Positions 1 to 64,000 of a stretch of DNA of 64,000 bases are shown piece after piece. Source of the stretch: Nitrospira tepida (GTDB taxonomy: Bacteria; Nitrospirota; Nitrospiria; Nitrospirales; Nitrospiraceae); the NCBI RefSeq assembly GCF_947241125.1, contig NZ_OX365700.1, forward strand, positions 3,380,001 through 3,444,000. Direction: 5' to 3'. Every line of letters starts with the position of its first letter. The stretch's first letter is position 1. The notes under the pieces were generated by a model. That model saw only the letters and a program-made list of their open reading frames with translations, searched no databases and was not told the origin of the DNA. The position numbers were made by a program, and so were the translations under genes.

Positions 1-86
1 GACGCCCTTCCTCCATGCCTTGTCTCGATTCACAACAGCCCCCCTTCAACCAGCCAGCCGAGGTGCTTGCTCCTGGCACGACGACG

Positions 87-1451
87 CTACAAGGTTTTCA
101 CTCGATAGGTCAGGACCCGCGGCTGAATGTACTCGTCGATGATGTTCCCGGCGCGTTTCCGTTCATCTTCACTCGGAAGCGTCGCCAGGTACTGATCGCG
201 GAGCGCCGGCGAGGGCTCGGGGATGAGTTGATAGGTCAAGACGGCTTCGACGGATGCCGGAACCGCCGCGCCTTGCCAGGTATGGGAGAACGGGACTTTT
301 CTGGTGGTCCCTCCCTTGATGAAGGGGTCGGGGATCGGTCCCCTGAGAATCTGCTCGTAGGGCAGGCCGAACCGCTTCTCTTCGGTGGTCAGGACGTTCC
401 CCTGCGCGTCCTTGACCGTGATCGTCAGCAGGAATTGCTTGAGCACCGGGTCCCCGTCCGGGAAGCTGTGGGGCAAACTGCCGACCCTGACGAGCGCCGT
501 GCCGGCGACTGAGTTGGCCGATTTCGTCGCCTCGATATCGACCCGGGGCATCCATTCCGCTTGCAGGTTCCGGTTCTTGAGCAGCGTCCCCGGAATCACC
601 ACGCCGCGAAACCAGTGGCGTCCGATCTGCCGCGTGAGCGACCCGCGCTTGGAGGTGGAGCTGCCGGTGGAGGGCTCCATGTGGCAATCCTGACAGATGG
701 TCCCCTGCAGGATCTCGCCCGGCAGGTCCCGCTTCGTGACGTCCTTGACCTTGTCGAAGTGGCACGAGGCGCAGAAATTAGCGCCGCGATAAAGGTCGGA
801 CTGTTCGGCCGTATGGACCAGGTTCTCTTCGGGATCGCTGTAGGGGCCGTAGAGCGTGCTCCCGGGCTTGATCTTGAAGGTCGGCGGGGGCCCGCCGTTG
901 GGTTCGATGGCATGGATCAGGTGGCAGGAGGCGCACCCGATGCCCTCCACCGTCACCTTTCCGTTCAGCACCTGCTCGGCGATTTTCCCCGCATGTTGCG
1001 GATAGACGGTCGTGGCCGGAACATGGCACGACAAGCATTTCGTCTGTTGCTCCGCGGTCGGTTTGGTCTGCATCCAGAGGCCGAAGACGGTCTTGAAAAC
1101 CGGGGACTCCAGCGAAGTCCCGTGGAGCAGCGCCGCATCGACGCGGCCGAAGGTCTTGAGGTCGGGCGTCTGCTCGCGCATGCCCTTCCATTCTTCGTAA
1201 TGGCGGTCATGGCACTGTTTGCAATCCTCCGACCGGATGAAGGTCTTTTCGATTTCGGCGACCCATCCTTCCACGCCATCCGATGCTTGGCCGGAGGCCT
1301 GGCCTGCCTGTTTGTCCCCGGCGCCGGCTCCCGCCGGCCCGTCCGGTTTCTGCGCGACCGCCCCGTCGTAGACCGCAACGGCCCCCATGAGCACCGCGAT
1401 CAGGAACAGGCTGCCCGCCTTGATCCATCGCCACGTCCGCAACGTCGTCAT
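87..1451 (-). CDS. Exported pentaheme cytochrome c
   Basis: The 454-residue protein starts with a signal peptide (a basic start, then a hydrophobic stretch to about residue 34) and has five CxxCH heme motifs: CKQCH, CLSCH, CASCH, CASCH and CQDCH. The layout resembles the cytochrome c554-type multiheme family, so it is probably a periplasmic electron carrier or a small redox enzyme; no substrate can be read from the sequence. A strong ribosome site (GAGGAGG) precedes the ATG. It is the last gene of the minus-strand block that contains NxrC, directly after the PDZ protein, so a role in electron transfer from nitrite oxidation is an inference from context only. Confidence 0.85.
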   Translation of the reverse strand: MTTLRTWRWIKAGSLFLIAVLMGAVAVYDGAVAQKPDGPAGAGAGDKQAGQASGQASDGVEGWVAEIEKTFIRSEDCKQCHDRHYEEWKGMREQTPDLKTFGRVDAALLHGTSLESPVFKTVFGLWMQTKPTAEQQTKCLSCHVPATTVYPQHAGKIAEQVLNGKVTVEGIGCASCHLIHAIEPNGGPPPTFKIKPGSTLYGPYSDPEENLVHTAEQSDLYRGANFCASCHFDKVKDVTKRDLPGEILQGTICQDCHMEPSTGSSTSKRGSLTRQIGRHWFRGVVIPGTLLKNRNLQAEWMPRVDIEATKSANSVAGTALVRVGSLPHSFPDGDPVLKQFLLTITVKDAQGNVLTTEEKRFGLPYEQILRGPIPDPFIKGGTTRKVPFSHTWQGAAVPASVEAVLTYQLIPEPSPALRDQYLATLPSEDERKRAGNIIDEYIQPRVLTYRVKTL

Positions 1452-1469
1452 GCCCTCCTCACGGCCTGG

Positions 1470-1952
1470 TCAGTCCTTCAGGATGCGCACGAAATGAAAA
1501 TTCACGCCCCAGCCGACCGGGTCTGATGGGTCGGCCGTCTCATAGGTCCCGACCGTGAAATTCTCGGTCTTCATGGCCCGCTGGAGCGCGCAGCCGAAAT
1601 CGCTCATGGTCTTGATGTCGATCTTGTCGATCTCTTTGACCACCGCGCCGACCTTGATCCCGGCCAGATCCGCGGGAGTCCCGCCGATCACCTCGAACAC
1701 CACCACCCCCTCGGCCCGCTGCAGCTTGAGCTGTTTTTGAATCTCCTCGTCCACCGGCCCGACGGCGATGCCGAACTCCTCTCCCAACACCATCGCCTCT
1801 TCTTCTTTCATCTCGCAACCCTTTATAGAAGCCTGGGCAAAGGCATCGAGCCGCCCTCCCACGATGGTCAGAAGCACAACTCCGGCAACAAAAAAAGCCC
1901 GACCGGACGGCAGGGCTTCTTGGCCGGCGGCCTTACGCGGAAAGCTCGCCAC
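1470..1952 (-). CDS. Exported PDZ-domain protein
   Basis: A short protein with one PDZ-like domain, seen in the GVVVFEVIGGTPADLAGIK stretch and the following KEIDKIDI segment. Exported HtrA-type PDZ domains bind peptide C-termini, but no protease domain is present here. I chose the GTG at 1952 because AAAGGA lies about eight bases upstream and the start gives a signal peptide: a basic region, a hydrophobic core and an AFAQA cleavage-like site. A longer form would start at 1994. A start at the ATG at 1811 would give a cytoplasmic protein of about 113 residues and would place the terminator-like hairpin at 1889-1919 upstream of the gene. Its partner is unknown; it lies between an NxrC-like protein and a pentaheme cytochrome. 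Confidence 0.7.
   Translation of the reverse strand: MASFPRKAAGQEALPSGRAFFVAGVVLLTIVGGRLDAFAQASIKGCEMKEEEAMVLGEEFGIAVGPVDEEIQKQLKLQRAEGVVVFEVIGGTPADLAGIKVGAVVKEIDKIDIKTMSDFGCALQRAMKTENFTVGTYETADPSDPVGWGVNFHFVRILKD
1889..1919 (-). terminator. Terminator-like hairpin inside the start of the PDZ gene
   Basis: On the minus strand AAGCCC pairs with GGGCTT, with further pairs inside, and the hairpin is followed by seven T residues. It lies about 110 bases after the stop of the NxrC-like gene, as expected for its terminator. It also falls within codons that would encode the signal peptide of the PDZ protein. Either the PDZ gene starts later, at 1811, or the hairpin acts as an early attenuator. Confidence 0.5.
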
Positions 1953-2031
1953 TCGATCCGTTCCTTTCCTCGCTGCGTCGGCCTTCTCACTCACTCAGAG
2001 GCCGCCGCCCATTTTCCGCTCATCAACCGGC

Positions 2032-2856
2032 TCACACGGTCGGATCGATCGAAAGCTGAAACCAGGGCGCCACAGCCTTTTGCCCGTTTCGTTCCTTGTT
2101 CTCTCCGTTCCAGACCGCAAACGAAATCGTCTGCACCCGTCCCGGCACCAACTTGGCCTCGTTCTCCTGATCGGTAGAGGCCAACGGCCGCTTCATCACC
2201 ACGCGCCACACCCCGTCCTTCCAGATGGCCTTGCCTTGAATGCGGCCCTGGCTCTGCTTGCTGGTTAAGGTACTGAAGCCTCCCCCGACCAGATCCTCCA
2301 CCGAGGAGGCGCGGCGGGGAATCACCTCGAAGGTCCGCACGCCGCCCTTCTGCCGTTCGCCGGCCTTGGCCGCCCGGCGATCGACGTCGCTCTGCCAGTC
2401 GGCCTTCCAATGCCAGATGTTGATGTAGTGGTCAAGCTGCCCCATGCAGAAAAAGGCCGGGGCGTCGCCCAGCGGCAGCCCGATCGCCACCCCGTCTCGG
2501 AACGTCCCCGGAGTCAGGCGGTCGTTTTTCGTGTTGTCCTGCCATTCCAGCAAAAAGGCGATGTCGCTGCCGTTATGCACGGACCGGACCGTCAGCGCGC
2601 GCGCAGTGGGCTCCGGCCACACGGGCCGCGTCACCACCTGGCCGCTCAGCGGGAGCGTCATGACCGGGATTTTTTCCCAGGCCGCGTCGTCAGGGCTGCT
2701 TGGGATCTCGCCCGTTACCAGGTGGGCGCGGATGACCATGCCCTCCGAGCCGACCAGGGGCACGCCCAGCCAGGCAAGGAGCGTCGCGCAGAGAAGACAC
2801 GAGAGGAGGATCGTAGAAGGAGCACGAAGCGACAGACGGGCTGAAGGTAGTGGCAC
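2032..2856 (-). CDS. NxrC-like (ethylbenzene dehydrogenase gamma-type) heme-b protein
   Basis: This 274-residue exported protein belongs to the heme-b gamma subunit family of DMSO reductase-type enzymes (NxrC, EbdC, DdhC). The family binds one heme b through a Met and a Lys. The candidate Met is in FFCMGQ (Met138) and the candidate Lys is in ERNGQK (Lys260), the same motifs as in the NxrC at 8596-9549. An N-terminal hydrophobic segment (about 14-36) looks like a signal peptide or anchor. It is shorter than the other copy because the insert between the two ligand regions is smaller. It probably passes electrons out of a molybdoenzyme, but which one is not shown by the sequence. Confidence 0.8.
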   Translation of the reverse strand: MPLPSARLSLRAPSTILLSCLLCATLLAWLGVPLVGSEGMVIRAHLVTGEIPSSPDDAAWEKIPVMTLPLSGQVVTRPVWPEPTARALTVRSVHNGSDIAFLLEWQDNTKNDRLTPGTFRDGVAIGLPLGDAPAFFCMGQLDHYINIWHWKADWQSDVDRRAAKAGERQKGGVRTFEVIPRRASSVEDLVGGGFSTLTSKQSQGRIQGKAIWKDGVWRVVMKRPLASTDQENEAKLVPGRVQTISFAVWNGENKERNGQKAVAPWFQLSIDPTV

Positions 2857-2945
2857 CGGATCCGACCTTTCACGATGGTACGCCTCACACGATCGCCCAT
2901 GGTCGCGTACCAGACTGGTGCGCTGTCAACTGTCTGCGGGGCCGG

Positions 2946-4199
2946 TTACCAGAGCCGGACTCGCCGGACCCGATTTTCTCCCCGCTCGCACACGTACAGA
3001 TGCCCTTGGCGATCCAACGCCAATCCCACGGGGGAATTCACCACCGCCTCGGTGGCGACTGGCGCATCGCCGATTTTGGCTTGAAGCACCTCGTCCTTGG
3101 CCACGAAGCGGGCCGCGCCGCAGCCGCCCATGTGTTTGTCCTCGTAGCCGCTGTCCCCGTTTCCCGCGATCGTGGCGATCATCCCCGTCTGGGCATCGAC
3201 TTTTCGCACGCGGTGATTCATGGTGTCGGAAATGTAGAGATGGCCCTGCTGATCGAACGTGACCGCTTCCGGCGCATGCAACATCGCTTTCACGGCCGGC
3301 TTGCCGTCGCCGTCAAAGCCGTAAAAGCACTTGCCGGCTACCGTCGAGATCGTCCCCTTGTGGCGGTCGATCTTCCGGACCCGATTGCTGCCCTTGTCCA
3401 CCACATAGATATGGCCGTCCGGTCCCACCGCAATCCCGACCAGATCGTACAGCCTGGCCTCCATGGCCGACTTGCCGTCGTCCAGGTACAGGGACAGGTC
3501 CACCCCCTCGGCGCAGCCGGGACGCAGCCATTCGTCGTCGCCCGTAAAGTCGATGCCGATCGCGTCGCCGGACAGCACGACCAGATTCTTTGCCACCAGC
3601 GGCTGTTCGCGCTCGTCGTCCTCGCTCGTCCAGAAGCCGGCAATGGTCTCGATCAGGCCGCGTTTTATGTCGAACCGCCGCACGCGATGGGCTTGGGTGT
3701 CGGCGATATACATGACGTCGTCGCGGTCGATCGCGATGGCGGCCGGGTAGGTGAGATTGACGTCCAGAGCCGGCCCGTCTCCGTTGAAGCCGAACTGTCC
3801 GGTGCCGGCCACCGTGGTGATGATGCCGGTTTCGGCGTCGATCCTCCGGATTCGATTGCTGCCGCTGTCGCAGACGTACAGATTGTTCTGCGAATCGACG
3901 GCCACGTCCAGCGGGAGGTACAGGCCAGCTTCCCCGCAGGGCCCCTCGTCGCCGCTGTAGCAGGTTTCGCCGATCCCGGCAAAGTTGTGCAGCGTGCCCT
4001 CGCGGAGATTGACCCGGCGGATGCGATCCGATCCGGACTCGGCGATGTAGAGCCACGCCTCGTCACGATCAAGCGTGACGTGGTGCGGCAAGGGGATGCC
4101 GGCCTTGACGGCCAATTTGCCGTCGCCGGTGCTCCGCGCCTTGCCGTTGCCCGCAAACCGTTCGATGCATCCGACTGGCAACTGGACCTGGGTTTCCAT
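2946..4199 (-). CDS. NHL-repeat beta-propeller protein
   Basis: The 417-residue protein is made almost wholly of NHL repeats, with recurring patterns such as RIRRV, IATIAGNG, YIADTQAHRVRR and LYVCERGENRVRR. NHL repeats form a beta-propeller that usually serves as a protein-binding scaffold. No signal peptide is visible, so the protein looks cytoplasmic. It sits between TatA and the NxrC-like gene in the same direction, which suggests a helper role in assembly or regulation of the exported redox proteins (inference). No enzymatic motif is visible. Confidence 0.75.
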   Translation of the reverse strand: METQVQLPVGCIERFAGNGKARSTGDGKLAVKAGIPLPHHVTLDRDEAWLYIAESGSDRIRRVNLREGTLHNFAGIGETCYSGDEGPCGEAGLYLPLDVAVDSQNNLYVCDSGSNRIRRIDAETGIITTVAGTGQFGFNGDGPALDVNLTYPAAIAIDRDDVMYIADTQAHRVRRFDIKRGLIETIAGFWTSEDDEREQPLVAKNLVVLSGDAIGIDFTGDDEWLRPGCAEGVDLSLYLDDGKSAMEARLYDLVGIAVGPDGHIYVVDKGSNRVRKIDRHKGTISTVAGKCFYGFDGDGKPAVKAMLHAPEAVTFDQQGHLYISDTMNHRVRKVDAQTGMIATIAGNGDSGYEDKHMGGCGAARFVAKDEVLQAKIGDAPVATEAVVNSPVGLALDRQGHLYVCERGENRVRRVRLW

Positions 4200-4244
4200 G
4201 AATGACGTTCCTTTTCGCGCGTCGGCGCCGCCCGTTGCTGAGGA

Positions 4245-4532
4245 TTACGCCCGCGGAGCCTGAGGCGCCGGGGCAGCCTGGACGTCCGCCACCGTCGCGC
4301 CGGCCGGTTGGGCCGGCGCCTGTGGCGGCGCCGCCGTCGACTGCGCCTGTTGGGCGGCCGCGATTTGCTGGGCTTCGGCCTCGATCGCTTCCGCCTCGTG
4401 CACCGACTTCTTGAACCCCTTGATGGCCTTGCCCAGTCCTTCGCCGAGCTGCGGCAGCTTGCCCGCGCCGAAGATGATGAGCACGATCACCAGGATGAGA
4501 ATGAGCTCTGTGAATCCCAGACTTCCAAACAT
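4245..4532 (-). CDS. tatA: Twin-arginine translocase subunit TatA/TatE
   Basis: This 95-residue protein has the classic TatA layout: a short N-terminal membrane helix, the [22 protein letters not shown] hinge and amphipathic helix, and an Ala/Gln/Pro-rich acidic tail. TatA forms the pore through which folded, cofactor-loaded proteins cross the inner membrane. Its place inside the NXR accessory block fits the need to export a folded molybdoenzyme together with its partner subunits. No tatC is present in the window. Confidence 0.93.
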
Positions 4533-4564
4533 GGTCGGGGTACTCCTTCGCTTAGGGTGTAACG

Positions 4565-5374
4565 TTACGGCGCGCTCGCTTCCCTAGCCCGCTTCGAGAA
4601 CCGCTCCTTCAGGCGCTTTCTGGCTTCCTCGGCCTGTTCGAACATCTTACACTTATCATAGACGTTGATCAGATTGTAGTGGGCCAGCGGCTCATCGGGA
4701 TTGTGCTCGACCGCGCTCTCCATCACCCGGATGGCCAGATCGACTTTGTTGTGGACCAGCGCGACCTCCATGAGCTTGAAGCTCGATTCCAAATGCTTCG
4801 GATCAAGCTCCAGCGTGCGCATGTAGCATTGCATGGCCATGTCGATCGTGTTGTAATCCGATACCTGGGGATTGTCGAGCTCGACATACACGCCCGCCAG
4901 GTTGTACCAGGCGATCGGATCCTCCGGCGTGATCTCCACCAGCCGCTCGAAATGCTCCTTGGCCTGGAGGAAATTCTTCCGGTCCGCGTAGAGGCGCCCG
5001 AGATTGAACAGGCTCAACACGTCGCCCGAGAAGACGGTGAGCGCCTGCTTGAACTGCGCCTCCGCTTCATCCACCATGCCTTTGGTGGCGTAGATCGTCC
5101 CGAGATTGGAATAGTACATCGCCAGCGATCGGTTCATTTCTGCCCGAAGGCCTTCGGCCATGTCGATCGCCTTCTTGACCTCCGTCAAGGCGTCGTCCAG
5201 CCGGCCCTTGCTGAAATACAGTTCCCCCAGGCGGCACCGGGCCTGAAAGTCATCCGGCTCCTCAGCCAGTAGTTTTTCGAGTTCGCTGATTTCTTCGTCC
5301 GGCGAGAGCGGATGCTCTTCGGACGCCACGCCCGCGCTGCCGGGCTCTGATGGTGATGGGGTCTGCTGTTCCAT
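4565..5374 (-). CDS. TPR-repeat protein
   Basis: This 269-residue protein carries about five tetratricopeptide repeats (for example around [38 protein letters not shown] and [19 protein letters not shown]). It starts with an acidic, Pro/Ser-rich segment and has no signal peptide. TPR domains hold protein complexes together. It lies 33 bases upstream of tatA and 18 bases downstream of a polytopic membrane protein, so it probably belongs to the same operon. Its client is unknown. Confidence 0.8.
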
Positions 5375-5391
5375 GGTGCTCCTGTTCGTCT

Positions 5392-6522
5392 CTATGAGTG
5401 AGTCCCGACCAGCGGGCTCGATGATGGCACAAGCGACTCCTGCGTCTCAGCTTGCGGATCGGCCGCAGCCAACTTCAGCCGGTCCAAGCCCAGAAGGATG
5501 AGGCCGAGCACCACCATGAGCGTCAAATGCGACAACTGCAAGGCATACCCGGCGGTGAACATCAACCCGATCCCATAGCCGGCCAACCGGCCCATCCGCA
5601 CCAGCTTGATCACGGTATAGGACCAGCACAACAGGCCGACCAGATAGAGGGCGAACGGCAGATAGAAGGTATAGCCCATCCCCATTTGAAAGATCCAACT
5701 GATCCCCTCCCCGGCTTTCCGCATCCGGAAGGCCGCCTCCGGATCATAGGCGCCAAGCAGGAAATCGATGAAGAAGAGCGCAAGAAAGATGCCGCCGCCG
5801 ACCACCCCGAACCAGATCACCCGGCGGCGCTGCCGGCGGTTCCGGCTCCAAAACCCTTCTGCGCCGAACGCTACAAAGCTCAGGATGCTGGCGAGCACCA
5901 TCAGGGCCTCCCCGCCCCGGCTGATCTCGTGCACCAAGGGGACGGGGGTGGCGATCCCCAGGACGCCGTAGGTCGTGGACATGATTTGAAAATAGAGCCA
6001 GCCGGAAATCCCAAAGAAAAAGGTGAGCACGAAGATCCGCTGGCTCCAGGAGGCATGGGTCCGCAGATAATGGACGACCAGCAGCAGGATCGCGAGCCAG
6101 GCGACCGCATTGTAGGCCACGGACGCCAGCATGCCCATCTCGACCTGCGCGATGACCAGAACCACATAGGCCAACGTCAAGACCAGCAGCAGCGCCACCG
6201 GCGGCCAGATGGCCCGTTCGAGCCAGGAGGCGGAGGCGGCATGAACGGCGCGCACCAGCAGGAGCCCCAGCGCCAGGAAGACCAGCAGCGCCACCACGTT
6301 CAGCAGCACGAATCCGATCGAGGACAGCCCCTTGAAGAGCCATCGCACCGATTCGTGCTCCTGGGCGACCTTGCTGAAATGCATGCCGAGGCGGGACGTG
6401 AGCCGATAGAGAATCAGCTCCAGCAGGCCGGCGAACAGGGTGAGCTTGATCGTGTACTCGAACAGCAGCCCCTGCTCATCGACCCGACCGATCGTCTTCT
6501 CCGCGGCCATCGGGGTCGTCAT
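5392..6522 (-). CDS. Polytopic membrane protein of unknown function
   Basis: I do not recognise this 376-residue protein. It has about nine or ten hydrophobic segments, among them LLNVVALLVFLALGLLLV, AWLAILLLVVHYL and VVGGGIFLALFFIDFLLGA, plus a short charged loop with SRNRRQRRR. No heme, metal or transport signature is obvious, although several His residues occur near helix ends. It is 24 bases downstream of the radical SAM gene and 18 bases upstream of the TPR gene, so it is probably co-transcribed with them. Confidence 0.7.
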   Translation of the reverse strand: MTTPMAAEKTIGRVDEQGLLFEYTIKLTLFAGLLELILYRLTSRLGMHFSKVAQEHESVRWLFKGLSSIGFVLLNVVALLVFLALGLLLVRAVHAASASWLERAIWPPVALLLVLTLAYVVLVIAQVEMGMLASVAYNAVAWLAILLLVVHYLRTHASWSQRIFVLTFFFGISGWLYFQIMSTTYGVLGIATPVPLVHEISRGGEALMVLASILSFVAFGAEGFWSRNRRQRRRVIWFGVVGGGIFLALFFIDFLLGAYDPEAAFRMRKAGEGISWIFQMGMGYTFYLPFALYLVGLLCWSYTVIKLVRMGRLAGYGIGLMFTAGYALQLSHLTLMVVLGLILLGLDRLKLAAADPQAETQESLVPSSSPLVGTHS

Positions 6523-6545
6523 CGATTCACTCTCACTCCGGCCCG

Positions 6546-8312
6546 TTACGGCGCCGACGGCACGGTGGACTTGGCCCGCGCGATATACAACAGGCCGTCG
6601 GCCATGGAATAGTTAAACGGCAGCTCGCACACGACCTCGCTGATCTTTTCATACACATGCTGGTAGACCCGCTCCGCCTGATCCGGCGTCATGCCTTCTT
6701 GGACCTCGTAGAAGTACCCGAGACTGAGATCCTCCGAGGAGGGCCGCATGATCCGCCGGATGCCGTACCCGCCCGGATCGCTCATGATCGGCGCTTCCTT
6801 CTCCAGGTCGAACAGGCAGGGTTGGCAGGAAAAGCCGTAGGAATCATGGAGCTTGGAATTCTGCACGACGAAATTCATGGTCTCCAGGGCTTCTTCTTCC
6901 GTTTCCGTCGGGAAGCCCACGATCACGTAACAGTGCACGGCGATTCCCAGGTCGATGCAATCGTTCGTGATCCGCCGCACGCTTTCCTGCTTGATCCCCT
7001 TCTTCATGAAATCCATCATGCGCTGGTTGAACGTCTCCAGCCCGAAAACGATCTTGAGACAGCCGGCGTCGCGCATCTGTTCCAGCAATTCGCGGCTGAG
7101 ATTCTTTTCGAAGCGCATCTCCGCCGTCCACTGAAGGTTCAAGCGGCGCTCGTTCAAAATCTGGCAGAGCCGCTTGGTCGGCGACAGCGCCAGGCATTCG
7201 TCGGTAAAGAAGAAGTACGGCGTGTCATACTTGTCCCGCATCATCGCCAGGTCATCCGCCGTCTTGCCCGGATCTTTTTGCCGGAAATTCTGATGGTCGA
7301 GCGTCAAGGCGCAGAAGGCGCAGTCCTTGTAGTAGCACCCGCGCGAGAACTGCACCGGCAAGACGGTTTCCGGAGCCAGGTAGAGATCCAGCGGGAAACC
7401 GTCGTAGTCGGGGGCCGGAAGCTGCCCGATATTTTCCGAATAAAAAGGCTGGTTGACCGTGATCTTGCCGTTCTGGCGATAGATCAGGTTGGGAACCTTG
7501 CTGTAGTCCCGCTTCCCGCTGAGTTGATTCACCAACTCCAGCAGTGCGGTCTCCCCTTCGAACACGATGAAATCGTCCGTGAGATCAAACAGGCTCGGGC
7601 AACGCCGGAGATTGTCCACCAAGCGCGTGAAGATGCTGCCGCCGATCGTTACATGCAGGCCGGGATTGGCCTCCTTGATCAACCGGCAGAGCGTCAACCC
7701 GGGGACGATCTGGGAGGTGGCGGTAATCGAGACGCCGACCAAGTCCGGCGATTCCGCCAGGATGGAAGGAAGAAACCGTTGCCGGAAAAAATCGATATAG
7801 GGATTCTGCGCCTCATCGCGAATGACTTTCATCAAGTCTTTGGATGAGTAGAGGGAATAGCTGTTGAATTGATTGTCAACGACCGTCAACCGGGTGGGAA
7901 AATAGAGGGTCGAAATCAGCTCCAGCCATTTGTCGACGAGAAACAGGCTCTCGCGGTACCGTTCCAGATCGTAAAAGCCTTCCCCCCGCAACGTGTCTTT
8001 GGCCGGCTCGATCCGATCGATCAGGTACGGAAACCGATCCAACGACTCCACGACACGGGCATAGTGCTCGGCGCTGCCCGGGCCCGACTCGCCCTGCGCC
8101 TGCCGCTCCAGATGCTTGGCCTTGTCGTTCAGCCGCTCGTAGACCTCCACGCCATACTCGCGCGTGAGCAGCCAATCGAGCAATTCGATGCCGATATCTC
8201 GCTGCCCCACCTGTTGCACACCGTGTTGCCGCAGAAACCCGGTCAAGGACGGCAAGCTGAGATACGGCTGCGAGGGATGCCATGTCGGAGGAAAGACCAG
8301 AGATATCTTCAT
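6546..8312 (-). CDS. B12-binding-type radical SAM protein
   Basis: This 588-residue protein has a Rossmann-like N-terminal part resembling a cobalamin-binding domain (around SPDLVGVSITATSQIVPG and LHVTIGGSIF) and a radical SAM core. The iron-sulfur motif reads GCYYKDCAFC, that is C-x4-C-x2-C rather than the common C-x3-C-x2-C. The GFPTETEEEALETM stretch is typical of this superfamily's C-terminal part. Members include methyltransferases, RiPP-modifying enzymes and the BchE cyclase, so the product cannot be named. It starts the transcript after NxrC and has its own promoter-like sequence. Confidence 0.85.
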   Translation of the reverse strand: MKISLVFPPTWHPSQPYLSLPSLTGFLRQHGVQQVGQRDIGIELLDWLLTREYGVEVYERLNDKAKHLERQAQGESGPGSAEHYARVVESLDRFPYLIDRIEPAKDTLRGEGFYDLERYRESLFLVDKWLELISTLYFPTRLTVVDNQFNSYSLYSSKDLMKVIRDEAQNPYIDFFRQRFLPSILAESPDLVGVSITATSQIVPGLTLCRLIKEANPGLHVTIGGSIFTRLVDNLRRCPSLFDLTDDFIVFEGETALLELVNQLSGKRDYSKVPNLIYRQNGKITVNQPFYSENIGQLPAPDYDGFPLDLYLAPETVLPVQFSRGCYYKDCAFCALTLDHQNFRQKDPGKTADDLAMMRDKYDTPYFFFTDECLALSPTKRLCQILNERRLNLQWTAEMRFEKNLSRELLEQMRDAGCLKIVFGLETFNQRMMDFMKKGIKQESVRRITNDCIDLGIAVHCYVIVGFPTETEEEALETMNFVVQNSKLHDSYGFSCQPCLFDLEKEAPIMSDPGGYGIRRIMRPSSEDLSLGYFYEVQEGMTPDQAERVYQHVYEKISEVVCELPFNYSMADGLLYIARAKSTVPSAP

Positions 8313-8371
8313 GTGCCTCGATTGACGGTGTTTGGACCCAAGACCCCTGAATTGCGGAAGAATCTCGAATT

Positions 8372-8401
8372 TTTATACACCCCGCCTTCGCGCAATTGCA
8401 A
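8372..8401 (-). promoter_or_regulatory. Candidate sigma-70 promoter for the radical SAM gene
   Basis: On the minus strand TTGCAA and TATAAA are separated by 18 bases. The site lies between the terminator at 8495-8531 and the start of the radical SAM gene at 8312, where a new promoter is needed. Confidence 0.4.
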
Positions 8402-8494
8402 CCCCGGCGGAGCGCAGACGGCCGGGCCAGACTTCGACATGCGGCGCGGGAACCGCGCAGGCTCGTCCGGCTTGGAGTCGGCGCGTCCAAAATG

Positions 8495-8531
8495 AAAAGC
8501 CCCGACAGGTCTTTCAACCCTCGGGGCTTTT
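8495..8531 (-). terminator. Rho-independent terminator after nxrC
   Basis: A perfect 11-bp inverted repeat (AAAAGCCCCGA and TCGGGGCTTTT) flanks a 15-base loop. On the minus strand the stem ends in a T-run. It lies 65 bases past the nxrC stop, so the TorD-nxrC unit is probably a separate transcript. The A/T flanks would let it work in both directions. Confidence 0.85.
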
Positions 8532-8595
8532 CTCGACTCACGGAACGACCGATTCGGCTAGCGCGATCCTCGGCCGCTCCCTCGCTCAGCCTTCC

Positions 8596-9549
8596 TCACG
8601 GAAGCTTGAGGGTATACCAGGTGGAGATACCCTTCATGCCGTTCCGCTCGACGTTGCTGCCGTCCCAGGCCGCAAACGCGATCGGCACAGAGGCTCCCGC
8701 CTTGAACTGCACATCGTTCGGGTCGCCGGTTTCCAGCGTCCGCTTCACGACCACACGCCAGGTCGGACCGGTGAATCCGCCGCCCTTCACCGAGCCGGAG
8801 GGCTCCCACACGCCGTTGCCGATCACATCCTGATGGGCCTGCGTCGTCAAAGTGCTGAAGCCGTTGGCATTGAGGTCCTCGACCGAGCTCACCCGCAGGG
8901 TCGGATCCGACATGATGTTGCCGGACCAAATACCGGGGTTGAAGGGACCAAGGCTCCGGCCGATCCGATCCGGATAGGTCACGCCGCCGGCCGGTTCTTC
9001 AAAGTAATAATCCCAGAAAATGCCGGGATACTGGTCATCCACATCCCAGAGACCGGCGCTGTCCTTTCCAAGGTCCTTCTGCCACTCGGCGTTCCACCGC
9101 CAGATGTTCACGGTCCCGCCGGACTGCCCCATACACTGGAACGGAGGCGCGCCGGACGTATTCACCGGGAACTGGATGGCGGCCTGGTCGCGGAAGTCCT
9201 GCGGTCCGATCGTCGTATCGTTCTTCGTTTGATCGTTCCACTCGACCCGGAAGCCGATATCCTTGCCGTTCGACACGGCCTTGACGAAGACCGTCTTGAC
9301 GGCGAAGTTCGGGTGCATCGGCGTCGTGATGGTCTGCCCGCTGAGCGGGATCATCACGCCCGGCACCCCTTCCCACTGAGGATTCGCTCCATCCATCGGG
9401 ATGGGGCCCTTGATCGCCTTGACCGGGATCGTCACCGGTTGGCTGACCGCCAGAGGGATCTGCCCAATCGTCAGCATCACGCCGACGACCAGAGCAGAGA
9501 CGAGAATGCCAAACACTAGGCTTTTGCTGCGTGTCTGCACGAGCCTCAT
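8596..9549 (-). CDS. nxrC: Nitrite oxidoreductase gamma subunit (NxrC) candidate
   Basis: This 317-residue exported protein is of the DMSO reductase-family gamma subunit type, which carries heme b. It has a signal peptide ending near LAVSQP, a candidate Met ligand in QCMGQ (Met140) and a candidate Lys ligand in ERNGMK (Lys306), as in EbdC-type proteins. In Nitrospira such proteins are proposed to take electrons from the NxrB iron-sulfur clusters to a periplasmic cytochrome c. The TorD-like chaperone gene directly upstream supports the call. The gene symbol rests on family recognition; nxrA and nxrB are not visible here to confirm the pairing. Confidence 0.8.
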   Translation of the reverse strand: MRLVQTRSKSLVFGILVSALVVGVMLTIGQIPLAVSQPVTIPVKAIKGPIPMDGANPQWEGVPGVMIPLSGQTITTPMHPNFAVKTVFVKAVSNGKDIGFRVEWNDQTKNDTTIGPQDFRDQAAIQFPVNTSGAPPFQCMGQSGGTVNIWRWNAEWQKDLGKDSAGLWDVDDQYPGIFWDYYFEEPAGGVTYPDRIGRSLGPFNPGIWSGNIMSDPTLRVSSVEDLNANGFSTLTTQAHQDVIGNGVWEPSGSVKGGGFTGPTWRVVVKRTLETGDPNDVQFKAGASVPIAFAAWDGSNVERNGMKGISTWYTLKLP

Positions 9550-9663
9550 GAATATGCCCTCCTCTCGATAAGTAGGATTAAGAACTCAAAAACCGTTCAC
9601 CCAAACTCCGCAATAAGTGCATGGAACGCCCCACATGAAAAAACAGCACGGCGATCGTGAGCC

Positions 9664-10617
9664 TTACGCCGTCCCGAACGGCCCTTTCTCCTCCTTTTCC
9701 TCCTGCTTGTCCAGAAAAGACTGCGCCCCGACCTCGCTCAAGAGCATGCTCAATTCGTTACCGCGATCCTGAGCGCCACATTCATAGGTCTGACCTTCTG
9801 GGGCATTGAAGGTGGCGGGACGATAATCCGTTTCAGAATAGGGTTGGGGGGTCACTCCGAGGTACGCAGCCTCGAAGTCCATCCAGGCTCCACAGATATC
9901 GGCGATGAAGCGGAACAGCCCTGAGTCGGACTTCTTGGAGAGCATACGGGAGAACAGGGGAACCCATCGACCGATATGATTCTTGACGAACTTCTTTTGC
10001 GCGTCCACCACGATTTGTGTCTTCTCGGGTCCGTCATGGCACAGCGCATAGGATTCCTTGTAGGCGAGGAAATGCATGAACTCGAGTTCGACGCTCAGGT
10101 GATCCAGACGCTCATGGATATCCTTGGACAGTTCCACGCCGAAGGCTTTGTAGAATCCCGCGATGTCCCCCATCACATGCGATTGGGCGAACACGTGGTC
10201 GTTGCCGAACAAGGTCTCGTAGGGAGGACAATCCAGCGTGATCACGTTGCTGAAGACGCGGCGGTGCTCGGCCTGGAGATCTTCCAGCTTCCAGTTGGAA
10301 CATTCCGCCGCCACCCACCGCTCGACATCGTCGAGCAATTGACCGATGGCCTGCAGCCGATGAGTGGCCCGCTCCCCGCCCGCTCCGGCGAGAGCCTTAT
10401 CAAGCCCTTGGATCGCGGCGCGTCCGTCCTCGACAAATTCACCGGACTGGAGATAGTCGAGAAACTCATCATCCTCGGGGAACAGGAGACTCCACGAGAT
10501 CAACAGATAGACTTTGCTTCGATTGAGCGCTCGCTCGACTGCAGGAGAATCCTTCACTGCTGCTGTGGCGGGAACGACCGTGGCGGAACCGCTGGTGGCA
10601 CTGTGTTTCCCAGTCAT
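9664..10617 (-). CDS. TorD/NarJ-family molybdoenzyme chaperone
   Basis: This 317-residue soluble protein has the all-helical TorD fold signature: an AEHRRVFSNV segment, CPPYETLFG and the ELEFMHFLAYKE helix. Such chaperones bind the signal sequence of a molybdoenzyme and hold it for cofactor insertion before Tat export. The N-terminal 25 residues and the C-terminal lysine/glutamate tail are low complexity. It heads a transcript with nxrC, so the likely client is the NXR catalytic subunit (inference). A near-consensus promoter lies about 100 bases upstream. Confidence 0.88.
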   Translation of the reverse strand: MTGKHSATSGSATVVPATAAVKDSPAVERALNRSKVYLLISWSLLFPEDDEFLDYLQSGEFVEDGRAAIQGLDKALAGAGGERATHRLQAIGQLLDDVERWVAAECSNWKLEDLQAEHRRVFSNVITLDCPPYETLFGNDHVFAQSHVMGDIAGFYKAFGVELSKDIHERLDHLSVELEFMHFLAYKESYALCHDGPEKTQIVVDAQKKFVKNHIGRWVPLFSRMLSKKSDSGLFRFIADICGAWMDFEAAYLGVTPQPYSETDYRPATFNAPEGQTYECGAQDRGNELSMLLSEVGAQSFLDKQEEKEEKGPFGTA

Positions 10618-10713
10618 TCTATTTTCACCCCCTCGGTTTTACACTCGATGGAAACGCGATCGTTTCCGTCGATGATCTGCATCGAGCGCACAAACCTGTG
10701 GCCAGGCTGGCGT

Positions 10714-10742
10714 ATCATAGGTAAAGGACAAAACTGTGTCAA
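10714..10742 (-). promoter_or_regulatory. Strong sigma-70 promoter for torD-nxrC
   Basis: On the minus strand a perfect TTGACA is followed after exactly 17 bases by TATGAT. It sits about 100 bases upstream of the TorD start, as expected for a highly expressed unit. Confidence 0.75.
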
Positions 10743-10883
10743 GCAAGAACCATAGGCCGCCTCCTGCTGCTCAAAAATTCCCGGCAGCCCCCCTGCCCCG
10801 GCGAGATCCCTCTTGACATGTCCTGAATTCCCCCCTCTCCATACCTCTCCTCGCGGAGGCCCTCAGGACTGCCGGACAGGCTC

Positions 10884-11492
10884 CTAGGAGGCCGGGACGC
10901 GGGGCGGATAGACCTTGATGGCCACCTTATCATTGACGGATTTGCATATATGTTCGCAGATTCCGCATCCGACGCACCGGTCGTCGAGCACGTGCAAGCG
11001 CATCGTCTCAAAATCCATCTCCAGCGCGTGCATCGGGCATTGTGACACACAGGCGTGACACCCCTGACCGGCCGTACAGAATCGATGGGACACGACGGCC
11101 AGGCCCATCCGGACCTCCGCGCGATCGGCAAGGGTGAGCAAGGCGTCGGTCGCGCAGGATTGGATGCAAGGGGTATCGTCGCACAGATAGCACGGCGCCT
11201 GATCGGGATAGATCACCGGCGTACCATCCCCTGTGTGGAAGCCGATGCTGCCATGGGGACAGGCCTTGGCACAATCCTGGCAGCGCGTACACCGTTCTAA
11301 AAACAGCGCCTCTTCCACGGCGCCGGGAGGGCGAAGAAAATCCGGCCGGGGCGGCGCGGGGGCAGCCACTGGCTGCGGCTTGACATCGCTTTGTTTCTTA
11401 AATTCGTAGGCCGCCCGAGCAATGGAAACGACCGAATCCTTGAAAAATTGGCGGCGCCCGTATTCGTCCTTGGCTGCCATGACTCGTGCCAC
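10884..11492 (-). CDS. Ferredoxin-like protein with four [4Fe-4S] motifs (NapF/NapG-like)
   Basis: This 202-residue protein has four cysteine groups: CTRCQDCAKACP, CYLCDDTPCIQSC, CTAGQGCHACVSQCP and CVGCGICEHIC. This is the arrangement of NapF/NapG/MauM-type proteins with four [4Fe-4S] clusters. The start ARVMAAKDEYGRRQFFKDS contains an RRQFF stretch recalling a Tat motif, but no clear hydrophobic core follows, so the protein is more likely cytoplasmic like NapF. It could feed electrons to, or help mature, the molybdoenzyme whose chaperone lies next to it. Confidence 0.85.
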   Translation of the reverse strand: MARVMAAKDEYGRRQFFKDSVVSIARAAYEFKKQSDVKPQPVAAPAPPRPDFLRPPGAVEEALFLERCTRCQDCAKACPHGSIGFHTGDGTPVIYPDQAPCYLCDDTPCIQSCATDALLTLADRAEVRMGLAVVSHRFCTAGQGCHACVSQCPMHALEMDFETMRLHVLDDRCVGCGICEHICKSVNDKVAIKVYPPRVPAS

Positions 11493-11512
11493 GCCTCTTC
11501 CTCTACATAATA

Positions 11513-12511
11513 TTACATGACGCCGTCGGCGCGGAGCTTATACACCTCGACGCACCGGTCACAGGCTCCGTACTGCACATCCCAGCCGGGATGGTTCTCG
11601 CGAATGAAGTCGAGCACGTATCCTTCCACCTTTGTGTCGAGGTCTTCGACCCACGAGTACGTCGGAAAGCGACAGAGCGGACAGGGGAACCCGGGCATGA
11701 GCATGACCTTGTTCTGGGTCTCCGGGACCTCGCCGCCCTCCACATCGATCGCCCGGTCCATAACCCGAAGCGTATCGGTGGCCATTTCCACGAGTTCGGA
11801 ATGGTTGAAGGTCTCGGTCTGCCAGAGCCCTTCAAACACCGATTTCAACTGTGGCGGCGGGATCTTCCGATACCAGGACCGGAATTCCTTGAACCGATCC
11901 TGCTTGGTCAGCATCATTTCCTTGCCCGCCCGCTCGAGCCGGCTGTCCACATACAGCGACCAGAGCACCCGGTAGCGCTGGAGGATGAGGGTTTCTTCTC
12001 CCGGATTCTGGCCGACTTTGGTGTCCGGATCGTAACCGAACTCCGGATCCAGCATGTCCGCAATGTGCATCAGCTCGTGGCGGCAATAGCGGGAGAGCGC
12101 GGGATCGTAAAAACGTCTCGGGATCAGCTTGATGCCGACCCCCTTCAATCCCTTCTGCTCGAACTGCTTGGCGAGGTCCTGCTCGACGGCGCCCCACTTG
12201 CGAAGAATATCGACGCCCTCTTCCGCCTCCTTCAGGACCCCCTTGATCAACACGATCCCGACCCGCTCCTTGAGAATGGGATATTCGTCGAACGCCGAGT
12301 TGATGATGTCGGAAAACCCCCAGGTGCCGAACAGATATTGGTAGAGCTTCTTGAATTCCGGCTCCCGGTCCTCCAGCGTGTACTTTTCATAGATGGGATC
12401 CGCCAACTCGTGAAACTCCTTGTAATAGGTCGGGTCCCCCTCGCGTTCCGTTTTCTCGATGAAGGAATCAATGACTTCTTGCAGCAACGCCGGTTGAAAT
12501 CGGATGTCCAT
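11513..12511 (-). CDS. Unrecognised protein with HExxH and two CxxC motifs
   Basis: I do not recognise this 332-residue soluble protein by name. It has RHELMH (HExxH, residues 145-149), as in zinc metalloproteases and some other metalloproteins, and two CxxC pairs, CPLC (277-280) and CDRC (317-320), that could form a zinc ribbon. The rest is mostly helical and charged. The ferredoxin gene follows 20 bases downstream, and the pair points towards nxrC. A role as an accessory factor for NXR maturation is possible but rests on position only. Confidence 0.7.
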   Translation of the reverse strand: MDIRFQPALLQEVIDSFIEKTEREGDPTYYKEFHELADPIYEKYTLEDREPEFKKLYQYLFGTWGFSDIINSAFDEYPILKERVGIVLIKGVLKEAEEGVDILRKWGAVEQDLAKQFEQKGLKGVGIKLIPRRFYDPALSRYCRHELMHIADMLDPEFGYDPDTKVGQNPGEETLILQRYRVLWSLYVDSRLERAGKEMMLTKQDRFKEFRSWYRKIPPPQLKSVFEGLWQTETFNHSELVEMATDTLRVMDRAIDVEGGEVPETQNKVMLMPGFPCPLCRFPTYSWVEDLDTKVEGYVLDFIRENHPGWDVQYGACDRCVEVYKLRADGVM

Positions 12512-12592
12512 TCGTCCCCTCTCTCTGGTAGAGCCTGCACACTACGCGCGGGTGATCGCGGTCCGCCCTGCGCAAGGGCGCCGTTCACCGGC

Positions 12593-12622
12593 TTGACTTG
12601 GCTTTGAGCCATTGCCTATGAT
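12593..12622 (+). promoter_or_regulatory. Candidate promoter for the WD40 gene
   Basis: TTGACT and TATGAT are separated by 18 bases on the plus strand, about 110 bases ahead of the WD40 start. It partly interleaves with an opposing promoter-like sequence at 12636-12665. Confidence 0.5.
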
Positions 12623-12635
12623 TTGGGCTTCCACG

Positions 12636-12665
12636 ATTATACCGATCGGTTTTCCTCCAATGCAA
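12636..12665 (-). promoter_or_regulatory. Candidate promoter for the HExxH-ferredoxin pair
   Basis: On the minus strand a perfect TATAAT lies 18 bases after TTGCAT. The match at the -35 element is weak, but the -10 element is exact and the position, about 125 bases before the gene start at 12511, is right. Confidence 0.5.
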
Positions 12666-12734
12666 ACCGGTCCCTGAGCCGGGGCGGGGCACGACGCACG
12701 TTCCGGACGACGAACCGCCAACAAGGATGACGGC

Positions 12735-13841
12735 ATGAGCGAGCACACGAGCCACACCCAGACCGTTCCTTCTCCTTCCGTGTCCACGGTTCCGCCACCG
12801 TCCCCGCCGGCGGAACCGGTCAATCTGTTGGACCATTGGAAGGCCGGATGCCGCGAAGTCCGTACCTTCCGCGGCCACACCCATGGGATCTGGACCGTCG
12901 CCTACTCGCCCGACGGGCAAACCCTGGCAAGCGGCGGCGTGGACCGTCTCGTCAGGATTTGGGATATCGAGACCGGCCGCCTCCTGCGCTCGCTACGCGG
13001 GCACACGCAGGACATCCGCGTGGCCCTGTTTACGCCGGACGGCCAGGCGCTCGCCACCGGGAGCGACGACCGCACGATCCGCCTCTGGAATCCTCAGACG
13101 GGCGAACCCAAGAAGCTCCTCTTTACCCGTTACGACCACAACGTCGTCAGCCTCTCGATTTCGCCCGACGGCCTGATGATGGCGCGCGGCGCGTACAACA
13201 AGGACATCAAAATCTGGGAGGTCACCACCGGAACCGAGTTGATGACCCTCCTCGGCAAAGACCAATACGACAACCACTGGTCCGTCTGTGTCGCCTTCTC
13301 GCCCGACGGCGTCCATCTGGCCAGCGGCAACGACATCGGCAAAATCAAGCTGTGGGAAGTGCTGCCGAGCGGGGAAGAGAAACTCACGATCGCCGGCCAT
13401 TGGAAAGACGACGAGGAGGATACGACCGAGACCCGCGGGTATTACATAATTGACGAGGGCAGCTTCCAGAAGCCGATGGATTACTGGATCGGCGCGTTGA
13501 CCTTCACGCCGGACGGAAAGTATCTGATTTCCGGCAGCCGCGACACCACCATCAAGTTCTTTGAGATGCCCACGCTCAATGAAGTCCGCATGTTGAAGGG
13601 CCATGCGGCATGGGTCCGCGCGTTGACGATCTCGCCGGACGGCAGGGTGCTGGTCAGCGCCAGCGACGACAATACGATCAAGATGTGGGACCTCGCCACA
13701 GGGCGTCCGGTACGGACCCTGAAGGGCCACACCGGCCCCATCCGCAGCATCGCCTTCTCGCCGGACGGCCGCCGGCTGGCCAGTGGATCGTGGGACCGTA
13801 CCGTGAAGTTGTGGGAGGGCGGGACCGAGACGGAGGGCTGA
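12735..13841 (+). CDS. WD40-repeat protein
   Basis: This 368-residue protein consists of about seven WD40 repeats, with recurring elements such as SPDGQTLASGG, VRIWDIETG, TIRLWNPQTG and VKLWEGG. A Pro/Ser-rich N-terminus of some 35 residues precedes the propeller and there is no signal peptide. WD40 propellers are protein-interaction platforms. Bacterial stand-alone members are usually of unknown role, and nothing here names a partner. The gene is convergent with the response regulator gene, whose stop is four bases away. Confidence 0.88.
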   Translation: MSEHTSHTQTVPSPSVSTVPPPSPPAEPVNLLDHWKAGCREVRTFRGHTHGIWTVAYSPDGQTLASGGVDRLVRIWDIETGRLLRSLRGHTQDIRVALFTPDGQALATGSDDRTIRLWNPQTGEPKKLLFTRYDHNVVSLSISPDGLMMARGAYNKDIKIWEVTTGTELMTLLGKDQYDNHWSVCVAFSPDGVHLASGNDIGKIKLWEVLPSGEEKLTIAGHWKDDEEDTTETRGYYIIDEGSFQKPMDYWIGALTFTPDGKYLISGSRDTTIKFFEMPTLNEVRMLKGHAAWVRALTISPDGRVLVSASDDNTIKMWDLATGRPVRTLKGHTGPIRSIAFSPDGRRLASGSWDRTVKLWEGGTETEG

Positions 13842-13844
13842 CGG

Positions 13845-15284
13845 TCAGTCTTCCTCCGGCTCCGTGGCGCCGATCGCGATCCCGTAGCGTTTGCACTTCT
13901 CCCAGAGTCCCTTTCGGGACAGGCCGAGGATCTTCGCCGCCATCGTCTTGCTGCCTTCGGTTTGGGCCAGCACCGAGAGGATGTACTCCCGCTCGAACCG
14001 TTCCCGGGCCGTCGCCAGCGACTCGCTCGCATCCTTCCGCTCGATCCGCCCGGTGAGCCCCTCGCTGCAGAATCCGCATGTCTCCTGGGGCATGCCGCCC
14101 AGGAATGGACAGGTCGCATAGCCGCACAGGTCCCAGGGCTGGATCTCCTCGCGCTCCCGCCCGAGCGCGACGGCCCGTTCGATCATATTCTCCAGCTCGC
14201 GCACGTTGCCGGGGAAGGAGTAGCGCAACAGCAGCTCCTCCGCCGCGGGCGAGAGGCCCTTGATCGCCTTCTTGACGTGCTCCGAGCGGTTGCCCAACAC
14301 ATGCTCGGCCAGCATCAGCACGTCTTCCCGCCGCTCGCGCAGCGGCGGCAACATGATCGGCACGACGTTCAGCCGGTAATACAGATCCTCCCGAAACCGA
14401 CCCTGCGTCACTTCCTTTTTCAAGTCCTTCTGGGTCGCGCAGATCAACCGCACATCGACCTCGATGGTTTCGTTGCCCCCGACCCGCTCGAACTGGCGCT
14501 CTTGCAACACCCGCAGCAACTTGACCTGGACGACCAGCGAGATCTCTCCGATCTCATCGAGAAACAACGTGCCCCGGTGAGCCAGCTCGAACCGGCCTTT
14601 CCGCTGGCGCAACGCTCCGGTAAACGCCCCTTTCTCATGCCCGAACAATTCGGCCTCCAACAGCGTTTCGGGAAGGGCAGCGCAACTGACCTTAATGAAC
14701 GCCTGATCCTTGCGGGGACTGTGGTGATGGATCGCATTGGCAACCAGTTCCTTGCCGGTCCCGCTCTCGCCGACCACGAGGACCGTGGAGTCCGTGCCGG
14801 CGACGAGCTTGACCTTCTCCAGCACCGCCCGCATCCGCTCGTTGCGCCCCACGATGCCTTGAAAGTTGAACTTGCCTTCCAACTGCTGCCGCAACTGCTG
14901 GTTCTCCCGTTTCAGAGCCTGGACCTTGGACAGCCGCTCCACCACCAACAGCAGCTCGTCCATCTGAAACGGCTTGGTGATGTAGTCGTAGGCCCCGGCC
15001 TTCATGGCATTCACCGCCGTCTCCACCGATCCATGCGCCGTGATCATGATCGCTTCGGTCCGCCGGGAGGGTTCCTTGCAGAGTTGCAACAGGCCGAGGC
15101 CGTCGATCCCCGGCAACTGAAGGTCCGTGATGAGGATGTCGAACTGGCCCTTGAGCAGGAGATCCTTGCCCTCGTTCCCGGTCGCCGCGGCCTGGACGTC
15201 ATAGCCGACGGCCTTCAAGGCGTCGAGCATGGACAGCCGCATCAGCGGCTCATCGTCGACAAGGAGAATCGAGGTCGGACTCAT
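13845..15284 (-). CDS. NtrC-family sigma-54-dependent response regulator with a cysteine cluster
   Basis: The 479-residue protein has a receiver domain (LLVDDEP, phospho-acceptor Asp in ITDLQLPG, Lys in TKPF), an AAA+ domain (GESGTGKE Walker A and the GAFTGA sigma-54 contact loop) and a C-terminal Fis-type helix-turn-helix. I chose the ATG at 15284 because it overlaps the kinase stop by four bases (ATGA). Between the AAA+ and DNA-binding parts lie four closely spaced cysteines, CGYATCPFLGGMPQETCGFC, which is unusual and could bind a metal or sense redox state. It activates sigma-54 promoters; its targets are unknown. Confidence 0.92.
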   Translation of the reverse strand: MSPTSILLVDDEPLMRLSMLDALKAVGYDVQAAATGNEGKDLLLKGQFDILITDLQLPGIDGLGLLQLCKEPSRRTEAIMITAHGSVETAVNAMKAGAYDYITKPFQMDELLLVVERLSKVQALKRENQQLRQQLEGKFNFQGIVGRNERMRAVLEKVKLVAGTDSTVLVVGESGTGKELVANAIHHHSPRKDQAFIKVSCAALPETLLEAELFGHEKGAFTGALRQRKGRFELAHRGTLFLDEIGEISLVVQVKLLRVLQERQFERVGGNETIEVDVRLICATQKDLKKEVTQGRFREDLYYRLNVVPIMLPPLRERREDVLMLAEHVLGNRSEHVKKAIKGLSPAAEELLLRYSFPGNVRELENMIERAVALGREREEIQPWDLCGYATCPFLGGMPQETCGFCSEGLTGRIERKDASESLATARERFEREYILSVLAQTEGSKTMAAKILGLSRKGLWEKCKRYGIAIGATEPEED

Positions 15285-18200
15285 CGCGCCTTCTCGGTGG
15301 GATAGGATTCCCGTACCACAGGCAAACACAGGGTGAACGTCGAGCCCCGCCCGACCTCGCTGTCCACCAACAGCCGGCCCCCGTGGCGCTCGACGATCCC
15401 GAGGCTCACGGACAATCCCAGTCCCGTGCCCTCTCCGGTGGCCTTGGTCGTGAAGAACGGATCAAAAATGCGCGGGAGAATATGCGGCGGAATGCCGCAG
15501 CCCGAATCCTGGACCTGAACCTGGCACACCCCTTCGATCACGCGCGTGCGGATCGAAACCTTGCCGCCGCCCCGCAGCGCCTGCACGGCATTGAGCACGA
15601 GATTCATGAGCACTTGCTCGATCATGTGGCGGTCGATCATCAGCGCCGGCAGGTCCCGGCCGAGCTGCGTATCCAGTACGATATGGTTGGCCACGAAAAT
15701 ATGGTTCGTCAGCACCAGCACCCGATCGACTACGCTGTTGATGTCCGTCGGGGCTAACTCCGGCTCGTGCTGTTGTGAGAAGTCCAGCAATTGCCGGACG
15801 ATCTTCTGGACCCGCCGCAGCCCGTCTTCGATCGCCGAGAGATACTCCTCCTGCCGGGCCGGCGGCAACGTGCCCTTGCGGAAGTTGTAGAGGCAATTGA
15901 GAATCCCGCCCAGCGGGTTGTTGATCTCGTGCGCCACGCCGGCCGCCAGCTTGCCGACCGACGCCAATTTTTCTGAATTTCTCACGTATTGCTCGAACCG
16001 CTTCTTGTCCGTCATGTCGCGCGCAATGCCGAGCACGCCCGTCACGCGGCCGTCCGAATCGCAGAGCGGCGAGACGCTGACCATGACCGAGCGCGGCTCT
16101 CCGGACTTGCTGACGACCTCGACCTCATACACCTGCTTCGCGCCGATATCCAAGGTGTTCTTGAGCCGCCGGCCGCGGTGCCGTTTGGAGAGCAGCGAGA
16201 GATACGGCCGCCCGATCAGGTCGTCTTTGCGATACCCCCAGGACTCAACCTGGCCGTTCACATAGGTGAATCGCTGATCCACGTCCAGGGTATAGATGAC
16301 GTCGTTGGCGTTTTCGAGCAGGTTTTCAAGGTATTGCTTCGTCTCCTCGATCTCGCGCGTCCGTTCCCGCACCTTCACTTCCAGCTCTTCGCGGTGGCTT
16401 TGCAGCTCCCGCTCCAGCCGCTTCCGTTCCGTGATGTCCCGAACCTGGACGATCACGGTGGGAAGTTCCCCGGTTTCCACGCGAATGAGATCGATCTCGG
16501 CATGCCGCTCCTCCCCCTCGCCGGTCAGCACGACCATTTCTTGCGTCGGCACGCGGCGTTGCCCCTGCACCAATGTCCCGATCATGCAGGCCAGATCTTC
16601 ATGATACCGGGCGGGCACGACGTCCAGAATCCGGCGCCCCACCATCTCCTGTTCGCGGTAGCCCAACACCTGCTCTTCCCGCTTGTTGACCGCCACCACG
16701 ATCCCATTGTGATCCACCATGAAGACCGAATCCGCCACGAAATCGAACAGGGCCTTGTACCGCGCTTGCGAGGTCGATAATTCGTGGGTCCGGTCGGCGA
16801 CCTCCTGCTCAAGCTGCAGCGTATAGCGTTGCAGCTTCTGCTCCAATTGCTTGCGGTCCGATACGTCTCGCACGAAGGCCCTGGAATAGACCAGGCCGTG
16901 GCTTTCCGGATCGAACAGGGCGGTTGTGTGAATCTCCACGTCGATCGGCCGCCCGTCCTTGGTGAGGAACACCGTTTCGATTCGGCTGTGTCCCTTGGCA
17001 AGGAGCTGCTCCAAATAAGCCAGGATCTCGGGCTCCCGGCCCTTGGGCACGACCTCCCACAACCGCATCGCGAGCATTTCATCCAGGCTGTAGCCCAGCT
17101 TCTCCAGCTCGGTCTTGTTGACGTGCACGAACTGGCCGGTGCGGTCGAGCTGATGAATCATTTCCGGAGAGTTTTCGATCAGATCACGATAACGCTCCTG
17201 CAGCCGGCGCATGTCGGACATGGTTTGTTGCAACCGTCCGAACGAATCCTTCAGATTGGCCGCCATGTGGTTGAACGCCAGCGCCAATTCTTCGATCTCG
17301 TCGCCCGTCTTGAGATCGAGGCGGTGGTCGAGTTCTCCACTGCCGAGGCGTTGGGCCCCCTCCCGCAGCGTGCGGATCGGCTTGACGATACGCCGCGCCA
17401 CCGCGATCCCCGTGCCCCACAAGACCGCGAAGACCACGAGCCCGTACAGCGCCACCTTCAACAGCAGCCGGTTCAATGACGCATAGGTTTCCTCCGGGCT
17501 CTGCCGCACGAAGGTGATCCAGCGCCGCCCCCCGAGGCTGCCCGGCACCAAATCCTCGCCCAGCCGCACCGGGGCAAATCCCACGATCCCCTGCCGACCG
17601 CCGTGCGTGTCGTTCTCGACTTCCGCCCACCCGCCGTGGACGGTCGCCAGGGCTTGCACGACATCCGGCCCGACCACGTGCTCCTCCAACGCCAGCACCG
17701 GGCACATCAGCACGGCGCCGTCCGTACCCAGCAGCATGGCATGCCCGGTCTGGCCGACCACGACCTCGGAAATCGCGTGGAACAGCGCGTCGCGGCGCAA
17801 TAATACGGTCACTGCCCCGATCACCGTCTTGCGTTGATCGTCGATGATCGCCACCGAAACGCTCAGGACGTGGGTGCCGTAGGAGGGATCGAAATAGAGG
17901 TCGCTGACGTAGACCCGATTCCCCTCGTCCTTCCTGATCCCCTGCCACCAGGGCGCCGTGCCATAATCATACTCGACCTGGGGAATGGAACTCACCACCA
18001 GCGCACCACGTTCATCGGTGACGAAAATGCCGACGTAATCCGACTTGCGGACATCGTGCCACCGGATCAGATAGTTGGTCACGATCCGGTTGATGAACAG
18101 CGGAAACTCGCTGCCTTTGGCCCGGTTCTTCCATCGTTGTTGCCAGTCCCTGATAAAGGCGCGAATCTGCTCCTCGCTCTTGCCTTCATAACTGCGGTTG

Positions 18201-18460
18201 GCCTCGGTCACCGAGGTGCGCAAAAACGGCACCGCCGCCAACTGTTGCGCCTCGTTGATGCCGCGCGTGACTTGCAGTTCGACCCGCCGGGCGGCATCCA
18301 GGGCGATTTCCTTGAAGTTGACCCCGATCACTTCGCGCAGGGCCCGGCGTTGTTCGAAATAGGTCAGGACCAGAGAAAGCGAGAGGGGCAACAGGCCGAC
18401 CATCACGATGGCCGTGATGATCTTGCGCTGCAAGCTATGCGACCGGCTCCAGACTGCCAT
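15281..18460 (-). CDS. Membrane sensor histidine kinase (Cache-HAMP-PAS-PAS-PAS-HisKA-HATPase)
   Basis: The protein of about 1059 residues has a first membrane helix, a large extracytoplasmic dCache-like region, a second helix (ALYGLVVFAVLWGTGIAVA), a HAMP linker, three PAS domains, coiled coil between the PAS domains, an H-box (GVAHEINNPLGG) and an ATPase domain (DSGCGIPP, GTGLGLS). It should phosphorylate the NtrC-type regulator whose start codon overlaps its stop. The start at 18460 has AGAGG eight bases upstream; a longer reading to 18559 would run into secF. The Cache domain suggests a small external ligand. Confidence 0.9.
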   Translation of the reverse strand: MAVWSRSHSLQRKIITAIVMVGLLPLSLSLVLTYFEQRRALREVIGVNFKEIALDAARRVELQVTRGINEAQQLAAVPFLRTSVTEANRSYEGKSEEQIRAFIRDWQQRWKNRAKGSEFPLFINRIVTNYLIRWHDVRKSDYVGIFVTDERGALVVSSIPQVEYDYGTAPWWQGIRKDEGNRVYVSDLYFDPSYGTHVLSVSVAIIDDQRKTVIGAVTVLLRRDALFHAISEVVVGQTGHAMLLGTDGAVLMCPVLALEEHVVGPDVVQALATVHGGWAEVENDTHGGRQGIVGFAPVRLGEDLVPGSLGGRRWITFVRQSPEETYASLNRLLLKVALYGLVVFAVLWGTGIAVARRIVKPIRTLREGAQRLGSGELDHRLDLKTGDEIEELALAFNHMAANLKDSFGRLQQTMSDMRRLQERYRDLIENSPEMIHQLDRTGQFVHVNKTELEKLGYSLDEMLAMRLWEVVPKGREPEILAYLEQLLAKGHSRIETVFLTKDGRPIDVEIHTTALFDPESHGLVYSRAFVRDVSDRKQLEQKLQRYTLQLEQEVADRTHELSTSQARYKALFDFVADSVFMVDHNGIVVAVNKREEQVLGYREQEMVGRRILDVVPARYHEDLACMIGTLVQGQRRVPTQEMVVLTGEGEERHAEIDLIRVETGELPTVIVQVRDITERKRLERELQSHREELEVKVRERTREIEETKQYLENLLENANDVIYTLDVDQRFTYVNGQVESWGYRKDDLIGRPYLSLLSKRHRGRRLKNTLDIGAKQVYEVEVVSKSGEPRSVMVSVSPLCDSDGRVTGVLGIARDMTDKKRFEQYVRNSEKLASVGKLAAGVAHEINNPLGGILNCLYNFRKGTLPPARQEEYLSAIEDGLRRVQKIVRQLLDFSQQHEPELAPTDINSVVDRVLVLTNHIFVANHIVLDTQLGRDLPALMIDRHMIEQVLMNLVLNAVQALRGGGKVSIRTRVIEGVCQVQVQDSGCGIPPHILPRIFDPFFTTKATGEGTGLGLSVSLGIVERHGGRLLVDSEVGRGSTFTLCLPVVRESYPTEKAR

Positions 18461-18519
18461 GACGCGACCTCTTGCTGGACGACCGGCAGAATTCCGCGAT
18501 TCGCCAGCCCGGCGCGATG

Positions 18520-19437
18520 TCAGGTCCGCCTGGCCAATTGAGCTTCGCCGCCAGGCCAAGCCAGCAACAACGCACTGGCCACGAACACCGACGAATAGGT
18601 GCCGAACACGACGCCTCCCAGGAGGGCCAGCGAGAAATCATGGAGAACTTCGCCCCCGGCGAACGTCAGCGGCAGCAAGACCAAGATGACGGTCAAACTG
18701 GTCACGATCGTCCGGCTGAGCACCTGGTTGATCGCCCCGTTGATCACCTGGTCCATCGGCTCACGGCGCCGCTGGCGGAGCTGCTCTCGAATGCGATCGA
18801 AGACCACCACCGTATCGGTCAGCGAATAGCCGGCCAGGGTCAGCAACGCCGTCACGACAAGCAGCGTGATCTCCTTGTCAAGCAGGAAAAACACCCCCAG
18901 CACCGCCAGCACGTCATGAAACGTGGCCAGCGCCGCCGCCACCCCGAACACGAACCGAAACCGCACGGCGATGTAGGCGATGATGCCGACGAAAGAAATG
19001 AACACGGCGATCATCGCATCCTGCTGCAATTTTTTCCCGATGGTCGGCCCGATCTCCGTGGTCGATTCGACGACGAACTGGTTGTCGGGGAATTCCTTGC
19101 TGAACACCGCCATGATCCGCTCGGCGACCTTCTCTTCGATGGTCGTGGAGGCTTTCACGCGGATCAGCAGTTTGTTCTCGGCCACGAACTCCTGCAACTC
19201 GGCCTGCCCGAGACCGTTCGCCTCCAGGGTCTTGCGCGCCGCCTCGATGGTCATGGCCTTCTCGAATTTTAACTGCACGGCCGTCCCGCCCGCAAAGTCG
19301 ATCCCCAGGTTGGCCTGCCCCCGGGCGATCTGGACCAAGGCCACCAGGCCAAGGAGCACCATGAAACCCGAGAACGCAAAGGCCACCCGGCGTTTCCCCA
19401 TGAAATCCACGTTGGTCTTTCCCAGAATCTCAAACAT
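18520..19437 (-). CDS. secF: Protein translocase subunit SecF
   Basis: The protein of about 305 residues has the SecF signature: LGIDFAGGTAVQLKF near the first periplasmic part, six membrane helices and the SLTDTVVVFDRIRE motif. SecF works with SecD to pull exported proteins across the membrane using the proton gradient. The start at 19437 (AAAGGAG upstream) removes 13 poorly supported residues of a longer reading. It follows secD by 43 bases, and the histidine kinase gene follows it after 59 bases. Confidence 0.95.
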   Translation of the reverse strand: MFEILGKTNVDFMGKRRVAFAFSGFMVLLGLVALVQIARGQANLGIDFAGGTAVQLKFEKAMTIEAARKTLEANGLGQAELQEFVAENKLLIRVKASTTIEEKVAERIMAVFSKEFPDNQFVVESTTEIGPTIGKKLQQDAMIAVFISFVGIIAYIAVRFRFVFGVAAALATFHDVLAVLGVFFLLDKEITLLVVTALLTLAGYSLTDTVVVFDRIREQLRQRRREPMDQVINGAINQVLSRTIVTSLTVILVLLPLTFAGGEVLHDFSLALLGGVVFGTYSSVFVASALLLAWPGGEAQLARRT

Positions 19438-19480
19438 GCGACTCCTTTGTCCTTCTGTCCTTCCCGTTGCCGACACTGAT

Positions 19481-21124
19481 TCAAATGCTGAGGTGCTCGA
19501 CTTTGGTCCGGCGATTCATGAGGTCGAAGACGACTTTCGTACCCACCAAGGCCGTGAAGAGATTGATGATGATGCCGATGCAGAGGGTGACGGCAAATCC
19601 TTTGATGGGGCCGGTTCCGAACAGGAACAGCGCAAACCCCGTGATGAGGGTCGTGACGTGCGAATCGATGATCGTCAGCAACGCCTTGTCGTAGCCCCCG
19701 TCCACCGCCAACCGAATCGGCTTCCCAAGGCGGAGTTCTTCCCGAATCCGCTCGAAGATCAACACGTTCGAATCGACGCCCATGCCGATGGTCAGAATGA
19801 TCCCGGCAATGCCCGGCAGGGTCAGCGTGGCATTCAAGGCCGCCAGCGCGCCGATCAGGCAGATCAGGTTCAAGGCCAGTGCGAAATCGGCGATCACGCC
19901 GGACAGGCGATAGTAGGTGGCCATGAAGACGACCACGAGGACCCCGGCGAAAATCGTCGATTTGACGCCCTTTTCAATGGAGTCCTGGCCGAGCGACGGC
20001 CCCACCGTCAGGTCCTGAATGATCTTCAAGGGAGCCGGCAGGGCGCCCGCCCGCAGCACGATGGCCAGATCGTTGGCCTCCTGGGTCGTAAAGGTCCCGC
20101 TGATCTGGGCGCGCCCCCCGCTGATCCGTTCCTGAATGACCGGCGCCGAGTAGATCGTGTTGTCCAACACGATCGCCATGCGCTTCTTCACGTTCTCGGC
20201 GGTGATCCGTTCGAACTCCCGCGCCCCCTTCGTATCGAACGTGACGGACACATAGGGATCGTTGAACTGGCCGATGGCCACCCGCGCATCGCTCAACACG
20301 TCGCCCGTCAACATCACGCGTTTCTTCACCAGATAAGGGATGCGGTACTCGCGGCCCAGATCCTTGTCGATCACGCGCTCGAACAGCACCTCGTCGCCCT
20401 CGGGCAGCTTGTCCTTGATCTTGGCCAGCACCTCTTCCTCTTTGCCCTTGTCCACGCGCGCCGGCAGGTCGAGCGCCATCTTGCTGCCGTCATCCAGCAG
20501 CTTGAATTCGAGGATCGCGGTCTCCTTGATCAGGTCCTTCGCCCGTTTCGGGTCTTCGATCCCCGGCAATTGCACGACCAGTTGCTTGAGCCCCTGGCGC
20601 TGAATCAAGGGCTCCGCCACCCCGAACTGGTCCACTCGATTGCGGATCGTCTCCAGCGCCTGATTGATGGCCGTGTCCTTGATGCGCTTGATCTCGGCCT
20701 CGCGCAGCTCCCAGACCAGGCTGTTTCCGCTCCCCTTGCCTTCCACCTCGTAAAAGCTGGGAAACTCGTCGATCAGCTTCTGAATCTGACTCTTGCCTTC
20801 CGCGTTCTGCGCCGTGACCATCAACTGCGTCGGGCCGGTCCGCGAAACCGACTCCGCCGCGAGCTTCTTGTCTGCCAAGGCATCCTGGAGCGACGTCACC
20901 GCCCGATCGACGGCGATTTCGACCGCGCGGTCCTCCTCGACTTCCAAGACCAGGTGAATGCCGCCTTGCAGGTCCAAGCCCAGCGAGATGCCCTTGCTGG
21001 GTAGCACCTTCTTCATCCAATCGGGCAATTCGCGATAGACCGCCGGATAGGACGGGAGAAAACAGATGACCGACACCAGCACCACAACCAGCAACAACGT
21101 CAACCGACCGCCGACTTTTTTCAT
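19481..21124 (-). CDS. secD: Protein translocase subunit SecD
   Basis: The 547-residue protein has the N-terminal helix, the LGLDLQGGIHLVLEVE motif, a large periplasmic domain and the C-terminal bundle with GMGVDSNVLIFERIREEL, all standard for SecD. It is of usual length for the separate SecD form. It lies between yajC and secF in the conserved tgt-yajC-secD-secF order. It helps complete export of unfolded proteins, such as the many cytochromes c encoded in this window. Confidence 0.96.
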   Translation of the reverse strand: MKKVGGRLTLLLVVVLVSVICFLPSYPAVYRELPDWMKKVLPSKGISLGLDLQGGIHLVLEVEEDRAVEIAVDRAVTSLQDALADKKLAAESVSRTGPTQLMVTAQNAEGKSQIQKLIDEFPSFYEVEGKGSGNSLVWELREAEIKRIKDTAINQALETIRNRVDQFGVAEPLIQRQGLKQLVVQLPGIEDPKRAKDLIKETAILEFKLLDDGSKMALDLPARVDKGKEEEVLAKIKDKLPEGDEVLFERVIDKDLGREYRIPYLVKKRVMLTGDVLSDARVAIGQFNDPYVSVTFDTKGAREFERITAENVKKRMAIVLDNTIYSAPVIQERISGGRAQISGTFTTQEANDLAIVLRAGALPAPLKIIQDLTVGPSLGQDSIEKGVKSTIFAGVLVVVFMATYYRLSGVIADFALALNLICLIGALAALNATLTLPGIAGIILTIGMGVDSNVLIFERIREELRLGKPIRLAVDGGYDKALLTIIDSHVTTLITGFALFLFGTGPIKGFAVTLCIGIIINLFTALVGTKVVFDLMNRRTKVEHLSI

Positions 21125-21163
21125 GCGCGCTCCACAGTCTCAGCCCAATCGTCTTCTTCGGAT

Positions 21164-21490
21164 CTACTCATCCTCTTCGGTTCGCACCCGGGCGATGTGT
21201 TCCCGCTGCATCTTGATCTTGGTGTTATCCGCAATCTGCAACGTGACGGTGTGCTTGCCGATGTTCGTGATCGTGCCCCAAATCCCTGATGCCGTGACCA
21301 CCTTGTCGCCTTTTTTCAGTTGGTCCAGCATCTCCTTGAGCTGCTTCTGCCGTTTTTGCTGCGGCAGAATCAGCAAAAAATAGAACACGGCAAAAATCAG
21401 GAGGAATGGAATCAGCGACAGCAACAGACCCGGCCCTCCCCCTCCTCCATTGCCGGACTGCGCCCATGCCTCCGATACCAGCCAATTCAC
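21164..21490 (-). CDS. yajC: Preprotein translocase accessory subunit YajC
   Basis: A small protein with a Gly-rich N-terminus, one membrane helix (SLIPFLLIFAVFYFLLILP) and the YajC core QQKRQKQLKEMLDQLKKGDKV followed by VTASGIWGTI. I chose the GTG at 21490: it overlaps the tgt stop (GTGA) and has GGGAGGA upstream. It associates with SecDF. Confidence 0.93.
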   Translation of the reverse strand: MNWLVSEAWAQSGNGGGGGPGLLLSLIPFLLIFAVFYFLLILPQQKRQKQLKEMLDQLKKGDKVVTASGIWGTITNIGKHTVTLQIADNTKIKMQREHIARVRTEEDE

Positions 21491-22665
21491 GATGATTCCT
21501 CCCTGCTTATCACGGATCCCGTAGCCGCCTCCCGTCCCGTCCCTGACTCCGGCGACTCCGCCTCCTGGCGGCACCGGTAAAACGCCTGTCGAAAGGCAGC
21601 GAACGTCCGCTGCTCGATCGAGGACCGGATGTCCCTCATCAGCGAGGCGAAGTACCACAGGTTATGCAGCGTGTTCAGTCGCAACCCCAACATTTCCTTG
21701 GCCTGATACAGATGGTGCAGATAGGCCCGGGAATAGCGGCAGCAGACCGGGCATCCGCACTCCGGATCGATCGCACCTGCATCGCGGGCATATTGCGCCT
21801 GCTTGATCAGCACCCGGCCGGTTCTTGTAAAAAGCCAGCCCGTGCGGCCATGGCGGGTCGGCACGACGCAATCAAACATGTCGATCCCGCGGGCCACGCC
21901 CTCGACCAGGTCCTCGGGCATTCCGACCCCCATCAGATACCGTGGCTTTTGCGCCGGCAATTCCGGCACCGTCACGTCGAGCATCCGGTACATGGAGGGT
22001 TTGTCCTCTCCCACGGAGAGCCCTCCGACCGCATAGCCGTCGAAGCCCAATGAGACCAGATCGCGAGCCGCCTGAGCCCGCAGGTCTGCTTCCAATCCTC
22101 CCTGTACGATCCCGAACAGGGCCTGGTCCGAACGACGCTTTGCCGCCAGACAACGCCGAGCCCAGGATGCCGTCCGAGCGACCGCCCCCGTGATTTGCCT
22201 GCGATCGGCCGGCAAGGCGGGACATTCGTCAAACGCCATGATGATGTCCGCCCCGAGCGCTTCCTGAATTTCCATGGCCCGTTCGGGCGTCACATGCTGC
22301 AAAGACCCGTCCAAGTGCGATTGAAAAGTGACGCCTTCATCGGAGATCCGCCGAAGTTTGGCAAGGCTAAACACCTGGAAGCCGCCGCTGTCCGTCAGGA
22401 TGGCGCCCTGCCACCCCGTGAAGGCATGCAATCCTCCCAGTTGTTGCACCACTACATGGCCGGGGCGCAGGAACAGATGATAGGCATTATTGAGAATCAA
22501 CCCGTACCCAAGCTGCTCCAATTCTGCCGGGCTGATCCCCTTGACGGCGCCGAGCGACCCGACCGGCATGAAGGCCGGAGTTTCGATCGCGCCGTGTCGC
22601 GTGGCCAGCGTGCCGCGCCTGGCCTTGCTCGAAACATCCTCCTGGTGCACGCGAAATGCAAACAC
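21487..22665 (-). CDS. tgt: Queuine tRNA-ribosyltransferase
   Basis: The 392-residue enzyme swaps guanine-34 for preQ1 in tRNAs with GUN anticodons. It shows the catalytic and base-binding motifs DSGGFQVFSL, MAFDECPALP and GGLSVGEDK, the DMFDCVVPTRHGR region, and the zinc site CGCPVCCRYSRAYLHH. A C-terminal tail of about 25 residues, rich in Glu and Ser, extends beyond the usual end. It heads the conserved tgt-yajC-secDF unit and overlaps yajC by three bases. Confidence 0.96.
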   Translation of the reverse strand: MFAFRVHQEDVSSKARRGTLATRHGAIETPAFMPVGSLGAVKGISPAELEQLGYGLILNNAYHLFLRPGHVVVQQLGGLHAFTGWQGAILTDSGGFQVFSLAKLRRISDEGVTFQSHLDGSLQHVTPERAMEIQEALGADIIMAFDECPALPADRRQITGAVARTASWARRCLAAKRRSDQALFGIVQGGLEADLRAQAARDLVSLGFDGYAVGGLSVGEDKPSMYRMLDVTVPELPAQKPRYLMGVGMPEDLVEGVARGIDMFDCVVPTRHGRTGWLFTRTGRVLIKQAQYARDAGAIDPECGCPVCCRYSRAYLHHLYQAKEMLGLRLNTLHNLWYFASLMRDIRSSIEQRTFAAFRQAFYRCRQEAESPESGTGREAATGSVISREESS

Positions 22666-22684
22666 GCCCGCTCCTCCCGTGGGG

Positions 22685-24475
22685 TTACATCCGCTCCGGC
22701 GCCGACACTCCCAGAAGGCCCAGCCCGTTGTGAATCACCTGGCGGACCTGTCGCATCAAGGCCAACCGCGCGCCTGTCAATTCAGGCGTCAGCACGTCCC
22801 GGTGACAGGAGGAGAGTGCCGCCGCGTCTGTTCCCGTCGCTCCAGGCTTCGTTTCCGATTCCTGGGCCGTTGTTTCCTGTTCCACCTCGGCCTCCGCAGC
22901 CGGCGGGAGAATACGGTGTCGGAAATAAAAGGCATGAAGCTGACCGGCCAGTTCCTGGAGATAGACGGCGACGCGATGCGGCTCCATCGCGAGCACGGCG
23001 CCTTCAACGATCGTCGGATAGAGCGACAGCTTCCGAATCAAGCCAAATTCATCCGGGTCGGCCAGGGCGGACAGATCGGCTTGGCTGGGATCAGGGACCG
23101 TGATGCCTCGCGATTCTGCAACCCGACAGAGGCTGGCCACCCTGGCGTGGGCATATTGCACGTAATAGACGGGGTTGTCGGCGGATTGTTGCTTGGCCAA
23201 TTCCAGATCGAAATCCAAATGCGTGTCGGAACGCCGCATGAGAAAGGAAAACTTGGCCGCATCCGCCCCCACTTCGTCGATCACCTCGCGAAGCGTGATG
23301 AATTCCCCCGCGCGCTTCGACATTTCCACCTTCTTCCCGCCGCGAAGCAGACTGACCATCTGGACCAGGACCACTCCCAGGTGAGTCCTCGGATATCCGA
23401 AGGCCTCCATGACCGCCTGCATCCGCGGAATGTAGCCGTGGTGGTCGGCGCCCCAGACATTGATGAGACGGTCATAGCCCCGAAGCAATTTGTCGCGATG
23501 GTAGGCGATGTCGGAGGCCAGATAGGTGAAGTCACCATCCTGCTTCTGCACGACCCGATCCTTCTCATCGCCGTAGGCGGACGACCGGAACCAGATGGCG
23601 CCCTCCTGTTCCACAATCAGGCCGCGGGTTTTCAGCTCCTGAACGACACGGAGGACGGCCCCGGACTGTTGAAGCGACGCCTCGCTGAACCATGACTGAA
23701 ACGTCACGCCGAACCGGGCGAGATCGGCTCGAATCTCGTTCACCAGCCGATCATAGGCCACGCTCTGGCATCGCCGCTCCGCCTCCTCCCTCGGCAGTTG
23801 AAGGAAGGCCGTGCCCACCTGTGCGAGGACCTGTGCGGCGACGTCCTCGATGTACTGTCCCTGGTAACCGTCCTCCGGCACCGGCGATTCGCGGCCGTTG
23901 AGTTGCTCATAGCGCGCCAGGACTGACGCCCCGAGCAGCTTCATTTGCCGGCCGGCATCGTTGATGTAGTACTCGCGCACCACTTCGGCGCCCGCCGCTT
24001 CGAACAAATTGGCCAGCGCCTGGCCGACCGCGGCTCCCCGTCCATGCCCGACGTGGAGCGGACCGGTGGGGTTGGCGCTGACGAACTCGATCAGGAGGCG
24101 CTGCCCCTGCGCCAGTTGGTTGGTGCCGTAGCGGGTCCCCAGTCGTTCGATTTCCCGTAAGACTTCCAGCCACATTTCACGCTTCACGGTCATGTTGAGA
24201 AATCCAGGCCGCACGATCTCGACGCGATCGAGCCACCGCTCGCGCTCGGCCATGTTGCTCACGATGATTTGGGCGATCTCGTGAGGCGCCCTTTGTTCCG
24301 GGGCCGCCAGCGCCATGGCAACCGTCGAGGCAAGATCCCCCCATTCCGGCCTCTTGGGAGCGTCGAGCGTGATCGACGGCATGGGATCCGCCTTCAGTTC
24401 TCCTCGTTCCCGTGCCTGCCGGAGGGCCTGGTGGAGCAACGCCTCGATTTTTTCCCGTACGACTCCGCGCGACAT
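22685..24475 (-). CDS. argS: Arginyl-tRNA synthetase
   Basis: The 596-residue class I synthetase has the Add1 N-terminal domain, the HIGH-type motif HVGHGRGAAVG, a KMSKS-like MSKRAG and the anticodon-binding domain ending in the conserved RQVIHNGLGLLGVSAPERM. It charges tRNA-Arg. About 40 low-complexity residues (EAEVEQETTAQESETKPGA region) are inserted in the C-terminal domain, which is longer than usual. The gene lies 20 bases upstream of tgt. Confidence 0.96.
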   Translation of the reverse strand: MSRGVVREKIEALLHQALRQARERGELKADPMPSITLDAPKRPEWGDLASTVAMALAAPEQRAPHEIAQIIVSNMAERERWLDRVEIVRPGFLNMTVKREMWLEVLREIERLGTRYGTNQLAQGQRLLIEFVSANPTGPLHVGHGRGAAVGQALANLFEAAGAEVVREYYINDAGRQMKLLGASVLARYEQLNGRESPVPEDGYQGQYIEDVAAQVLAQVGTAFLQLPREEAERRCQSVAYDRLVNEIRADLARFGVTFQSWFSEASLQQSGAVLRVVQELKTRGLIVEQEGAIWFRSSAYGDEKDRVVQKQDGDFTYLASDIAYHRDKLLRGYDRLINVWGADHHGYIPRMQAVMEAFGYPRTHLGVVLVQMVSLLRGGKKVEMSKRAGEFITLREVIDEVGADAAKFSFLMRRSDTHLDFDLELAKQQSADNPVYYVQYAHARVASLCRVAESRGITVPDPSQADLSALADPDEFGLIRKLSLYPTIVEGAVLAMEPHRVAVYLQELAGQLHAFYFRHRILPPAAEAEVEQETTAQESETKPGATGTDAAALSSCHRDVLTPELTGARLALMRQVRQVIHNGLGLLGVSAPERM

Positions 24476-24587
24476 GAGCGTTCCTAACTGGTCATTTTCA
24501 AAGGAGAAAATTAACTTCGCACTCTAGCATATCTGGAAGACAGGGTACAAGGGCGGCTCCTGCCATCCCGCCGCTCAATCGGTGAAT

Positions 24588-25673
24588 TTACGTGCCTACG
24601 ATACGTTGGCAGAGGGAGAGAAGCGTCGACACATCGATGCGGAGACAGGGTCGTGCCTCGCAAGTCCGAACGCGCGACCAGTCCGGCCGGCATCCGCACG
24701 GGCCACCCTGCAAGACCTGCACGGCCGGGCCGATCGGCGCCCAGCGGGAAGGATCGGTCGGTCCGAACAGCGCCACGGTCGACGTTCCAACCGAGGCCGC
24801 CAGATGCGTCACTCCCGAATCATTCCCAACGAACAGCGAGGCCTGCGCCAGGACGGCCGCCAGGACGTTCAGGTCGTCCTGTTTCAGGATTGGGACCTGT
24901 CTGTGCGAAAGCAGCCCCGTGACCGCCGATACCGCCTCTCCGTCCGCTGGGCCCTCTATCATGACAGCCTGGCCACCTCGATCCCACGCCCACGTGATGA
25001 CACCGGCATAGAGTCGAGGATCGGCGCATTTATGCGGGCTCCCACTCCCGGGATGCACGGCTACCAGACCATCGCCCAGAAGCTTCACTCCCATGCTCCG
25101 CAAGATTTCTCCCGCCTCTGCCCGCCGGTTGTGAGAAATTTGCAACGGCGGGACAAGCCTTACTTTCGTCGGCACTGCCTGGTCGACAATTTCAATGAAG
25201 CGAGCGGACTGGTGAATGGCTTGCAGTGTGCCGTCGAAGGGCGACCGAAGAGTGACGTGGGCAATGGCGAAGCGGTCCAATGTCGCTCTGACTGTTCCCT
25301 CCGGATCGGAGAGAAACCCAATCGCTCGATCGCACCGTCCCAACCACTCGCGCCATGGGGAGGGCAGGATAGGCTCTCCGCCGAACAATGTACTGCCGAA
25401 TGCTCCTTCTAAGCCACAGACCTGCGACACTTCACCAGCCTGCTTGAGCAGGTCTCCGACTTCCCCTCTGGCCACCAGGGCCAGATCATGCCGAGGGAAC
25501 TTTGCTCTCATGACCCTCAAACTAGGGATCGCCACTAAGACGTCACCCAATGTCCCAGGGTGAATGACCAGCAGGACATTGGCCGCGTCCGCAAGTTTTG
25601 CCCTCATGCCACGCGCAAGGTTCTCACCCGTTGCACCGGAACGGCCAACGGTTGCCCGGGAAGTATTCTTCAT
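24588..25673 (-). CDS. Family 9 glycosyltransferase (heptosyltransferase-like)
   Basis: A protein of about 361 residues with the ADP-heptose:LPS heptosyltransferase fold: HPGTLGDVLVAIPSLRVMRAKFP at the start, AVHPGSGSPHK in the sugar-nucleotide domain, and GNDSGVTHLAASVGTSTVALFGPTDPSRWAP near the end. Such enzymes add heptose or related sugars to lipopolysaccharide core. The start is uncertain: ATG at 25673 was preferred to a TTG at 25730, and the ATG at 25607 is also possible. No other LPS gene is close. Confidence 0.85.
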   Translation of the reverse strand: MKNTSRATVGRSGATGENLARGMRAKLADAANVLLVIHPGTLGDVLVAIPSLRVMRAKFPRHDLALVARGEVGDLLKQAGEVSQVCGLEGAFGSTLFGGEPILPSPWREWLGRCDRAIGFLSDPEGTVRATLDRFAIAHVTLRSPFDGTLQAIHQSARFIEIVDQAVPTKVRLVPPLQISHNRRAEAGEILRSMGVKLLGDGLVAVHPGSGSPHKCADPRLYAGVITWAWDRGGQAVMIEGPADGEAVSAVTGLLSHRQVPILKQDDLNVLAAVLAQASLFVGNDSGVTHLAASVGTSTVALFGPTDPSRWAPIGPAVQVLQGGPCGCRPDWSRVRTCEARPCLRIDVSTLLSLCQRIVGT

Positions 25674-25883
25674 CGTTAGGCCGGCCGCGCCCTGACATGT
25701 CGGAAGATTCGTCTTGGAGGAACGCCTCAATGGGTCGGACGATCTGCCTTCTATGCATCCTGTGGGAAATTTTCTGTCACCCAGGCAGGGAACGTTGATC
25801 TCCGAGAGAATTCATAAAAGGTTTTCGCTGGATGCCTTACGACCACGGGAGCATGGAACCGGATAGCCGGACCCCGAAGCCTA

Positions 25884-26504
25884 TTATGCCGGCTTGAGTA
25901 ACCGCCGAGCGAGATCAAAATCAGCGGGCGTGTTCACGTTCAAGAATGACAGCTCCTCCTCACTGCCATGGATCACCTCCGCGTCCGTCAGCACGAGGCC
26001 ATGCAATGCCGAGCTGGAGACCAGCCCTTGCAGTCTCAAATCTCCGTTCTGCGCCATTTTGCCCAATACAGGCAGACAGGTCTTTCGGTAGAACGCGTGC
26101 ATGGGTTGGAGACGCGACTTTACTCTGGCAATCACGAAATCCGCGTCATTGCGCGCATCCGCCAGGGTGCGGATCACGGACGGGTTGACGAACGGCATAT
26201 CGCAGGCGACCGCAAACACCCAGTCCCGATCTGATGCCGACAAACCGCTGTAGACGCCCCCGAGCGTGGCGCAATTGGGTAGCGCGTCAGGCACCACCCG
26301 ATGCCCTCTGACCGGCAGCCAATCCGACTCCACGGCCACTGAAATGATGACTTCTTCAAACAGAGGCTCCAAGCTATCGAGGACCCGATCGAACAGTGTC
26401 CGTCCGCCGACCTTGATGAACCGCTTATCCTCCCCCATTCGAACGCTTCGTCCTCCGGCCAGTACCAGCGCGGTTGCGTTCTCGATCTTTGTCGATTGTG
26501 ACAT
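25884..26504 (-). CDS. mobA: Molybdenum cofactor guanylyltransferase
   Basis: The 206-residue protein has the MobA nucleotide-binding signature LAGGRSVRMGEDKRFIKVGG and the internal AVACDMPFVNPSVI motif. It attaches GMP to molybdopterin to make the bis-MGD cofactor used by DMSO reductase-family enzymes such as nitrite oxidoreductase. A putative second gene of this step (mobB) is not seen. The position between housekeeping genes and the cytochrome cluster fits a supporting role for NXR. Confidence 0.92.
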   Translation of the reverse strand: MSQSTKIENATALVLAGGRSVRMGEDKRFIKVGGRTLFDRVLDSLEPLFEEVIISVAVESDWLPVRGHRVVPDALPNCATLGGVYSGLSASDRDWVFAVACDMPFVNPSVIRTLADARNDADFVIARVKSRLQPMHAFYRKTCLPVLGKMAQNGDLRLQGLVSSSALHGLVLTDAEVIHGSEEELSFLNVNTPADFDLARRLLKPA

Positions 26505-26571
26505 GCCAATGATTTTCTGATTTCCGCGGGCTGTTCACCAACCAATCCACGCCCATCGCTGAAATAAAAAA

Positions 26572-26594
26572 GGGGGTGGGATAATCCCACCCCC
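26572..26594 (-). terminator. Rho-independent terminator after the cytochrome/NxrC-like gene
   Basis: A perfect 10-bp stem (GGGGGTGGGA and TCCCACCCCC) with a 3-base loop is followed on the minus strand by six T residues. It closes the respiratory cluster that starts upstream near 33239. Confidence 0.9.
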
Positions 26595-26624
26595 TCTCTC
26601 ATCTCACGAAACGTCAACCGGAAC

Positions 26625-28397
26625 CTAGAAGGTCTTGCCCTTCCTCCTATTGGCCCGGCGGGCTAGGACCCACCCCTCCAGCACCACGACACCGAGTCCG
26701 ATCAGCACCGGATAGATGTAGGTTTCCTTCGGAATCGGCGGTTCCAGGATCGTATAGTAAAAGGCCGACACCGACATCTTTCTGCCGGCATCGCCATTGT
26801 GGCCATCCCACGCGAAGAAGACAGTCGGAATATACTTGCCCGCTTCAAAGTACGCATACTCCTCGTAGTCGTCTTTGCGCGGACGCTGCACCATCAGCGT
26901 CCATCGACCGTTTTTCCATTCGGATTTCAGAACCTTCAGCTTTTCTTCAAAGTCATCGCGCTCTTCAAAGTCCTGATCCCATCCGGTCCCCTTGAAAGAC
27001 CGGACAGTGCCGTCCGCTTCCCATTTCACGATATCGACCGGGTATTTGTTATCGCCCCAGAGATACCGAGGTTTAGCAGGCGGGGGAAGCTCCTGCCACT
27101 TGATAGGGAATTGGAAGGCAAACGCATCGTTGAACGCCCGATAATTGTTCTGGGCAGCGGCAATCGACCCGGGCTCGCCTGTCTTGGGAGCCTGCTCCTT
27201 GACCCCGTACGTATCTAGATTGACCTCGGTCGGATCCCATTCTGGCTTTTCCTCGGCCACGCTCTTTGTCCGATCATCCCACTGGAACAAGAACACGATG
27301 TTGTCGTTGTTGTACAGGGACTTTACCCAGACATCGTCAATCCGGGTCACGAAATTCCGTGGCTTATGGGTAATCTGCCCCCCGAGCGCTACAATTCTCC
27401 GCTCCCGATTGGTCCACATTTCATTGTCCGGATCGTCTGAAATGTCGCCCTCGACCGGACCGGAGCGCACCACGAAATTGATCTTCGGCTTGTCCGTCAA
27501 CGGATCAATTTCCAGAGGATTGCCATCCTTGTCTCGCTCACAGAGCGAATTGACAAAATTGGCAATATCCCAGCGCTCCTCCAGCGTCGTGCTGTCCGCG
27601 AACGAGGGCATCGGCGTCCCGTTGATCCCCGTGGAGAAGGTTCTAAAAATATTCTTCACATTGTAAGGATCCTGACGGCTCCCGCGGAAATTCCAGCACT
27701 TGTGCCAATTGGCCGGTTGGATCGAAAATCCCCAGTCGTCCTTCAAGTTGAAGGCATTCCCATCACCGCGGCCAGTCACGCCATGGCATTCAATACACTT
27801 CTTATCGACCACCAACTGAGCTCCCTTTTCGATGCTTTCCTTGGTTGCGGGAACCTGCTTGATCTCGGCCAATTGAAGAACGGTTTGCGTCTCAGTATCT
27901 TTATCGGTGAACTTGCGATCCTTGACCAACTGGGTGGTCACGAACGACAAAACTTGTAGCCGCTGTTCCTCAGTCAAAATACCTTCCCACGGCGGCATGG
28001 CAGATCCCGGCAACCCATGGGTCACGGTCTCAAAGAGGTCGTTCTTTCCCGGAGTCTGTTCCTTGTAGTTGAACAGAGGCAACTCGCCGCTCGCCGTATG
28101 GCGGATCTTGAACGTGCCTTGATTGAAATTGCGCGGCCGAGGCCACAACCGATCTGCCCCCGGGCCATCCCCCGCACCGTCCACACCATGGCACCAGACA
28201 CACTTCGTAAAATACACACGCTTCCCGGCCTCAATCATGTCGGCAGGAGGCTCCGGAGCAAGCGTCTGGCTTTTGAACCCTTCGGGCGCAGCTTGCTCGG
28301 CATGAGCCGTGACCACTGCGCTGCCGGAAAGCAGCACAAACCCTGCCGTGGCGAGGCCGAGAAGGGCCTTGGAACGAGTTCCTTTCTGCATTGTCAT
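26625..28397 (-). CDS. Diheme cytochrome c fused to an NxrC-like domain
   Basis: A protein of about 590 residues with a signal peptide, two CxxCH motifs (CVWCH and CIECH) in class I cytochrome c domains, then an ethylbenzene dehydrogenase-type gamma domain and a C-terminal membrane helix. In the gamma domain the Lys is kept (GRKMSVS), but the place of the Met ligand (CMGQ in NxrC) reads YLWGDN, so the heme b may have another ligand or be absent. The start at 28397 has GAGGGA upstream. It is the last gene of the bd-like oxidase cluster and could deliver electrons to that oxidase. Confidence 0.85.
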   Translation of the reverse strand: MTMQKGTRSKALLGLATAGFVLLSGSAVVTAHAEQAAPEGFKSQTLAPEPPADMIEAGKRVYFTKCVWCHGVDGAGDGPGADRLWPRPRNFNQGTFKIRHTASGELPLFNYKEQTPGKNDLFETVTHGLPGSAMPPWEGILTEEQRLQVLSFVTTQLVKDRKFTDKDTETQTVLQLAEIKQVPATKESIEKGAQLVVDKKCIECHGVTGRGDGNAFNLKDDWGFSIQPANWHKCWNFRGSRQDPYNVKNIFRTFSTGINGTPMPSFADSTTLEERWDIANFVNSLCERDKDGNPLEIDPLTDKPKINFVVRSGPVEGDISDDPDNEMWTNRERRIVALGGQITHKPRNFVTRIDDVWVKSLYNNDNIVFLFQWDDRTKSVAEEKPEWDPTEVNLDTYGVKEQAPKTGEPGSIAAAQNNYRAFNDAFAFQFPIKWQELPPPAKPRYLWGDNKYPVDIVKWEADGTVRSFKGTGWDQDFEERDDFEEKLKVLKSEWKNGRWTLMVQRPRKDDYEEYAYFEAGKYIPTVFFAWDGHNGDAGRKMSVSAFYYTILEPPIPKETYIYPVLIGLGVVVLEGWVLARRANRRKGKTF

Positions 28398-28429
28398 GGT
28401 TTGTCCCTCTTCGCCTTGCTCGTGAATAA

Positions 28430-29389
28430 TTAATCCCATGTACGGGGATAGTAACCCGTATGCCAGTATTCAAACAGAATGACCTTCCAAATCTCATCCG
28501 TGGTCAAATGTTGCTCCCACGGCGGCATAACGGACGCCCAAGGGAACCCCTCGGGTGGAAGACCGATTCCGCCCTTGGCCACACGCCAGAAAACGAAGGT
28601 TTCTTGAAGCTGCGCCAATGTCCCGGGATCGGTGAAATTCGCCGGAATAGGATTGAACGCAAAGGCGTGAAGGCCCCGGCCGTTCAGATTGTCACCGTGG
28701 CAAAAGTGGCAGTTCTGGAAGAAAATCTCTCCCCCCTCGCGAACGTACTTGATATAGCCTTGGGCGTTCGGATCCCAGGGATTGGCTTCCGGCTTCTGCT
28801 GCATCAGACGCCCCATGCTCTGCTCGGTGATGAGCTTTCTGGCAAAGTCCTCATCGAACTTTCCCTCGAGATTCACTCGATAGGGGTTGTAGGCGGTCTG
28901 AAGAGTAAACGTCTTGCCATGCACCTTGGTGTTTTGCGGGGGAGCCGGATGGACGGTTCGCAATTCGATAGGCTCATCCAGACTGGGCAGGAACGAATTA
29001 TACGCAAAGCCACCGATGAGCAGGGGTAATGCGACCAGCCATACGGTACGGAGAAACTTGTGCAGTCCGGTATTCGCGTCCAACACATTAAGAATCGGTT
29101 GTTTGAATTTTTTCCAATCCTCTTCGTTGCTGGACAGCCACATGAAGACCGCCACGAGCGCGGCGGTTCCATACATAGCCCTCACGCTGAACGGAATCGG
29201 CGGATAGATCCTGTATTTCAGGTACATCACGAGAAAGACCCAAAACAAGATACCCTGCCAGAACCGGGACATCGCGAGCCCGCTCTTGTTCAGCACATAA
29301 CTCAGCAAGGCAAACACACCGACGCAGAAGGCGAGCTCAAATATCATCTGCATCGGCATGTACCCTTCGACCAACTTTAGCCAGGTCAT
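28430..29389 (-). CDS. Membrane-bound monoheme cytochrome c
   Basis: The 319-residue protein begins with three or four membrane helices (FELAFCVGVFALLSYVL and following), has another near residue 118 (VWLVALPLLIGGFA), and ends in a periplasmic cytochrome c domain with CHFCHGD. The distal Met may lie in SVMPPWEQH. It lies between two other cytochrome genes in one transcript, 33-34 bases from each. Its mixed membrane/c-heme layout suggests a subunit of the bd-like oxidase complex or of a quinol-linked shuttle (inference). Confidence 0.85.
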   Translation of the reverse strand: MTWLKLVEGYMPMQMIFELAFCVGVFALLSYVLNKSGLAMSRFWQGILFWVFLVMYLKYRIYPPIPFSVRAMYGTAALVAVFMWLSSNEEDWKKFKQPILNVLDANTGLHKFLRTVWLVALPLLIGGFAYNSFLPSLDEPIELRTVHPAPPQNTKVHGKTFTLQTAYNPYRVNLEGKFDEDFARKLITEQSMGRLMQQKPEANPWDPNAQGYIKYVREGGEIFFQNCHFCHGDNLNGRGLHAFAFNPIPANFTDPGTLAQLQETFVFWRVAKGGIGLPPEGFPWASVMPPWEQHLTTDEIWKVILFEYWHTGYYPRTWD

Positions 29390-29422
29390 GATTCTACTCT
29401 CCTTCTTGGGCTCAAATATTCC

Positions 29423-30739
29423 CTAGTTGATCTTCGGGGGTTCTTTTCCCGTTTGGACTTGCGAGAGGTAATCGATGATCTTGTTGATCGCTCCCGCGCT
29501 GAGCTTCTGACCGAAGATCTTAGGCATCACGCCGTCGGCAAATGGCTTCACGACGTACGCGCTCGGGTTGATGACCGACTCCATAATGTACTCACGAGTC
29601 GTCTTCGCGGTCCCCTTGTAATCCGCAGACTTGATTCGAAGCGGGGCGTTGGTCCCCTCCTCGAGTTTTGGACCTACTGCGCCTGTGGCTCCAGGAATAC
29701 CGGGGATCGTATGGCAGACGATACATTGCGCCTTCGCAAAAATTTGATCGACAGGCTCGGATCCGTCAGCCAACAATCCACCCCCGCCTCCACCAGCGTC
29801 TTTCTTTTCTTCCTGCTGAGCCGGACGATCCGATTCCGGGATGAACTTCTCATACGACTTCGCAATCTCATCATACGAGGGAGCATCTTTGCCCTCCCGC
29901 ACATAGATCCAGGTATCGACGGCCGCCAGCTCTCCGATGGACAGAGAGATCGGAGGCTTATGGATCTTGGGCATCGGGCTTTCCTTGTCATTCGTACCCT
30001 TGACTCCGAAACCCGCCACGACATAACAGTTTGGACAGGCATGAGATTCGGCAATGTACTCTTGCCCTGTCTCTGCAGTTCCGGCCCCCGGAAACGCTTC
30101 TTTCTCGACCGTATCTCTGTCCTGCGGCTTGCCCTTGTGATACCGAGGATCATTCAGTCGCTCTTCAAGTCTTCCCGGCAAACCCCACAAGTTCGGGGCG
30201 CGCTCGCTGAGAAACCCCTGGTTAAATCCGTGACAAAGAGGACACTGCCCCTTCCCGATGGCGCCTTGCACTTTGCTTTGCCCCACGCCGCCGAAAATGA
30301 TCTTCTCCCCCTCATCGGCCAACTGTTGAGGGCTCATCGAGTTGAAGTCTAACTTGACCTCAGGAGGAGGAAATCCACCCTCAACCTGAGGTAGCCAATT
30401 CCCATAGCCGGACAAGAACGCTGCGACGAAGAACATCATGCCGCCGATCTTGAACAAGGCGCTGAGATTGGCGAAATACAGGCCCATCATCAGCGTCATG
30501 GCGGTAATTATCGCCAATGACACGGGGAGCAGCCGGCTTTCTGCGAAGAAATTGATCTTGTAATTCGCGATTGCGACAAAGAGCATCACGGTCGCAATCA
30601 TACCGATGAAAGTCTTGAATGTTGCCCGTTTCTTTACATCAGGATTTGAGATGGAAACCTGAAAATACACCAGTAAGCCTGCGAGCAAAGCCAGGACTGG
30701 CCATCCCATATCCAATGCAGTCGACAGTAGATTCCCCAC
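29423..30739 (-). CDS. Membrane-bound cytochrome c with a degenerate third heme motif
   Basis: The 438-residue protein has four N-terminal membrane helices followed by periplasmic cytochrome c domains. Two proper heme motifs are present, CPLCH (166-170) and CIVCH (339-343). A third, CPNCY (235-239), has Tyr in place of the His ligand; the codon is TAT at 30023-30025. A Gly-rich linker (residues about 315-325) separates the domains. It follows the bd-like oxidase gene by 77 bases, across a hairpin. It is probably an oxidase subunit or its immediate electron donor (inference). Confidence 0.85.
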   Translation of the reverse strand: MGNLLSTALDMGWPVLALLAGLLVYFQVSISNPDVKKRATFKTFIGMIATVMLFVAIANYKINFFAESRLLPVSLAIITAMTLMMGLYFANLSALFKIGGMMFFVAAFLSGYGNWLPQVEGGFPPPEVKLDFNSMSPQQLADEGEKIIFGGVGQSKVQGAIGKGQCPLCHGFNQGFLSERAPNLWGLPGRLEERLNDPRYHKGKPQDRDTVEKEAFPGAGTAETGQEYIAESHACPNCYVVAGFGVKGTNDKESPMPKIHKPPISLSIGELAAVDTWIYVREGKDAPSYDEIAKSYEKFIPESDRPAQQEEKKDAGGGGGGLLADGSEPVDQIFAKAQCIVCHTIPGIPGATGAVGPKLEEGTNAPLRIKSADYKGTAKTTREYIMESVINPSAYVVKPFADGVMPKIFGQKLSAGAINKIIDYLSQVQTGKEPPKIN

Positions 30740-30766
30740 AGCTCGATCCTCCTCAGGATAGCTTTA

Positions 30767-30798
30767 GGGGACCCCAACCCTTTAGGACCGGGATCCCC
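30767..30798 (-). other. Intergenic hairpin between the bd-like oxidase and cytochrome genes
   Basis: On the minus strand GGGGATCCC can pair with GGGGTCCCC (nine pairs including one G-T) around a 14-base loop. No T-run follows, so it is more likely a transcript-processing or stability element than a full terminator. Confidence 0.4.
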
Positions 30799-30816
30799 AA
30801 GAATGGACAGCTCGTA

Positions 30817-32766
30817 TTAGTGGCCACCCACTGGCTGTGGGGCCCCCCCTGGAGCCGGAGCTTTCGCTTCAACCGGCGCCGCCTTCTTCGTCAGCGACCC
30901 GACCCAGAAGACAAAGAGAATACTGATCCAGAAGAACAACACGTTAAATGAGATCATGTTGGCGCCGAACCCAACCGTATGGGTGTATGCCCATGGTGAG
31001 TTATCGCGCATGATTTCATTAACGTGCCAGAACAACCGGACAGATGAGCGGATATACCCCATCAGCCCCATCATCCAGGTGAACGCTGTCGCCAACATAA
31101 TGAGGGCATATTGGGAGCGGGCGGAGATCTTGCCCCACTCCACCTCCCCCATCTGCTTGGCTCCTTTGAGCATGACGAGGTTGAGCCCCCCCATCATGAA
31201 CAGGCAGGAAAGCGTCGTTGCGACCTGAGGAACTGACAGTCCGACTCGGACGTTGGCCGGAATGTAGTATCCGTAGACCGCCAGCCAGACGATGTTGAAA
31301 TACGCAAAGAAGAAGAACACCCCCATGAAGATGTTCCCAAACTTCGACCACGACACCGTAGATACCTTGTTCCCTCGCTGATACCAGATGAAACTCAGAA
31401 CGGTAGTCGTAATAATGACGTTAATACCGCCGTTCTTAGCCGACATGACCCCGTAGTTGCCCAACACTGGATGCTGCTGGCCTCCCATAGCCTTCAACTC
31501 TGCGGGGGTCATCACCATGGTATGAGGGGTGATGAAAACGGTAAATCCAACGATCAGGAGAAACACCAAATACTTGATGTAGCGGAAGTATTTTTCGGCG
31601 CCTCTCATACGGCCAAGCGCTTGCCAGAGATAATAGTTGGTGCTCAAGAACAGGATGCCGATCATGGTTGCCTGGATGATGAACAACCAAGCCAGCAGAC
31701 CTCCCATGAGCGTGATCCCCATCTGCTGGCGATAGGCATAGACCTCCCGCATCAACCAATACCCGGCGAACGGCAACGGGATGAGGAACGCCACCCCGAT
31801 GGCCATGGCAACATAGCCCATCCAATCATAATGCGCACGGTCTTCATCGGTCTTGGAAGAGAGGAATCGATAGGCCGCATAGGCCGCCACGACGCCCCCT
31901 CCGAATGCCATATTGCCAAGGATGCGATGTACATTGAGGGGATTCCACAGAGCTGTATGCAGCACGTGCCAGATGTTTCCGAGGAAGCGCCCCTGCTCGT
32001 CAACTCCGGCCGGCGACATCATGAATCCGATCCAAGAGTTAGCGAGGAACATAAGCACGGTTCCAATAACGTTCAAGATCACGGACATGCTGAGGTGAAT
32101 CCACTTCAGAAAGCCCGTCTTCATCTTGTCCCACCCGTAGTAGTAGATGTAGAGGGTCCCGCTCTCCGCCACAAACATCAAGGCATAGATATGCATGACC
32201 GGACGGAAAATGCTCGACAGGTAACCGAAAAAGGAAGGATAGAGCGTAAGAAAGGTGAAGATCAGGATCCCGCCCAAGATGGCGGTCAATGAATAGGCGG
32301 TCAGACTGATCTTGATAAAGTCGTAGGCCAACTGATCGTACTTTTTGCCCATCGCCTTATCTTTCGACACCACCCCCACGAACTCGATGATCATGCAGAA
32401 GATCGGCACCGCCAGCACGAAGCTTCCGTAGTACAGATGCTGCTGGTTGGCAAACCAGATCAGCACACGACTCTCAAAGTTGTACCGGGGGTAATCCTTC
32501 TCTCCATCGGTTGTCTTGGGCGCCGGAGCGCCGGACACAATGCCTTCGATCTTGTAATAAACGTCACGTCCCTTCTCGACTTTTGCCTCCTCCTTCTTAT
32601 CCCCATCTTTCTTCGCCGCCGCCACTTCAGGCGGAGGACCACCCGCCGCAGGTCCACCGCCTCCGGCAAGAGCAGGAATCGAAGAGATGATCGGCAGAAG
32701 AAGGAGGCCAACCATGACGCTCAACGCCATGATCGACAGAATTTTTTTTCGCCCTACACTGCCCAT
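30817..32766 (-). CDS. bd-like terminal oxidase large subunit, copy 1
   Basis: The 649-residue protein has a signal-like N-terminus, a low-complexity Pro/Ala/Lys segment and about fourteen membrane helices. The first half recalls CydA: ANQQHLYYG (possible heme His), FVAESGTLYIYYYGWDK (compare the CydA Glu-rich helix ending in GWDR), MMSPAGV and the HVLHTALWNP histidine helix. The second half has no CydA equivalent and contains conserved His in TPHTMVMTP and GGQQHPVLGNYG. In Nitrospira such proteins are proposed terminal oxidases; this is not proven by sequence. AAGGAGG precedes the start. Confidence 0.85.
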   Translation of the reverse strand: MGSVGRKKILSIMALSVMVGLLLLPIISSIPALAGGGGPAAGGPPPEVAAAKKDGDKKEEAKVEKGRDVYYKIEGIVSGAPAPKTTDGEKDYPRYNFESRVLIWFANQQHLYYGSFVLAVPIFCMIIEFVGVVSKDKAMGKKYDQLAYDFIKISLTAYSLTAILGGILIFTFLTLYPSFFGYLSSIFRPVMHIYALMFVAESGTLYIYYYGWDKMKTGFLKWIHLSMSVILNVIGTVLMFLANSWIGFMMSPAGVDEQGRFLGNIWHVLHTALWNPLNVHRILGNMAFGGGVVAAYAAYRFLSSKTDEDRAHYDWMGYVAMAIGVAFLIPLPFAGYWLMREVYAYRQQMGITLMGGLLAWLFIIQATMIGILFLSTNYYLWQALGRMRGAEKYFRYIKYLVFLLIVGFTVFITPHTMVMTPAELKAMGGQQHPVLGNYGVMSAKNGGINVIITTTVLSFIWYQRGNKVSTVSWSKFGNIFMGVFFFFAYFNIVWLAVYGYYIPANVRVGLSVPQVATTLSCLFMMGGLNLVMLKGAKQMGEVEWGKISARSQYALIMLATAFTWMMGLMGYIRSSVRLFWHVNEIMRDNSPWAYTHTVGFGANMISFNVLFFWISILFVFWVGSLTKKAAPVEAKAPAPGGAPQPVGGH

Positions 32767-32829
32767 GGCTAACCTCCTTGAAAAATTCTAATATGCCCGA
32801 ATCTCGGATCGCTCCTTATGACACTAAAA

Positions 32830-33033
32830 CTAATTGCGGAAGAGGTACCAGTAATCCAACCCCTGCATGTCCATCAGGTAGTGATCCACCAGGGTTAAAT
32901 AAGAAACCACGATGAGAATCGACACCACAACGGCGAAGACCGTATTGTTCAACAGCGTCTTGGACTTGGCCCCTATAAACAGAAGCACAAACCCCGCGAT
33001 CAACGTCGCAAGCCAAAAGTATGGACTTGTCAT
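32830..33033 (-). CDS. Small two-helix membrane protein beside the bd-like oxidase
   Basis: This 67-residue protein has two hydrophobic segments (WLATLIAGFVLLFIGA and VFAVVVSILIVVSYLTL) and a short C-terminal tail with DHYLMDMQGLDYWYLF. A ribosome site (GGAGGAT) precedes its ATG. It lies 64 bases upstream of the oxidase gene in the same direction. Small membrane subunits stabilise heme sites in bd and cbb3 oxidases, and this may be a similar subunit, but the sequence matches no family I know. Confidence 0.75.
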   Translation of the reverse strand: MTSPYFWLATLIAGFVLLFIGAKSKTLLNNTVFAVVVSILIVVSYLTLVDHYLMDMQGLDYWYLFRN

Positions 33034-33116
33034 CGCTCGATCCTCCTAAACTCTGAATAGTAGAAGCTTAAAATGGTCACGCCCCCGGCTCCTTCAGGTC
33101 CGTATTTAAACCGGGT

Positions 33117-33239
33117 TCAACAGGGGCACTGAATTCCGGCGAACCAGTAGAAAAACCACAGGCCCACCGCCAGCGTGACGTAGAAAATCATCTTCCCGAG
33201 TTTTATTTTCCATTCTGGATCCTGAACAACTTCCGCCAT
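33117..33239 (-). CDS. 40-residue single-helix membrane protein
   Basis: A short reading frame: a charged start MAEVVQDPEWKIKLGK, one membrane helix (IFYVTLAVGLWFFYWFA) and an end reading GIQCPC. AGGAG lies nine bases ahead of the ATG. It would be the first gene of the bd-like oxidase transcript. Its size and layout recall CydX or CcoQ-type accessory peptides. The CPC end (a C-x-C motif) could bind a metal or be lipid- or disulfide-linked; this is inference. Confidence 0.65.
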   Translation of the reverse strand: MAEVVQDPEWKIKLGKMIFYVTLAVGLWFFYWFAGIQCPC

Positions 33240-33295
33240 GGTTCACATCTCCTCTTCAGGTGATAACTGATAGCTCTTCATCCTAAGGTTTTGCC

Positions 33296-33324
33296 TTGAC
33301 ACACCACGAGGCAAGTGCTAAGGG
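33296..33324 (+). promoter_or_regulatory. Candidate promoter for the 35-residue membrane protein
   Basis: TTGACA is followed after 17 bases by TAAGGG with a TG dinucleotide just before it (extended -10 form). The -10 match is weak. It lies 35 bases ahead of the small plus-strand gene, in the region between divergent genes. Confidence 0.35.
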
Positions 33325-33358
33325 AGTCACGCGACATTCATTCGGCAAGGGGAAACAA

Positions 33359-33466
33359 ATGGGTGAAAAAAGTTCAAAATTGTTTGACATTATAGTTTTG
33401 GCCGGCATGGTTGTCAACATCATTTTGGCCGTGTTTCTCATCCTCTATTACTTTGATATTCTATGA
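33359..33466 (+). CDS. 35-residue single-helix membrane protein
   Basis: A short frame on the plus strand: MGEKSSKLFD followed by one long hydrophobic helix (about 22 residues) and a YYFDIL end. An excellent ribosome site (AAGGGG, six bases before ATG) supports it. It is divergent from the oxidase transcript and its stop overlaps the end of the SUMF1-like gene by six bases. Local base use is more A/T-rich than the neighbouring genes. Function is unknown; an oxidase-associated peptide is one possibility. Confidence 0.6.
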   Translation: MGEKSSKLFDIIVLAGMVVNIILAVFLILYYFDIL

Positions 33467-34375
33467 TTTTTCGGCCTCTTTCCTGTTCTGATCTCCACCC
33501 CATTTTCCGCTCACGGCGCAGCGAAATCCGATGGTTTCGTCCCGAAAATCAGGAACCATTTTGTTTCGGCTTGTCAGCCTTACGTCTCCCCCTGTCGTCG
33601 TATAGCTTCCCCCCCTGAGAACACGAAACATGCCGTACTCCGGGCTGGGCGGATTCTTCTCCGGCGAGTCCCTGTACGCGGTTTCCAAATACCAGTCGGC
33701 AACCCATTCCATGACGTTGCCCGCGCCATCCATCACCCCATAAGGGCTGCGGTCGTCTTGAAATGACCCGGCCGGGGCGGTCACTTCGGCCCCATCCTGT
33801 ACGCGGGCCCAATTGGCGCTTCCAGGCCGTTCCTCGTTGCCCCAGGGCCACAGCCGCCCATCCGGACCACGCATGGCCTTTTCCCATTCTGCCTCGCTCG
33901 GGAGTCGCTTGTTTTTCCAGGCACAATAGGCTTGCGCGTCGTCATGAGACACGTAAACCACCGGCTGGTTTGCGGAGCGCATCCGTGCCATGTTTTTCGC
34001 ATATCGGGAAGGCGGTCCCGCCTTTCGATGACCGCTGGCCGCGACGAAGGCCTCATATTGATGGTTCGTGACTTCATAACGATCGATCGAAAAGCCGTCT
34101 AAAAAGATCTCCCTCTGCGGCGCTTCGTCAAAACCGCCCTGGTCATAGCCGCGAATGAACGGCCCGGGGGGAATGTATACCATCTCTTCGTTAATGGGTG
34201 TCTCTTCCCGACCAAGATCCTGGGACGGCAATGACTGGGTAAGTGAGCGACCCGAGGGATTTTCCACTTTTTCAAATGGGGTCAAGGAGGTGCCGCGGAG
34301 AATCCCCATGATCGGAAGACCGGCGAATACGGCGACCGCGATGAGAATCGCGACTTTGAATCTCGTTTCGAGCAT
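33461..34375 (-). CDS. Membrane-anchored SUMF1-fold protein, copy 1
   Basis: This 304-residue protein has one N-terminal membrane anchor (VAILIAVAVFAGLPIMGIL) and a C-type-lectin-like SUMF1/FGE domain: YIPPGPFIRG, EVTNHQYEAF, LPSEAEWEKAMRG, WPWGNE, GNVMEWVADW and the terminal IGFRCAVSG. The two active-site cysteines of true formylglycine-generating enzymes are missing in the RLTSRNKMVPDFRDETIGF region, so it probably acts as a binding or structural protein. It is 24 bases downstream of a second copy, between the two bd-like oxidase genes. Confidence 0.85.
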   Translation of the reverse strand: MLETRFKVAILIAVAVFAGLPIMGILRGTSLTPFEKVENPSGRSLTQSLPSQDLGREETPINEEMVYIPPGPFIRGYDQGGFDEAPQREIFLDGFSIDRYEVTNHQYEAFVAASGHRKAGPPSRYAKNMARMRSANQPVVYVSHDDAQAYCAWKNKRLPSEAEWEKAMRGPDGRLWPWGNEERPGSANWARVQDGAEVTAPAGSFQDDRSPYGVMDGAGNVMEWVADWYLETAYRDSPEKNPPSPEYGMFRVLRGGSYTTTGGDVRLTSRNKMVPDFRDETIGFRCAVSGKWGGDQNRKEAEKS

Positions 34376-34399
34376 AGCGTCACCCGAAGCAAAGCCGCC

Positions 34400-35329
34400 T
34401 CAGCCCTGCGACTTCTGAGAACCGGCCGCAGACTTTTCTCCGTCCCGCGCGCATCGGAATCCGATGGAACTGTCCGTTCGCCACATCTTGGCCTGAAACC
34501 GCTTCGCAACCCGCGCTCCATGCGCGGTCTCTCTCCAGGACCCGCCGCGAATCACCTTATGTTCGCCTTCGGTGGGCCCTTGAGGATCTCGAAAGGGCGA
34601 CTTCGCATAATAGTGCTCATCATATGTATCCGCCACCCACTCGGCCACGTTGCCGGTCATGTCGTAAAGGCCGTACGGACTTCGGCCCGCCTCGAATGAA
34701 CCAGGCGGCGCGAGATACTTAAATCCATCTTCGGCGCCGTCCAGATTGGCGCGATGGGACCCGAAATCATCCCCCCAGGGATAGCGGCGACGCCCTTCGC
34801 CGCGAGCGGCCTTCTCCCACTCTGCCTCAGTCGGAAGGCGCTTTCCCGCCCATTTACAGTAGGCAGTCGCGTCCGCCCAGGACATCCCGATGGCCGGCAG
34901 TTCCGGTTTGGTGATCTTCGTAATATCGTCCTCGAACACCGGAATGAACGGTTTTCCGCGCTTGGTCATTTTGACGTATTGCTCGTACTCCCCTTGGGTG
35001 ATCTCTTTTTTGTCGATGTAATAGGTGCTCAGATAGACCTGATGCTCTGGCGCCTCGTCTGGGTCGCCTTCCGTGCTGCCCATGCGGAACGGTCCTTCAG
35101 GGATCTGCACCATTTCGTGCCCGTCCTCGCCTACGAACGTCTTGTACATCGAATAGTCCTGCTCGGACACGGCCGGCACCGCTTGCGTTTCCGTTCTTTT
35201 AAGCTGGGCCAGCGCCTCCTCACGCGCTTTCTTATTGTCATACGACTGGCTCATCAGTCCGACGATCATCAGAAAGAACGATCCGAAGACGAAGATGATC
35301 GATCCGATCAGGACCTTGTTATTATCCAT
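34400..35329 (-). CDS. Membrane-anchored SUMF1-fold protein, copy 2
   Basis: This 309-residue protein has an N-terminal helix (VLIGSIIFVFGSFFLMIVGL), a coiled charged linker and an SUMF1/FGE domain with QIPEGPFRMG, EITQGEYEQY, LPTEAEWEKAARGE, YPWGDD, GNVAEWVADT and IGFRCARD. The cysteine pair of active formylglycine-generating enzymes is absent (KRFQAKMWRTDSSIGF instead). It is a diverged tandem paralogue of the next gene. Anchored domains facing the periplasm beside oxidase genes suggest a structural part of the respiratory complex (inference). Confidence 0.85.
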   Translation of the reverse strand: MDNNKVLIGSIIFVFGSFFLMIVGLMSQSYDNKKAREEALAQLKRTETQAVPAVSEQDYSMYKTFVGEDGHEMVQIPEGPFRMGSTEGDPDEAPEHQVYLSTYYIDKKEITQGEYEQYVKMTKRGKPFIPVFEDDITKITKPELPAIGMSWADATAYCKWAGKRLPTEAEWEKAARGEGRRRYPWGDDFGSHRANLDGAEDGFKYLAPPGSFEAGRSPYGLYDMTGNVAEWVADTYDEHYYAKSPFRDPQGPTEGEHKVIRGGSWRETAHGARVAKRFQAKMWRTDSSIGFRCARDGEKSAAGSQKSQG

Positions 35330-35384
35330 GTTGATTGACCTTCACCCACGAGGCTCACATGCCCGCCAAACCATCGGAGCGCAG

Positions 35385-35744
35385 TCACGTGTTCGGCGCC
35401 GGCGGCTCCGTGGAGGCCGCCTCCCGCTTTCGTTCCGCCCAGGCATCCAACAACATTGAAATCTGCACCCCCAGAAACCCGCCCATGGCGGCGCCCGCAC
35501 CGGCTCCGACAGACATGCGGTCCGCGCCGGCCACCAGCCAGGCGAGGAGCCCGCCCAACACGCTGCCGATCAAAATACTGAAGAGAAACCGCCGCCCGCC
35601 GAGCAATCCCACAACCGTGCCGAGCGCCACTCCGAGGCCCGCGGCCACCGGGAGAGACACGTCTCCCATATTCACGCCGATCAGGACGCCCACCGTTCCC
35701 ATCACGGCAATGCCGAGGACCACGTCGATAATCTTTCCACTCAC
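35385..35744 (-). CDS. Small Gly-rich membrane protein
   Basis: A protein of about 119 residues with four hydrophobic Gly/Val-rich segments (such as IIDVVLGIAVMGTVGVLIG and FSILIGSVLGGLLAWLVAG) and a charged C-terminus. It may be a glycine-zipper-type membrane protein; no family name is certain. The start is unsure: GTG at 35744 or TTG at 35807, the latter overlapping the DUF3047 gene by 20 bases. It lies downstream of the DUF3047 gene, probably co-transcribed. Confidence 0.6.
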   Translation of the reverse strand: MSGKIIDVVLGIAVMGTVGVLIGVNMGDVSLPVAAGLGVALGTVVGLLGGRRFLFSILIGSVLGGLLAWLVAGADRMSVGAGAGAAMGGFLGVQISMLLDAWAERKREAASTEPPAPNT

Positions 35745-35787
35745 AGGCGACTCGCGTCCTGATATTCGCGGGACCTCGGCGAAGCCC

Positions 35788-36471
35788 CTATCGGGCCCTA
35801 GCCACAATCGAGCCGAAATCGATTTCCACGCCAGGGCCGCTCAAAATCGAAATGCCCCAGGCCTTCGGGGCCGGTTCGTGTTCATGAATCCGCTTAAAGT
35901 CCTCATACACGTTCACGGTTTCTTCGACCCATTCGCCGATGGGCTTTGCTCCCGATTGGACCACGATCTCCGCGCCGCTGAACATGCTCCCTTCGCTCAG
36001 AAGCCCCTCCGCCTTGGTGGCGCTCCAGATGTATTTCGTGAAAACGGGAATGAAAAAGAAATCGGTATCCAACGATACGTAAAGCGTGGCGATGGGGTCG
36101 GCCGTCGCCGGAGCCTTCAGCAAACGCCAGCGCCAGGTCAACACCGGGTAGGCCTTGGGATCCCAGTCGATTTTTTTCTTCTTGATGCGCTGATCGGCAT
36201 CCCGGGCGGCCAGAAATCCGTTGCCCTGTTCATCATGGACCTTATACGCGCTTCTCGCCCGGGCTTCACTGCGCTGGCTCTCGTTCTCCCAGAGACTGGG
36301 GAAGCCGTCGGCCTCCTTGGCCTGAAACGCTTCCAGCACAAGTTGCTCGGCCGCGCGGCTCTCGTCGACGCAGACCAACGTGCCGGCGAGTCCTAGCAGC
36401 GCCCCTCCCAGCACAGAGAGCCGCTTCAGCCACACGAATCCTTCCCTCTTGCGTAGCATGGCACCTCGCAT
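35788..36471 (-). CDS. Exported DUF3047 family protein
   Basis: The 227-residue protein has a signal peptide (WLKRLSVLGGALLGLAGTLVCV) and the DUF3047 pattern: WDPKAYPVLTWRWRL, DDxDFFFIPV-like strands, an SGAEIVVQSGAKPIGEWVEETVNVYEDFKRI stretch and the end GISILSGPGVEIDFGSI. The family has no known activity but often occurs in secreted or envelope settings. The start could also be the ATG at 36459. It follows the second bd-like oxidase gene. Confidence 0.8.
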   Translation of the reverse strand: MRGAMLRKREGFVWLKRLSVLGGALLGLAGTLVCVDESRAAEQLVLEAFQAKEADGFPSLWENESQRSEARARSAYKVHDEQGNGFLAARDADQRIKKKKIDWDPKAYPVLTWRWRLLKAPATADPIATLYVSLDTDFFFIPVFTKYIWSATKAEGLLSEGSMFSGAEIVVQSGAKPIGEWVEETVNVYEDFKRIHEHEPAPKAWGISILSGPGVEIDFGSIVARAR

Positions 36472-36482
36472 CGTGAGACAAG

Positions 36483-38354
36483 CTAAGTTTCCTGCGTTGG
36501 AGTTGGAACCCAGGCGGGCGACTTAGCCGAAGCGGCGCGTCGGTCCGCGGCCGAGGCCAACCCCTTCTCGCTCAACCAGAAGACGAACAGCACCGCGACC
36601 CAGAACACCACCATGTTCAACGTCACCATTTTGGCCGCAAACCCAAGCGAGGGAGTGAATGCCCAGGGCGACACATCCGGCATCAGCTCGCTGACGTGCC
36701 AGGCCAGCCGCCCGGACGAACGAATGTAGCCCATCAACCCCATGACCCACGTGAACGCCGCCGCGATGGCGAACAGTCCGACCATGCCGCGATCCGTCAT
36801 GCGGCCCCATTGGACTGGCCCATGCACCACCGCCCCGCGCAACATGGCGCGGTTGATCAAGGCGCCTCCCATCACCACCGTCAACGTCGTCAGCGCCTGG
36901 GGACCTGACAAGGCCACCCGGAGACTGGCGGGAAGATAAAACCCATAGATCGACAGCCAGGTGATGTGTCCCATTCCCAGCAGATAGAGCACCCCGATGG
37001 CCAGGTTCCCCTTCCGCACCCAGGGCACGGTCATCGTCCGATTGGCGCGGCGGTAAAAGATATAACTCAGCCCGGTCAGACAGATCATCAAATTCACGGC
37101 GCCGTTTTTGGCCGACATGACGCCGTAGTTGCCGATGACCGGATGTTGAGCCCCGCCCATCGCCTTCAGCTCGCCCGGCGACATCATGACCGTATGCGGC
37201 GTCAGCCACACCATCACGACGATCATCAAGCCCCACACGAGAAACTGCGTATACTGCTGATATCGCTCCCCACCTTTCAATCTCGCGAGACTTTGCCACA
37301 GATAGTAGTTAATGCCGAGAAACAGCGCGCCAATCAGAAGCGCCTGCACGACGAACAGCCAGGTCAGCAGTCCACCCATCATCGTTACGCCCATGCTCTG
37401 ACGCCAGGCGTAGACGGACCGCATCAGCCAATAGCCGGCGAACGGCATCGGCAGCAACGCACAGACCGTCACGAAGAGGAAGATATAACCGACCCAATCA
37501 TAGTAGGCCCGCTCTTCCGGTTCCTTGCTCGTCAGGAAGCGGTACGACGCATAGGCCAGCACCACCGCGCCTCCCGACATGATGTCGGCCAGAAAACGAT
37601 GGACGTTCAACGGATTCCACAAGGCGGAATGCAACAGATGCCAGGCGTTCCCGAGAAACCGACCCTGGGCGTCCACGCCCGCCGGCGACATCATGAACGC
37701 CGCCCAGGCGTTGGCCAGCAACAGCAGGGCGCCGCCAAACACGTTGGTGACAACCCCGATGGCGGCATGGATCCACTTCCACCCCGCCACAGCAAGGCGA
37801 TCCCAACTGTAGTAGTAGATAATCAATAACAGCGCTTCTCCAGGGAATACGATGGCATAGGCCGGCATCATGGATTTGAAGGTGCCGCCCATATACTGCA
37901 TGAAGTGCGGATACAGCAGGATGAACAAGGCCAGCATGGCGCTCCCGACCAGCGCCGTGATGGACATCGCCAACAACGCTACGCGCGCAAAATCCTTGGC
38001 CAGACGGTCATACTTGGCGGACAGCGCCGGGTCCCGCGCGATCAGCCCCAGAAATTCGATCAAGACACAAAAGATCGGAAGGGCGAGGACGAATCCGCCG
38101 AAGTAGGTATGCTGTTGCGTGACGAACCAGACGAGCAGGCGGCTGTCAAATGACCCGATCGTCGGATAGGCAATCTCCTCAGCGACAGGGGCCGGCGGTC
38201 CGCTGGGCACGCCCGGTGTTTTGAAAAACACATCGACGGAATCCGTCGCCGTCCCCGCCGGGATCGGAGACTCCGCACCGGCCGGTGCGACGCCGACGGC
38301 AAGGACGACGATCCACAACAACAGCCCGCGCCGGATGAGCTTTGCGGCGTTCAT
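36483..38354 (-). CDS. bd-like terminal oxidase large subunit, copy 2
   Basis: This 623-residue membrane protein is a paralogue of the one at 30817-32766 and has the same layout: a signal-like start, about fourteen helices, VTQQHTYFGG, GEALLLIIYYYSWDR, MMSPAGVD, HLLHSALWNP, LTPHTVMMSPGELKAMGG and QHPVIGNYGVMSAKNG. The aligned Glu of the Glu-rich helix and all shared His motifs are kept, so it should bind hemes like copy 1. It lacks dedicated cytochrome c genes downstream; instead it is grouped with a DUF420 protein and a PCP_red-domain protein, hinting at a different partner or assembly path. Confidence 0.83.
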   Translation of the reverse strand: MNAAKLIRRGLLLWIVVLAVGVAPAGAESPIPAGTATDSVDVFFKTPGVPSGPPAPVAEEIAYPTIGSFDSRLLVWFVTQQHTYFGGFVLALPIFCVLIEFLGLIARDPALSAKYDRLAKDFARVALLAMSITALVGSAMLALFILLYPHFMQYMGGTFKSMMPAYAIVFPGEALLLIIYYYSWDRLAVAGWKWIHAAIGVVTNVFGGALLLLANAWAAFMMSPAGVDAQGRFLGNAWHLLHSALWNPLNVHRFLADIMSGGAVVLAYASYRFLTSKEPEERAYYDWVGYIFLFVTVCALLPMPFAGYWLMRSVYAWRQSMGVTMMGGLLTWLFVVQALLIGALFLGINYYLWQSLARLKGGERYQQYTQFLVWGLMIVVMVWLTPHTVMMSPGELKAMGGAQHPVIGNYGVMSAKNGAVNLMICLTGLSYIFYRRANRTMTVPWVRKGNLAIGVLYLLGMGHITWLSIYGFYLPASLRVALSGPQALTTLTVVMGGALINRAMLRGAVVHGPVQWGRMTDRGMVGLFAIAAAFTWVMGLMGYIRSSGRLAWHVSELMPDVSPWAFTPSLGFAAKMVTLNMVVFWVAVLFVFWLSEKGLASAADRRAASAKSPAWVPTPTQET

Positions 38355-39460
38355 CGGATCTGCTCCACAGTCACGGCCGGCATGGATTGATGGGTCTCCG
38401 GAACCGGCAACGCCTGCGGCGGCGGGACCATGCCATCGCCCATCCCCATCTGTTTCGACAGCAATCCCATGACGAACGGACAGCGCAGCACGGCGGCGGG
38501 AATCGTCCCCTGTAACCTGGTTTCAAACGACCGGCGGGCGCCCAAATAATAGGAGTAGAGTCCCATGAGGCCGCCGACGCATCCCGCAACGGCCGCGAAT
38601 TGCCAGCCGACATGAAGGGGCCGTTGCAAGGCGAATACGAACAGGCCATAGACCGCCAGAAGATAGGTTGCGGCAAAGGCCAATCCCGGCCACCACCAGA
38701 ATTTGGCCAGCTCCAGCCAGCCGGTGCGCCGCCACTGCGCGAGCCAATCGGAGGACTCGTTCAGCCCGGCAAGGTAGGCGGCCAGGGAAATCGAGCCGGC
38801 GGCCAAGATGGCCATCACCAGGTGGAGAAGCGGCACCGGCCCCTCCGAAGCCGCCGAGGTCACGGCCAGCGCCAGCAAGGCTGTCGCACCCACGCCGGCA
38901 GCCGTCCAACTCAAGAGCACCCGCGGCCGCTGCCACAACATTCCGCGAAGGCTCGCGCCGCTGGGAAACGTGAGAAACGAACGGCCCTGCGATTCCATCC
39001 GTCGCAGATGGCCGATCTCAAACGCATCACGAGCCACGGCGGTATTGGGAATGATGATCGCCATCATGGCCGGCCCCTCTGGGTGAGTCAGGAAATCATA
39101 GTTCACCGCCACCTGCAAGAGAGCCAGCACCAGCAACGACAGTTGGACCGCATACACGAATCCGACCCACCCGAGCAGCCAGGCCCACCGGCTTGGACGC
39201 TCGGCACGAGGCAGATCGGACCACGGCGCCTGTCGCCCTGCGGCATAACAGACCCCGGCGGTGACGACCGCCAGGCTCCCGCTCGTGACCAGCAACGGCA
39301 CCGCCTCGGACAGTGGCACGACGAGTTTCAATGCGCGATAGGCCACGAAGATGGCCAGCCCCGCGACGAACATTACGATCCGCTTCCGGGAGCGAACGGC
39401 CGGTTCAGTCACGGTCAGACTGAGTTGAGGCAGGACACGAAGCGCAAGTCGGTGCAACAT
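38351..39460 (-). CDS. Polytopic membrane protein of unknown function
   Basis: I do not recognise this 369-residue protein. It has about eight hydrophobic segments (among them IVMFVAGLAIFVAYRAL, GFVYAVQLSLLVLALLQVAV and GLAFAATYLLAVYGLFVFAL) and a Met/Pro-rich C-terminus. Its stop overlaps the start of the second bd-like oxidase (ATGA), so it is translated just before it and is likely a partner or assembly factor (inference). A soluble segment around residues 150-190 (DAFEIGHLRRMESQG) faces one side of the membrane. Confidence 0.7.
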   Translation of the reverse strand: MLHRLALRVLPQLSLTVTEPAVRSRKRIVMFVAGLAIFVAYRALKLVVPLSEAVPLLVTSGSLAVVTAGVCYAAGRQAPWSDLPRAERPSRWAWLLGWVGFVYAVQLSLLVLALLQVAVNYDFLTHPEGPAMMAIIIPNTAVARDAFEIGHLRRMESQGRSFLTFPSGASLRGMLWQRPRVLLSWTAAGVGATALLALAVTSAASEGPVPLLHLVMAILAAGSISLAAYLAGLNESSDWLAQWRRTGWLELAKFWWWPGLAFAATYLLAVYGLFVFALQRPLHVGWQFAAVAGCVGGLMGLYSYYLGARRSFETRLQGTIPAAVLRCPFVMGLLSKQMGMGDGMVPPPQALPVPETHQSMPAVTVEQIR

Positions 39461-39471
39461 AAGACGATCAA

Positions 39472-39975
39472 TCAGGGCTTCTGCGCCATTCCGAAATACT
39501 TGGCCTTCACTTCCTCCATCAACGCCACCGACACGCTGGAGAGACCGCGATCGGCGGCCGTCCGCTCCAGTTCAAGTCGCGCCATCGCTCGAATAGAGGC
39601 CGGAACCCGATCCAGCCGTTGCCAAGCCGCAGGGTCCCAGGCCACGGCCGTTCCCTGCCGGGCCTCGGCAAACAGGTCATAGGTGACGACACGATGCCGG
39701 GCCGCGCGCGCGTAGCGCTCCACCTCCGGCTTCAACAGCTCCTGCACGTAGGGCGGAAGCCGCTCCAAGCAATGCTTCGCGTCGTCGCTCCAGATCAGCC
39801 GATCGACCAATCCGAACGTCTCGCCGCTCGCCTCCCCGGCTGCAACATCCGCGCCGACGCGCAACCCGCAACCCAAACACTCAGACCGGACGAACCACAT
39901 CGGCTCGCCTGCCGGGCCGAGCCGCTCCTCAACGCCCTGCGTATGCATCCACCGCCCGCATCCACAGACCAGCAT
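39472..39975 (-). CDS. Zinc-ribbon protein with a PCP_red domain
   Basis: The protein of about 167 residues has two cysteine pairs near the N-terminus (CGCG and CLGCG) that may form a zinc ribbon. Its C-terminus matches the PCP_red domain found at the end of light-independent protochlorophyllide reductase subunit B: AWQRLDRVPASIRAMARLE then VALMEEVKAKYFG. In non-phototrophs this domain is of unknown role. The start at 39975 has AAAGG upstream. It lies in the second bd-like oxidase group beside a DUF420 protein. Confidence 0.75.
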   Translation of the reverse strand: MLVCGCGRWMHTQGVEERLGPAGEPMWFVRSECLGCGLRVGADVAAGEASGETFGLVDRLIWSDDAKHCLERLPPYVQELLKPEVERYARAARHRVVTYDLFAEARQGTAVAWDPAAWQRLDRVPASIRAMARLELERTAADRGLSSVSVALMEEVKAKYFGMAQKP

Positions 39976-40026
39976 GATGCCTTTGACCCGTGCCTTCCGC
40001 CGGCTGTTGCCGACCGGATCCAACCG

Positions 40027-40743
40027 TTACCCGATTTTCCCGGGATAGAGAATATACAGCATGGTGTACGTCACGCTGCCCGTGATGAACAGGATGCAAT
40101 AGATCACCATCGTGAAGGTGCCGAGCGCCCGATGACGGCGCTCGCCGTTGGGCCAGATCCGCTGGATCAGAATCTCGAGACCGAACACGATCGCGAGCAA
40201 CACCAGAAATCCGAGATACACTTCCATCTTGCGCATGGAAAAGCCTGCGGTCACGACCCGGGAAAGAAACAAGACGACCACGACGCCCGTGATCGACCCG
40301 AAGAGCAGGCCGACCTTCCGCCAGGACGTTTGGAGCACGGCATCCTTCAGCACACGCCGGTCGCCGACAAGGGCCTGCGAACGGAACCCCAGCACGATCA
40401 TATAGATCGCCATCACAATCCCGATCACCACCAGTATGATATGGAAAGTCAGCAACGGAATGAAGACGCCATGATAGAGTTCCTCGGACCCCCCGAATCC
40501 TTCTTTCCCCTCGAATGCCAGCACGCCGAGCGAGCGAAACAGATAATAGTTCACGAAGAACACCAGCATCGCGATCATGCCGCCGAGCATCAACCAATGG
40601 TGGGCATGGCCCTGTTTCCGCTTGGCCTGCACCCAGCCCACGATGAACAGCGCGGTGAACAGCGTCGCCATCAATTGGCTCAGGTCAGCCCCGACCGTCG
40701 CATGCGTGGCAAAGAACCCCGGTTGTCGAAGCCACTCGGTCAT
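40027..40743 (-). CDS. DUF420 family membrane protein
   Basis: This 238-residue protein has about six membrane helices and DUF420 features: ADLSQLMATLFTALFIVGW, the loop KRKQGHAHHWLMLGG, and FHIILVVIGIVMAIYMI with a histidine in the helix. DUF420 proteins are often encoded with cytochrome oxidase and heme-handling genes, and several His residues could ligate heme. This agrees with a role in assembly of the bd-like oxidase (inference). The methyltransferase gene ends eight bases upstream. Confidence 0.8.
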   Translation of the reverse strand: MTEWLRQPGFFATHATVGADLSQLMATLFTALFIVGWVQAKRKQGHAHHWLMLGGMIAMLVFFVNYYLFRSLGVLAFEGKEGFGGSEELYHGVFIPLLTFHIILVVIGIVMAIYMIVLGFRSQALVGDRRVLKDAVLQTSWRKVGLLFGSITGVVVVLFLSRVVTAGFSMRKMEVYLGFLVLLAIVFGLEILIQRIWPNGERRHRALGTFTMVIYCILFITGSVTYTMLYILYPGKIG

Positions 40744-40750
40744 CGTGTGC

Positions 40751-41824
40751 TCAGGCCGCCCGGCGTCCCTGGACGACGGCGGTGGCTTCCAGCTCTTCGG
40801 CTGATTCGAATCCTGCCCGCCTCATCCATTCCAAGGCTTCGCTCGTCTTATAGCAGCGGCCTCGCGCGGTATTGACCAGGATGTGCACCGCGAACGCGGT
40901 CGTCCAGGCAGGGGCCGTCCCGCTTTCATCCAGAAAGCGGTCCTTGATGACCAGTCTCCCGCCGGGCGACAGGCGCTCAAAGGCCTTGGCGACCAATGAT
41001 GCGTTCATCTCGAAGTCTTGATAGTGGAGAATGTCGGACATCAGGATCAGGTCGTACGGACCGCCCAGCGGGTCGCGGTTGAAATCTCCCGGCTGAAGAC
41101 GGATGCGGCCCTCCAACTCGGCCTCTTTCACAACCCCCTCGGTGATGCGCAAGGTTTCCGGCAAGTCGAATACGGTGGCCGTCAGGCCGGGATAGGTTTG
41201 ACAAAACGCAATGGCATTGGTGCCCGCGCCGCCTCCTAAATCCAGCATCGTTCGGGCCTGTTCCGCATCCAGGCGCTTCGCAAAGCCAGGGCCGGACTGC
41301 TGACCGATACGATGGAGCACCGACAACACGTTCGCGCCGAGCTCCGGATCGGTCTCGAACACATGCCGGCTGACCGAAGACCGGCCGGTTCTAATCGCCG
41401 TCTCGAGACGCCCCCAATTGTCCCATTCGGCGTCATGCAGGACCAACAGGTGGCCGACATATTGCGGAGACGTCTTCACCAGATGTTGCTGGGCCACGGG
41501 CGTATTGGCGTACCGACCCTCCGATGCGGCCAGCACCCGCATCGCGACCAGCGCATTGAGCAGCAGCGCCAAGGTCCCCTCATGGACTCCCAGCCTGTCG
41601 GCCGCCTCCCTCGCCGTCCACGCCTTCCCATCCAAACAGGAAAACACATCCAACTTCACGGCGGTCAACAGGATTTTCGTTTCCCAGTAGTATCCAAGCT
41701 GGAAAATCTCGGCCAGAGTCAGATCGCGAGCCACGTGCACTCCATCAGAATGAATCCGGGCATAATACCGAGTCCGTTCGAGCAAAGGCAAGGTCGCGAC
41801 GAGCGGACCGGCGCCGAACGCCAT
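40751..41824 (-). CDS. SAM-dependent O-methyltransferase (acetylserotonin OMT-type)
   Basis: This 357-residue enzyme has an N-terminal winged-helix dimerisation domain (FQLGYYWETKILLTAVKLDVFSCL, AREAADRLGVHEGTLALLLNALV) and a Rossmann methyltransferase domain with DLGGGAGTNAIAF as the SAM-binding loop and DILHYQDFEMNASLVAKAF. The family includes small-molecule O-methyltransferases and BchU-type pigment enzymes, so the substrate is open. The true start may be later than 41824, because a terminator hairpin lies only 17 bases upstream. Confidence 0.82.
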   Translation of the reverse strand: MAFGAGPLVATLPLLERTRYYARIHSDGVHVARDLTLAEIFQLGYYWETKILLTAVKLDVFSCLDGKAWTAREAADRLGVHEGTLALLLNALVAMRVLAASEGRYANTPVAQQHLVKTSPQYVGHLLVLHDAEWDNWGRLETAIRTGRSSVSRHVFETDPELGANVLSVLHRIGQQSGPGFAKRLDAEQARTMLDLGGGAGTNAIAFCQTYPGLTATVFDLPETLRITEGVVKEAELEGRIRLQPGDFNRDPLGGPYDLILMSDILHYQDFEMNASLVAKAFERLSPGGRLVIKDRFLDESGTAPAWTTAFAVHILVNTARGRCYKTSEALEWMRRAGFESAEELEATAVVQGRRAA

Positions 41825-41840
41825 CCCGGGAAAAGCAAGA

Positions 41841-41868
41841 GGGCAGCAGCTCGTCCGAGCTGCTGCCC
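41841..41868 (-). terminator. Rho-independent terminator after the C-x2-H-x2-M gene
   Basis: A perfect 13-bp inverted repeat (GGGCAGCAGCTCG and CGAGCTGCTGCCC) separated by two bases is followed on the minus strand by TCTTGCTTTT. It lies 49 bases past the stop at 41917. Confidence 0.8.
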
Positions 41869-41916
41869 TCCGCCTGTCTCGCTCTGTCGCGAACGCGAAT
41901 CAGCGCACGCGAGGAA

Positions 41917-42705
41917 TTACTTCTTGACCTGGAAATCCGCCTTCACGGATCCGCCCTCAGGCACATCCACGTCGGCTTCCATCTTTCCGGCGAACGGATG
42001 CCAGGCCATGATCTTGTGCTTGCCGGCCGGCACATCCTTGAGTTCGAACGTCCCGTCCTCTTTCACCACGGCATAGTGCTTGTTCTGGACCGGGAGGAAG
42101 AACGCCTGCATGAACTCATGTTGATCGCACTGGAGACGGAAGAAGGACCCGGCCTTCTCTTGGCGAAGCGTGATCGGCTTTTCGAGCTTGGATCCCTTCT
42201 CGGCAAGACCGATGTTGAAAATGGTGGAGGAACTGGGTCCCTTGACCTCGAAGGAATGCGGGTTGTGGAGCACGCCCTTTACGGACTTGGGATCGTCGGG
42301 GTCCGAATCGTGATTCTCGACCCGGAACATTTTCTTGTTCACGACGATGCCGCTGAACGGCTGAAAATCACAGAACTCCGCGACGACATCCGTGCCCCCG
42401 TACCCGTCCATGAACGCCTTGTCTTCGATGTCACGAACCGACACCACCGCGTTCTTCAACGCCCCGTCCTTGCCGACTTCGATCGTCTTGAGGAACCGCT
42501 TGTCCCCATCCATAACGTCCTTGTTCGGAATCTTGGGACAGAATTTCGGATTGGGGAACTTGGAAAACAAGAATTCCTTCTGCTCGGCCTTGCCGGCATA
42601 GGTCACCTTCCCGGTCACGGTGCCGCCGGCAAAGGACGCCAGCGGAGCCGCCAGGAAGGAGGCTGCGATGAGACCCGACATACCTAGTAACGCACCTGTC
42701 TTCAT
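41917..42705 (-). CDS. Exported C-x2-H-x2-M protein, copy 1
   Basis: A protein of about 262 residues with a signal peptide (ALLGMSGLIAASFLAAPLASFAGG) and a carboxypeptidase-regulatory-like beta domain near the end (DGTFELKDVPAGKHKIMAW). It has the motif LQCDQHEFM (C-x2-H-x2-M, near residues 193-199) and an earlier His pair (HNPH, near 147-150). A Cys-His-Met group plus an upstream His is what a type 1 copper site needs, though the spacing differs from plastocyanin. AAGGAGG precedes the start at 42705. It shares this plan with two proteins next to the multicopper oxidase. Confidence 0.75.
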   Translation of the reverse strand: MKTGALLGMSGLIAASFLAAPLASFAGGTVTGKVTYAGKAEQKEFLFSKFPNPKFCPKIPNKDVMDGDKRFLKTIEVGKDGALKNAVVSVRDIEDKAFMDGYGGTDVVAEFCDFQPFSGIVVNKKMFRVENHDSDPDDPKSVKGVLHNPHSFEVKGPSSSTIFNIGLAEKGSKLEKPITLRQEKAGSFFRLQCDQHEFMQAFFLPVQNKHYAVVKEDGTFELKDVPAGKHKIMAWHPFAGKMEADVDVPEGGSVKADFQVKK

Positions 42706-42769
42706 GATGACTGCCTCCTTGATGGTTGAACAAAATCTTTCGGTGTCCATGCCGACCAGCCCCAGGAAA

Positions 42770-42798
42770 ATTCTACTCTGTGCCTCAAGGCTTCACAA
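42770..42798 (-). promoter_or_regulatory. Promoter for C-x2-H-x2-M copy 1
   Basis: On the minus strand TTGTGA is followed after 17 bases by TAGAAT, about 65 bases ahead of the start codon. The rest of the region to 42980 holds no reading frame I trust. Confidence 0.55.
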
Positions 42799-42931
42799 GG
42801 CAGGGGTCGTGAAGCTGGTTGGCCACACCCATTCCCCTAGTTAGACGCACGAGTGATCGGAGGGACTGTACCGACTCCCAAAAGAGCCACTTTTATACAG
42901 AATCCACCATCCTGAGTCAACCGTGCCACAA

Positions 42932-42948
42932 CCGGCTCCATGAGCCGG
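42932..42948 (-). terminator. Weak hairpin downstream of the HEAT-repeat gene
   Basis: CCGGCTC and GAGCCGG flank a 3-base loop, some 35 bases past the stop of the HEAT gene. Only a short TT follows, so terminator strength is doubtful. Confidence 0.35.
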
Positions 42949-42980
42949 CTGCACGCTCTGGACCGCGGTAAGGGGATGGC

Positions 42981-44411
42981 TCACGAACGCGCCGGCGCCG
43001 TCTGCTGATCCTGGCGCAGCAGGCGAATCAATGAGGCGGCAGCCGTCGCCTGCACCGCCGCATCCTGGTCACGCAAGGCCTCCTTGAGGTCCGGAATGTG
43101 GTTGCGGTCTCCGATGCGGCCCAGGGACCGGGCCGCGGCAATCCTGGGGCGTGGCAGAGGATCGTGCAGGATCTGATCCAGATAGGCCAGCGCGGCCTGC
43201 CGATTCGGCCCCGCGCCTCGCGCCAGCGCCTTGGCCACCGCCGAACGAGGCCCTGGGTCCTGAGCTCGCATAAGGCCACGCACGGCTTCCTCGATATCCG
43301 GGAAGGGCTCGCCCAATCGGAGCATCGAGTCCACCGCCGCGCCCTTCACCCCCGGATCCGGATCTTGAAACGCCTTTCGGAGAACAGGGACAGCCTCTTT
43401 GTTCCCCAATTCGCCCAACGCAACCGCCGCGCTGGACCGGACCGCCGGAATCTTGTCACTCATCAGCGTGACGAGCGGCTCGAACCCCTCTGCCTTCCCC
43501 AACATGCCCAACGCCGCCGCCGCCCCTCCCCGCACGGACGGTTGTGGATCGCGGCTGCCCGCGATCGCGAATTTCAACCCGCGTGGGTCCTTGAGCTCTC
43601 CCATCACGCGCAAGGCCGTGCTCCGCGCCTCGGGGTTCGCGGCTTGCGCGGCCTGCGTCAGCCCTGCCCAGGATTCCTTATGGCCGAAACGCAGCAGGGC
43701 TCCGATGGCCTGCACCCGCACCATCGGTTGCTCGTCGTTCAGCGCCTGTTCGAGGAATGGTCGTTCGCGCTTGTCGCCGTTGAGCCCGACCGCCCGCACG
43801 ACATTGGCCCGGACCATCGAGGCCTGGTCTTCGATCGCCTTGCGCAGCCTGGCCGACTTCCGGCCGTTCTTCAATTGGCCCAAGGCTTCGGCCGCCAGCG
43901 CGCGGACAAGTCCCGATCCGTCGCTGAGCCCGTCTTCGAGGTCTGGCACCACCGCTTCGGACTCCAACTCCTTCAGCGCCGAATAGGCGGCGCCTCGCAT
44001 TTGCTCGCGCATGTCTTTAAACAACACCCGAATAAACGCCATGGCGACGCCTTCCAAGAGCGCCTCCTCGTCGCGTCCGCGCTCCTGCACCAGGTGGTCA
44101 TAGACATCCAGCGCATCTTTGGGGCGGCCGAGTTCGACCAGCGTCTTGGTCTTGAGCCTGCGCGCCTGGATGGACAGCGCGTTGTTCTCGCCCAGGCGAT
44201 CCAACAACTCCAGAGCCTGGGGATAGCGCCGCTCCACAAACGCGGTTTCCGCCTCCCGTTCGAGGGCCGGAGCAGAGACGCCCTCAGCAGCCCCTGCATC
44301 CTGAACGAGGAACGGCAGGCCTAGGCCCAGCCATACGGCGACCCACCCCACCATTCCCGCCATTCGCGCGAGGAAGCGCGGGAGGATGCGTTTACTGTTG
44401 GTATTCGACAA
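42981..44411 (-). CDS. Exported HEAT-repeat protein
   Basis: This 476-residue protein has a hydrophobic N-terminal helix (MVGWVAVWLGLGLPFLV) that looks like a signal peptide, a TPR-like stretch (ALELLDRLGENNALSIQARRLK), then about eight HEAT/PBS-lyase-type repeats such as LVRALAAEALGQLKN, AVRSSAAVALGELGN and RPRIAAARSLGRIGD. These repeats form a curved binding surface. The apparent TTG start overlaps the previous gene by 20 bases, so translation is likely coupled; the ATG at 44363 is an alternative. It probably serves as a scaffold for the exported copper-protein group (inference). Confidence 0.8.
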   Translation of the reverse strand: MSNTNSKRILPRFLARMAGMVGWVAVWLGLGLPFLVQDAGAAEGVSAPALEREAETAFVERRYPQALELLDRLGENNALSIQARRLKTKTLVELGRPKDALDVYDHLVQERGRDEEALLEGVAMAFIRVLFKDMREQMRGAAYSALKELESEAVVPDLEDGLSDGSGLVRALAAEALGQLKNGRKSARLRKAIEDQASMVRANVVRAVGLNGDKRERPFLEQALNDEQPMVRVQAIGALLRFGHKESWAGLTQAAQAANPEARSTALRVMGELKDPRGLKFAIAGSRDPQPSVRGGAAAALGMLGKAEGFEPLVTLMSDKIPAVRSSAAVALGELGNKEAVPVLRKAFQDPDPGVKGAAVDSMLRLGEPFPDIEEAVRGLMRAQDPGPRSAVAKALARGAGPNRQAALAYLDQILHDPLPRPRIAAARSLGRIGDRNHIPDLKEALRDQDAAVQATAAASLIRLLRQDQQTAPARS

Positions 44412-45333
44412 GGGGTTTGATATCGACCGGATGGCCCAGCGATTCCGGCCCGAATCGGGGATTTTCCATCACCTTGAACGCTGACCGATTGCCCTTCGGC
44501 GCCTCGAGGGCGATGTCCTCGACGAGGCGCCCCTGTGGCCCCACGGTGACCATTCGGGAGACGCCGGGACCGGATTGCGGATGCCAGACGATGAGCTGGT
44601 AGGTGCCGGGCGGTACATGGTCCAGACGGTATGAGCCGTCCGGTCCGGTCACAGCGTAATAGGGATTGTTCACCGCCATGGCCCAGCTTTCCATAAAGGC
44701 ATGGAAGCCACACTGCATGTAGAACGTCCGCCGGCCGCGGTTGAGATAGATCGGCCCGACCAATGATCGTCCAGGCTCATGATCGTGGGTGGCATGTAGA
44801 TCTCCCCGGTGGTGGAGGGCGTTCATCCGCAGCGGCGAATTGAACAGGACCCTCGTCCCGGCCTGCAAGGAAGTCTCATACCCTTGGATGTCGTGCATGA
44901 CCGGATCCATGTTCACCACCTCCACGGCATGGCCGTTGCGCACGATGGTGACAAAGGGCTTGAACTGGCAGTCCCGCGCTTCGATGAGCGGCACCGAGAG
45001 GTCGAACGGCTTGCCGCGCTCCACCCCTTCCAGAAGCACGACGGCGTCCTTGAGCCCGGCCTTCCGGTCCACGACGAAATCATAGAGCAACCGCCAGCCT
45101 TTGCCGTTGGAAATGCGGCCGCAGTATTGCGGATCGGGAAAGGTGATCAGGTTGAATCCCTTGGGCTCAGGCACGTCGCCTTGCAAGGTCACGCGTCCCT
45201 CGATCGTCCCGCCTTCCTTGACCTCGATGACCTCATACGACGATGCCTGCGCCGGAAGCCACAGGGCCAGGACGATCGCGCAGCAGATGAGCCGGCTCAC
45301 GCAGAAACGGGGACGGACCACATGACGGCTCAT
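44392..45333 (-). CDS. Exported C-x2-H-x2-M protein, copy 2
   Basis: This 313-residue protein has a signal peptide (LICCAIVLALWLPAQA) and the same plan as its neighbour: GGTIEGRVTL at the start, the NMDPVMHDIQ segment (His147), the CGFHAFM motif (Cys208, His211, Met214) and a regulatory-like beta domain (DGSYRLDHVPPGTYQLIVWHP). A His-rich loop (HHRGDLHATHDH, 174-185) lies between and could bind extra metal. It is a candidate periplasmic copper protein of a family I cannot name. It is 21 bases downstream of copy 3. Confidence 0.75.
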   Translation of the reverse strand: MSRHVVRPRFCVSRLICCAIVLALWLPAQASSYEVIEVKEGGTIEGRVTLQGDVPEPKGFNLITFPDPQYCGRISNGKGWRLLYDFVVDRKAGLKDAVVLLEGVERGKPFDLSVPLIEARDCQFKPFVTIVRNGHAVEVVNMDPVMHDIQGYETSLQAGTRVLFNSPLRMNALHHRGDLHATHDHEPGRSLVGPIYLNRGRRTFYMQCGFHAFMESWAMAVNNPYYAVTGPDGSYRLDHVPPGTYQLIVWHPQSGPGVSRMVTVGPQGRLVEDIALEAPKGNRSAFKVMENPRFGPESLGHPVDIKPLVEYQQ

Positions 45334-45354
45334 GCCATCACCTCCGAAGACTGT

Positions 45355-46272
45355 TTAGGGTCTCTGCAATTCCAAGGTCGGCCGGATCTCGATCGACCGT
45401 CCGAGCGCTTCCAACCCGAAGTGGGGATTCTCGACGATCTCATGCGCGCTCCGGCGTCCCATCGGCGCCTTGAACTCAAAGGAAGCGGTCGCGGTTTCCC
45501 CGGCCTTCACCGTAATGTTCTGTTGCAACATCGGCCCGGTTTGAGGATGCCAGGCCGTCAATACATAGTCGCCGGGCGGTACCTCCGCCAGGGAAAAACT
45601 TCCGTCCGGTCCCGTGATCGCATAATAGGGATGCTCGATGGCCAACCCCCAACTTTCCATGTAGGCGTGGAACCCGCACTGCATGACGAAGATCCGGCGA
45701 TCCCTGGTCATGCGGACCTTCTGGATCATCGGCTCCCCGGGAATATGCTTGTGGTACTCGGCTCCGACCCCGGACTTGGGATGGTGCGGATTCATCGGCA
45801 AAGGGACGTTGAACAGCACCCGTGGCCCCAGATGCGAGGTCTCATAGGCCTGGATGTCATGCATGACCGGATCCATGTTCACGACCTTGACGTCATGATC
45901 GTCCCGCACCACGGTGACGAAGGGAAGAAACCGGCAATCGCGCGCTTCGATCGTCGGCGGCGTAAAGGCGAACGGCTTGCCACGCTTCACGTCGGCCAAC
46001 ATGACCACCACGTCCTTCAGCCCGCCGTCCTTCGACACGGTGAACTCTTCGAGGATACGCCATCCGGTTCCGGTGGAGATCCGCCCGCAATAGACCGGGT
46101 CCGGAAACGTAATGAGGTTGAATCCTTTGGGAATCGGCTTCCCGCCGGTGATGGTCACCGTTCCGGCAATCGTCCCCCCGTTCACAACAGCCATCTCTTC
46201 ATAGGCGCCCGCTCGGGGCGCAGACCACAGGACCCACATCGCCACGACTGTGACTGCGATTGATCGAACCAT
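45355..46272 (-). CDS. Exported C-x2-H-x2-M protein, copy 3
   Basis: This 305-residue protein has a signal peptide (AVTVVAMWVLWSAPRAGA) and is a close paralogue of copy 2: GGTIAGTVTI, FNLITFPDPVYCGR, NMDPVMHDIQ (His139), CGFHAYM (Cys199, His202, Met205) and a DGSFSLAEVPPGDYVLTAWHP domain. A conserved DC pair (RDCRF) precedes the His segment. It is the first gene after the multicopper oxidase, across a terminator, and may exchange electrons or copper with it (inference). Confidence 0.75.
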   Translation of the reverse strand: MVRSIAVTVVAMWVLWSAPRAGAYEEMAVVNGGTIAGTVTITGGKPIPKGFNLITFPDPVYCGRISTGTGWRILEEFTVSKDGGLKDVVVMLADVKRGKPFAFTPPTIEARDCRFLPFVTVVRDDHDVKVVNMDPVMHDIQAYETSHLGPRVLFNVPLPMNPHHPKSGVGAEYHKHIPGEPMIQKVRMTRDRRIFVMQCGFHAYMESWGLAIEHPYYAITGPDGSFSLAEVPPGDYVLTAWHPQTGPMLQQNITVKAGETATASFEFKAPMGRRSAHEIVENPHFGLEALGRSIEIRPTLELQRP

Positions 46273-46341
46273 GACCGGCCTCCGCTCAACGGCTCACACA
46301 CAGGTATTCGTCAGTCTACAAGACCCTGTCACCAAAAAGAA

Positions 46342-46366
46342 GGGGGAGCCATGTTCTGGCTCCCCC
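46342..46366 (-). terminator. Rho-independent terminator after the multicopper oxidase
   Basis: A perfect 10-bp stem (GGGGGAGCCA and TGGCTCCCCC) with a 5-base loop is followed on the minus strand by TTCTTTTT, 33 bases beyond the stop at 46399. Confidence 0.88.
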
Positions 46367-46398
46367 TCCCACACACGTTCCTCTCGGTCGATGAAACG

Positions 46399-49300
46399 TT
46401 ACCGGGAGGCCACCGGTTGTACCTGAGCCTCAGCCAGTGAATCGGCCTGCGCCTTCTTCACGCCGACCGCAGCCCCGGACAACGGCAGCAACCGTTGATC
46501 GCCGGCCGGCAGGACGCGCACATAGCCCCACTGACCGGACTGCGAGTACGGCAGCCGCTGGTTGCTGTAGGTAAAGTCGCCGGACAACCGGTATGGACCG
46601 CCTGCCGACGGGATGAACGCATCGATGACCTCCGAACCGGAATACTCGACGACGCTGATCATATCCGCGCCGCGCATGTACGGTTCAATCGGCCATTCAT
46701 GCTTCTCCACGCTGAACATGCCGTTCTGCTCGTTGGTCGCGCCCAGAATGTGGATCCGAACCGGATCGCCCGCATGCGCCTCGATGATGGGCGTGACGGG
46801 ATCTTCCGGCTTGTCGGCCACGCAGGGCTGGAACACACGACCCAGCGAGCACCCTAACTCTTCCCGGAACTTGTAGGGCTCGGACCGGTAATTCACCCCC
46901 GTCAGACCCGCCACGTTCTGGACATAGGGCATGAAGCTGGTCCCGATGATGTTGTCTTCGTCCTGGAAGAACAAGGCCGCATCGCGGTAGTTCGTCCGGA
47001 ACTCGTTGCCGGAAATCGTCCGGTCCACGATGACGTCCACCATCCAGGCATTCTTGTTGGACACGTCCGCGCCTGTCTTCGGATCGCGGTACTTGGAGCC
47101 CTTCGGGCCGACCACGATCGCGCCGAACAGACCGTTCCGCGGATTGACCATCGGATTGCCGCCGTCCCACACCAGCGAGGTGATCTCGCCGTTGGCAGGA
47201 TCGGCATAGTAGGTGTACGTGCGGCTCTCACCCGGAGCGACCGTCTGGTCATTCGGATTGTTGCCCACGTTCCAGCCGAGCGAGTCCTTCGGATCGAAGG
47301 CCAGGGACATGGCCGAGAACGAGGCCCGGCTGCTCTTCATCTTGTTTTTCAGGTTGACCTTGATGCAATCCCCCACGTTCACGTGCAGCGTCAGCGGCAT
47401 CGGTTGCGCATTCGCCACCGTGGCGATCTCGTCCTCCAGGACGTAGATCTTCGCGTCAGGATTGGTGATCTGGATCGTCCGCTCGAAGTCCACCTCGATG
47501 GACTCGGGCGCCTTCGCGTTGAACTTCATGTTCGGATAGTCGATCGCGACGACATTGAAGGACTTCACCGGAGCCTCGGCCGGGCAGACCGGAATCGGAG
47601 CCGGAATTTCGTTCCGTCCCGAATACCCGGCTGGGAGCCGCTGCAGGTCCGGCTGTTCCTTGTCGTACACGCGGAGAATACCCCACCCACCTTCAGACAG
47701 CTTGGAAGCGCGTCCGTTGAAGTGGATGTAATCGCCGGCTTGCAGCCGCGGCCCGCCGGCCTTCGGCACCACCAGGTCATACCGTTCGGCGATCCCGATA
47801 TGGATGGAGTTCTTCCGGTTCGCGTCGCCCGCATACCGTTCGGTCAAGAACGTATGGCCGGACAACGTCCACACCATCGACTCGTTCATCAGCGTGTGCA
47901 GCAGGCGGAACACCATCGTATCGCCCACATACGCGCGCAGCAGCGGCGTATAAGGATCGCCATGGATCGCGCTGTTGAACACCTGATGCACGTCGGGATT
48001 GGACGCCAGCCGTTGCGCGATGGGCCCCGCCCGGAAGTTCAAACCGCTCCCCGTGGTATGGGTTCCCCCGTTCAGGAACGGCATGGGCGTCATGTAGATC
48101 TTTTCCGGCATCTGGAACGACACGGTCTTGCCCGCTTCCAGCGCCACCTCGACCGGCTGGCCTGGCGGGTTGCCGGCGGTCACAATGTTCACCGTGTGGG
48201 GGACGGTGTCATGGACCTGCACCATCAATTCACGGAAGCTGCCGTTCACGTTATGCCCGACCGGTTCGATGGTATGAATGTCGGCGATCGGTCCGCTCCG
48301 GATCTGCTTGCCGGTTTTGGGGTCGTGGTAGGTGGACCCGACCGGCTCGGCAATGAAGGTCCCGAAACCGCCGTGCGGCCAAGTGGTCGCGCCGAAGGCG
48401 TGGTCGTGCCAGAACACGGTGCCCACGTCCGCATCGACCCAGAACCGCTGCCGCACGAACTCGACCGTCACGATGTCCTTGGCCGGGTGATCGTGCTTCA
48501 GGCCCTTGGTCAAGGTGATCGTGTTGCCCTTGATCTCCTTGATTCGGGCGACCTCGTTGCCCTTGACGTTATCCGCCCCAACCAGGATCAAGGTCTTGGG
48601 GTGGTATTGGGCGGCATTCTTCACGGTGATGCTGGTGGCCCCCTTCTTGGCAGGCGCCGTCAGCACCGTGTTCATCGGCACCGGCAGCCCCTTCTTGTCC
48701 TTCTTCTCCAGCATCGTGAACGGCCGCACCGATTGCTCATAGGAGAACCCGGTGATCACGCCGTCCGACGCCTGGTTGTCGAACTGAAGGAAGTGCCAAT
48801 GTGTATTGATCTTGGACGCCTGGAAGTTCGTGTAGTCGTCGTCTTCCCATTCGCTGGTCAACGTCCAATCGATGCAGTCATAGATGTTGCCGCGGACGAC
48901 CAGCGGATATTTGAGGTCGTCGTTGGCGCGAATCGCCGCTTCTTCCTCATGCAACACATAGATCAAGCCGGTCTGGTCGATCACAGGCGGCTCCTTGCCC
49001 TGCGCCTTCGCCAGCTTGATCGGGAGCTTGATGAAGTGCACGTTGTAGTGCTTATAGCCCGCATTCTCAGGGCACAAGCTCCACACGCCGTTTTCACCGG
49101 GCTTGGCCTGATCCAGGCTCTCTTCGCCATTGTCATCGCGGCGAATCGGTTCCAGCCACGGCGCGCCGACGTGATTCGGGGAGAACATCACGCGCTTCCC
49201 GAAATGCGGCGTCAGATGCGGCCAGGCCACGCGCCCGGTCGTCGGCTCGAAGGTGATCGGATGCCGCTTGCCCGGATGCGTGGACTTGTACTTGGGATTG

Positions 49301-51270
49301 TCGAACGTGCTTTCCTTCTCCGACATGGCCTTGTTGCCGTCCCAGATCCAATCCAGCACGGTGGCGTCATAGGACAGAATTTGGCCCTTCTCGTCATCCT
49401 TGTGACCGGGCTTGCCCTGCGTCGGCAACTGCATTTCGACCCAGTCCTTGATATTGATGACGGCCGGGTTGCCCTTCCAGTTGCTCTTGCCCTTGTCCAC
49501 GATCTTAAAGCTCTTTCCGAACCAATCGACTGTCGTGCCGACCAGCTTGTCGGAGGTCACGGGGTGCTTGATGCGGCCCTTGCGATCAGGCAGTTCGCGG
49601 AGGTCCGGCATCGTGTCGTTGCGATGGTCCCCGTGCTGCAGCGTGTTATACACCCGCCAATAGCCCCACATGCCCGCCACATAGTGGTGCGCCACGTGGC
49701 AGTGGAAGAGGAAGTCGCCGGCAAGTTGCTGGCACAGGCCCGACCCGCACTCCGTCTCAAGGTCCAGCGCTTCCGACGGTCCGATGACTTCGACGTCGAC
49801 ACGGTCGGTCTTGTGGCGGATGACCGGATACTTCACCGGCCCGTTCACGGAAACCGCCCAGAGGTTCATGTCGTCGATGGCCCGCGGGCTGCGCGGCCAG
49901 CGAATCGTCCCGCCGTGCGGATGGTGGGAATGGAACACCTCCGACCCGCCGTGCACCAGCCGGAACTTCGCCGGATCGCCCAAATAGGACCGCGGAATGG
50001 TCGGGGACGGATCGCCGAACGTATAGGAGCTATAGCCCATCGATTCGTCTTCAAACCCAAAATACTCGTGCTGCACGTGCATGTTGTTGATGCCGAACGG
50101 CTCGCTGCGATAGTTGATCGCGCGGGCGCCAGGCCGATACACGTCCGTCAACGGATCGCGTTGCGGCAGGAAGTCGCCCTTCTTGTTGACCGGGCGGAAC
50201 GCCTCGTCGCCCACTTCGTGATAGATCAACACGAATTCCCGGAAGTCCGGACCCGAGCCGTTGTCGATCATCACCTGCCAGCCACTGCTGGCCGCCTCGT
50301 CCTTGGAGGTCGGATCTCCGAGCGCCTGCAGGTAGGACGAGCCGCGCGGCTCGACGACGAAGGCCCCGAAGAGCCCGAGGACCGTCAACTCGCGATCGTT
50401 GCTGAAGCTGTGGAACTGCTTCACGCCTTCCTGCGCGGCCGGGTGGATGTACCATTCCATCTCCACCGCCTTGTCCGGCTTGGCCACCGAGTCCGGGTTG
50501 GTGGTGGTCGCCGCCTGGCCCGTGGCGCTGATCACCGGATAGGAGCCGTGGATGTGCAGGCTGACTTCGTCCACGCCTTCCAGCTTGTTCTCCAGCTTGA
50601 TCTTGACGCAGTCGCCCTGATTCGCGCGGAGCACGAGCGGCTCGATCCACTGCGCCTGGACGCCGGGGAGCACCGCCCCCGGATCATAGCCTTCCTTCTC
50701 CCGCGCCTCCTTGTTCTTCGTCTCTTCGGCCCGCACCTTGTCGAGGTTTTCCGCCAAGACATACATGTAGCCGGGATAGTAATCGAGCCACTGATTGAGG
50801 GTGATCTCGACGTTAATCGCCTGCACGTTGTACTGCTTGACGGGCGCGTACGCGGGACACTTGCCCCCGCCTTCCATGACCGGTTCGCGGCGCGGATCCG
50901 ACATCAACAGGAGGTCCTGGCCGCCGGCACCATATTGGTGCATCATGGACATGGTGTTGAAGTTCCCCGTGCTGACCTGCTGCACCTGCGGATCCTTGGC
51001 CATCTGCTCCATGATCCGTTGATGCTGCCGCTCAACCTGCGCCGAACGATCCGGGCGGCCCGACATCGCGTCTTCCACGACGGTCTGGCCCTTGAGCTGT
51101 TCCGCCCACTCCGGCGTGGCGTGCCCCATGGAGGTCTTATGGACCGAAGCATGGCCCTCATGGGACGTGTCTTCAGCCGCGCCGACTAGCGGGAGCGCCA
51201 GAAAGGCGCCTGCCGCCAGCAGGCTGACCCAACCATGAAGCGGTTGAATCTGATGGTGATGATTAAGCAT
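46399..51270 (-). CDS. Giant exported multicopper oxidase (MnxG-like)
   Basis: The 1623-residue protein has a signal peptide after a His-rich start, then multiple cupredoxin domains. The first third carries a full set of copper motifs: HIHG (about 239-242), FHSF (287), HSHHPH (447-452) and HCHVAHHYVAGM (523-534, with the T1 Cys and axial Met). A partial second set follows: HWHF (824-827) and HDHAFGATTWPHG (955-967). Length and plan recall MnxG-type manganese oxidases rather than the usual 500-residue laccases, but the substrate is not proven. AAGGAGG precedes the start, and the gene appears to be a single transcript with a promoter at 51485-51513. Confidence 0.85.
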   Translation of the reverse strand: MLNHHHQIQPLHGWVSLLAAGAFLALPLVGAAEDTSHEGHASVHKTSMGHATPEWAEQLKGQTVVEDAMSGRPDRSAQVERQHQRIMEQMAKDPQVQQVSTGNFNTMSMMHQYGAGGQDLLLMSDPRREPVMEGGGKCPAYAPVKQYNVQAINVEITLNQWLDYYPGYMYVLAENLDKVRAEETKNKEAREKEGYDPGAVLPGVQAQWIEPLVLRANQGDCVKIKLENKLEGVDEVSLHIHGSYPVISATGQAATTTNPDSVAKPDKAVEMEWYIHPAAQEGVKQFHSFSNDRELTVLGLFGAFVVEPRGSSYLQALGDPTSKDEAASSGWQVMIDNGSGPDFREFVLIYHEVGDEAFRPVNKKGDFLPQRDPLTDVYRPGARAINYRSEPFGINNMHVQHEYFGFEDESMGYSSYTFGDPSPTIPRSYLGDPAKFRLVHGGSEVFHSHHPHGGTIRWPRSPRAIDDMNLWAVSVNGPVKYPVIRHKTDRVDVEVIGPSEALDLETECGSGLCQQLAGDFLFHCHVAHHYVAGMWGYWRVYNTLQHGDHRNDTMPDLRELPDRKGRIKHPVTSDKLVGTTVDWFGKSFKIVDKGKSNWKGNPAVINIKDWVEMQLPTQGKPGHKDDEKGQILSYDATVLDWIWDGNKAMSEKESTFDNPKYKSTHPGKRHPITFEPTTGRVAWPHLTPHFGKRVMFSPNHVGAPWLEPIRRDDNGEESLDQAKPGENGVWSLCPENAGYKHYNVHFIKLPIKLAKAQGKEPPVIDQTGLIYVLHEEEAAIRANDDLKYPLVVRGNIYDCIDWTLTSEWEDDDYTNFQASKINTHWHFLQFDNQASDGVITGFSYEQSVRPFTMLEKKDKKGLPVPMNTVLTAPAKKGATSITVKNAAQYHPKTLILVGADNVKGNEVARIKEIKGNTITLTKGLKHDHPAKDIVTVEFVRQRFWVDADVGTVFWHDHAFGATTWPHGGFGTFIAEPVGSTYHDPKTGKQIRSGPIADIHTIEPVGHNVNGSFRELMVQVHDTVPHTVNIVTAGNPPGQPVEVALEAGKTVSFQMPEKIYMTPMPFLNGGTHTTGSGLNFRAGPIAQRLASNPDVHQVFNSAIHGDPYTPLLRAYVGDTMVFRLLHTLMNESMVWTLSGHTFLTERYAGDANRKNSIHIGIAERYDLVVPKAGGPRLQAGDYIHFNGRASKLSEGGWGILRVYDKEQPDLQRLPAGYSGRNEIPAPIPVCPAEAPVKSFNVVAIDYPNMKFNAKAPESIEVDFERTIQITNPDAKIYVLEDEIATVANAQPMPLTLHVNVGDCIKVNLKNKMKSSRASFSAMSLAFDPKDSLGWNVGNNPNDQTVAPGESRTYTYYADPANGEITSLVWDGGNPMVNPRNGLFGAIVVGPKGSKYRDPKTGADVSNKNAWMVDVIVDRTISGNEFRTNYRDAALFFQDEDNIIGTSFMPYVQNVAGLTGVNYRSEPYKFREELGCSLGRVFQPCVADKPEDPVTPIIEAHAGDPVRIHILGATNEQNGMFSVEKHEWPIEPYMRGADMISVVEYSGSEVIDAFIPSAGGPYRLSGDFTYSNQRLPYSQSGQWGYVRVLPAGDQRLLPLSGAAVGVKKAQADSLAEAQVQPVASR

Positions 51271-51663
51271 GGACCGGCCTCCTTGCTGTGTTGATGAATC
51301 TGCTGATCAATAAGGACTGAATGAATCGGGCGAGACATGTATCGAAGCGTCCACACGAGCGATTCCGGCAGTGACGACAGACGTTTGTTGAACGAGGGCT
51401 TTCACCGAAGGGGACTCTGTGGTCACGGCAGGCATGCAGACTAGGTTGTGACTAATTATGATGATGTCGCAAAAAGACGAGCCCAAGATACTCAAGTTGA
51501 GGAAACGTGTCAACCCTCAAACACGCGGCCAGACCGACGTTCTTTCGATTCGTTCTGACCTTGCGAGGACCGGTTTTATGTGTCCAGTTCGACTCCATCG
51601 GCGACGCGCGGCACGAGCCCGTGAGTTCCTTCATCCGGTCCAGTTGTGAGATAATGCCGCGAT
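51271..51663. other. Divergent intergenic region between the multicopper oxidase and the APC permease
   Basis: This 393-base stretch holds the likely multicopper oxidase promoter at 51485-51513 and no reading frame that I trust. A leader of about 200 bases would precede the oxidase. No clear plus-strand promoter for the permease was found. Confidence 0.5.
51485..51513 (-). promoter_or_regulatory. Promoter for the multicopper oxidase
   Basis: On the minus strand a perfect TTGACA is followed after 17 bases by TATCTT (four of six -10 matches). The start codon lies about 210 bases downstream, leaving room for leader control. Confidence 0.55.
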
Positions 51664-53484
51664 ATGCTTGTCAAGAGATTGCTCGTCGGGCTTCCGCTCA
51701 AGACGGCGCAAGCGGCGCATGAGCGTCTATCCAAAACTCTTGCCCTCGCAATCTTTTGCCCGAACCCGCTCTCCTCGGTCGCCTACGCCACGGAAGAAAT
51801 CCTCCTGGTGCTCGTGCTGGCAGGCACCGTCGCGCTGCATTGGTCCATTCCGCTGAGCTTCGCCATCGTCGGCTTGATCGCGATCCTGAACGTCTCCTAC
51901 CGGCAAATCATCTACGAATACCCCGAAGGCGGAGGCGCATACCTGGTCGCAAAATCCAATATCGGCGAACTGCCCGGCCTGGTCGCGGCGGCGGCCTTGC
52001 TGATCGACTACACCTTGACCGTTGCCGTCAGCACGGCGGCCGGGATCGCGGCCATCACCTCCGCCTGGCCCTCCTTATATGAGCATCGTGTCGCCTTGGG
52101 GCTGTCGGCGGTCGCGCTGGTCGTGGTGATCAACCTCCGGGGAGTCAGGGAAACCGGCAAGATCTTCGCGTTTCCGACGTATTTTGCGTTGTTGGCCCTT
52201 TCCGCCATGATCATTGTGGGATACGCGCAACTGCTCGTCGGCGGACGCCCCCCGGGCGGGCCTTCCGAAGCCGCGGCCACGCCGATGCTCGAGAGTCTTA
52301 CGTTTTTCCTGATCTGCCGGGCCTTTGCCGCAGGATGCACCGCCGTCACCGGCATGGAAGTGATCTCCAACGGAGTGAAAGCGTTTCGTCCGCCCGAACC
52401 TCGGAACGCCGCGGCGACCATGAGCGTCATGTCGATCATTCTCGCGGGCTTGTTCTTAGGCATCAGCGGGTTGGCCTATTATCATGGCGTCGCGCCGAAG
52501 GCGGACGAAACCGTGGTGTCTCAACTGGCGCATCACGTCTTCGGAGACGGCCCGCCGTACTATGTGGTGCAGGCCGCGACCATGATGCTCCTGATCCTGG
52601 CGGCCAACAGCAGCTTCAGCGGCTTTCCTCCCCTGGGAAGCGCGCTGGCCCGCGACGGCTATATGCCGCACCAGATGTCCGGTGTGGGGGATCGGCTGGT
52701 CTTTTCAAACGGCATTATCATCCTGGGGGTGCTGGCCGGGCTGCTCCTACTCATTTTTGAGGGAGACACCCACGCCCTCATCCCCCTGTATGCCATCGGC
52801 GTGTTCATTTCCTTTACCTTGTCTCAAACCGGCATGGTCTTACGATGGAAGACCAAACGGGGGGCGGGATGGCAACGGAAATTGATGGTCAACGGGCTCG
52901 GCGCCGTGACGACGGGGATCTCGACGCTCGTGATCACCGCGACGAAATTCACGCAGGGGGCCTGGATTGTGATCCTGCTGATCCCCATTCTCATCGTCTG
53001 GTTCCGGTCAATCCGCAGCCATTACAAGGCCGTCGCGGATCAGGTCATGCTCTCCAGGGACCTCCGCCCGCCGCTCCCGCGCCGCAATATCGTGTTGGTG
53101 CCGATCGGCGGCGTCAATCGCGCGGTCATTCGTGCCATCGACTATGCCCGACAGGCCTCCAGCGATGTCCGCGCCGTCTTGGTGGATGTCGATCCCGAGG
53201 AAACCGCCCGCATCGAGATTCAATGGGCGCAATGGGGATGCGGCGTCCCACTCATCGTCCTGCCCTCGCCCTATCGATCGATCCTCGAAACCCTGCTGGA
53301 CTATATCGAACAACTCTTGCAGAAGGACCAGGACGGATGGGTGACCGTAGTCCTGCCGGAAATCTTGCCGGCGCGCTGGTGGCAGAACATTCTGCACAAT
53401 CAGCGCGCCTTGATGTTGAAAGCGGCGCTGTTATTCAAAGAGCGCGTGATCCTCACCGACGTGCCCTACCACCTCCAGCGATAA
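51664..53484 (+). CDS. APC-superfamily amino acid permease
   Basis: The 606-residue protein has about twelve membrane helices and APC features: LSSVAYATEEILLVLVL near the start, YRQIIYEYPEGGGAYLVAK, and SNGVKAFRPPEPRNAAATM. A C-terminal soluble part of about 140 residues begins near IVLVPIGGVNRAVIRAIDYAR and resembles a universal-stress-like domain, as seen in several APC and KUP-type transporters. Substrate is unknown; potassium or amino acid uptake are both possible. The secreted PKD-like protein gene follows after 16 bases. Confidence 0.85.
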   Translation: MLVKRLLVGLPLKTAQAAHERLSKTLALAIFCPNPLSSVAYATEEILLVLVLAGTVALHWSIPLSFAIVGLIAILNVSYRQIIYEYPEGGGAYLVAKSNIGELPGLVAAAALLIDYTLTVAVSTAAGIAAITSAWPSLYEHRVALGLSAVALVVVINLRGVRETGKIFAFPTYFALLALSAMIIVGYAQLLVGGRPPGGPSEAAATPMLESLTFFLICRAFAAGCTAVTGMEVISNGVKAFRPPEPRNAAATMSVMSIILAGLFLGISGLAYYHGVAPKADETVVSQLAHHVFGDGPPYYVVQAATMMLLILAANSSFSGFPPLGSALARDGYMPHQMSGVGDRLVFSNGIIILGVLAGLLLLIFEGDTHALIPLYAIGVFISFTLSQTGMVLRWKTKRGAGWQRKLMVNGLGAVTTGISTLVITATKFTQGAWIVILLIPILIVWFRSIRSHYKAVADQVMLSRDLRPPLPRRNIVLVPIGGVNRAVIRAIDYARQASSDVRAVLVDVDPEETARIEIQWAQWGCGVPLIVLPSPYRSILETLLDYIEQLLQKDQDGWVTVVLPEILPARWWQNILHNQRALMLKAALLFKERVILTDVPYHLQR

Positions 53485-53500
53485 CCGTCAGGAGTCCACC

Positions 53501-54610
53501 ATGTCGATAGCTTGCCCAATGAGACGAGAAATGATCCTGTTTCTGGCCGCCGGCGGACTCAGCCTGTTGCTCGTCGAGCCGGCCTGGCCGTTCAAGATCC
53601 TGGAACCAGCCGAGCAGGGACAATTCCAATCCGGCCAGACCGTGACCGCCAGGGTCGATCTCGGCAAGGATACCGGCGTCATCAAGGTCCGGTACTATTG
53701 GTATCCGGAGCATGCCGAGACGTTGGTGCAGGGCGACGAGAACGAACCTCAGCCGGCGGGAACTTCGTCGCTCTCCACGGGACCGCGGGGCCGAGAGGAG
53801 GACAGCGCGACCGGCCAACCGATCGTCGCAAGGCCGGCCCTGGTCTCGACCGCCGAGAACGACCCGCCCTTCGGGGGAAAGTTGACGATCCCGCGTGAGG
53901 CGGTGGGCACTATCCGGCTCCTGGCCGTGGCGGAGATTTCGCGCGGCCGGCTCGGGATTCAGACGTCCTTCGACGAAATCCTCGTCAAGGCCGAGCCTCC
54001 CAGTGAACTCACGGCCATCGACTTCGAAACCGACAAGCCCCTGAAGCTCGGCCGGATCGGACAGGCCGCCAGCTATGAACAGGTGGACTTTCGCGGCAAG
54101 ACTATCGAATTGCCGATTGTCGGCCTCTTCGCCGACGGCGTGACGAGGAGCCTGTCCTCCCCCTCGACCGGCACTACGATCATCTCTTCCAATCCCGAAG
54201 TCATCAAAGTGGAGCCCTACGGCTTGCTCCGGCTGACCGGCAGCGGCCGCACCATCCTGACCGTCAAGAATCGTGGCAAGGAAGCTGCGCTGGAGGTCAT
54301 CGCCGCCCTGTCCGAGGAGCCGAACGAGCCGCCGATCGCCGACGCCGGAGAGAATCGGACGGTGAAATCTGGCCGGAAGGTCGAATTGAACGGTCTCAAA
54401 AGCCGGGACCCGGAGGGCGAAGCGCTGTTCTACTATTGGAGCCAGGTCCGCGGCAGCAAGGTGCCGTTGCTCGATCTGAACATGCCCCGGGCGTCCTTCG
54501 TCGCGCCGACCGTCTCCGAACCGCGGCTATTCCGGTTCCGGCTGCGGGTCTACGACAAGATGGGGGCGGATAGCTTGCCGGCGTTTGTGGATGTCACGGT
54601 GGAACCGTGA
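53501..54610 (+). CDS. Secreted protein with a PKD-like domain
   Basis: This 369-residue protein has a hydrophobic N-terminus (MILFLAAGGLSLLLVEPAWP) fitting a signal peptide, Ig-like or BIG2-like segments in the middle (TTIISSNPEVIKVEPYGLLRLTGSGRTILTVKN) and a PKD-like domain near the end (PPIADAGENRTVKSGRKVELNG, then YYWSQV). Such domains mediate contacts outside the cell. AGGAG lies seven bases before the ATG at 53501. It follows the permease closely but no functional link is known. Confidence 0.75.
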   Translation: MSIACPMRREMILFLAAGGLSLLLVEPAWPFKILEPAEQGQFQSGQTVTARVDLGKDTGVIKVRYYWYPEHAETLVQGDENEPQPAGTSSLSTGPRGREEDSATGQPIVARPALVSTAENDPPFGGKLTIPREAVGTIRLLAVAEISRGRLGIQTSFDEILVKAEPPSELTAIDFETDKPLKLGRIGQAASYEQVDFRGKTIELPIVGLFADGVTRSLSSPSTGTTIISSNPEVIKVEPYGLLRLTGSGRTILTVKNRGKEAALEVIAALSEEPNEPPIADAGENRTVKSGRKVELNGLKSRDPEGEALFYYWSQVRGSKVPLLDLNMPRASFVAPTVSEPRLFRFRLRVYDKMGADSLPAFVDVTVEP

Positions 54611-55074
54611 GCCCGCGTTGCCCATGGACGCTTCTGCTGCAATCGCGCATTCGCTGCTGCGACAAGCCTACGCGCGCTTCCATTTGCGCGTAGTCGGGCG
54701 GGCTCGCCGCTCAGTCGGTCAACGTACCGCGGTGGGTACGCCTTCCTCCTTCTCGGCTCCACGCGCCCGTCTCGCCACGCGACTGCGCGATTTCGCGACG
54801 ACCCGCCATGGACACCGAGGGCTTTCCCGTTTTTCCAGATAAGAGAGATCTGCACGGTTTGGATTGTCACGGAGAAAGAAAGGATTCGGTGGCATTCCGT
54901 CTCACCTGTTTCCCAAGGCTGTACACGAATAACCTGGGCACTCTCGTTGCTGAACACTCCCGCAAACTTTATCCTCAGTCGCATGTCTGCTAGATACCAC
55001 AAGCCATCGGCTTCAGTTTCCGACCCTCATGTTGTCTCGCAGGAAAACCTTTATCCTGACAAACTGACGGCCAA
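54611..55074. other. Gene-poor stretch with a possible dispersed repeat
   Basis: This 464-base region has no convincing gene. The part from about 54622 to 54811 is bounded by ccatgg at both ends and has a short-period, very GC-rich composition distinct from the A/T-richer remainder (54812-55074). It could be a remnant of a dispersed repeat or of a lost gene; nothing in the window proves it. Confidence 0.4.
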
Positions 55075-55780
55075 CTAAGACGATATCTGTTTAGGTTGAA
55101 CCCGTAGACGGTTGTTGTCGTCAAGATCGACAAGAAACACTGCTCGATCAGGCTCTGCCCCATCGCCGTGTGCAAAAATAGTGAACTCATATCGTCGAGG
55201 GTCCATCCCAGTTTGTACGAATGTAACGGTATGAGGAACGACGAACGGATTAGCCGGGTTTCCGGGCCATTCATCCTTCATCACCACATCGATGTATTCA
55301 GTTTGATCAAGGTCCAATGAAAATTCACGTCTCGCAGCATTATTAGTGACGGGCCTGTCGTGCATAACGCGCAGAGGCACTGGGGTGCGTACCTGGGTCG
55401 GTGGTTCAATCTTTTCCAATTGGACTTCTACTCGATCGATTGTGACTCCCCCAACATTCTTCACGCCAACGCGATGTAGTCTCCGTATCGCAGCGTTTCC
55501 GTGACTATCAAAGATGGTGTCCACTTGCTCGTATGGATACCCTGTACCGGCAACTATCTTCACCTTTTTTCTTTGCAATTTTTGAAGTTGCTCCTCAAAT
55601 TGATACACCCACTATTCGCAATTCGTGATACGTAAGAATGGCTGCAACGACGAACCCGGTCAAAAGGAAATATGGCCACCAAGAGGAAGGAAGCGAAATG
55701 TTGTGATTTGAAACCATATCCAGTAATCCAAAAGGGTCAGCGAGAAACGTTAATAGAACGTAATACCAATGCTTCACCAA
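55075..55780 (-). pseudogene. Frameshifted membrane-anchored hypothetical protein
   Basis: Two adjoining minus-strand frames read as one protein split by a single-base shift. The upstream part (55595-55780) has two hydrophobic segments and runs to YHELRIVGVSI; the downstream part (55075-55608) begins YQFEEQLQKLQRKKVKIV and is soluble. Removing one G from the GGG at 55608-55610 joins them as RIVVYQFEEQLQ without loss. The second part lacks a ribosome site. No family is recognised. Base use is more A/T-rich than the neighbours, and an IS5-type element lies just upstream, which suggests transfer or decay. Confidence 0.6.
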
Positions 55781-55806
55781 ACCTCGGAAAAATAGACCTG
55801 CAGATT

Positions 55807-55810
55807 CTAG
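55807..55810. repeat. CTAG target duplication, left copy
   Basis: CTAG abuts the left inverted repeat of the IS5-type element; the matching copy is at 56692-56695. CTAG is a palindrome, so some of the match could be chance. Confidence 0.7.
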
Positions 55811-56691
55811 AAGTCATTTCAAAACCTTCCGAAGCGTGATCAGGGCACAGGCCAGATGAAAGAAGCCCCCATAAGTGTCCATCAGGCGATCATACCGGAC
55901 GGTCAGTCGCCGGAAGTTGCCCAGCCAGCCGATCGTGCGCTCCACGATCCAGCGGCGCCGGTAGCGGCGCAACTTGCGCCCGTCCTGAGGGGTGGCCCGC
56001 TGGTTATTGGCCCTGGCCGGAATGATCGGCTCAATCCCGCGACGGACCAACAGGGCCCGGGCGGCATTGCTGTCATATCCCCGGTCCGCAATCAGCCGCT
56101 CCGGCCGCTTGCGGGGCCGCCCCGGCCGATGCGGGCGTGTCACGGCGATCGTGTCGAGCGTCGCGTCGAGGAGCCGGACCTCCGCCGGGGACGCCGAATC
56201 CAGGTATGCTCCCAACGGAGTACCCGCGCCATCGACCAATACCATCCATTTTGTGCCCTTGCCGCGCTTGGTCGGCCCGACGTTGGCGCCCCCGTTTTCG
56301 CCGGCGCGAAGCTCCCATCGAGGAAGCACTCGTTCCAGCGCAGTTTCTGCGCGTCATTCAAGTGGGCCAGCAAGGCCCGCCACAGCGTCAGCAAGACCCC
56401 GCTGGCTTCCCACTGCCGCAGCCGTCGCCAACAGGTGCTCGGGCTGCCATACCGCTTGGGCAGTTCGCTCCACGGTGCGCCGGTCCACAGAATCCAGAGT
56501 ATCCCTTCGAAGCAGCGCCGAGCGTCGGCAGGCGGTCGGCCGCCCTTCGGTCGGCGCGGGGCCGGGGGTAAATGGGGACGAATCTGGTCCCATTGCGCAT
56601 CGGTCAGCTGGCGCCACGCCATGTGTCCTCCTTTCCTTGAAGGCCGTCATGGCGCGGATTCTACTCCTTTTCCGAGGTTTTGAAATAACTT
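55811..56691 (-). mobile_element. IS5-family insertion sequence (881 bp)
   Basis: The element is bounded by imperfect inverted repeats: AAGTCATTTCAAAACCT at 55811 and the complement of AAGTTATTTCAAAACCT ending at 56691 (one mismatch in 17). It is flanked by CTAG copies at 55807-55810 and 56692-56695, a target duplication of the type made by IS5-group elements. It contains one transposase coded in two overlapping frames. It inserted just upstream of the frameshifted gene at 55075-55780. Confidence 0.88.
55814..56622 (-). CDS. IS5-family transposase, two frames joined by a -1 shift
   Basis: The first frame (56140-56622) starts MAWRQLTDAQWDQIRPHLPP and holds the IS5-type N-terminal domain; the second (55814-56329) holds the catalytic part with LVDGAGTPLGAYLD, ADRGYDSNAAR and RRWIVERTIGWLGNFRR. 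The join fits a -1 shift in the A4-C-G5 tract at 56289-56298 (plus coordinates), as known for this group. The fused product is about 268 residues. No stop or loss of a key acidic residue was noticed, so the element may be active. Confidence 0.85.
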
Positions 56692-56975
56692 CTAGAAGGT
56701 TTTTCATCTGGCTGGCCGAGAGGTAGCCTACCACGTCACTCCAGGATATGTGTCCCAGGATTCAAAGGGAAGCAATGAGGGCATATTCTACATTTTCTGC
56801 TTACCCCTGGTCGCCCCGTGCGCTTACTCAACAATCTGGAAGCGCTACTCGCTTAAATCACATTCAGGAAGTCTTGGAGTTTCACCAGTCCGTACTGGAA
56901 CGGTAGAAGCCGATGCATTCCTTCATTCATTGGGGAACGGAGCACATGATTCCCGCTGAACAGTGACAGACCCCA
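56692..56975. other. Intergenic region right of the IS element
   Basis: No convincing gene is present in these 284 bases. A short plus-strand frame near 56750 lacks a good ribosome site and a recognisable protein. The CTAG copy at 56692-56695 is the right target duplication. Confidence 0.4.
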
Positions 56976-58574
56976 TCAGGCCTTGCTCGCCCGCACCGGC
57001 TTATAGGTTTGGCGGGCCTTCCGCAATTCCTCGATGTGCCGCCGCAGAGCGGGGCCGAATTGGGAACGGAGAACCGTTCTGCGCATCGACGCGATAGCGT
57101 TCTCCACCTTGTCGATCCGGTTTCTGAGTTGCTCGACCAATTCCTTCCCTGAGCGGGTCAACCATCCAAGGGGCGCCTGTGCATATTCGAGATCCTGAAT
57201 CGAATAACGCACCGACTCGACCTCCTCCAAACAGCGAAACTGGGCGCGAAGGAGATCGCGCGACGTCAAGCCGGCAGCGCTCCACCGCTTCGGATCTGAT
57301 CTTCCCCACAAGGCCAACCGCTCAAACAAGAGCGCCCCCATCGTAAACGTAAACGTGGCGTGGAGAATGCCGCGGATCGGGCGAAGGCTGCGCCGCCAGG
57401 GAGAATAGAACAGTTCTTGATTGTGGTCTCCCTTATAGAAGACATACTTCCGGAGCAACAGGTTCAGGTGGTGATGGCTGTTCTCATGGATGAGGTCGTC
57501 GATGAGGTCCAGTTGATCCCGCTCGAACAAGTTAATGAAGGACAGGCCCGGCCTGTGACGGTAGCTGAAGCTCACGACGCCGCTCGCCTGCAGTGGCACT
57601 ACTCTCATGGTAAACAGCGACAACAGATCGAGCCCCTCCGGCCAGGCTTCCGCGATCGCGTCAATGGCCCGGTGGAGGCGAGCGATCAAGGTCGTCGGAG
57701 AAGGCCGCACATCGAGAGGCCTCCGCTGCCGGTCATACACCAACGTCGGCCCGAGGGTGAGCCCATGTCTCCAACAGGCATCGGCCGCTCTTACATACAC
57801 CGGCGGATGGTACGTGCATTGCCACCTCGGCTCATCCTCGGAGACGAGGATCACGGACCGCTTGCGACCGACTTTGAGAGCTATCTCACCGGTCGAAATC
57901 TCGAATCGCGGGGAAGAGCGTCTGCCGCTCGCCCGCATGGGAACTACCGGAGGCATGGACACGAAGGCGCCATCGAGACCGACCGAAAGCGTCCTCGATG
58001 CTTGGGCGCGTTCCAAGTCAACATCGAGATCGCCCGGGACGATCCACCGCTTCCGCTTCCCATATCGCAACCATCGACAGGGTAAGCCAGGCACGAGAGT
58101 CAGAGATTCCTGTATCAACTCCCGGCTCAGACGTTCGCACAGCTTGGCCAAGCGCGGAACAAGACGCGAGGGCTCAGGCCTTCGGTTCGGAAAGAGCTCG
58201 TCCAGGTACGTATGTTCATAGAACCGTTCCAGACACTCGGCGAGAAACTGCTCGGCGAACTCCGCTCGATCGGGCTCGCGCTGGAGTTGCGACAGGACGT
58301 CGATGAAATACAGCAGGTCGTTCAAGCCCTCGACCCATCCGACGACTTTCCATGAATCCAAGGCCTCAGGGCTCAGCACGTCTCCAAGCAAGCGAAAATA
58401 GGAGAGCGGCAGATCGAATCGATCGACGGCTTCGGGATACTGTTGCTCCAGGTCATCACAAAGCTCTCGCAGGAGTGTCTTGATCGACCGGCGAAACGAG
58501 TGCTTCAGGCGGGTGAGCCAGGCTATGTGGAAGGGATCGAGCGGCACAGGGATCCAATTCGATGCGACCACCAC
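56976..58574 (-). CDS. Homologue of aKG-HExxH peptide beta-hydroxylases
   Basis: The 532-residue protein resembles the HExxH-motif family that hydroxylates peptides in some RiPP pathways (iron/alpha-ketoglutarate enzymes with HExxH). It has LIHENSHHHLNLLL (HENSH, 363-367), and about 20 residues later LFYSPWRRSLRPIRGILHATF, matching the family's YYAPWRDDPRP...HGVY pattern with a further His (405). N- and C-terminal parts are helical. Adjacent precursor peptides or maturation partners were not found. It is surrounded by an IS element and a zinc-ribbon gene, so it may be horizontally acquired. Confidence 0.72.
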   Translation of the reverse strand: MVVASNWIPVPLDPFHIAWLTRLKHSFRRSIKTLLRELCDDLEQQYPEAVDRFDLPLSYFRLLGDVLSPEALDSWKVVGWVEGLNDLLYFIDVLSQLQREPDRAEFAEQFLAECLERFYEHTYLDELFPNRRPEPSRLVPRLAKLCERLSRELIQESLTLVPGLPCRWLRYGKRKRWIVPGDLDVDLERAQASRTLSVGLDGAFVSMPPVVPMRASGRRSSPRFEISTGEIALKVGRKRSVILVSEDEPRWQCTYHPPVYVRAADACWRHGLTLGPTLVYDRQRRPLDVRPSPTTLIARLHRAIDAIAEAWPEGLDLLSLFTMRVVPLQASGVVSFSYRHRPGLSFINLFERDQLDLIDDLIHENSHHHLNLLLRKYVFYKGDHNQELFYSPWRRSLRPIRGILHATFTFTMGALLFERLALWGRSDPKRWSAAGLTSRDLLRAQFRCLEEVESVRYSIQDLEYAQAPLGWLTRSGKELVEQLRNRIDKVENAIASMRRTVLRSQFGPALRRHIEELRKARQTYKPVRASKA

Positions 58575-58684
58575 TGATGGTCGAGGCGCACTCTATCGCA
58601 GAGAGGATCAGAGGGGCAAATTTATGAAGATTTGGGAAGAAGGAGTTGAGAGGGCAATTGGAATCACTGATTCTCTTATCGCCA

Positions 58685-58736
58685 CCTGCCGTCTTGGTGA
58701 GAGCGACTCTTTGAGAGCCACCTCCAGGACGGCAGG
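58685..58736. repeat. 9-bp inverted repeat with 34-base spacer
   Basis: CCTGCCGTC and GACGGCAGG lie within the 176-base gap between the HExxH gene and the zinc-ribbon gene. No T-run follows on either side. It may be a weak terminator for the zinc-ribbon gene or a regulatory hairpin. The rest of the gap shows no gene I trust. Confidence 0.35.
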
Positions 58737-58750
58737 ACCTCGCACCGGCT

Positions 58751-58993
58751 TCAAGCCGTCATCGCCACAGCCGGGGACGTCGGATCAGCTTCGGGCTGCT
58801 TTTCGGGGGCATCCACAACCACCAGCCTCGGCGCTTGCGAGGCCTGAGCCGCCCGATGCTTCAGAATCAACGGGTCCACAATGTTGCCGCAGGCCACGCA
58901 TCGCCAAGTCTTGATCCACATGGGCCCCAGGCTTTCCTTGACATCGAGCAGGTGATCTTCAACCATCAGCCCGTGACAACGTGTGCACTTCAT
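58751..58993 (-). CDS. Small zinc-ribbon protein
   Basis: An 80-residue protein with CTRCHG near the start and CVACGN later, a four-cysteine zinc-ribbon layout, followed by a low-complexity Pro/Ala tail. AAAGGAGG lies seven bases ahead of the ATG at 58993, which sets the start; a longer reading to 59044 is unlikely. Such small ribbons may bind nucleic acid or protein; no function can be given. Confidence 0.78.
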   Translation of the reverse strand: MKCTRCHGLMVEDHLLDVKESLGPMWIKTWRCVACGNIVDPLILKHRAAQASQAPRLVVVDAPEKQPEADPTSPAVAMTA

Positions 58994-59253
58994 GTTCGCC
59001 TCCTTTGTTTGTCCGGTTTCGGTCATTCTGTTTGCGCGTCTCACGGGGCTGTCATCGCAACGCAGATGCCATGAATGCGGCCGCCATCAGCTCAAAATTC
59101 GACTGTTTCGCAGACGATCACAAATCATTAGAATTGGCGAGGTTATGAGAAAGGCGGACGATGCCTGTCCGACCGGCCTCGCGGGGCTCCCATCGATCGG
59201 GAGGGGGTGCCGGCCTCGATCAATCCCTCGAAAGGTTGGGCACGAGGAGGATC

Positions 59254-60741
59254 ATGTCGCTGTCTGCGGCGGAAATTGGCGCTGTCCTGTCCGAAATTCG
59301 GCCGGCTCTTCTTGGCGGATGGGTTCAGAAAATCTACCAACCCACAGACACCGCCATCACCCTGGAAGTTCGCGTACCGGGCAAGACCGTCGCCTTGCAT
59401 CTCTCCGTCTTCCCAGGCGCGACACGGCTGCACCTGCTGTCGGCCCACTTGCCGAACCCCGAGCGCCCCCCGTCCTTCTGTCAACTGCTTCGCGCCCACC
59501 TGCTCGGAGCGCGGGTCGAAGAACTCCAGCAATGGCAAGGGGACCGGATCGTCGAGATCAGGCTGCAAACCAAGGAGGGGACTCGAACACTGGCGGCGGA
59601 ACTTACAGGACGGAGCGCGAACCTATTCTATGTCGATGCGACCGGTCACGTGCGTGCGGCCCTCCGGCCGGCGCCGGAACGGACCGGTAAACCCTGGCTC
59701 GCTGGAATCGGCCAGCCCGGGACAGATCCGCCGCAGACCACGCGACAGCGGTTCACGCCGTCATCGGCCTCTGCGGACGATCCGGACTATCCGGTGTCGC
59801 AAGCGATTGAGCAGCATTACGCGCAAGAGGAATCGGAGGCGCAGGCCCGGCGTCTTGAACAAGAACGGTTGCAGAGCTTGACCCGCCAGTTGAAACGTCT
59901 TACCCGGCGCATCCTCGGCATGGAGGAAGACCTTGACAAGGCTCGGCGTTATGAATCCTACGGACGTTACGGCGAGTTGCTGAAAGCCCACCTCGCCCAG
60001 GTGCAGAAAGGACAGGACCGGGTGACCGTAGAAGATTACTTTGATCCCGAGCTGACGCCAATCACGATCCCGTTGGATCCGGCCAAGACTCCCACGGCTA
60101 ACATGCACGACTATTTTCAGAAACATCGGAAGTTTCTTGCCGCCGAGACCGAGATCCGTCCGAGGCTGGAGGCGGCGGAACGAGAGCAGACACAACTCCG
60201 GGAAGAGATCGACCGGATTCGCCGCGGCGAGTGGCGCCCACCGGCCGGCAAGGAACCGACCACGAACCGGCGTCGCAGCCAGCTAGGCGATCGTCAGGGC
60301 CGACCGGGTCACGCGCCTCCCCGCCGAGGCCCGTTCCGCCGGTTCACGTCCGTCGATGGACATCCGATTTATGTCGGACGGAACGCCCAGGAGAACGAAG
60401 AACTCACCCACCGGTTTGCGCAGGGGGACGATCTCTGGCTCCACGCCCGTGGTGTTCCCGGCTCCCATGTCGTCGTGCGCCTTCCGAAAGGCCTTGAGCC
60501 CCCCCTCGAAACACTCAGGGACGCCGCCACGCTCGCGATTCTCTACAGTGATTTCAAGAAGAGCGGCAAGGGCGATGTGATCTACACCAGGAAGAAGTGG
60601 GTGAAGAAGGCGAAAGGAAGAGCCGCCGGCACGGTGACGGTCACTCAGGAACGAACGATCTTCCTCCAATTGGATAAGACAAGATTGGACCGGCTGAAAA
60701 ATACCGCGGGCTTATTGCATCGGGATCATGAGATCAACTGA
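59254..60741 (+). CDS. rqcH: RqcH/NFACT family protein
   Basis: The 495-residue protein has an NFACT-N domain (GWVQKIYQPTDTAITLEV, then SAHLPNPERPPSFCQLLRAHLLGA), a coiled coil in the middle and the C-terminal NFACT-R (DUF814) domain with YVGRNAQENEELTH, DDLWLHARGVPGSHVVVR and GDVIYTRKKWVKK. RqcH works in ribosome rescue by adding Ala tails to stalled nascent chains. A Pro/Arg-rich linker before the DUF814 part is unusual. The start at 59254 has GGAGG upstream. Confidence 0.87.
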   Translation: MSLSAAEIGAVLSEIRPALLGGWVQKIYQPTDTAITLEVRVPGKTVALHLSVFPGATRLHLLSAHLPNPERPPSFCQLLRAHLLGARVEELQQWQGDRIVEIRLQTKEGTRTLAAELTGRSANLFYVDATGHVRAALRPAPERTGKPWLAGIGQPGTDPPQTTRQRFTPSSASADDPDYPVSQAIEQHYAQEESEAQARRLEQERLQSLTRQLKRLTRRILGMEEDLDKARRYESYGRYGELLKAHLAQVQKGQDRVTVEDYFDPELTPITIPLDPAKTPTANMHDYFQKHRKFLAAETEIRPRLEAAEREQTQLREEIDRIRRGEWRPPAGKEPTTNRRRSQLGDRQGRPGHAPPRRGPFRRFTSVDGHPIYVGRNAQENEELTHRFAQGDDLWLHARGVPGSHVVVRLPKGLEPPLETLRDAATLAILYSDFKKSGKGDVIYTRKKWVKKAKGRAAGTVTVTQERTIFLQLDKTRLDRLKNTAGLLHRDHEIN

Positions 60742-61071
60742 GTTCACAATAAGAACCTACCATCATGAAAGAGGTGATAAAGGGGTGATAGTCGGTAGGC
60801 TGTATGTAGGCCATGGGAAGAGCAAGAAGAACTGTCAGAGGAGAGTGACAAAGTAAATTAAGAGGGCCTGCGGGTTCGAAGCCTCTTAGCGACAAGTGAG
60901 GCATGTATGCCGGGCGCCAGCACAGTGAGAAAGGCGGAAAGAGTTTGACCAGATTGGGGAGGATTGTATCATTGACTCTGAGCGCGCTGAGATCTGAATC
61001 GGCTTACTATATCGTCGAATATCGTCTAGGCACCGGTCCCATGTCAGGCGGGAAGGGAGCGGAACAGCCAG
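60742..61071. other. Intergenic region before the two-component group
   Basis: The 330 bases hold no trustworthy gene. A promoter-like pair lies at 60945-60972. A stretch at 60756-60800 can fold through CCTACC and GGTAGG, and a TTCGAA-like string near 60877 does not form a tRNA. Confidence 0.45.
60945..60972 (+). promoter_or_regulatory. Candidate promoter for the PAS kinase operon
   Basis: TTGACC and TATCAT are separated by 16 bases, about 100 bases ahead of the kinase start at 61072. Confidence 0.4.
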
Positions 61072-62772
61072 TTGTTTACGCAGCCCCCTCCAATTCCTAT
61101 CTCCGACTTTCAGGTCCTCTTTGAGTCTGCACCGGGACTTTATCTCGTGCTGACGCCCGAGTTGACCATTGTGGCGGCCAGTGATGCCTATCTGCGGGCC
61201 ACAATGACCAAGCGGGAGGCGATACTGGGACGTTACCTCTTCGATGTCTTCCCCGATAATCCAAACGATCCGGGTGCAACCGGCGTGTCGAACCTGCGGA
61301 CCTCGCTGGAACGAGCCTTACAGAACCGGGCACCGGATGCCATGGCCGTGCAAAAGTACGACATTCGGCGCCCGGATTCAGAGGGAGGAGGATTCGAGGA
61401 ACGGTACTGGAGCCCGGTCAATTCACCGGTCTTCGGTAAACAGGGAGAGGTCGCTTATCTCATCCATCGTGTTGAGGACGTCACAGAGTTTATCCGGGCC
61501 AAGCGTGCGGGAAGCGTGCAAGACCGGATGACTAAAGAATTGCGAGCGCGTGCGGCCGAAATGGAAGTGGAAATCATTCACCGAGCCCAGCAACTTCAGG
61601 AGGTCAACACTCGACTCCGAGGAGAACTGGAAGCCCGCAAACAGGCGGAGAACGAACTGGAACGGTTCTTCTCGCTCTCGCTGGACATGCTCTGTATCGC
61701 CACCTCGGACGGTTATTTCAAGCGTGTCAATCCAGCCTTCACACGTACGCTGGGGTGGAGCGTCGAGGAAATGCTGGCACGACCATTCCTCGACTTTGTC
61801 CATCCTGATGATCGCTCCACTACGGTCCGCGAGGTCGAAAAGCAGGTCATGTCCGGGGAGTTGGTGCTTCAATTCGAAAACCGGTATCGCCATAAGGATG
61901 GCTCGTGGCGCCTGCTGTCCTGGAAGTCGGTGCCCCAGCCGGACGGGCTCATGTATGCCGTGGCGCGCGACGTCACTGAGCGCAAGCAGGCGGAAGAGTC
62001 GCTCCGGCGCGCCTACGATGAGTTGGAGATGCGGGTGCAAGAACGCACGGCGGAGATCACGGCGAAAAGCCGGGATCTGGAAACGCTCCTGTATGTCACG
62101 TCGCATGATCTACGGGAGCCACTTCGGTCCATTGAGAATTTCTCGCGCATGGTGCATGACCGCTATGGCGAGAAATTGGAAGAAAAAGGACAGGACTTCT
62201 TGAGCCGGGTGATTCGTGCTGCCCGGCGCATGGATCGTCTGCTTGCCGACATCTTGGCGCTTTCGCGGGCGCAACGCATGGAGATCCCGGATGACGACAT
62301 CGATGGGGAAACGATCGTGCAGGAGGCCCTCACACGACTGGAAGATGTGGTCAGCAAGACAGGAGCCCACGTGCGGATTGCCCGAACACTCCCACGCCTT
62401 CGGGTGAACAAGACCTGGGCTACCCAGGCTGTATATAACCTGCTCGCCAACGCGCTCAAATTTACATGCCACGGAGAACCAGCAGACATTGAGGTCCTTC
62501 CCTATCATTCCAAGGAGAGCAATGCGGCGTTGGGCCTTGCCGTATGCGACCGTGGGCCGGGAGTGGCCCCCGAGCATGCCGAACGGATTTTTCAGCTCTT
62601 CCAGCGGGCCGTGGGACGGGAAGTCGACGGGACAGGAGCCGGCTTGGCTATTGTGCGGCAAGTGGCCGAACGCCATGGCGGACGGGCCTGGGTTCAGCCT
62701 CGAGTCGGAGGTGGCTCGGAATTCATCCTCACGTTCGGAACCACTCCTGCGATGGAAAGGAGCCCAGCATGA
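61072..62772 (+). CDS. Cytoplasmic PAS-domain histidine kinase
   Basis: The 566-residue protein has an N-terminal PAS domain (GLYLVLTPELTIVAASDAYL), a coiled coil, a second PAS (FKRVNPAFTRTLGWSVEEML), a HisKA box (TSHDLREPLRS) and an ATPase domain (DRGPGVAP and DGTGAGLAIVRQ). No membrane segment is seen. The family resembles bacteriophytochrome-type kinases, but no chromophore domain is present. The start is a TTG with GGGAG upstream. Its stop overlaps the next regulator's start (ATGA). Confidence 0.88.
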   Translation: MFTQPPPIPISDFQVLFESAPGLYLVLTPELTIVAASDAYLRATMTKREAILGRYLFDVFPDNPNDPGATGVSNLRTSLERALQNRAPDAMAVQKYDIRRPDSEGGGFEERYWSPVNSPVFGKQGEVAYLIHRVEDVTEFIRAKRAGSVQDRMTKELRARAAEMEVEIIHRAQQLQEVNTRLRGELEARKQAENELERFFSLSLDMLCIATSDGYFKRVNPAFTRTLGWSVEEMLARPFLDFVHPDDRSTTVREVEKQVMSGELVLQFENRYRHKDGSWRLLSWKSVPQPDGLMYAVARDVTERKQAEESLRRAYDELEMRVQERTAEITAKSRDLETLLYVTSHDLREPLRSIENFSRMVHDRYGEKLEEKGQDFLSRVIRAARRMDRLLADILALSRAQRMEIPDDDIDGETIVQEALTRLEDVVSKTGAHVRIARTLPRLRVNKTWATQAVYNLLANALKFTCHGEPADIEVLPYHSKESNAALGLAVCDRGPGVAPEHAERIFQLFQRAVGREVDGTGAGLAIVRQVAERHGGRAWVQPRVGGGSEFILTFGTTPAMERSPA

Positions 62773-63206
62773 AAACGCGCCCCATCGAGATCTTGCTCGT
62801 GGAGGACAATGAAGACGACATCGTCTTGATCCAAGAGGTCTTCGGCGATGCGAGCCTGGTGAATGTCATGAAAACCGTTCGCGATGGGGAGGAAGCCTTG
62901 GCCTACCTGCGGGGCGAAGGGCCCTATCGAGATGCCCTGGTGCCGGGGTTGATTCTGCTCGACATCAACATGCCGAGAAAAAACGGATTTGAGGTGTTGA
63001 AGGAGATGAAGAGCGATCCTCGCTTACGCGCCCTTCCTGTGGTCATGCTAACCACGAGCGACCGCGAGGAGGATGTGCTCCGATCCTATGCGGATGGAGC
63101 CTGCTCCTACATCCGAAAGCCCCTGGATCTTCAGCATTTCTCCAAGGTCGTCGGGCAGTTTGAGTTGTACTGGACCCTTGTGTCACGACTTCCGGTTTCT
63201 GCGTAG
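62769..63206 (+). CDS. Single-domain response regulator (Rcp1-like)
   Basis: The 145-residue protein is only a receiver domain, with EILLVEDNEDD, LLDINMPRKNG (phospho-acceptor Asp), MLTTS and RKPLDLQHF (Lys). Such proteins relay phosphate from partner kinases. Translation is coupled to the upstream PAS kinase by a four-base overlap, marking it as the likely partner. Confidence 0.9.
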   Translation: MKTRPIEILLVEDNEDDIVLIQEVFGDASLVNVMKTVRDGEEALAYLRGEGPYRDALVPGLILLDINMPRKNGFEVLKEMKSDPRLRALPVVMLTTSDREEDVLRSYADGACSYIRKPLDLQHFSKVVGQFELYWTLVSRLPVSA

Positions 63207-63215
63207 GAGCACCTG

Positions 63216-63635
63216 ATGCGCGTGTTGCTCATCGAAGACAACGAAGACGACGTCTATCTCATTCGTGAGATACTGGCGGATCGCAAAGAGGCCCGATTCG
63301 ACGTCGAATCGGTCGATCGCCTTGACCAGGGCCTGAAACACTTGGTGGAAGGTAGAATCGATATCGTCTTGTTGGACCTTTCTCTCCCGGACAGTCACGG
63401 GCTCGGGACTTTTGAGAAGACCCATGCTGCGGGAAAGGATCTTCCGATCATTGTGCTGACGGGTCTCGATGACGAAGGTGTGGCGATGCAGGCAATGCGG
63501 GCGGGCGCACAGGACTATCTCGTGAAAAATAGAATGGACGGCGATCTGCTCGTCCGGGCGATCCGCTACGCCGTGGAACGCAAAGGTACGGAAGCCGCCC
63601 TCCGGAAGAGCGAAGCGCAATTCCGACAGGCGTAG
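63216..63635 (+). pseudogene. Receiver domain cut by an amber codon before a HisKA domain
   Basis: This 139-residue frame is a receiver domain (VLLIEDNEDD, LLDLSLPDSHG, VKNRMD) ending at a TAG at 63633-63635. The frame carries on directly as KMESVGRLAGGIAHDFNN. In related hybrid kinases the join reads QAQKMESVG, so the TAG looks like a CAG changed by one base. The gene might be inactivated, or the kinase part may restart at ATG 63639. Confidence 0.65.
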
Positions 63636-63638
63636 AAG

Positions 63639-64000
63639 ATGGAAAGCGTCGGGCGCCTGGCTGGCGGCATTGCGCACGACTTCAACAATCTCCTGACCGT
63701 CATTAACGGTTACACCGAAATGATCCTGCCAGAGATGGAGTTTGGGACCATCGGTCGTAAATGGGTGGAAGAGGTGAAGGAAGCCGGCCATCGGGCCGCA
63801 ACGTTGACTCGCCAATTGCTGGCCTTCAGTCGCCAACAGGTGCTCGAACCGCAGGTGCTGGATGTGAACGCGGCTACCCAAAATATCGCGAAGTTCCTTC
63901 GTCGACTGATCGGCGAAGACATCAACTTGGTTCTCTGTCTCGGTGCGGAGGTGAGCAAAGTGCACATGGACCCGGGGCAGCTCGATCAAGTCATCATGAA
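63639..64000 (+). CDS. Histidine kinase domain, truncated by the window end
   Basis: Downstream of the TAG the same frame encodes a HisKA box (GGIAHDFNNLLTVINGYTE), RQLLAFSRQQVLEPQVLD and the start of an ATPase domain, and stays open to the end of the window. The ATG at 63639 follows the stop by three bases and may allow coupled re-initiation. The remainder lies beyond position 64000. Confidence 0.75.
   Translation, partial: MESVGRLAGGIAHDFNNLLTVINGYTEMILPEMEFGTIGRKWVEEVKEAGHRAATLTRQLLAFSRQQVLEPQVLDVNAATQNIAKFLRRLIGEDINLVLCLGAEVSKVHMDPGQLDQVIM

Follow-up and report, generated by a model that had tools for sequence, protein, structure and literature searches.

Nested cupredoxins beside a giant MnxG-like multicopper oxidase in Nitrospira tepida: candidate periplasmic electron carriers

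Three exported proteins with a C-x2-H-x2-M motif, here called P1, P2 and P3, are encoded next to a giant multicopper oxidase (MCO) in Nitrospira tepida, within the 64,000-nucleotide stretch of DNA analysed here (the window; coordinates below refer to it). What do these proteins do, and is the oxidase their partner? An initial annotation had taken them, together with the oxidase and a HEAT-repeat protein, for an uncharacterised copper or metal-oxidation system. The block reads as follows, in the direction of transcription:

46399..51270, minus strand: MCO, MnxG-like, 1623 aa, exported (PDB 9bxa, Pfam Cu-oxidase_3, conserved ligands)
46338..46370, minus strand: terminator-like hairpin between MCO and P3, a 14-pair stem followed by a T-run
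45355..46272, minus strand: P3, predicted exported cupredoxin nested in a carboxypeptidase-regulatory/transthyretin-like domain (motif, ligand conservation, model)
44392..45333, minus strand: P2, paralogue of P3, predicted exported cupredoxin with CGFHAFM (motif, homology)
42981..44411, minus strand: HEAT-repeat protein with an apparent signal peptide, overlapping the end of P2, conserved in the operon
41917..42705, minus strand: P1, divergent predicted exported cupredoxin with CDQHEFM and HNPH, nested architecture like that of P3 (motif, model)

P3 carries CGFHAYM and P2 CGFHAFM, each together with NMDPVMHD, while P1, for which a start at 42705 is preferred over 42750, carries CDQHEFM and HNPHS. 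Judged by eye, each has an apparent signal peptide, so that the initial description of three exported C-x2-H-x2-M proteins with an upstream His holds. The C..H..M arrangement is not due to chance, because it is present in 118 of 119 full-length cupredoxin homologues versus 2 of 1318 other ORFs (80 contigs). Across 36 diverse homologues there is no variation at the P3 positions H138, C199, H202 and M205, nor at N132, D134, C62, C113, W241 and H242. Across the P1-P3 family the His, Cys, His, Met set occurs in order and at cupredoxin spacing, with amicyanin as the comparison. The Cys/His/Met spacing had been considered unusually tight, and we reject this as a novelty, since the copper ligands of amicyanin (H53, C92, H95, M98; PMC517927) are spaced identically. 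P1 is divergent, and it may bind another metal or act in copper delivery.

The cupredoxin fold of P1-P3 is visible only through structure comparison; sequence searches of the PDB (phmmer and profile) with this part of the proteins gave matches almost only to the outer domain. AlphaFold models of P3 and P1 have pLDDT values of 91.9 and 90.0. In the P3 model, residues ~101-213 form the cupredoxin domain, which matches 4hcg_B (Cupredoxin_1; Z 10.0, 2.0 A, 86 aligned), plastocyanin 7pcy (Z 9.8, 2.6 A, 89 aligned) and amicyanin 1mda_A (Z 8.7, 2.1 A, 82 aligned); the P1 model also matches 4hcg_B (Z 9.2). The outer domain of P3, split between residues ~28-75 and 214-269, resembles rhamnogalacturonan lyase domain II (1nkg; Z 9.8, 2.5 A, 83 aligned), and that of P1 resembles carboxypeptidase D (1qmu_A; Z 12.1, 1.8 A, 79 aligned). 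Against CarboxypepD_reg (PF13620, gathering cut-off 32.3), P3 scores above the cut-off (37.5), P2 at it (32.3) and P1 below it (20.1).

In the models, then, a carboxypeptidase-regulatory (transthyretin-like) domain is interrupted by a cupredoxin domain of plastocyanin/amicyanin type, and the structural alignment would place the four P3 ligands at a putative type 1 site. The combination of a type 1 copper site with a regulatory-like beta domain, as first proposed, thereby gains support from invariant ligands and from confident predicted structures matching plastocyanin, Cupredoxin_1 and amicyanin. The likeness to amicyanin and plastocyanin lies in the fold and, for amicyanin, in the spacing of the C-x2-H-x2-M ligands (92, 95, 98), but here the domain is nested in a second one and sequence identity is only ~10-19%. 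The outer domain shares its fold with the regulatory domain of carboxypeptidase D (PF13620/1qmu), but is cut in two by the insertion. Amicyanin proper (MauC) is a single-domain protein that goes with methylamine dehydrogenase; P1-P3 have two domains and belong to an NXR-associated cluster, and no methylamine dehydrogenase gene was found near them.

The MCO matches Pfam Cu-oxidase_3, and its only strong structural relative is MnxG of Bacillus (PDB 9bxa, E 8.7e-79; PMC5622069), likewise a giant MCO, with a match spanning several cupredoxin domains. The similarity is nevertheless distant: the MCO has 1623 aa versus 1227 in the solved MnxG chain, and its score of 139.9 bits with the NCBI MnxG model NF041487 is far under the cut-off of 3100. 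Similarity to CopA-type MCOs is weak (18.8 bits). With roles taken from canonical MCO motifs, the type 1 site comprises H447, C524, H529 and M534, and the trinuclear site H450/H452, H523/H525, H824/H826 and H955/H957; all twelve ligands are at least 97% conserved among 78 sequences. MnxG requires copper-binding partner proteins (PMC5622069). The neighbours of our MCO are cupredoxins, and no MnxE/MnxF-like gene was recognised among its annotated syntenic neighbours.

The core of the hairpin that separates MCO from P3, GGGGGAGCC-N-GGCTCCCCC, is found at a single place in the 4.73 Mb genome, and Rfam gave nothing relevant at this site. Nearly all MCO copies with sufficient downstream DNA have a GC-rich hairpin after the stop codon. 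Given this conserved terminator-like element, the oxidase and the carriers may therefore not share one transcript.

Beyond P1, the block continues into a region of alt-NxrC, cytochromes c and bd-like oxidase:

40751..41824, minus strand: O-methyltransferase-like protein, syntenic
40027..40743, minus strand: DUF420 membrane protein, syntenic
39472..40023, minus strand: syntenic small protein, Cys-rich at its N-terminus and with similarity to the C-terminus of BchB; it may be the 'zinc finger' protein of Luecker 2013
38351..39460, minus strand: syntenic membrane protein with no Pfam family
36483..38354, minus strand: cytochrome bd-like oxidase subunit, apparently bd-like_4 of the literature (PMC6606698)
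30817..32766, minus strand: cytochrome bd-like oxidase subunit, apparently bd-like_3 (PMC6606698)
28430..30739, minus strand: two c-type cytochromes, 28430-29389 (one CxxCH) and 29423-30739 (two CxxCH)
26625..28439, minus strand: alt_NxrC-like protein with a DMSO-reductase type II gamma-like domain and two CxxCH (PMC6606698)

The elements of the NXR-associated cluster (alt_NxrC, cytochromes c, bd-like oxidase, cupredoxin-like proteins and MCO) occur together here. Luecker et al. 2013 (PMC3578206) describe such a cluster, with alt_NxrC, mono- and diheme cytochromes c, bd-like oxidase, cupredoxin-like proteins and MnxG-like MCO, in N. defluvii, Nitrospina gracilis and Kuenenia, the MCO being absent in Kuenenia. 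For Nitrospira and Nitrospina they count two cupredoxin-like proteins with the MnxG-like MCO in this region, whereas we find three in the MCO block and five elsewhere in the genome. The cluster has thus been partly known since 2013; the P1-P3/MCO system is biochemically uncharacterised. Gene neighbourhood alone is no proof of electron transfer between P1-P3 and the MCO.

Within class Nitrospiria, the MCO and the cupredoxin are each present in 57 of 58 sampled genomes, usually adjacent, and a cupredoxin gene is the next one downstream in 65 of 78 MCO copies; the expected co-occurrence of cupredoxins with the oxidase is in this sense observed. In the phylum sample the MCO is confined to the order of the window (25/118 genomes), with none in genomes of other classes. 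Of the 93 phylum genomes that lack the MCO, 15 encode more distant homologues of the cupredoxins (E 2e-30 to 1e-8). Since nearly every genome of the class has both genes and no sampled genome of another class has the MCO, phylogeny confounds the co-occurrence statistic, which we therefore set aside as a test. Cupredoxins of the same family also lie beside a HyfB-NuoH-NuoM-NuoCD (complex I-like) module in seven genomes and near NxrA in two, with no MCO at either place. These form a sister clade of P2/P3 and are not identical proteins. In the tree, carriers beside the third MCO copy, which has a CopD-like gene nearby, are intermixed with those beside the Hyf module (a 22-row clade with support 100). 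The notion of a dedicated cupredoxin-MCO pair is weakened by such close relatives beside complex I-like genes and near NxrA.

Because the same family recurs in these two settings, we read P1-P3 as general periplasmic copper carriers. Our best explanation, with a probability of roughly 0.6, is that they are exported one-electron cupredoxin carriers of the periplasmic respiratory machinery, serving several partners of which the neighbouring MCO is one. What follows on copper, electron transfer, the partners and the direction of flow is inferred. Each carrier would hold one type 1 copper (His, Cys, His, Met) in its plastocyanin/amicyanin-like domain, the transthyretin-like outer domain probably serving in docking, and would shuttle electrons among periplasmic respiratory partners throughout class Nitrospiria. 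In the MCO as partner, the type 1 copper would feed the trinuclear site, where O2 would be reduced; the reductant may be Mn(II), Cu(I) or electrons from the cupredoxins. The NXR / alt-NxrC / bd-like branch may be served as well, and close paralogues may serve the complex I-like module.

Three other roles were weighed. Protective Mn(II) oxidation is possible but less likely than the carrier reading: the MCO and O2 would make Mn(III)/Mn(IV), with Mn(III) removing superoxide, an idea proposed by Luecker et al. 2013 (PMC3578206), and the cupredoxins would be accessories, as MnxE/MnxF are to MnxG. MnxG being the sole strong structural relative, its dependence on copper-binding partners (PMC5622069), the restriction of the MCO to one order of the phylum sample, and a N. 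defluvii without SOD and catalase (PMC3578206) all fit; but the similarity is remote (140 bits against 3100), the cupredoxin family also accompanies modules unrelated to Mn, and no MnxE/MnxF-like gene was recognised among the annotated neighbours.

Copper homeostasis, in which the cupredoxins would bind copper or deliver it to cuproenzymes, the MCO among them, and the MCO would act on Cu(I) as an oxidase in the manner of CueO/CopA, appears unlikely. It could draw on the faint CopA-type score, the CopD-like gene by the third MCO copy and the copper chaperone CupA (4f2e) among the fold matches, but a complete His/Cys/His/Met set is what electron-transfer cupredoxins have, and respiration better fits the recurrence with complex I-like and NXR genes. 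We find it still harder to credit lithotrophic metal oxidation, with Mn(II) or Fe(II) as electron donor to the MCO and the cupredoxins passing the electrons on to the respiratory chain. Ca. Manganitrophaceae belong to the same phylum and each encode two 'novel MCOs', the MCO being conserved across the lineage, and according to the authors Mn lithotrophy via an MCO would need a periplasmic acceptor (PMC9040806); cupredoxins do adjoin most MCO copies here. However, those cells grow on Mn(II), whereas our MCO occurs almost throughout a family of nitrite oxidisers for which such growth is not known; the same authors prefer Cyc2 and PCC_1 (PMC9040806); and the trinuclear site of the MCO is intact, so that electrons are expected to go to O2. 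Of the initial view of an uncharacterised copper or metal-oxidation system, the word uncharacterised stands in the biochemical sense. The cluster itself had been described in 2013 (PMC3578206), and a role in metal oxidation does not follow from an MCO that is MnxG-like yet near-universal in the class, with related cupredoxins that recur without it.

Nitrospira are widespread nitrite oxidisers in which the electron path from NXR is unsettled, and a canonical haem-copper oxidase is absent from all analysed Nitrospira genomes (PMC6606698). Part of this electron path may run through the copper carrier family, which is present in 57 of 58 sampled genomes of the class and whose genes lie next to a giant MCO, next to a complex I-like module and near NxrA. 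Extending the carrier reading, we can envision, as a speculation we think doubtful, a copper-based periplasmic branch in Nitrospiria whose nested cupredoxins accept electrons both from NXR and from the complex I-like module, then discharge them to O2 via a soluble MnxG-like oxidase, or gain them from Mn(II) through the MCO. If true, this branch would be a second, non-haem route from nitrite (or metal) to O2 in these widespread nitrite oxidisers. And should Mn(II) be a substrate of the MCO, a Mn oxidase gene would be present almost throughout the class, which would bear on the origin of Mn lithotrophy in Manganitrophaceae.

The three exported C-x2-H-x2-M proteins (P1, P2 and P3) and the giant multicopper oxidase (MCO) are encoded in a complete 4.73 Mb genome, of which the window is positions 3380001-3444000. 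The source organism shares a family with Nitrospira moscoviensis and Ca. N. defluvii, and falls in a separate genus within our sample. In transcription order, the block reads:

46399-51270, minus strand, MCO (1623 aa), first gene
46338-46370, hairpin between MCO and P3, 14-pair stem then T-run
45355-46272, minus strand, P3, second gene
44392-45333, minus strand, P2, third gene
42981-44411, minus strand, HEAT-repeat protein, fourth gene
41917-42705, minus strand, P1, fifth gene

The P2 and HEAT genes overlap and the P3-P2 gap is 21 bases, so P3, P2 and the HEAT gene look like a single transcription unit. In almost every MCO copy whose locus reaches far enough downstream (fetched loci L031-L110), the GC-rich hairpin directly follows the stop codon, and it is present in all MCO groups seen, with both arms changing between groups (by eye); its core, GGGGGAGCC-N-GGCTCCCCC, occurs once in the genome. 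Its likeliest reading is an intrinsic terminator, separating or attenuating downstream carrier expression. The arms are similar in sequence across genera, unusually conserved for a terminator or attenuator.

AlphaFold2 models were built from alignments of window and fetched-locus sequences (pLDDT 91.9 for P3, 90.0 for P1), and both were compared with solved structures, P3 by Foldseek as well. By structure comparison, P3 residues about 101-213 match Cupredoxin_1 4hcg_B (Z 10.0, 2.0 A, 86 residues), plastocyanin 7pcy (Z 9.8, 2.6 A, 89 residues) and amicyanin 1mda_A (Z 8.7, 2.1 A, 82 residues). Rhamnogalacturonan lyase 1nkg, one continuous domain, matches P3 over 28..269 with just 83 residues aligned, and carboxypeptidase D 1qmu_A matches P1 over 28..262 with 79 aligned (Z 12.1, 1.8 A). 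Spans this long with so few aligned residues point to a predicted cupredoxin domain inserted into a carboxypeptidase-regulatory, transthyretin-like domain; such a split explains why Pfam detects the second half of the outer domain alone (profile 30-80 of 82). The putative type 1 site that the initial annotation saw joined to a regulatory-like beta domain would accordingly belong, in both models, to a nested arrangement, of which a brief literature search found no earlier description.

The C..H..M motif itself is real: it occurs in 118 of 119 full-length P1-P3 homologues from 80 named contigs, versus 2 of the 1318 unassigned ORFs that those contigs also hold. The first His, Cys, second His and Met are invariant across 36 diverse homologues with identities as low as 28%, and P1 keeps these four ligands as HNPH and CDQHEFM. 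Their spacing had been called unusually tight, wrongly, because it equals that of amicyanin, with published ligands H53/C92/H95/M98 (PMC517927).

The closest solved relative of the MCO is MnxG (9bxa, E 8.7e-79). Scoring 140 bits against an NCBIfam MnxG cut-off of 3100, the MCO counts as an MnxG relative and is not called MnxG. Residues H447, H450, H452, H523, C524, H525, H529, M534, H824, H826, H955 and H957 are at least 97% conserved (78 sequences), their type 1 and trinuclear roles being assigned from canonical MCO motifs, and the enzyme should reduce O2. A related family includes two genomes (G179:C1:1684385-1689451 and G176:C13:7193-12280) whose MCO match is split near residue 914 inside a longer open frame, probably by an insertion in the protein. 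One contig labelled Opitutales (Verrucomicrobiota; L076) encodes an MCO with 70% identity to its Nitrospira counterpart, the result of either transfer or a binning error.

MCO genes are found in 173/175 genomes and 22/22 genera of the family, mostly in 2-3 copies. The suggested co-occurrence with the oxidase is upheld when the class is sampled evenly: MCO is present in 57 of 58 genomes, as is the cupredoxin (query P3), the single genome without one also lacking the other. Among the 78 MCO copies whose downstream DNA is long enough, 63 have a cupredoxin gene directly downstream by a strict rule, plus two by eye. In the phylum sample, MCO occurs in 25/118 genomes, all from the window's own order; the same 25 carry close cupredoxins (E below 1e-50), and 15 of the remaining 93 carry more distant ones. 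The close association is therefore real, yet tracks one clade. The order MCO-P3-P2-HEAT-P1-methyltransferase-DUF420-two further genes-bd-like oxidase is kept across Nitrospira. Genes after the MCO-P1 block include two c-type cytochromes and:

36483-38354, bd-like oxidase
30817-32766, second bd-like oxidase
26625-28439, alt_NxrC-like protein

Two formylglycine-generating-enzyme-like (FGE-sulfatase) proteins are encoded inside this bd-like cluster (33461-35329), and further MCO copies have similar genes next to them (L094, L098, L104 and others).

The initial annotation took the system to be uncharacterised, but the cluster is partly known. A region reported for N. defluvii and N. gracilis by Luecker et al. 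(2013), and conserved with Kuenenia, encodes alt_NxrC, cytochromes c, two cupredoxin-like copper proteins, a bd-like oxidase and a zinc finger protein; to these they added an MCO resembling the one in Bacillus SG-1 (PMC3578206). The window region matches this gene content, and thus our finding is a partial rediscovery. In N. moscoviensis, the alt_NxrC_2 / bd-like_3 genes are within the 40 most strongly transcribed (2019 study, PMC6606698).

From the sequences, conservation, gene order and recurrence, all directly observed, and from the modelled fold, we infer the copper, the electron transfer and its direction: P1-P3 would be one-electron periplasmic copper carriers with MCO as one partner (probability roughly 0.6). 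Oxidation of Mn(II) for protection is a tentative alternative; for the MCO of their cluster, Luecker et al. (2013) had proposed that Mn(III) guards the cell against reactive oxygen (PMC3578206). Copper homeostasis is unlikely, and metal lithotrophy more doubtful still. All three overlap with the carrier role, because that role says nothing about the MCO substrate.

P1-P3 included, the genome holds eight cupredoxin family members. One (L113:1-11454, genome positions about 257001-268454) adjoins a module of HyfB-, NuoH-, HyfF/NuoM- and NuoCD-like genes, a pairing found in 7 Nitrospiraceae genomes including this one, which hints that a copper carrier serves a complex I-like enzyme. Another (L114:1294-9881) is separated by roughly 4 kb from the gene for a type II DMSO-reductase alpha subunit, most likely NxrA; a histidine kinase and a sigma-54 response regulator are encoded in the interval, and this arrangement is seen again in a second genome (L120). 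A further member comes after the third MCO copy. A FastTree tree, rough and with several long outer branches, separates P3 types (98), P2 types (99) and a third clade (99), in which MCO-side and Hyf-module-side carriers are intermixed (22 rows, support 100). On the simplest reading, these cupredoxins are general carriers serving several respiratory partners.
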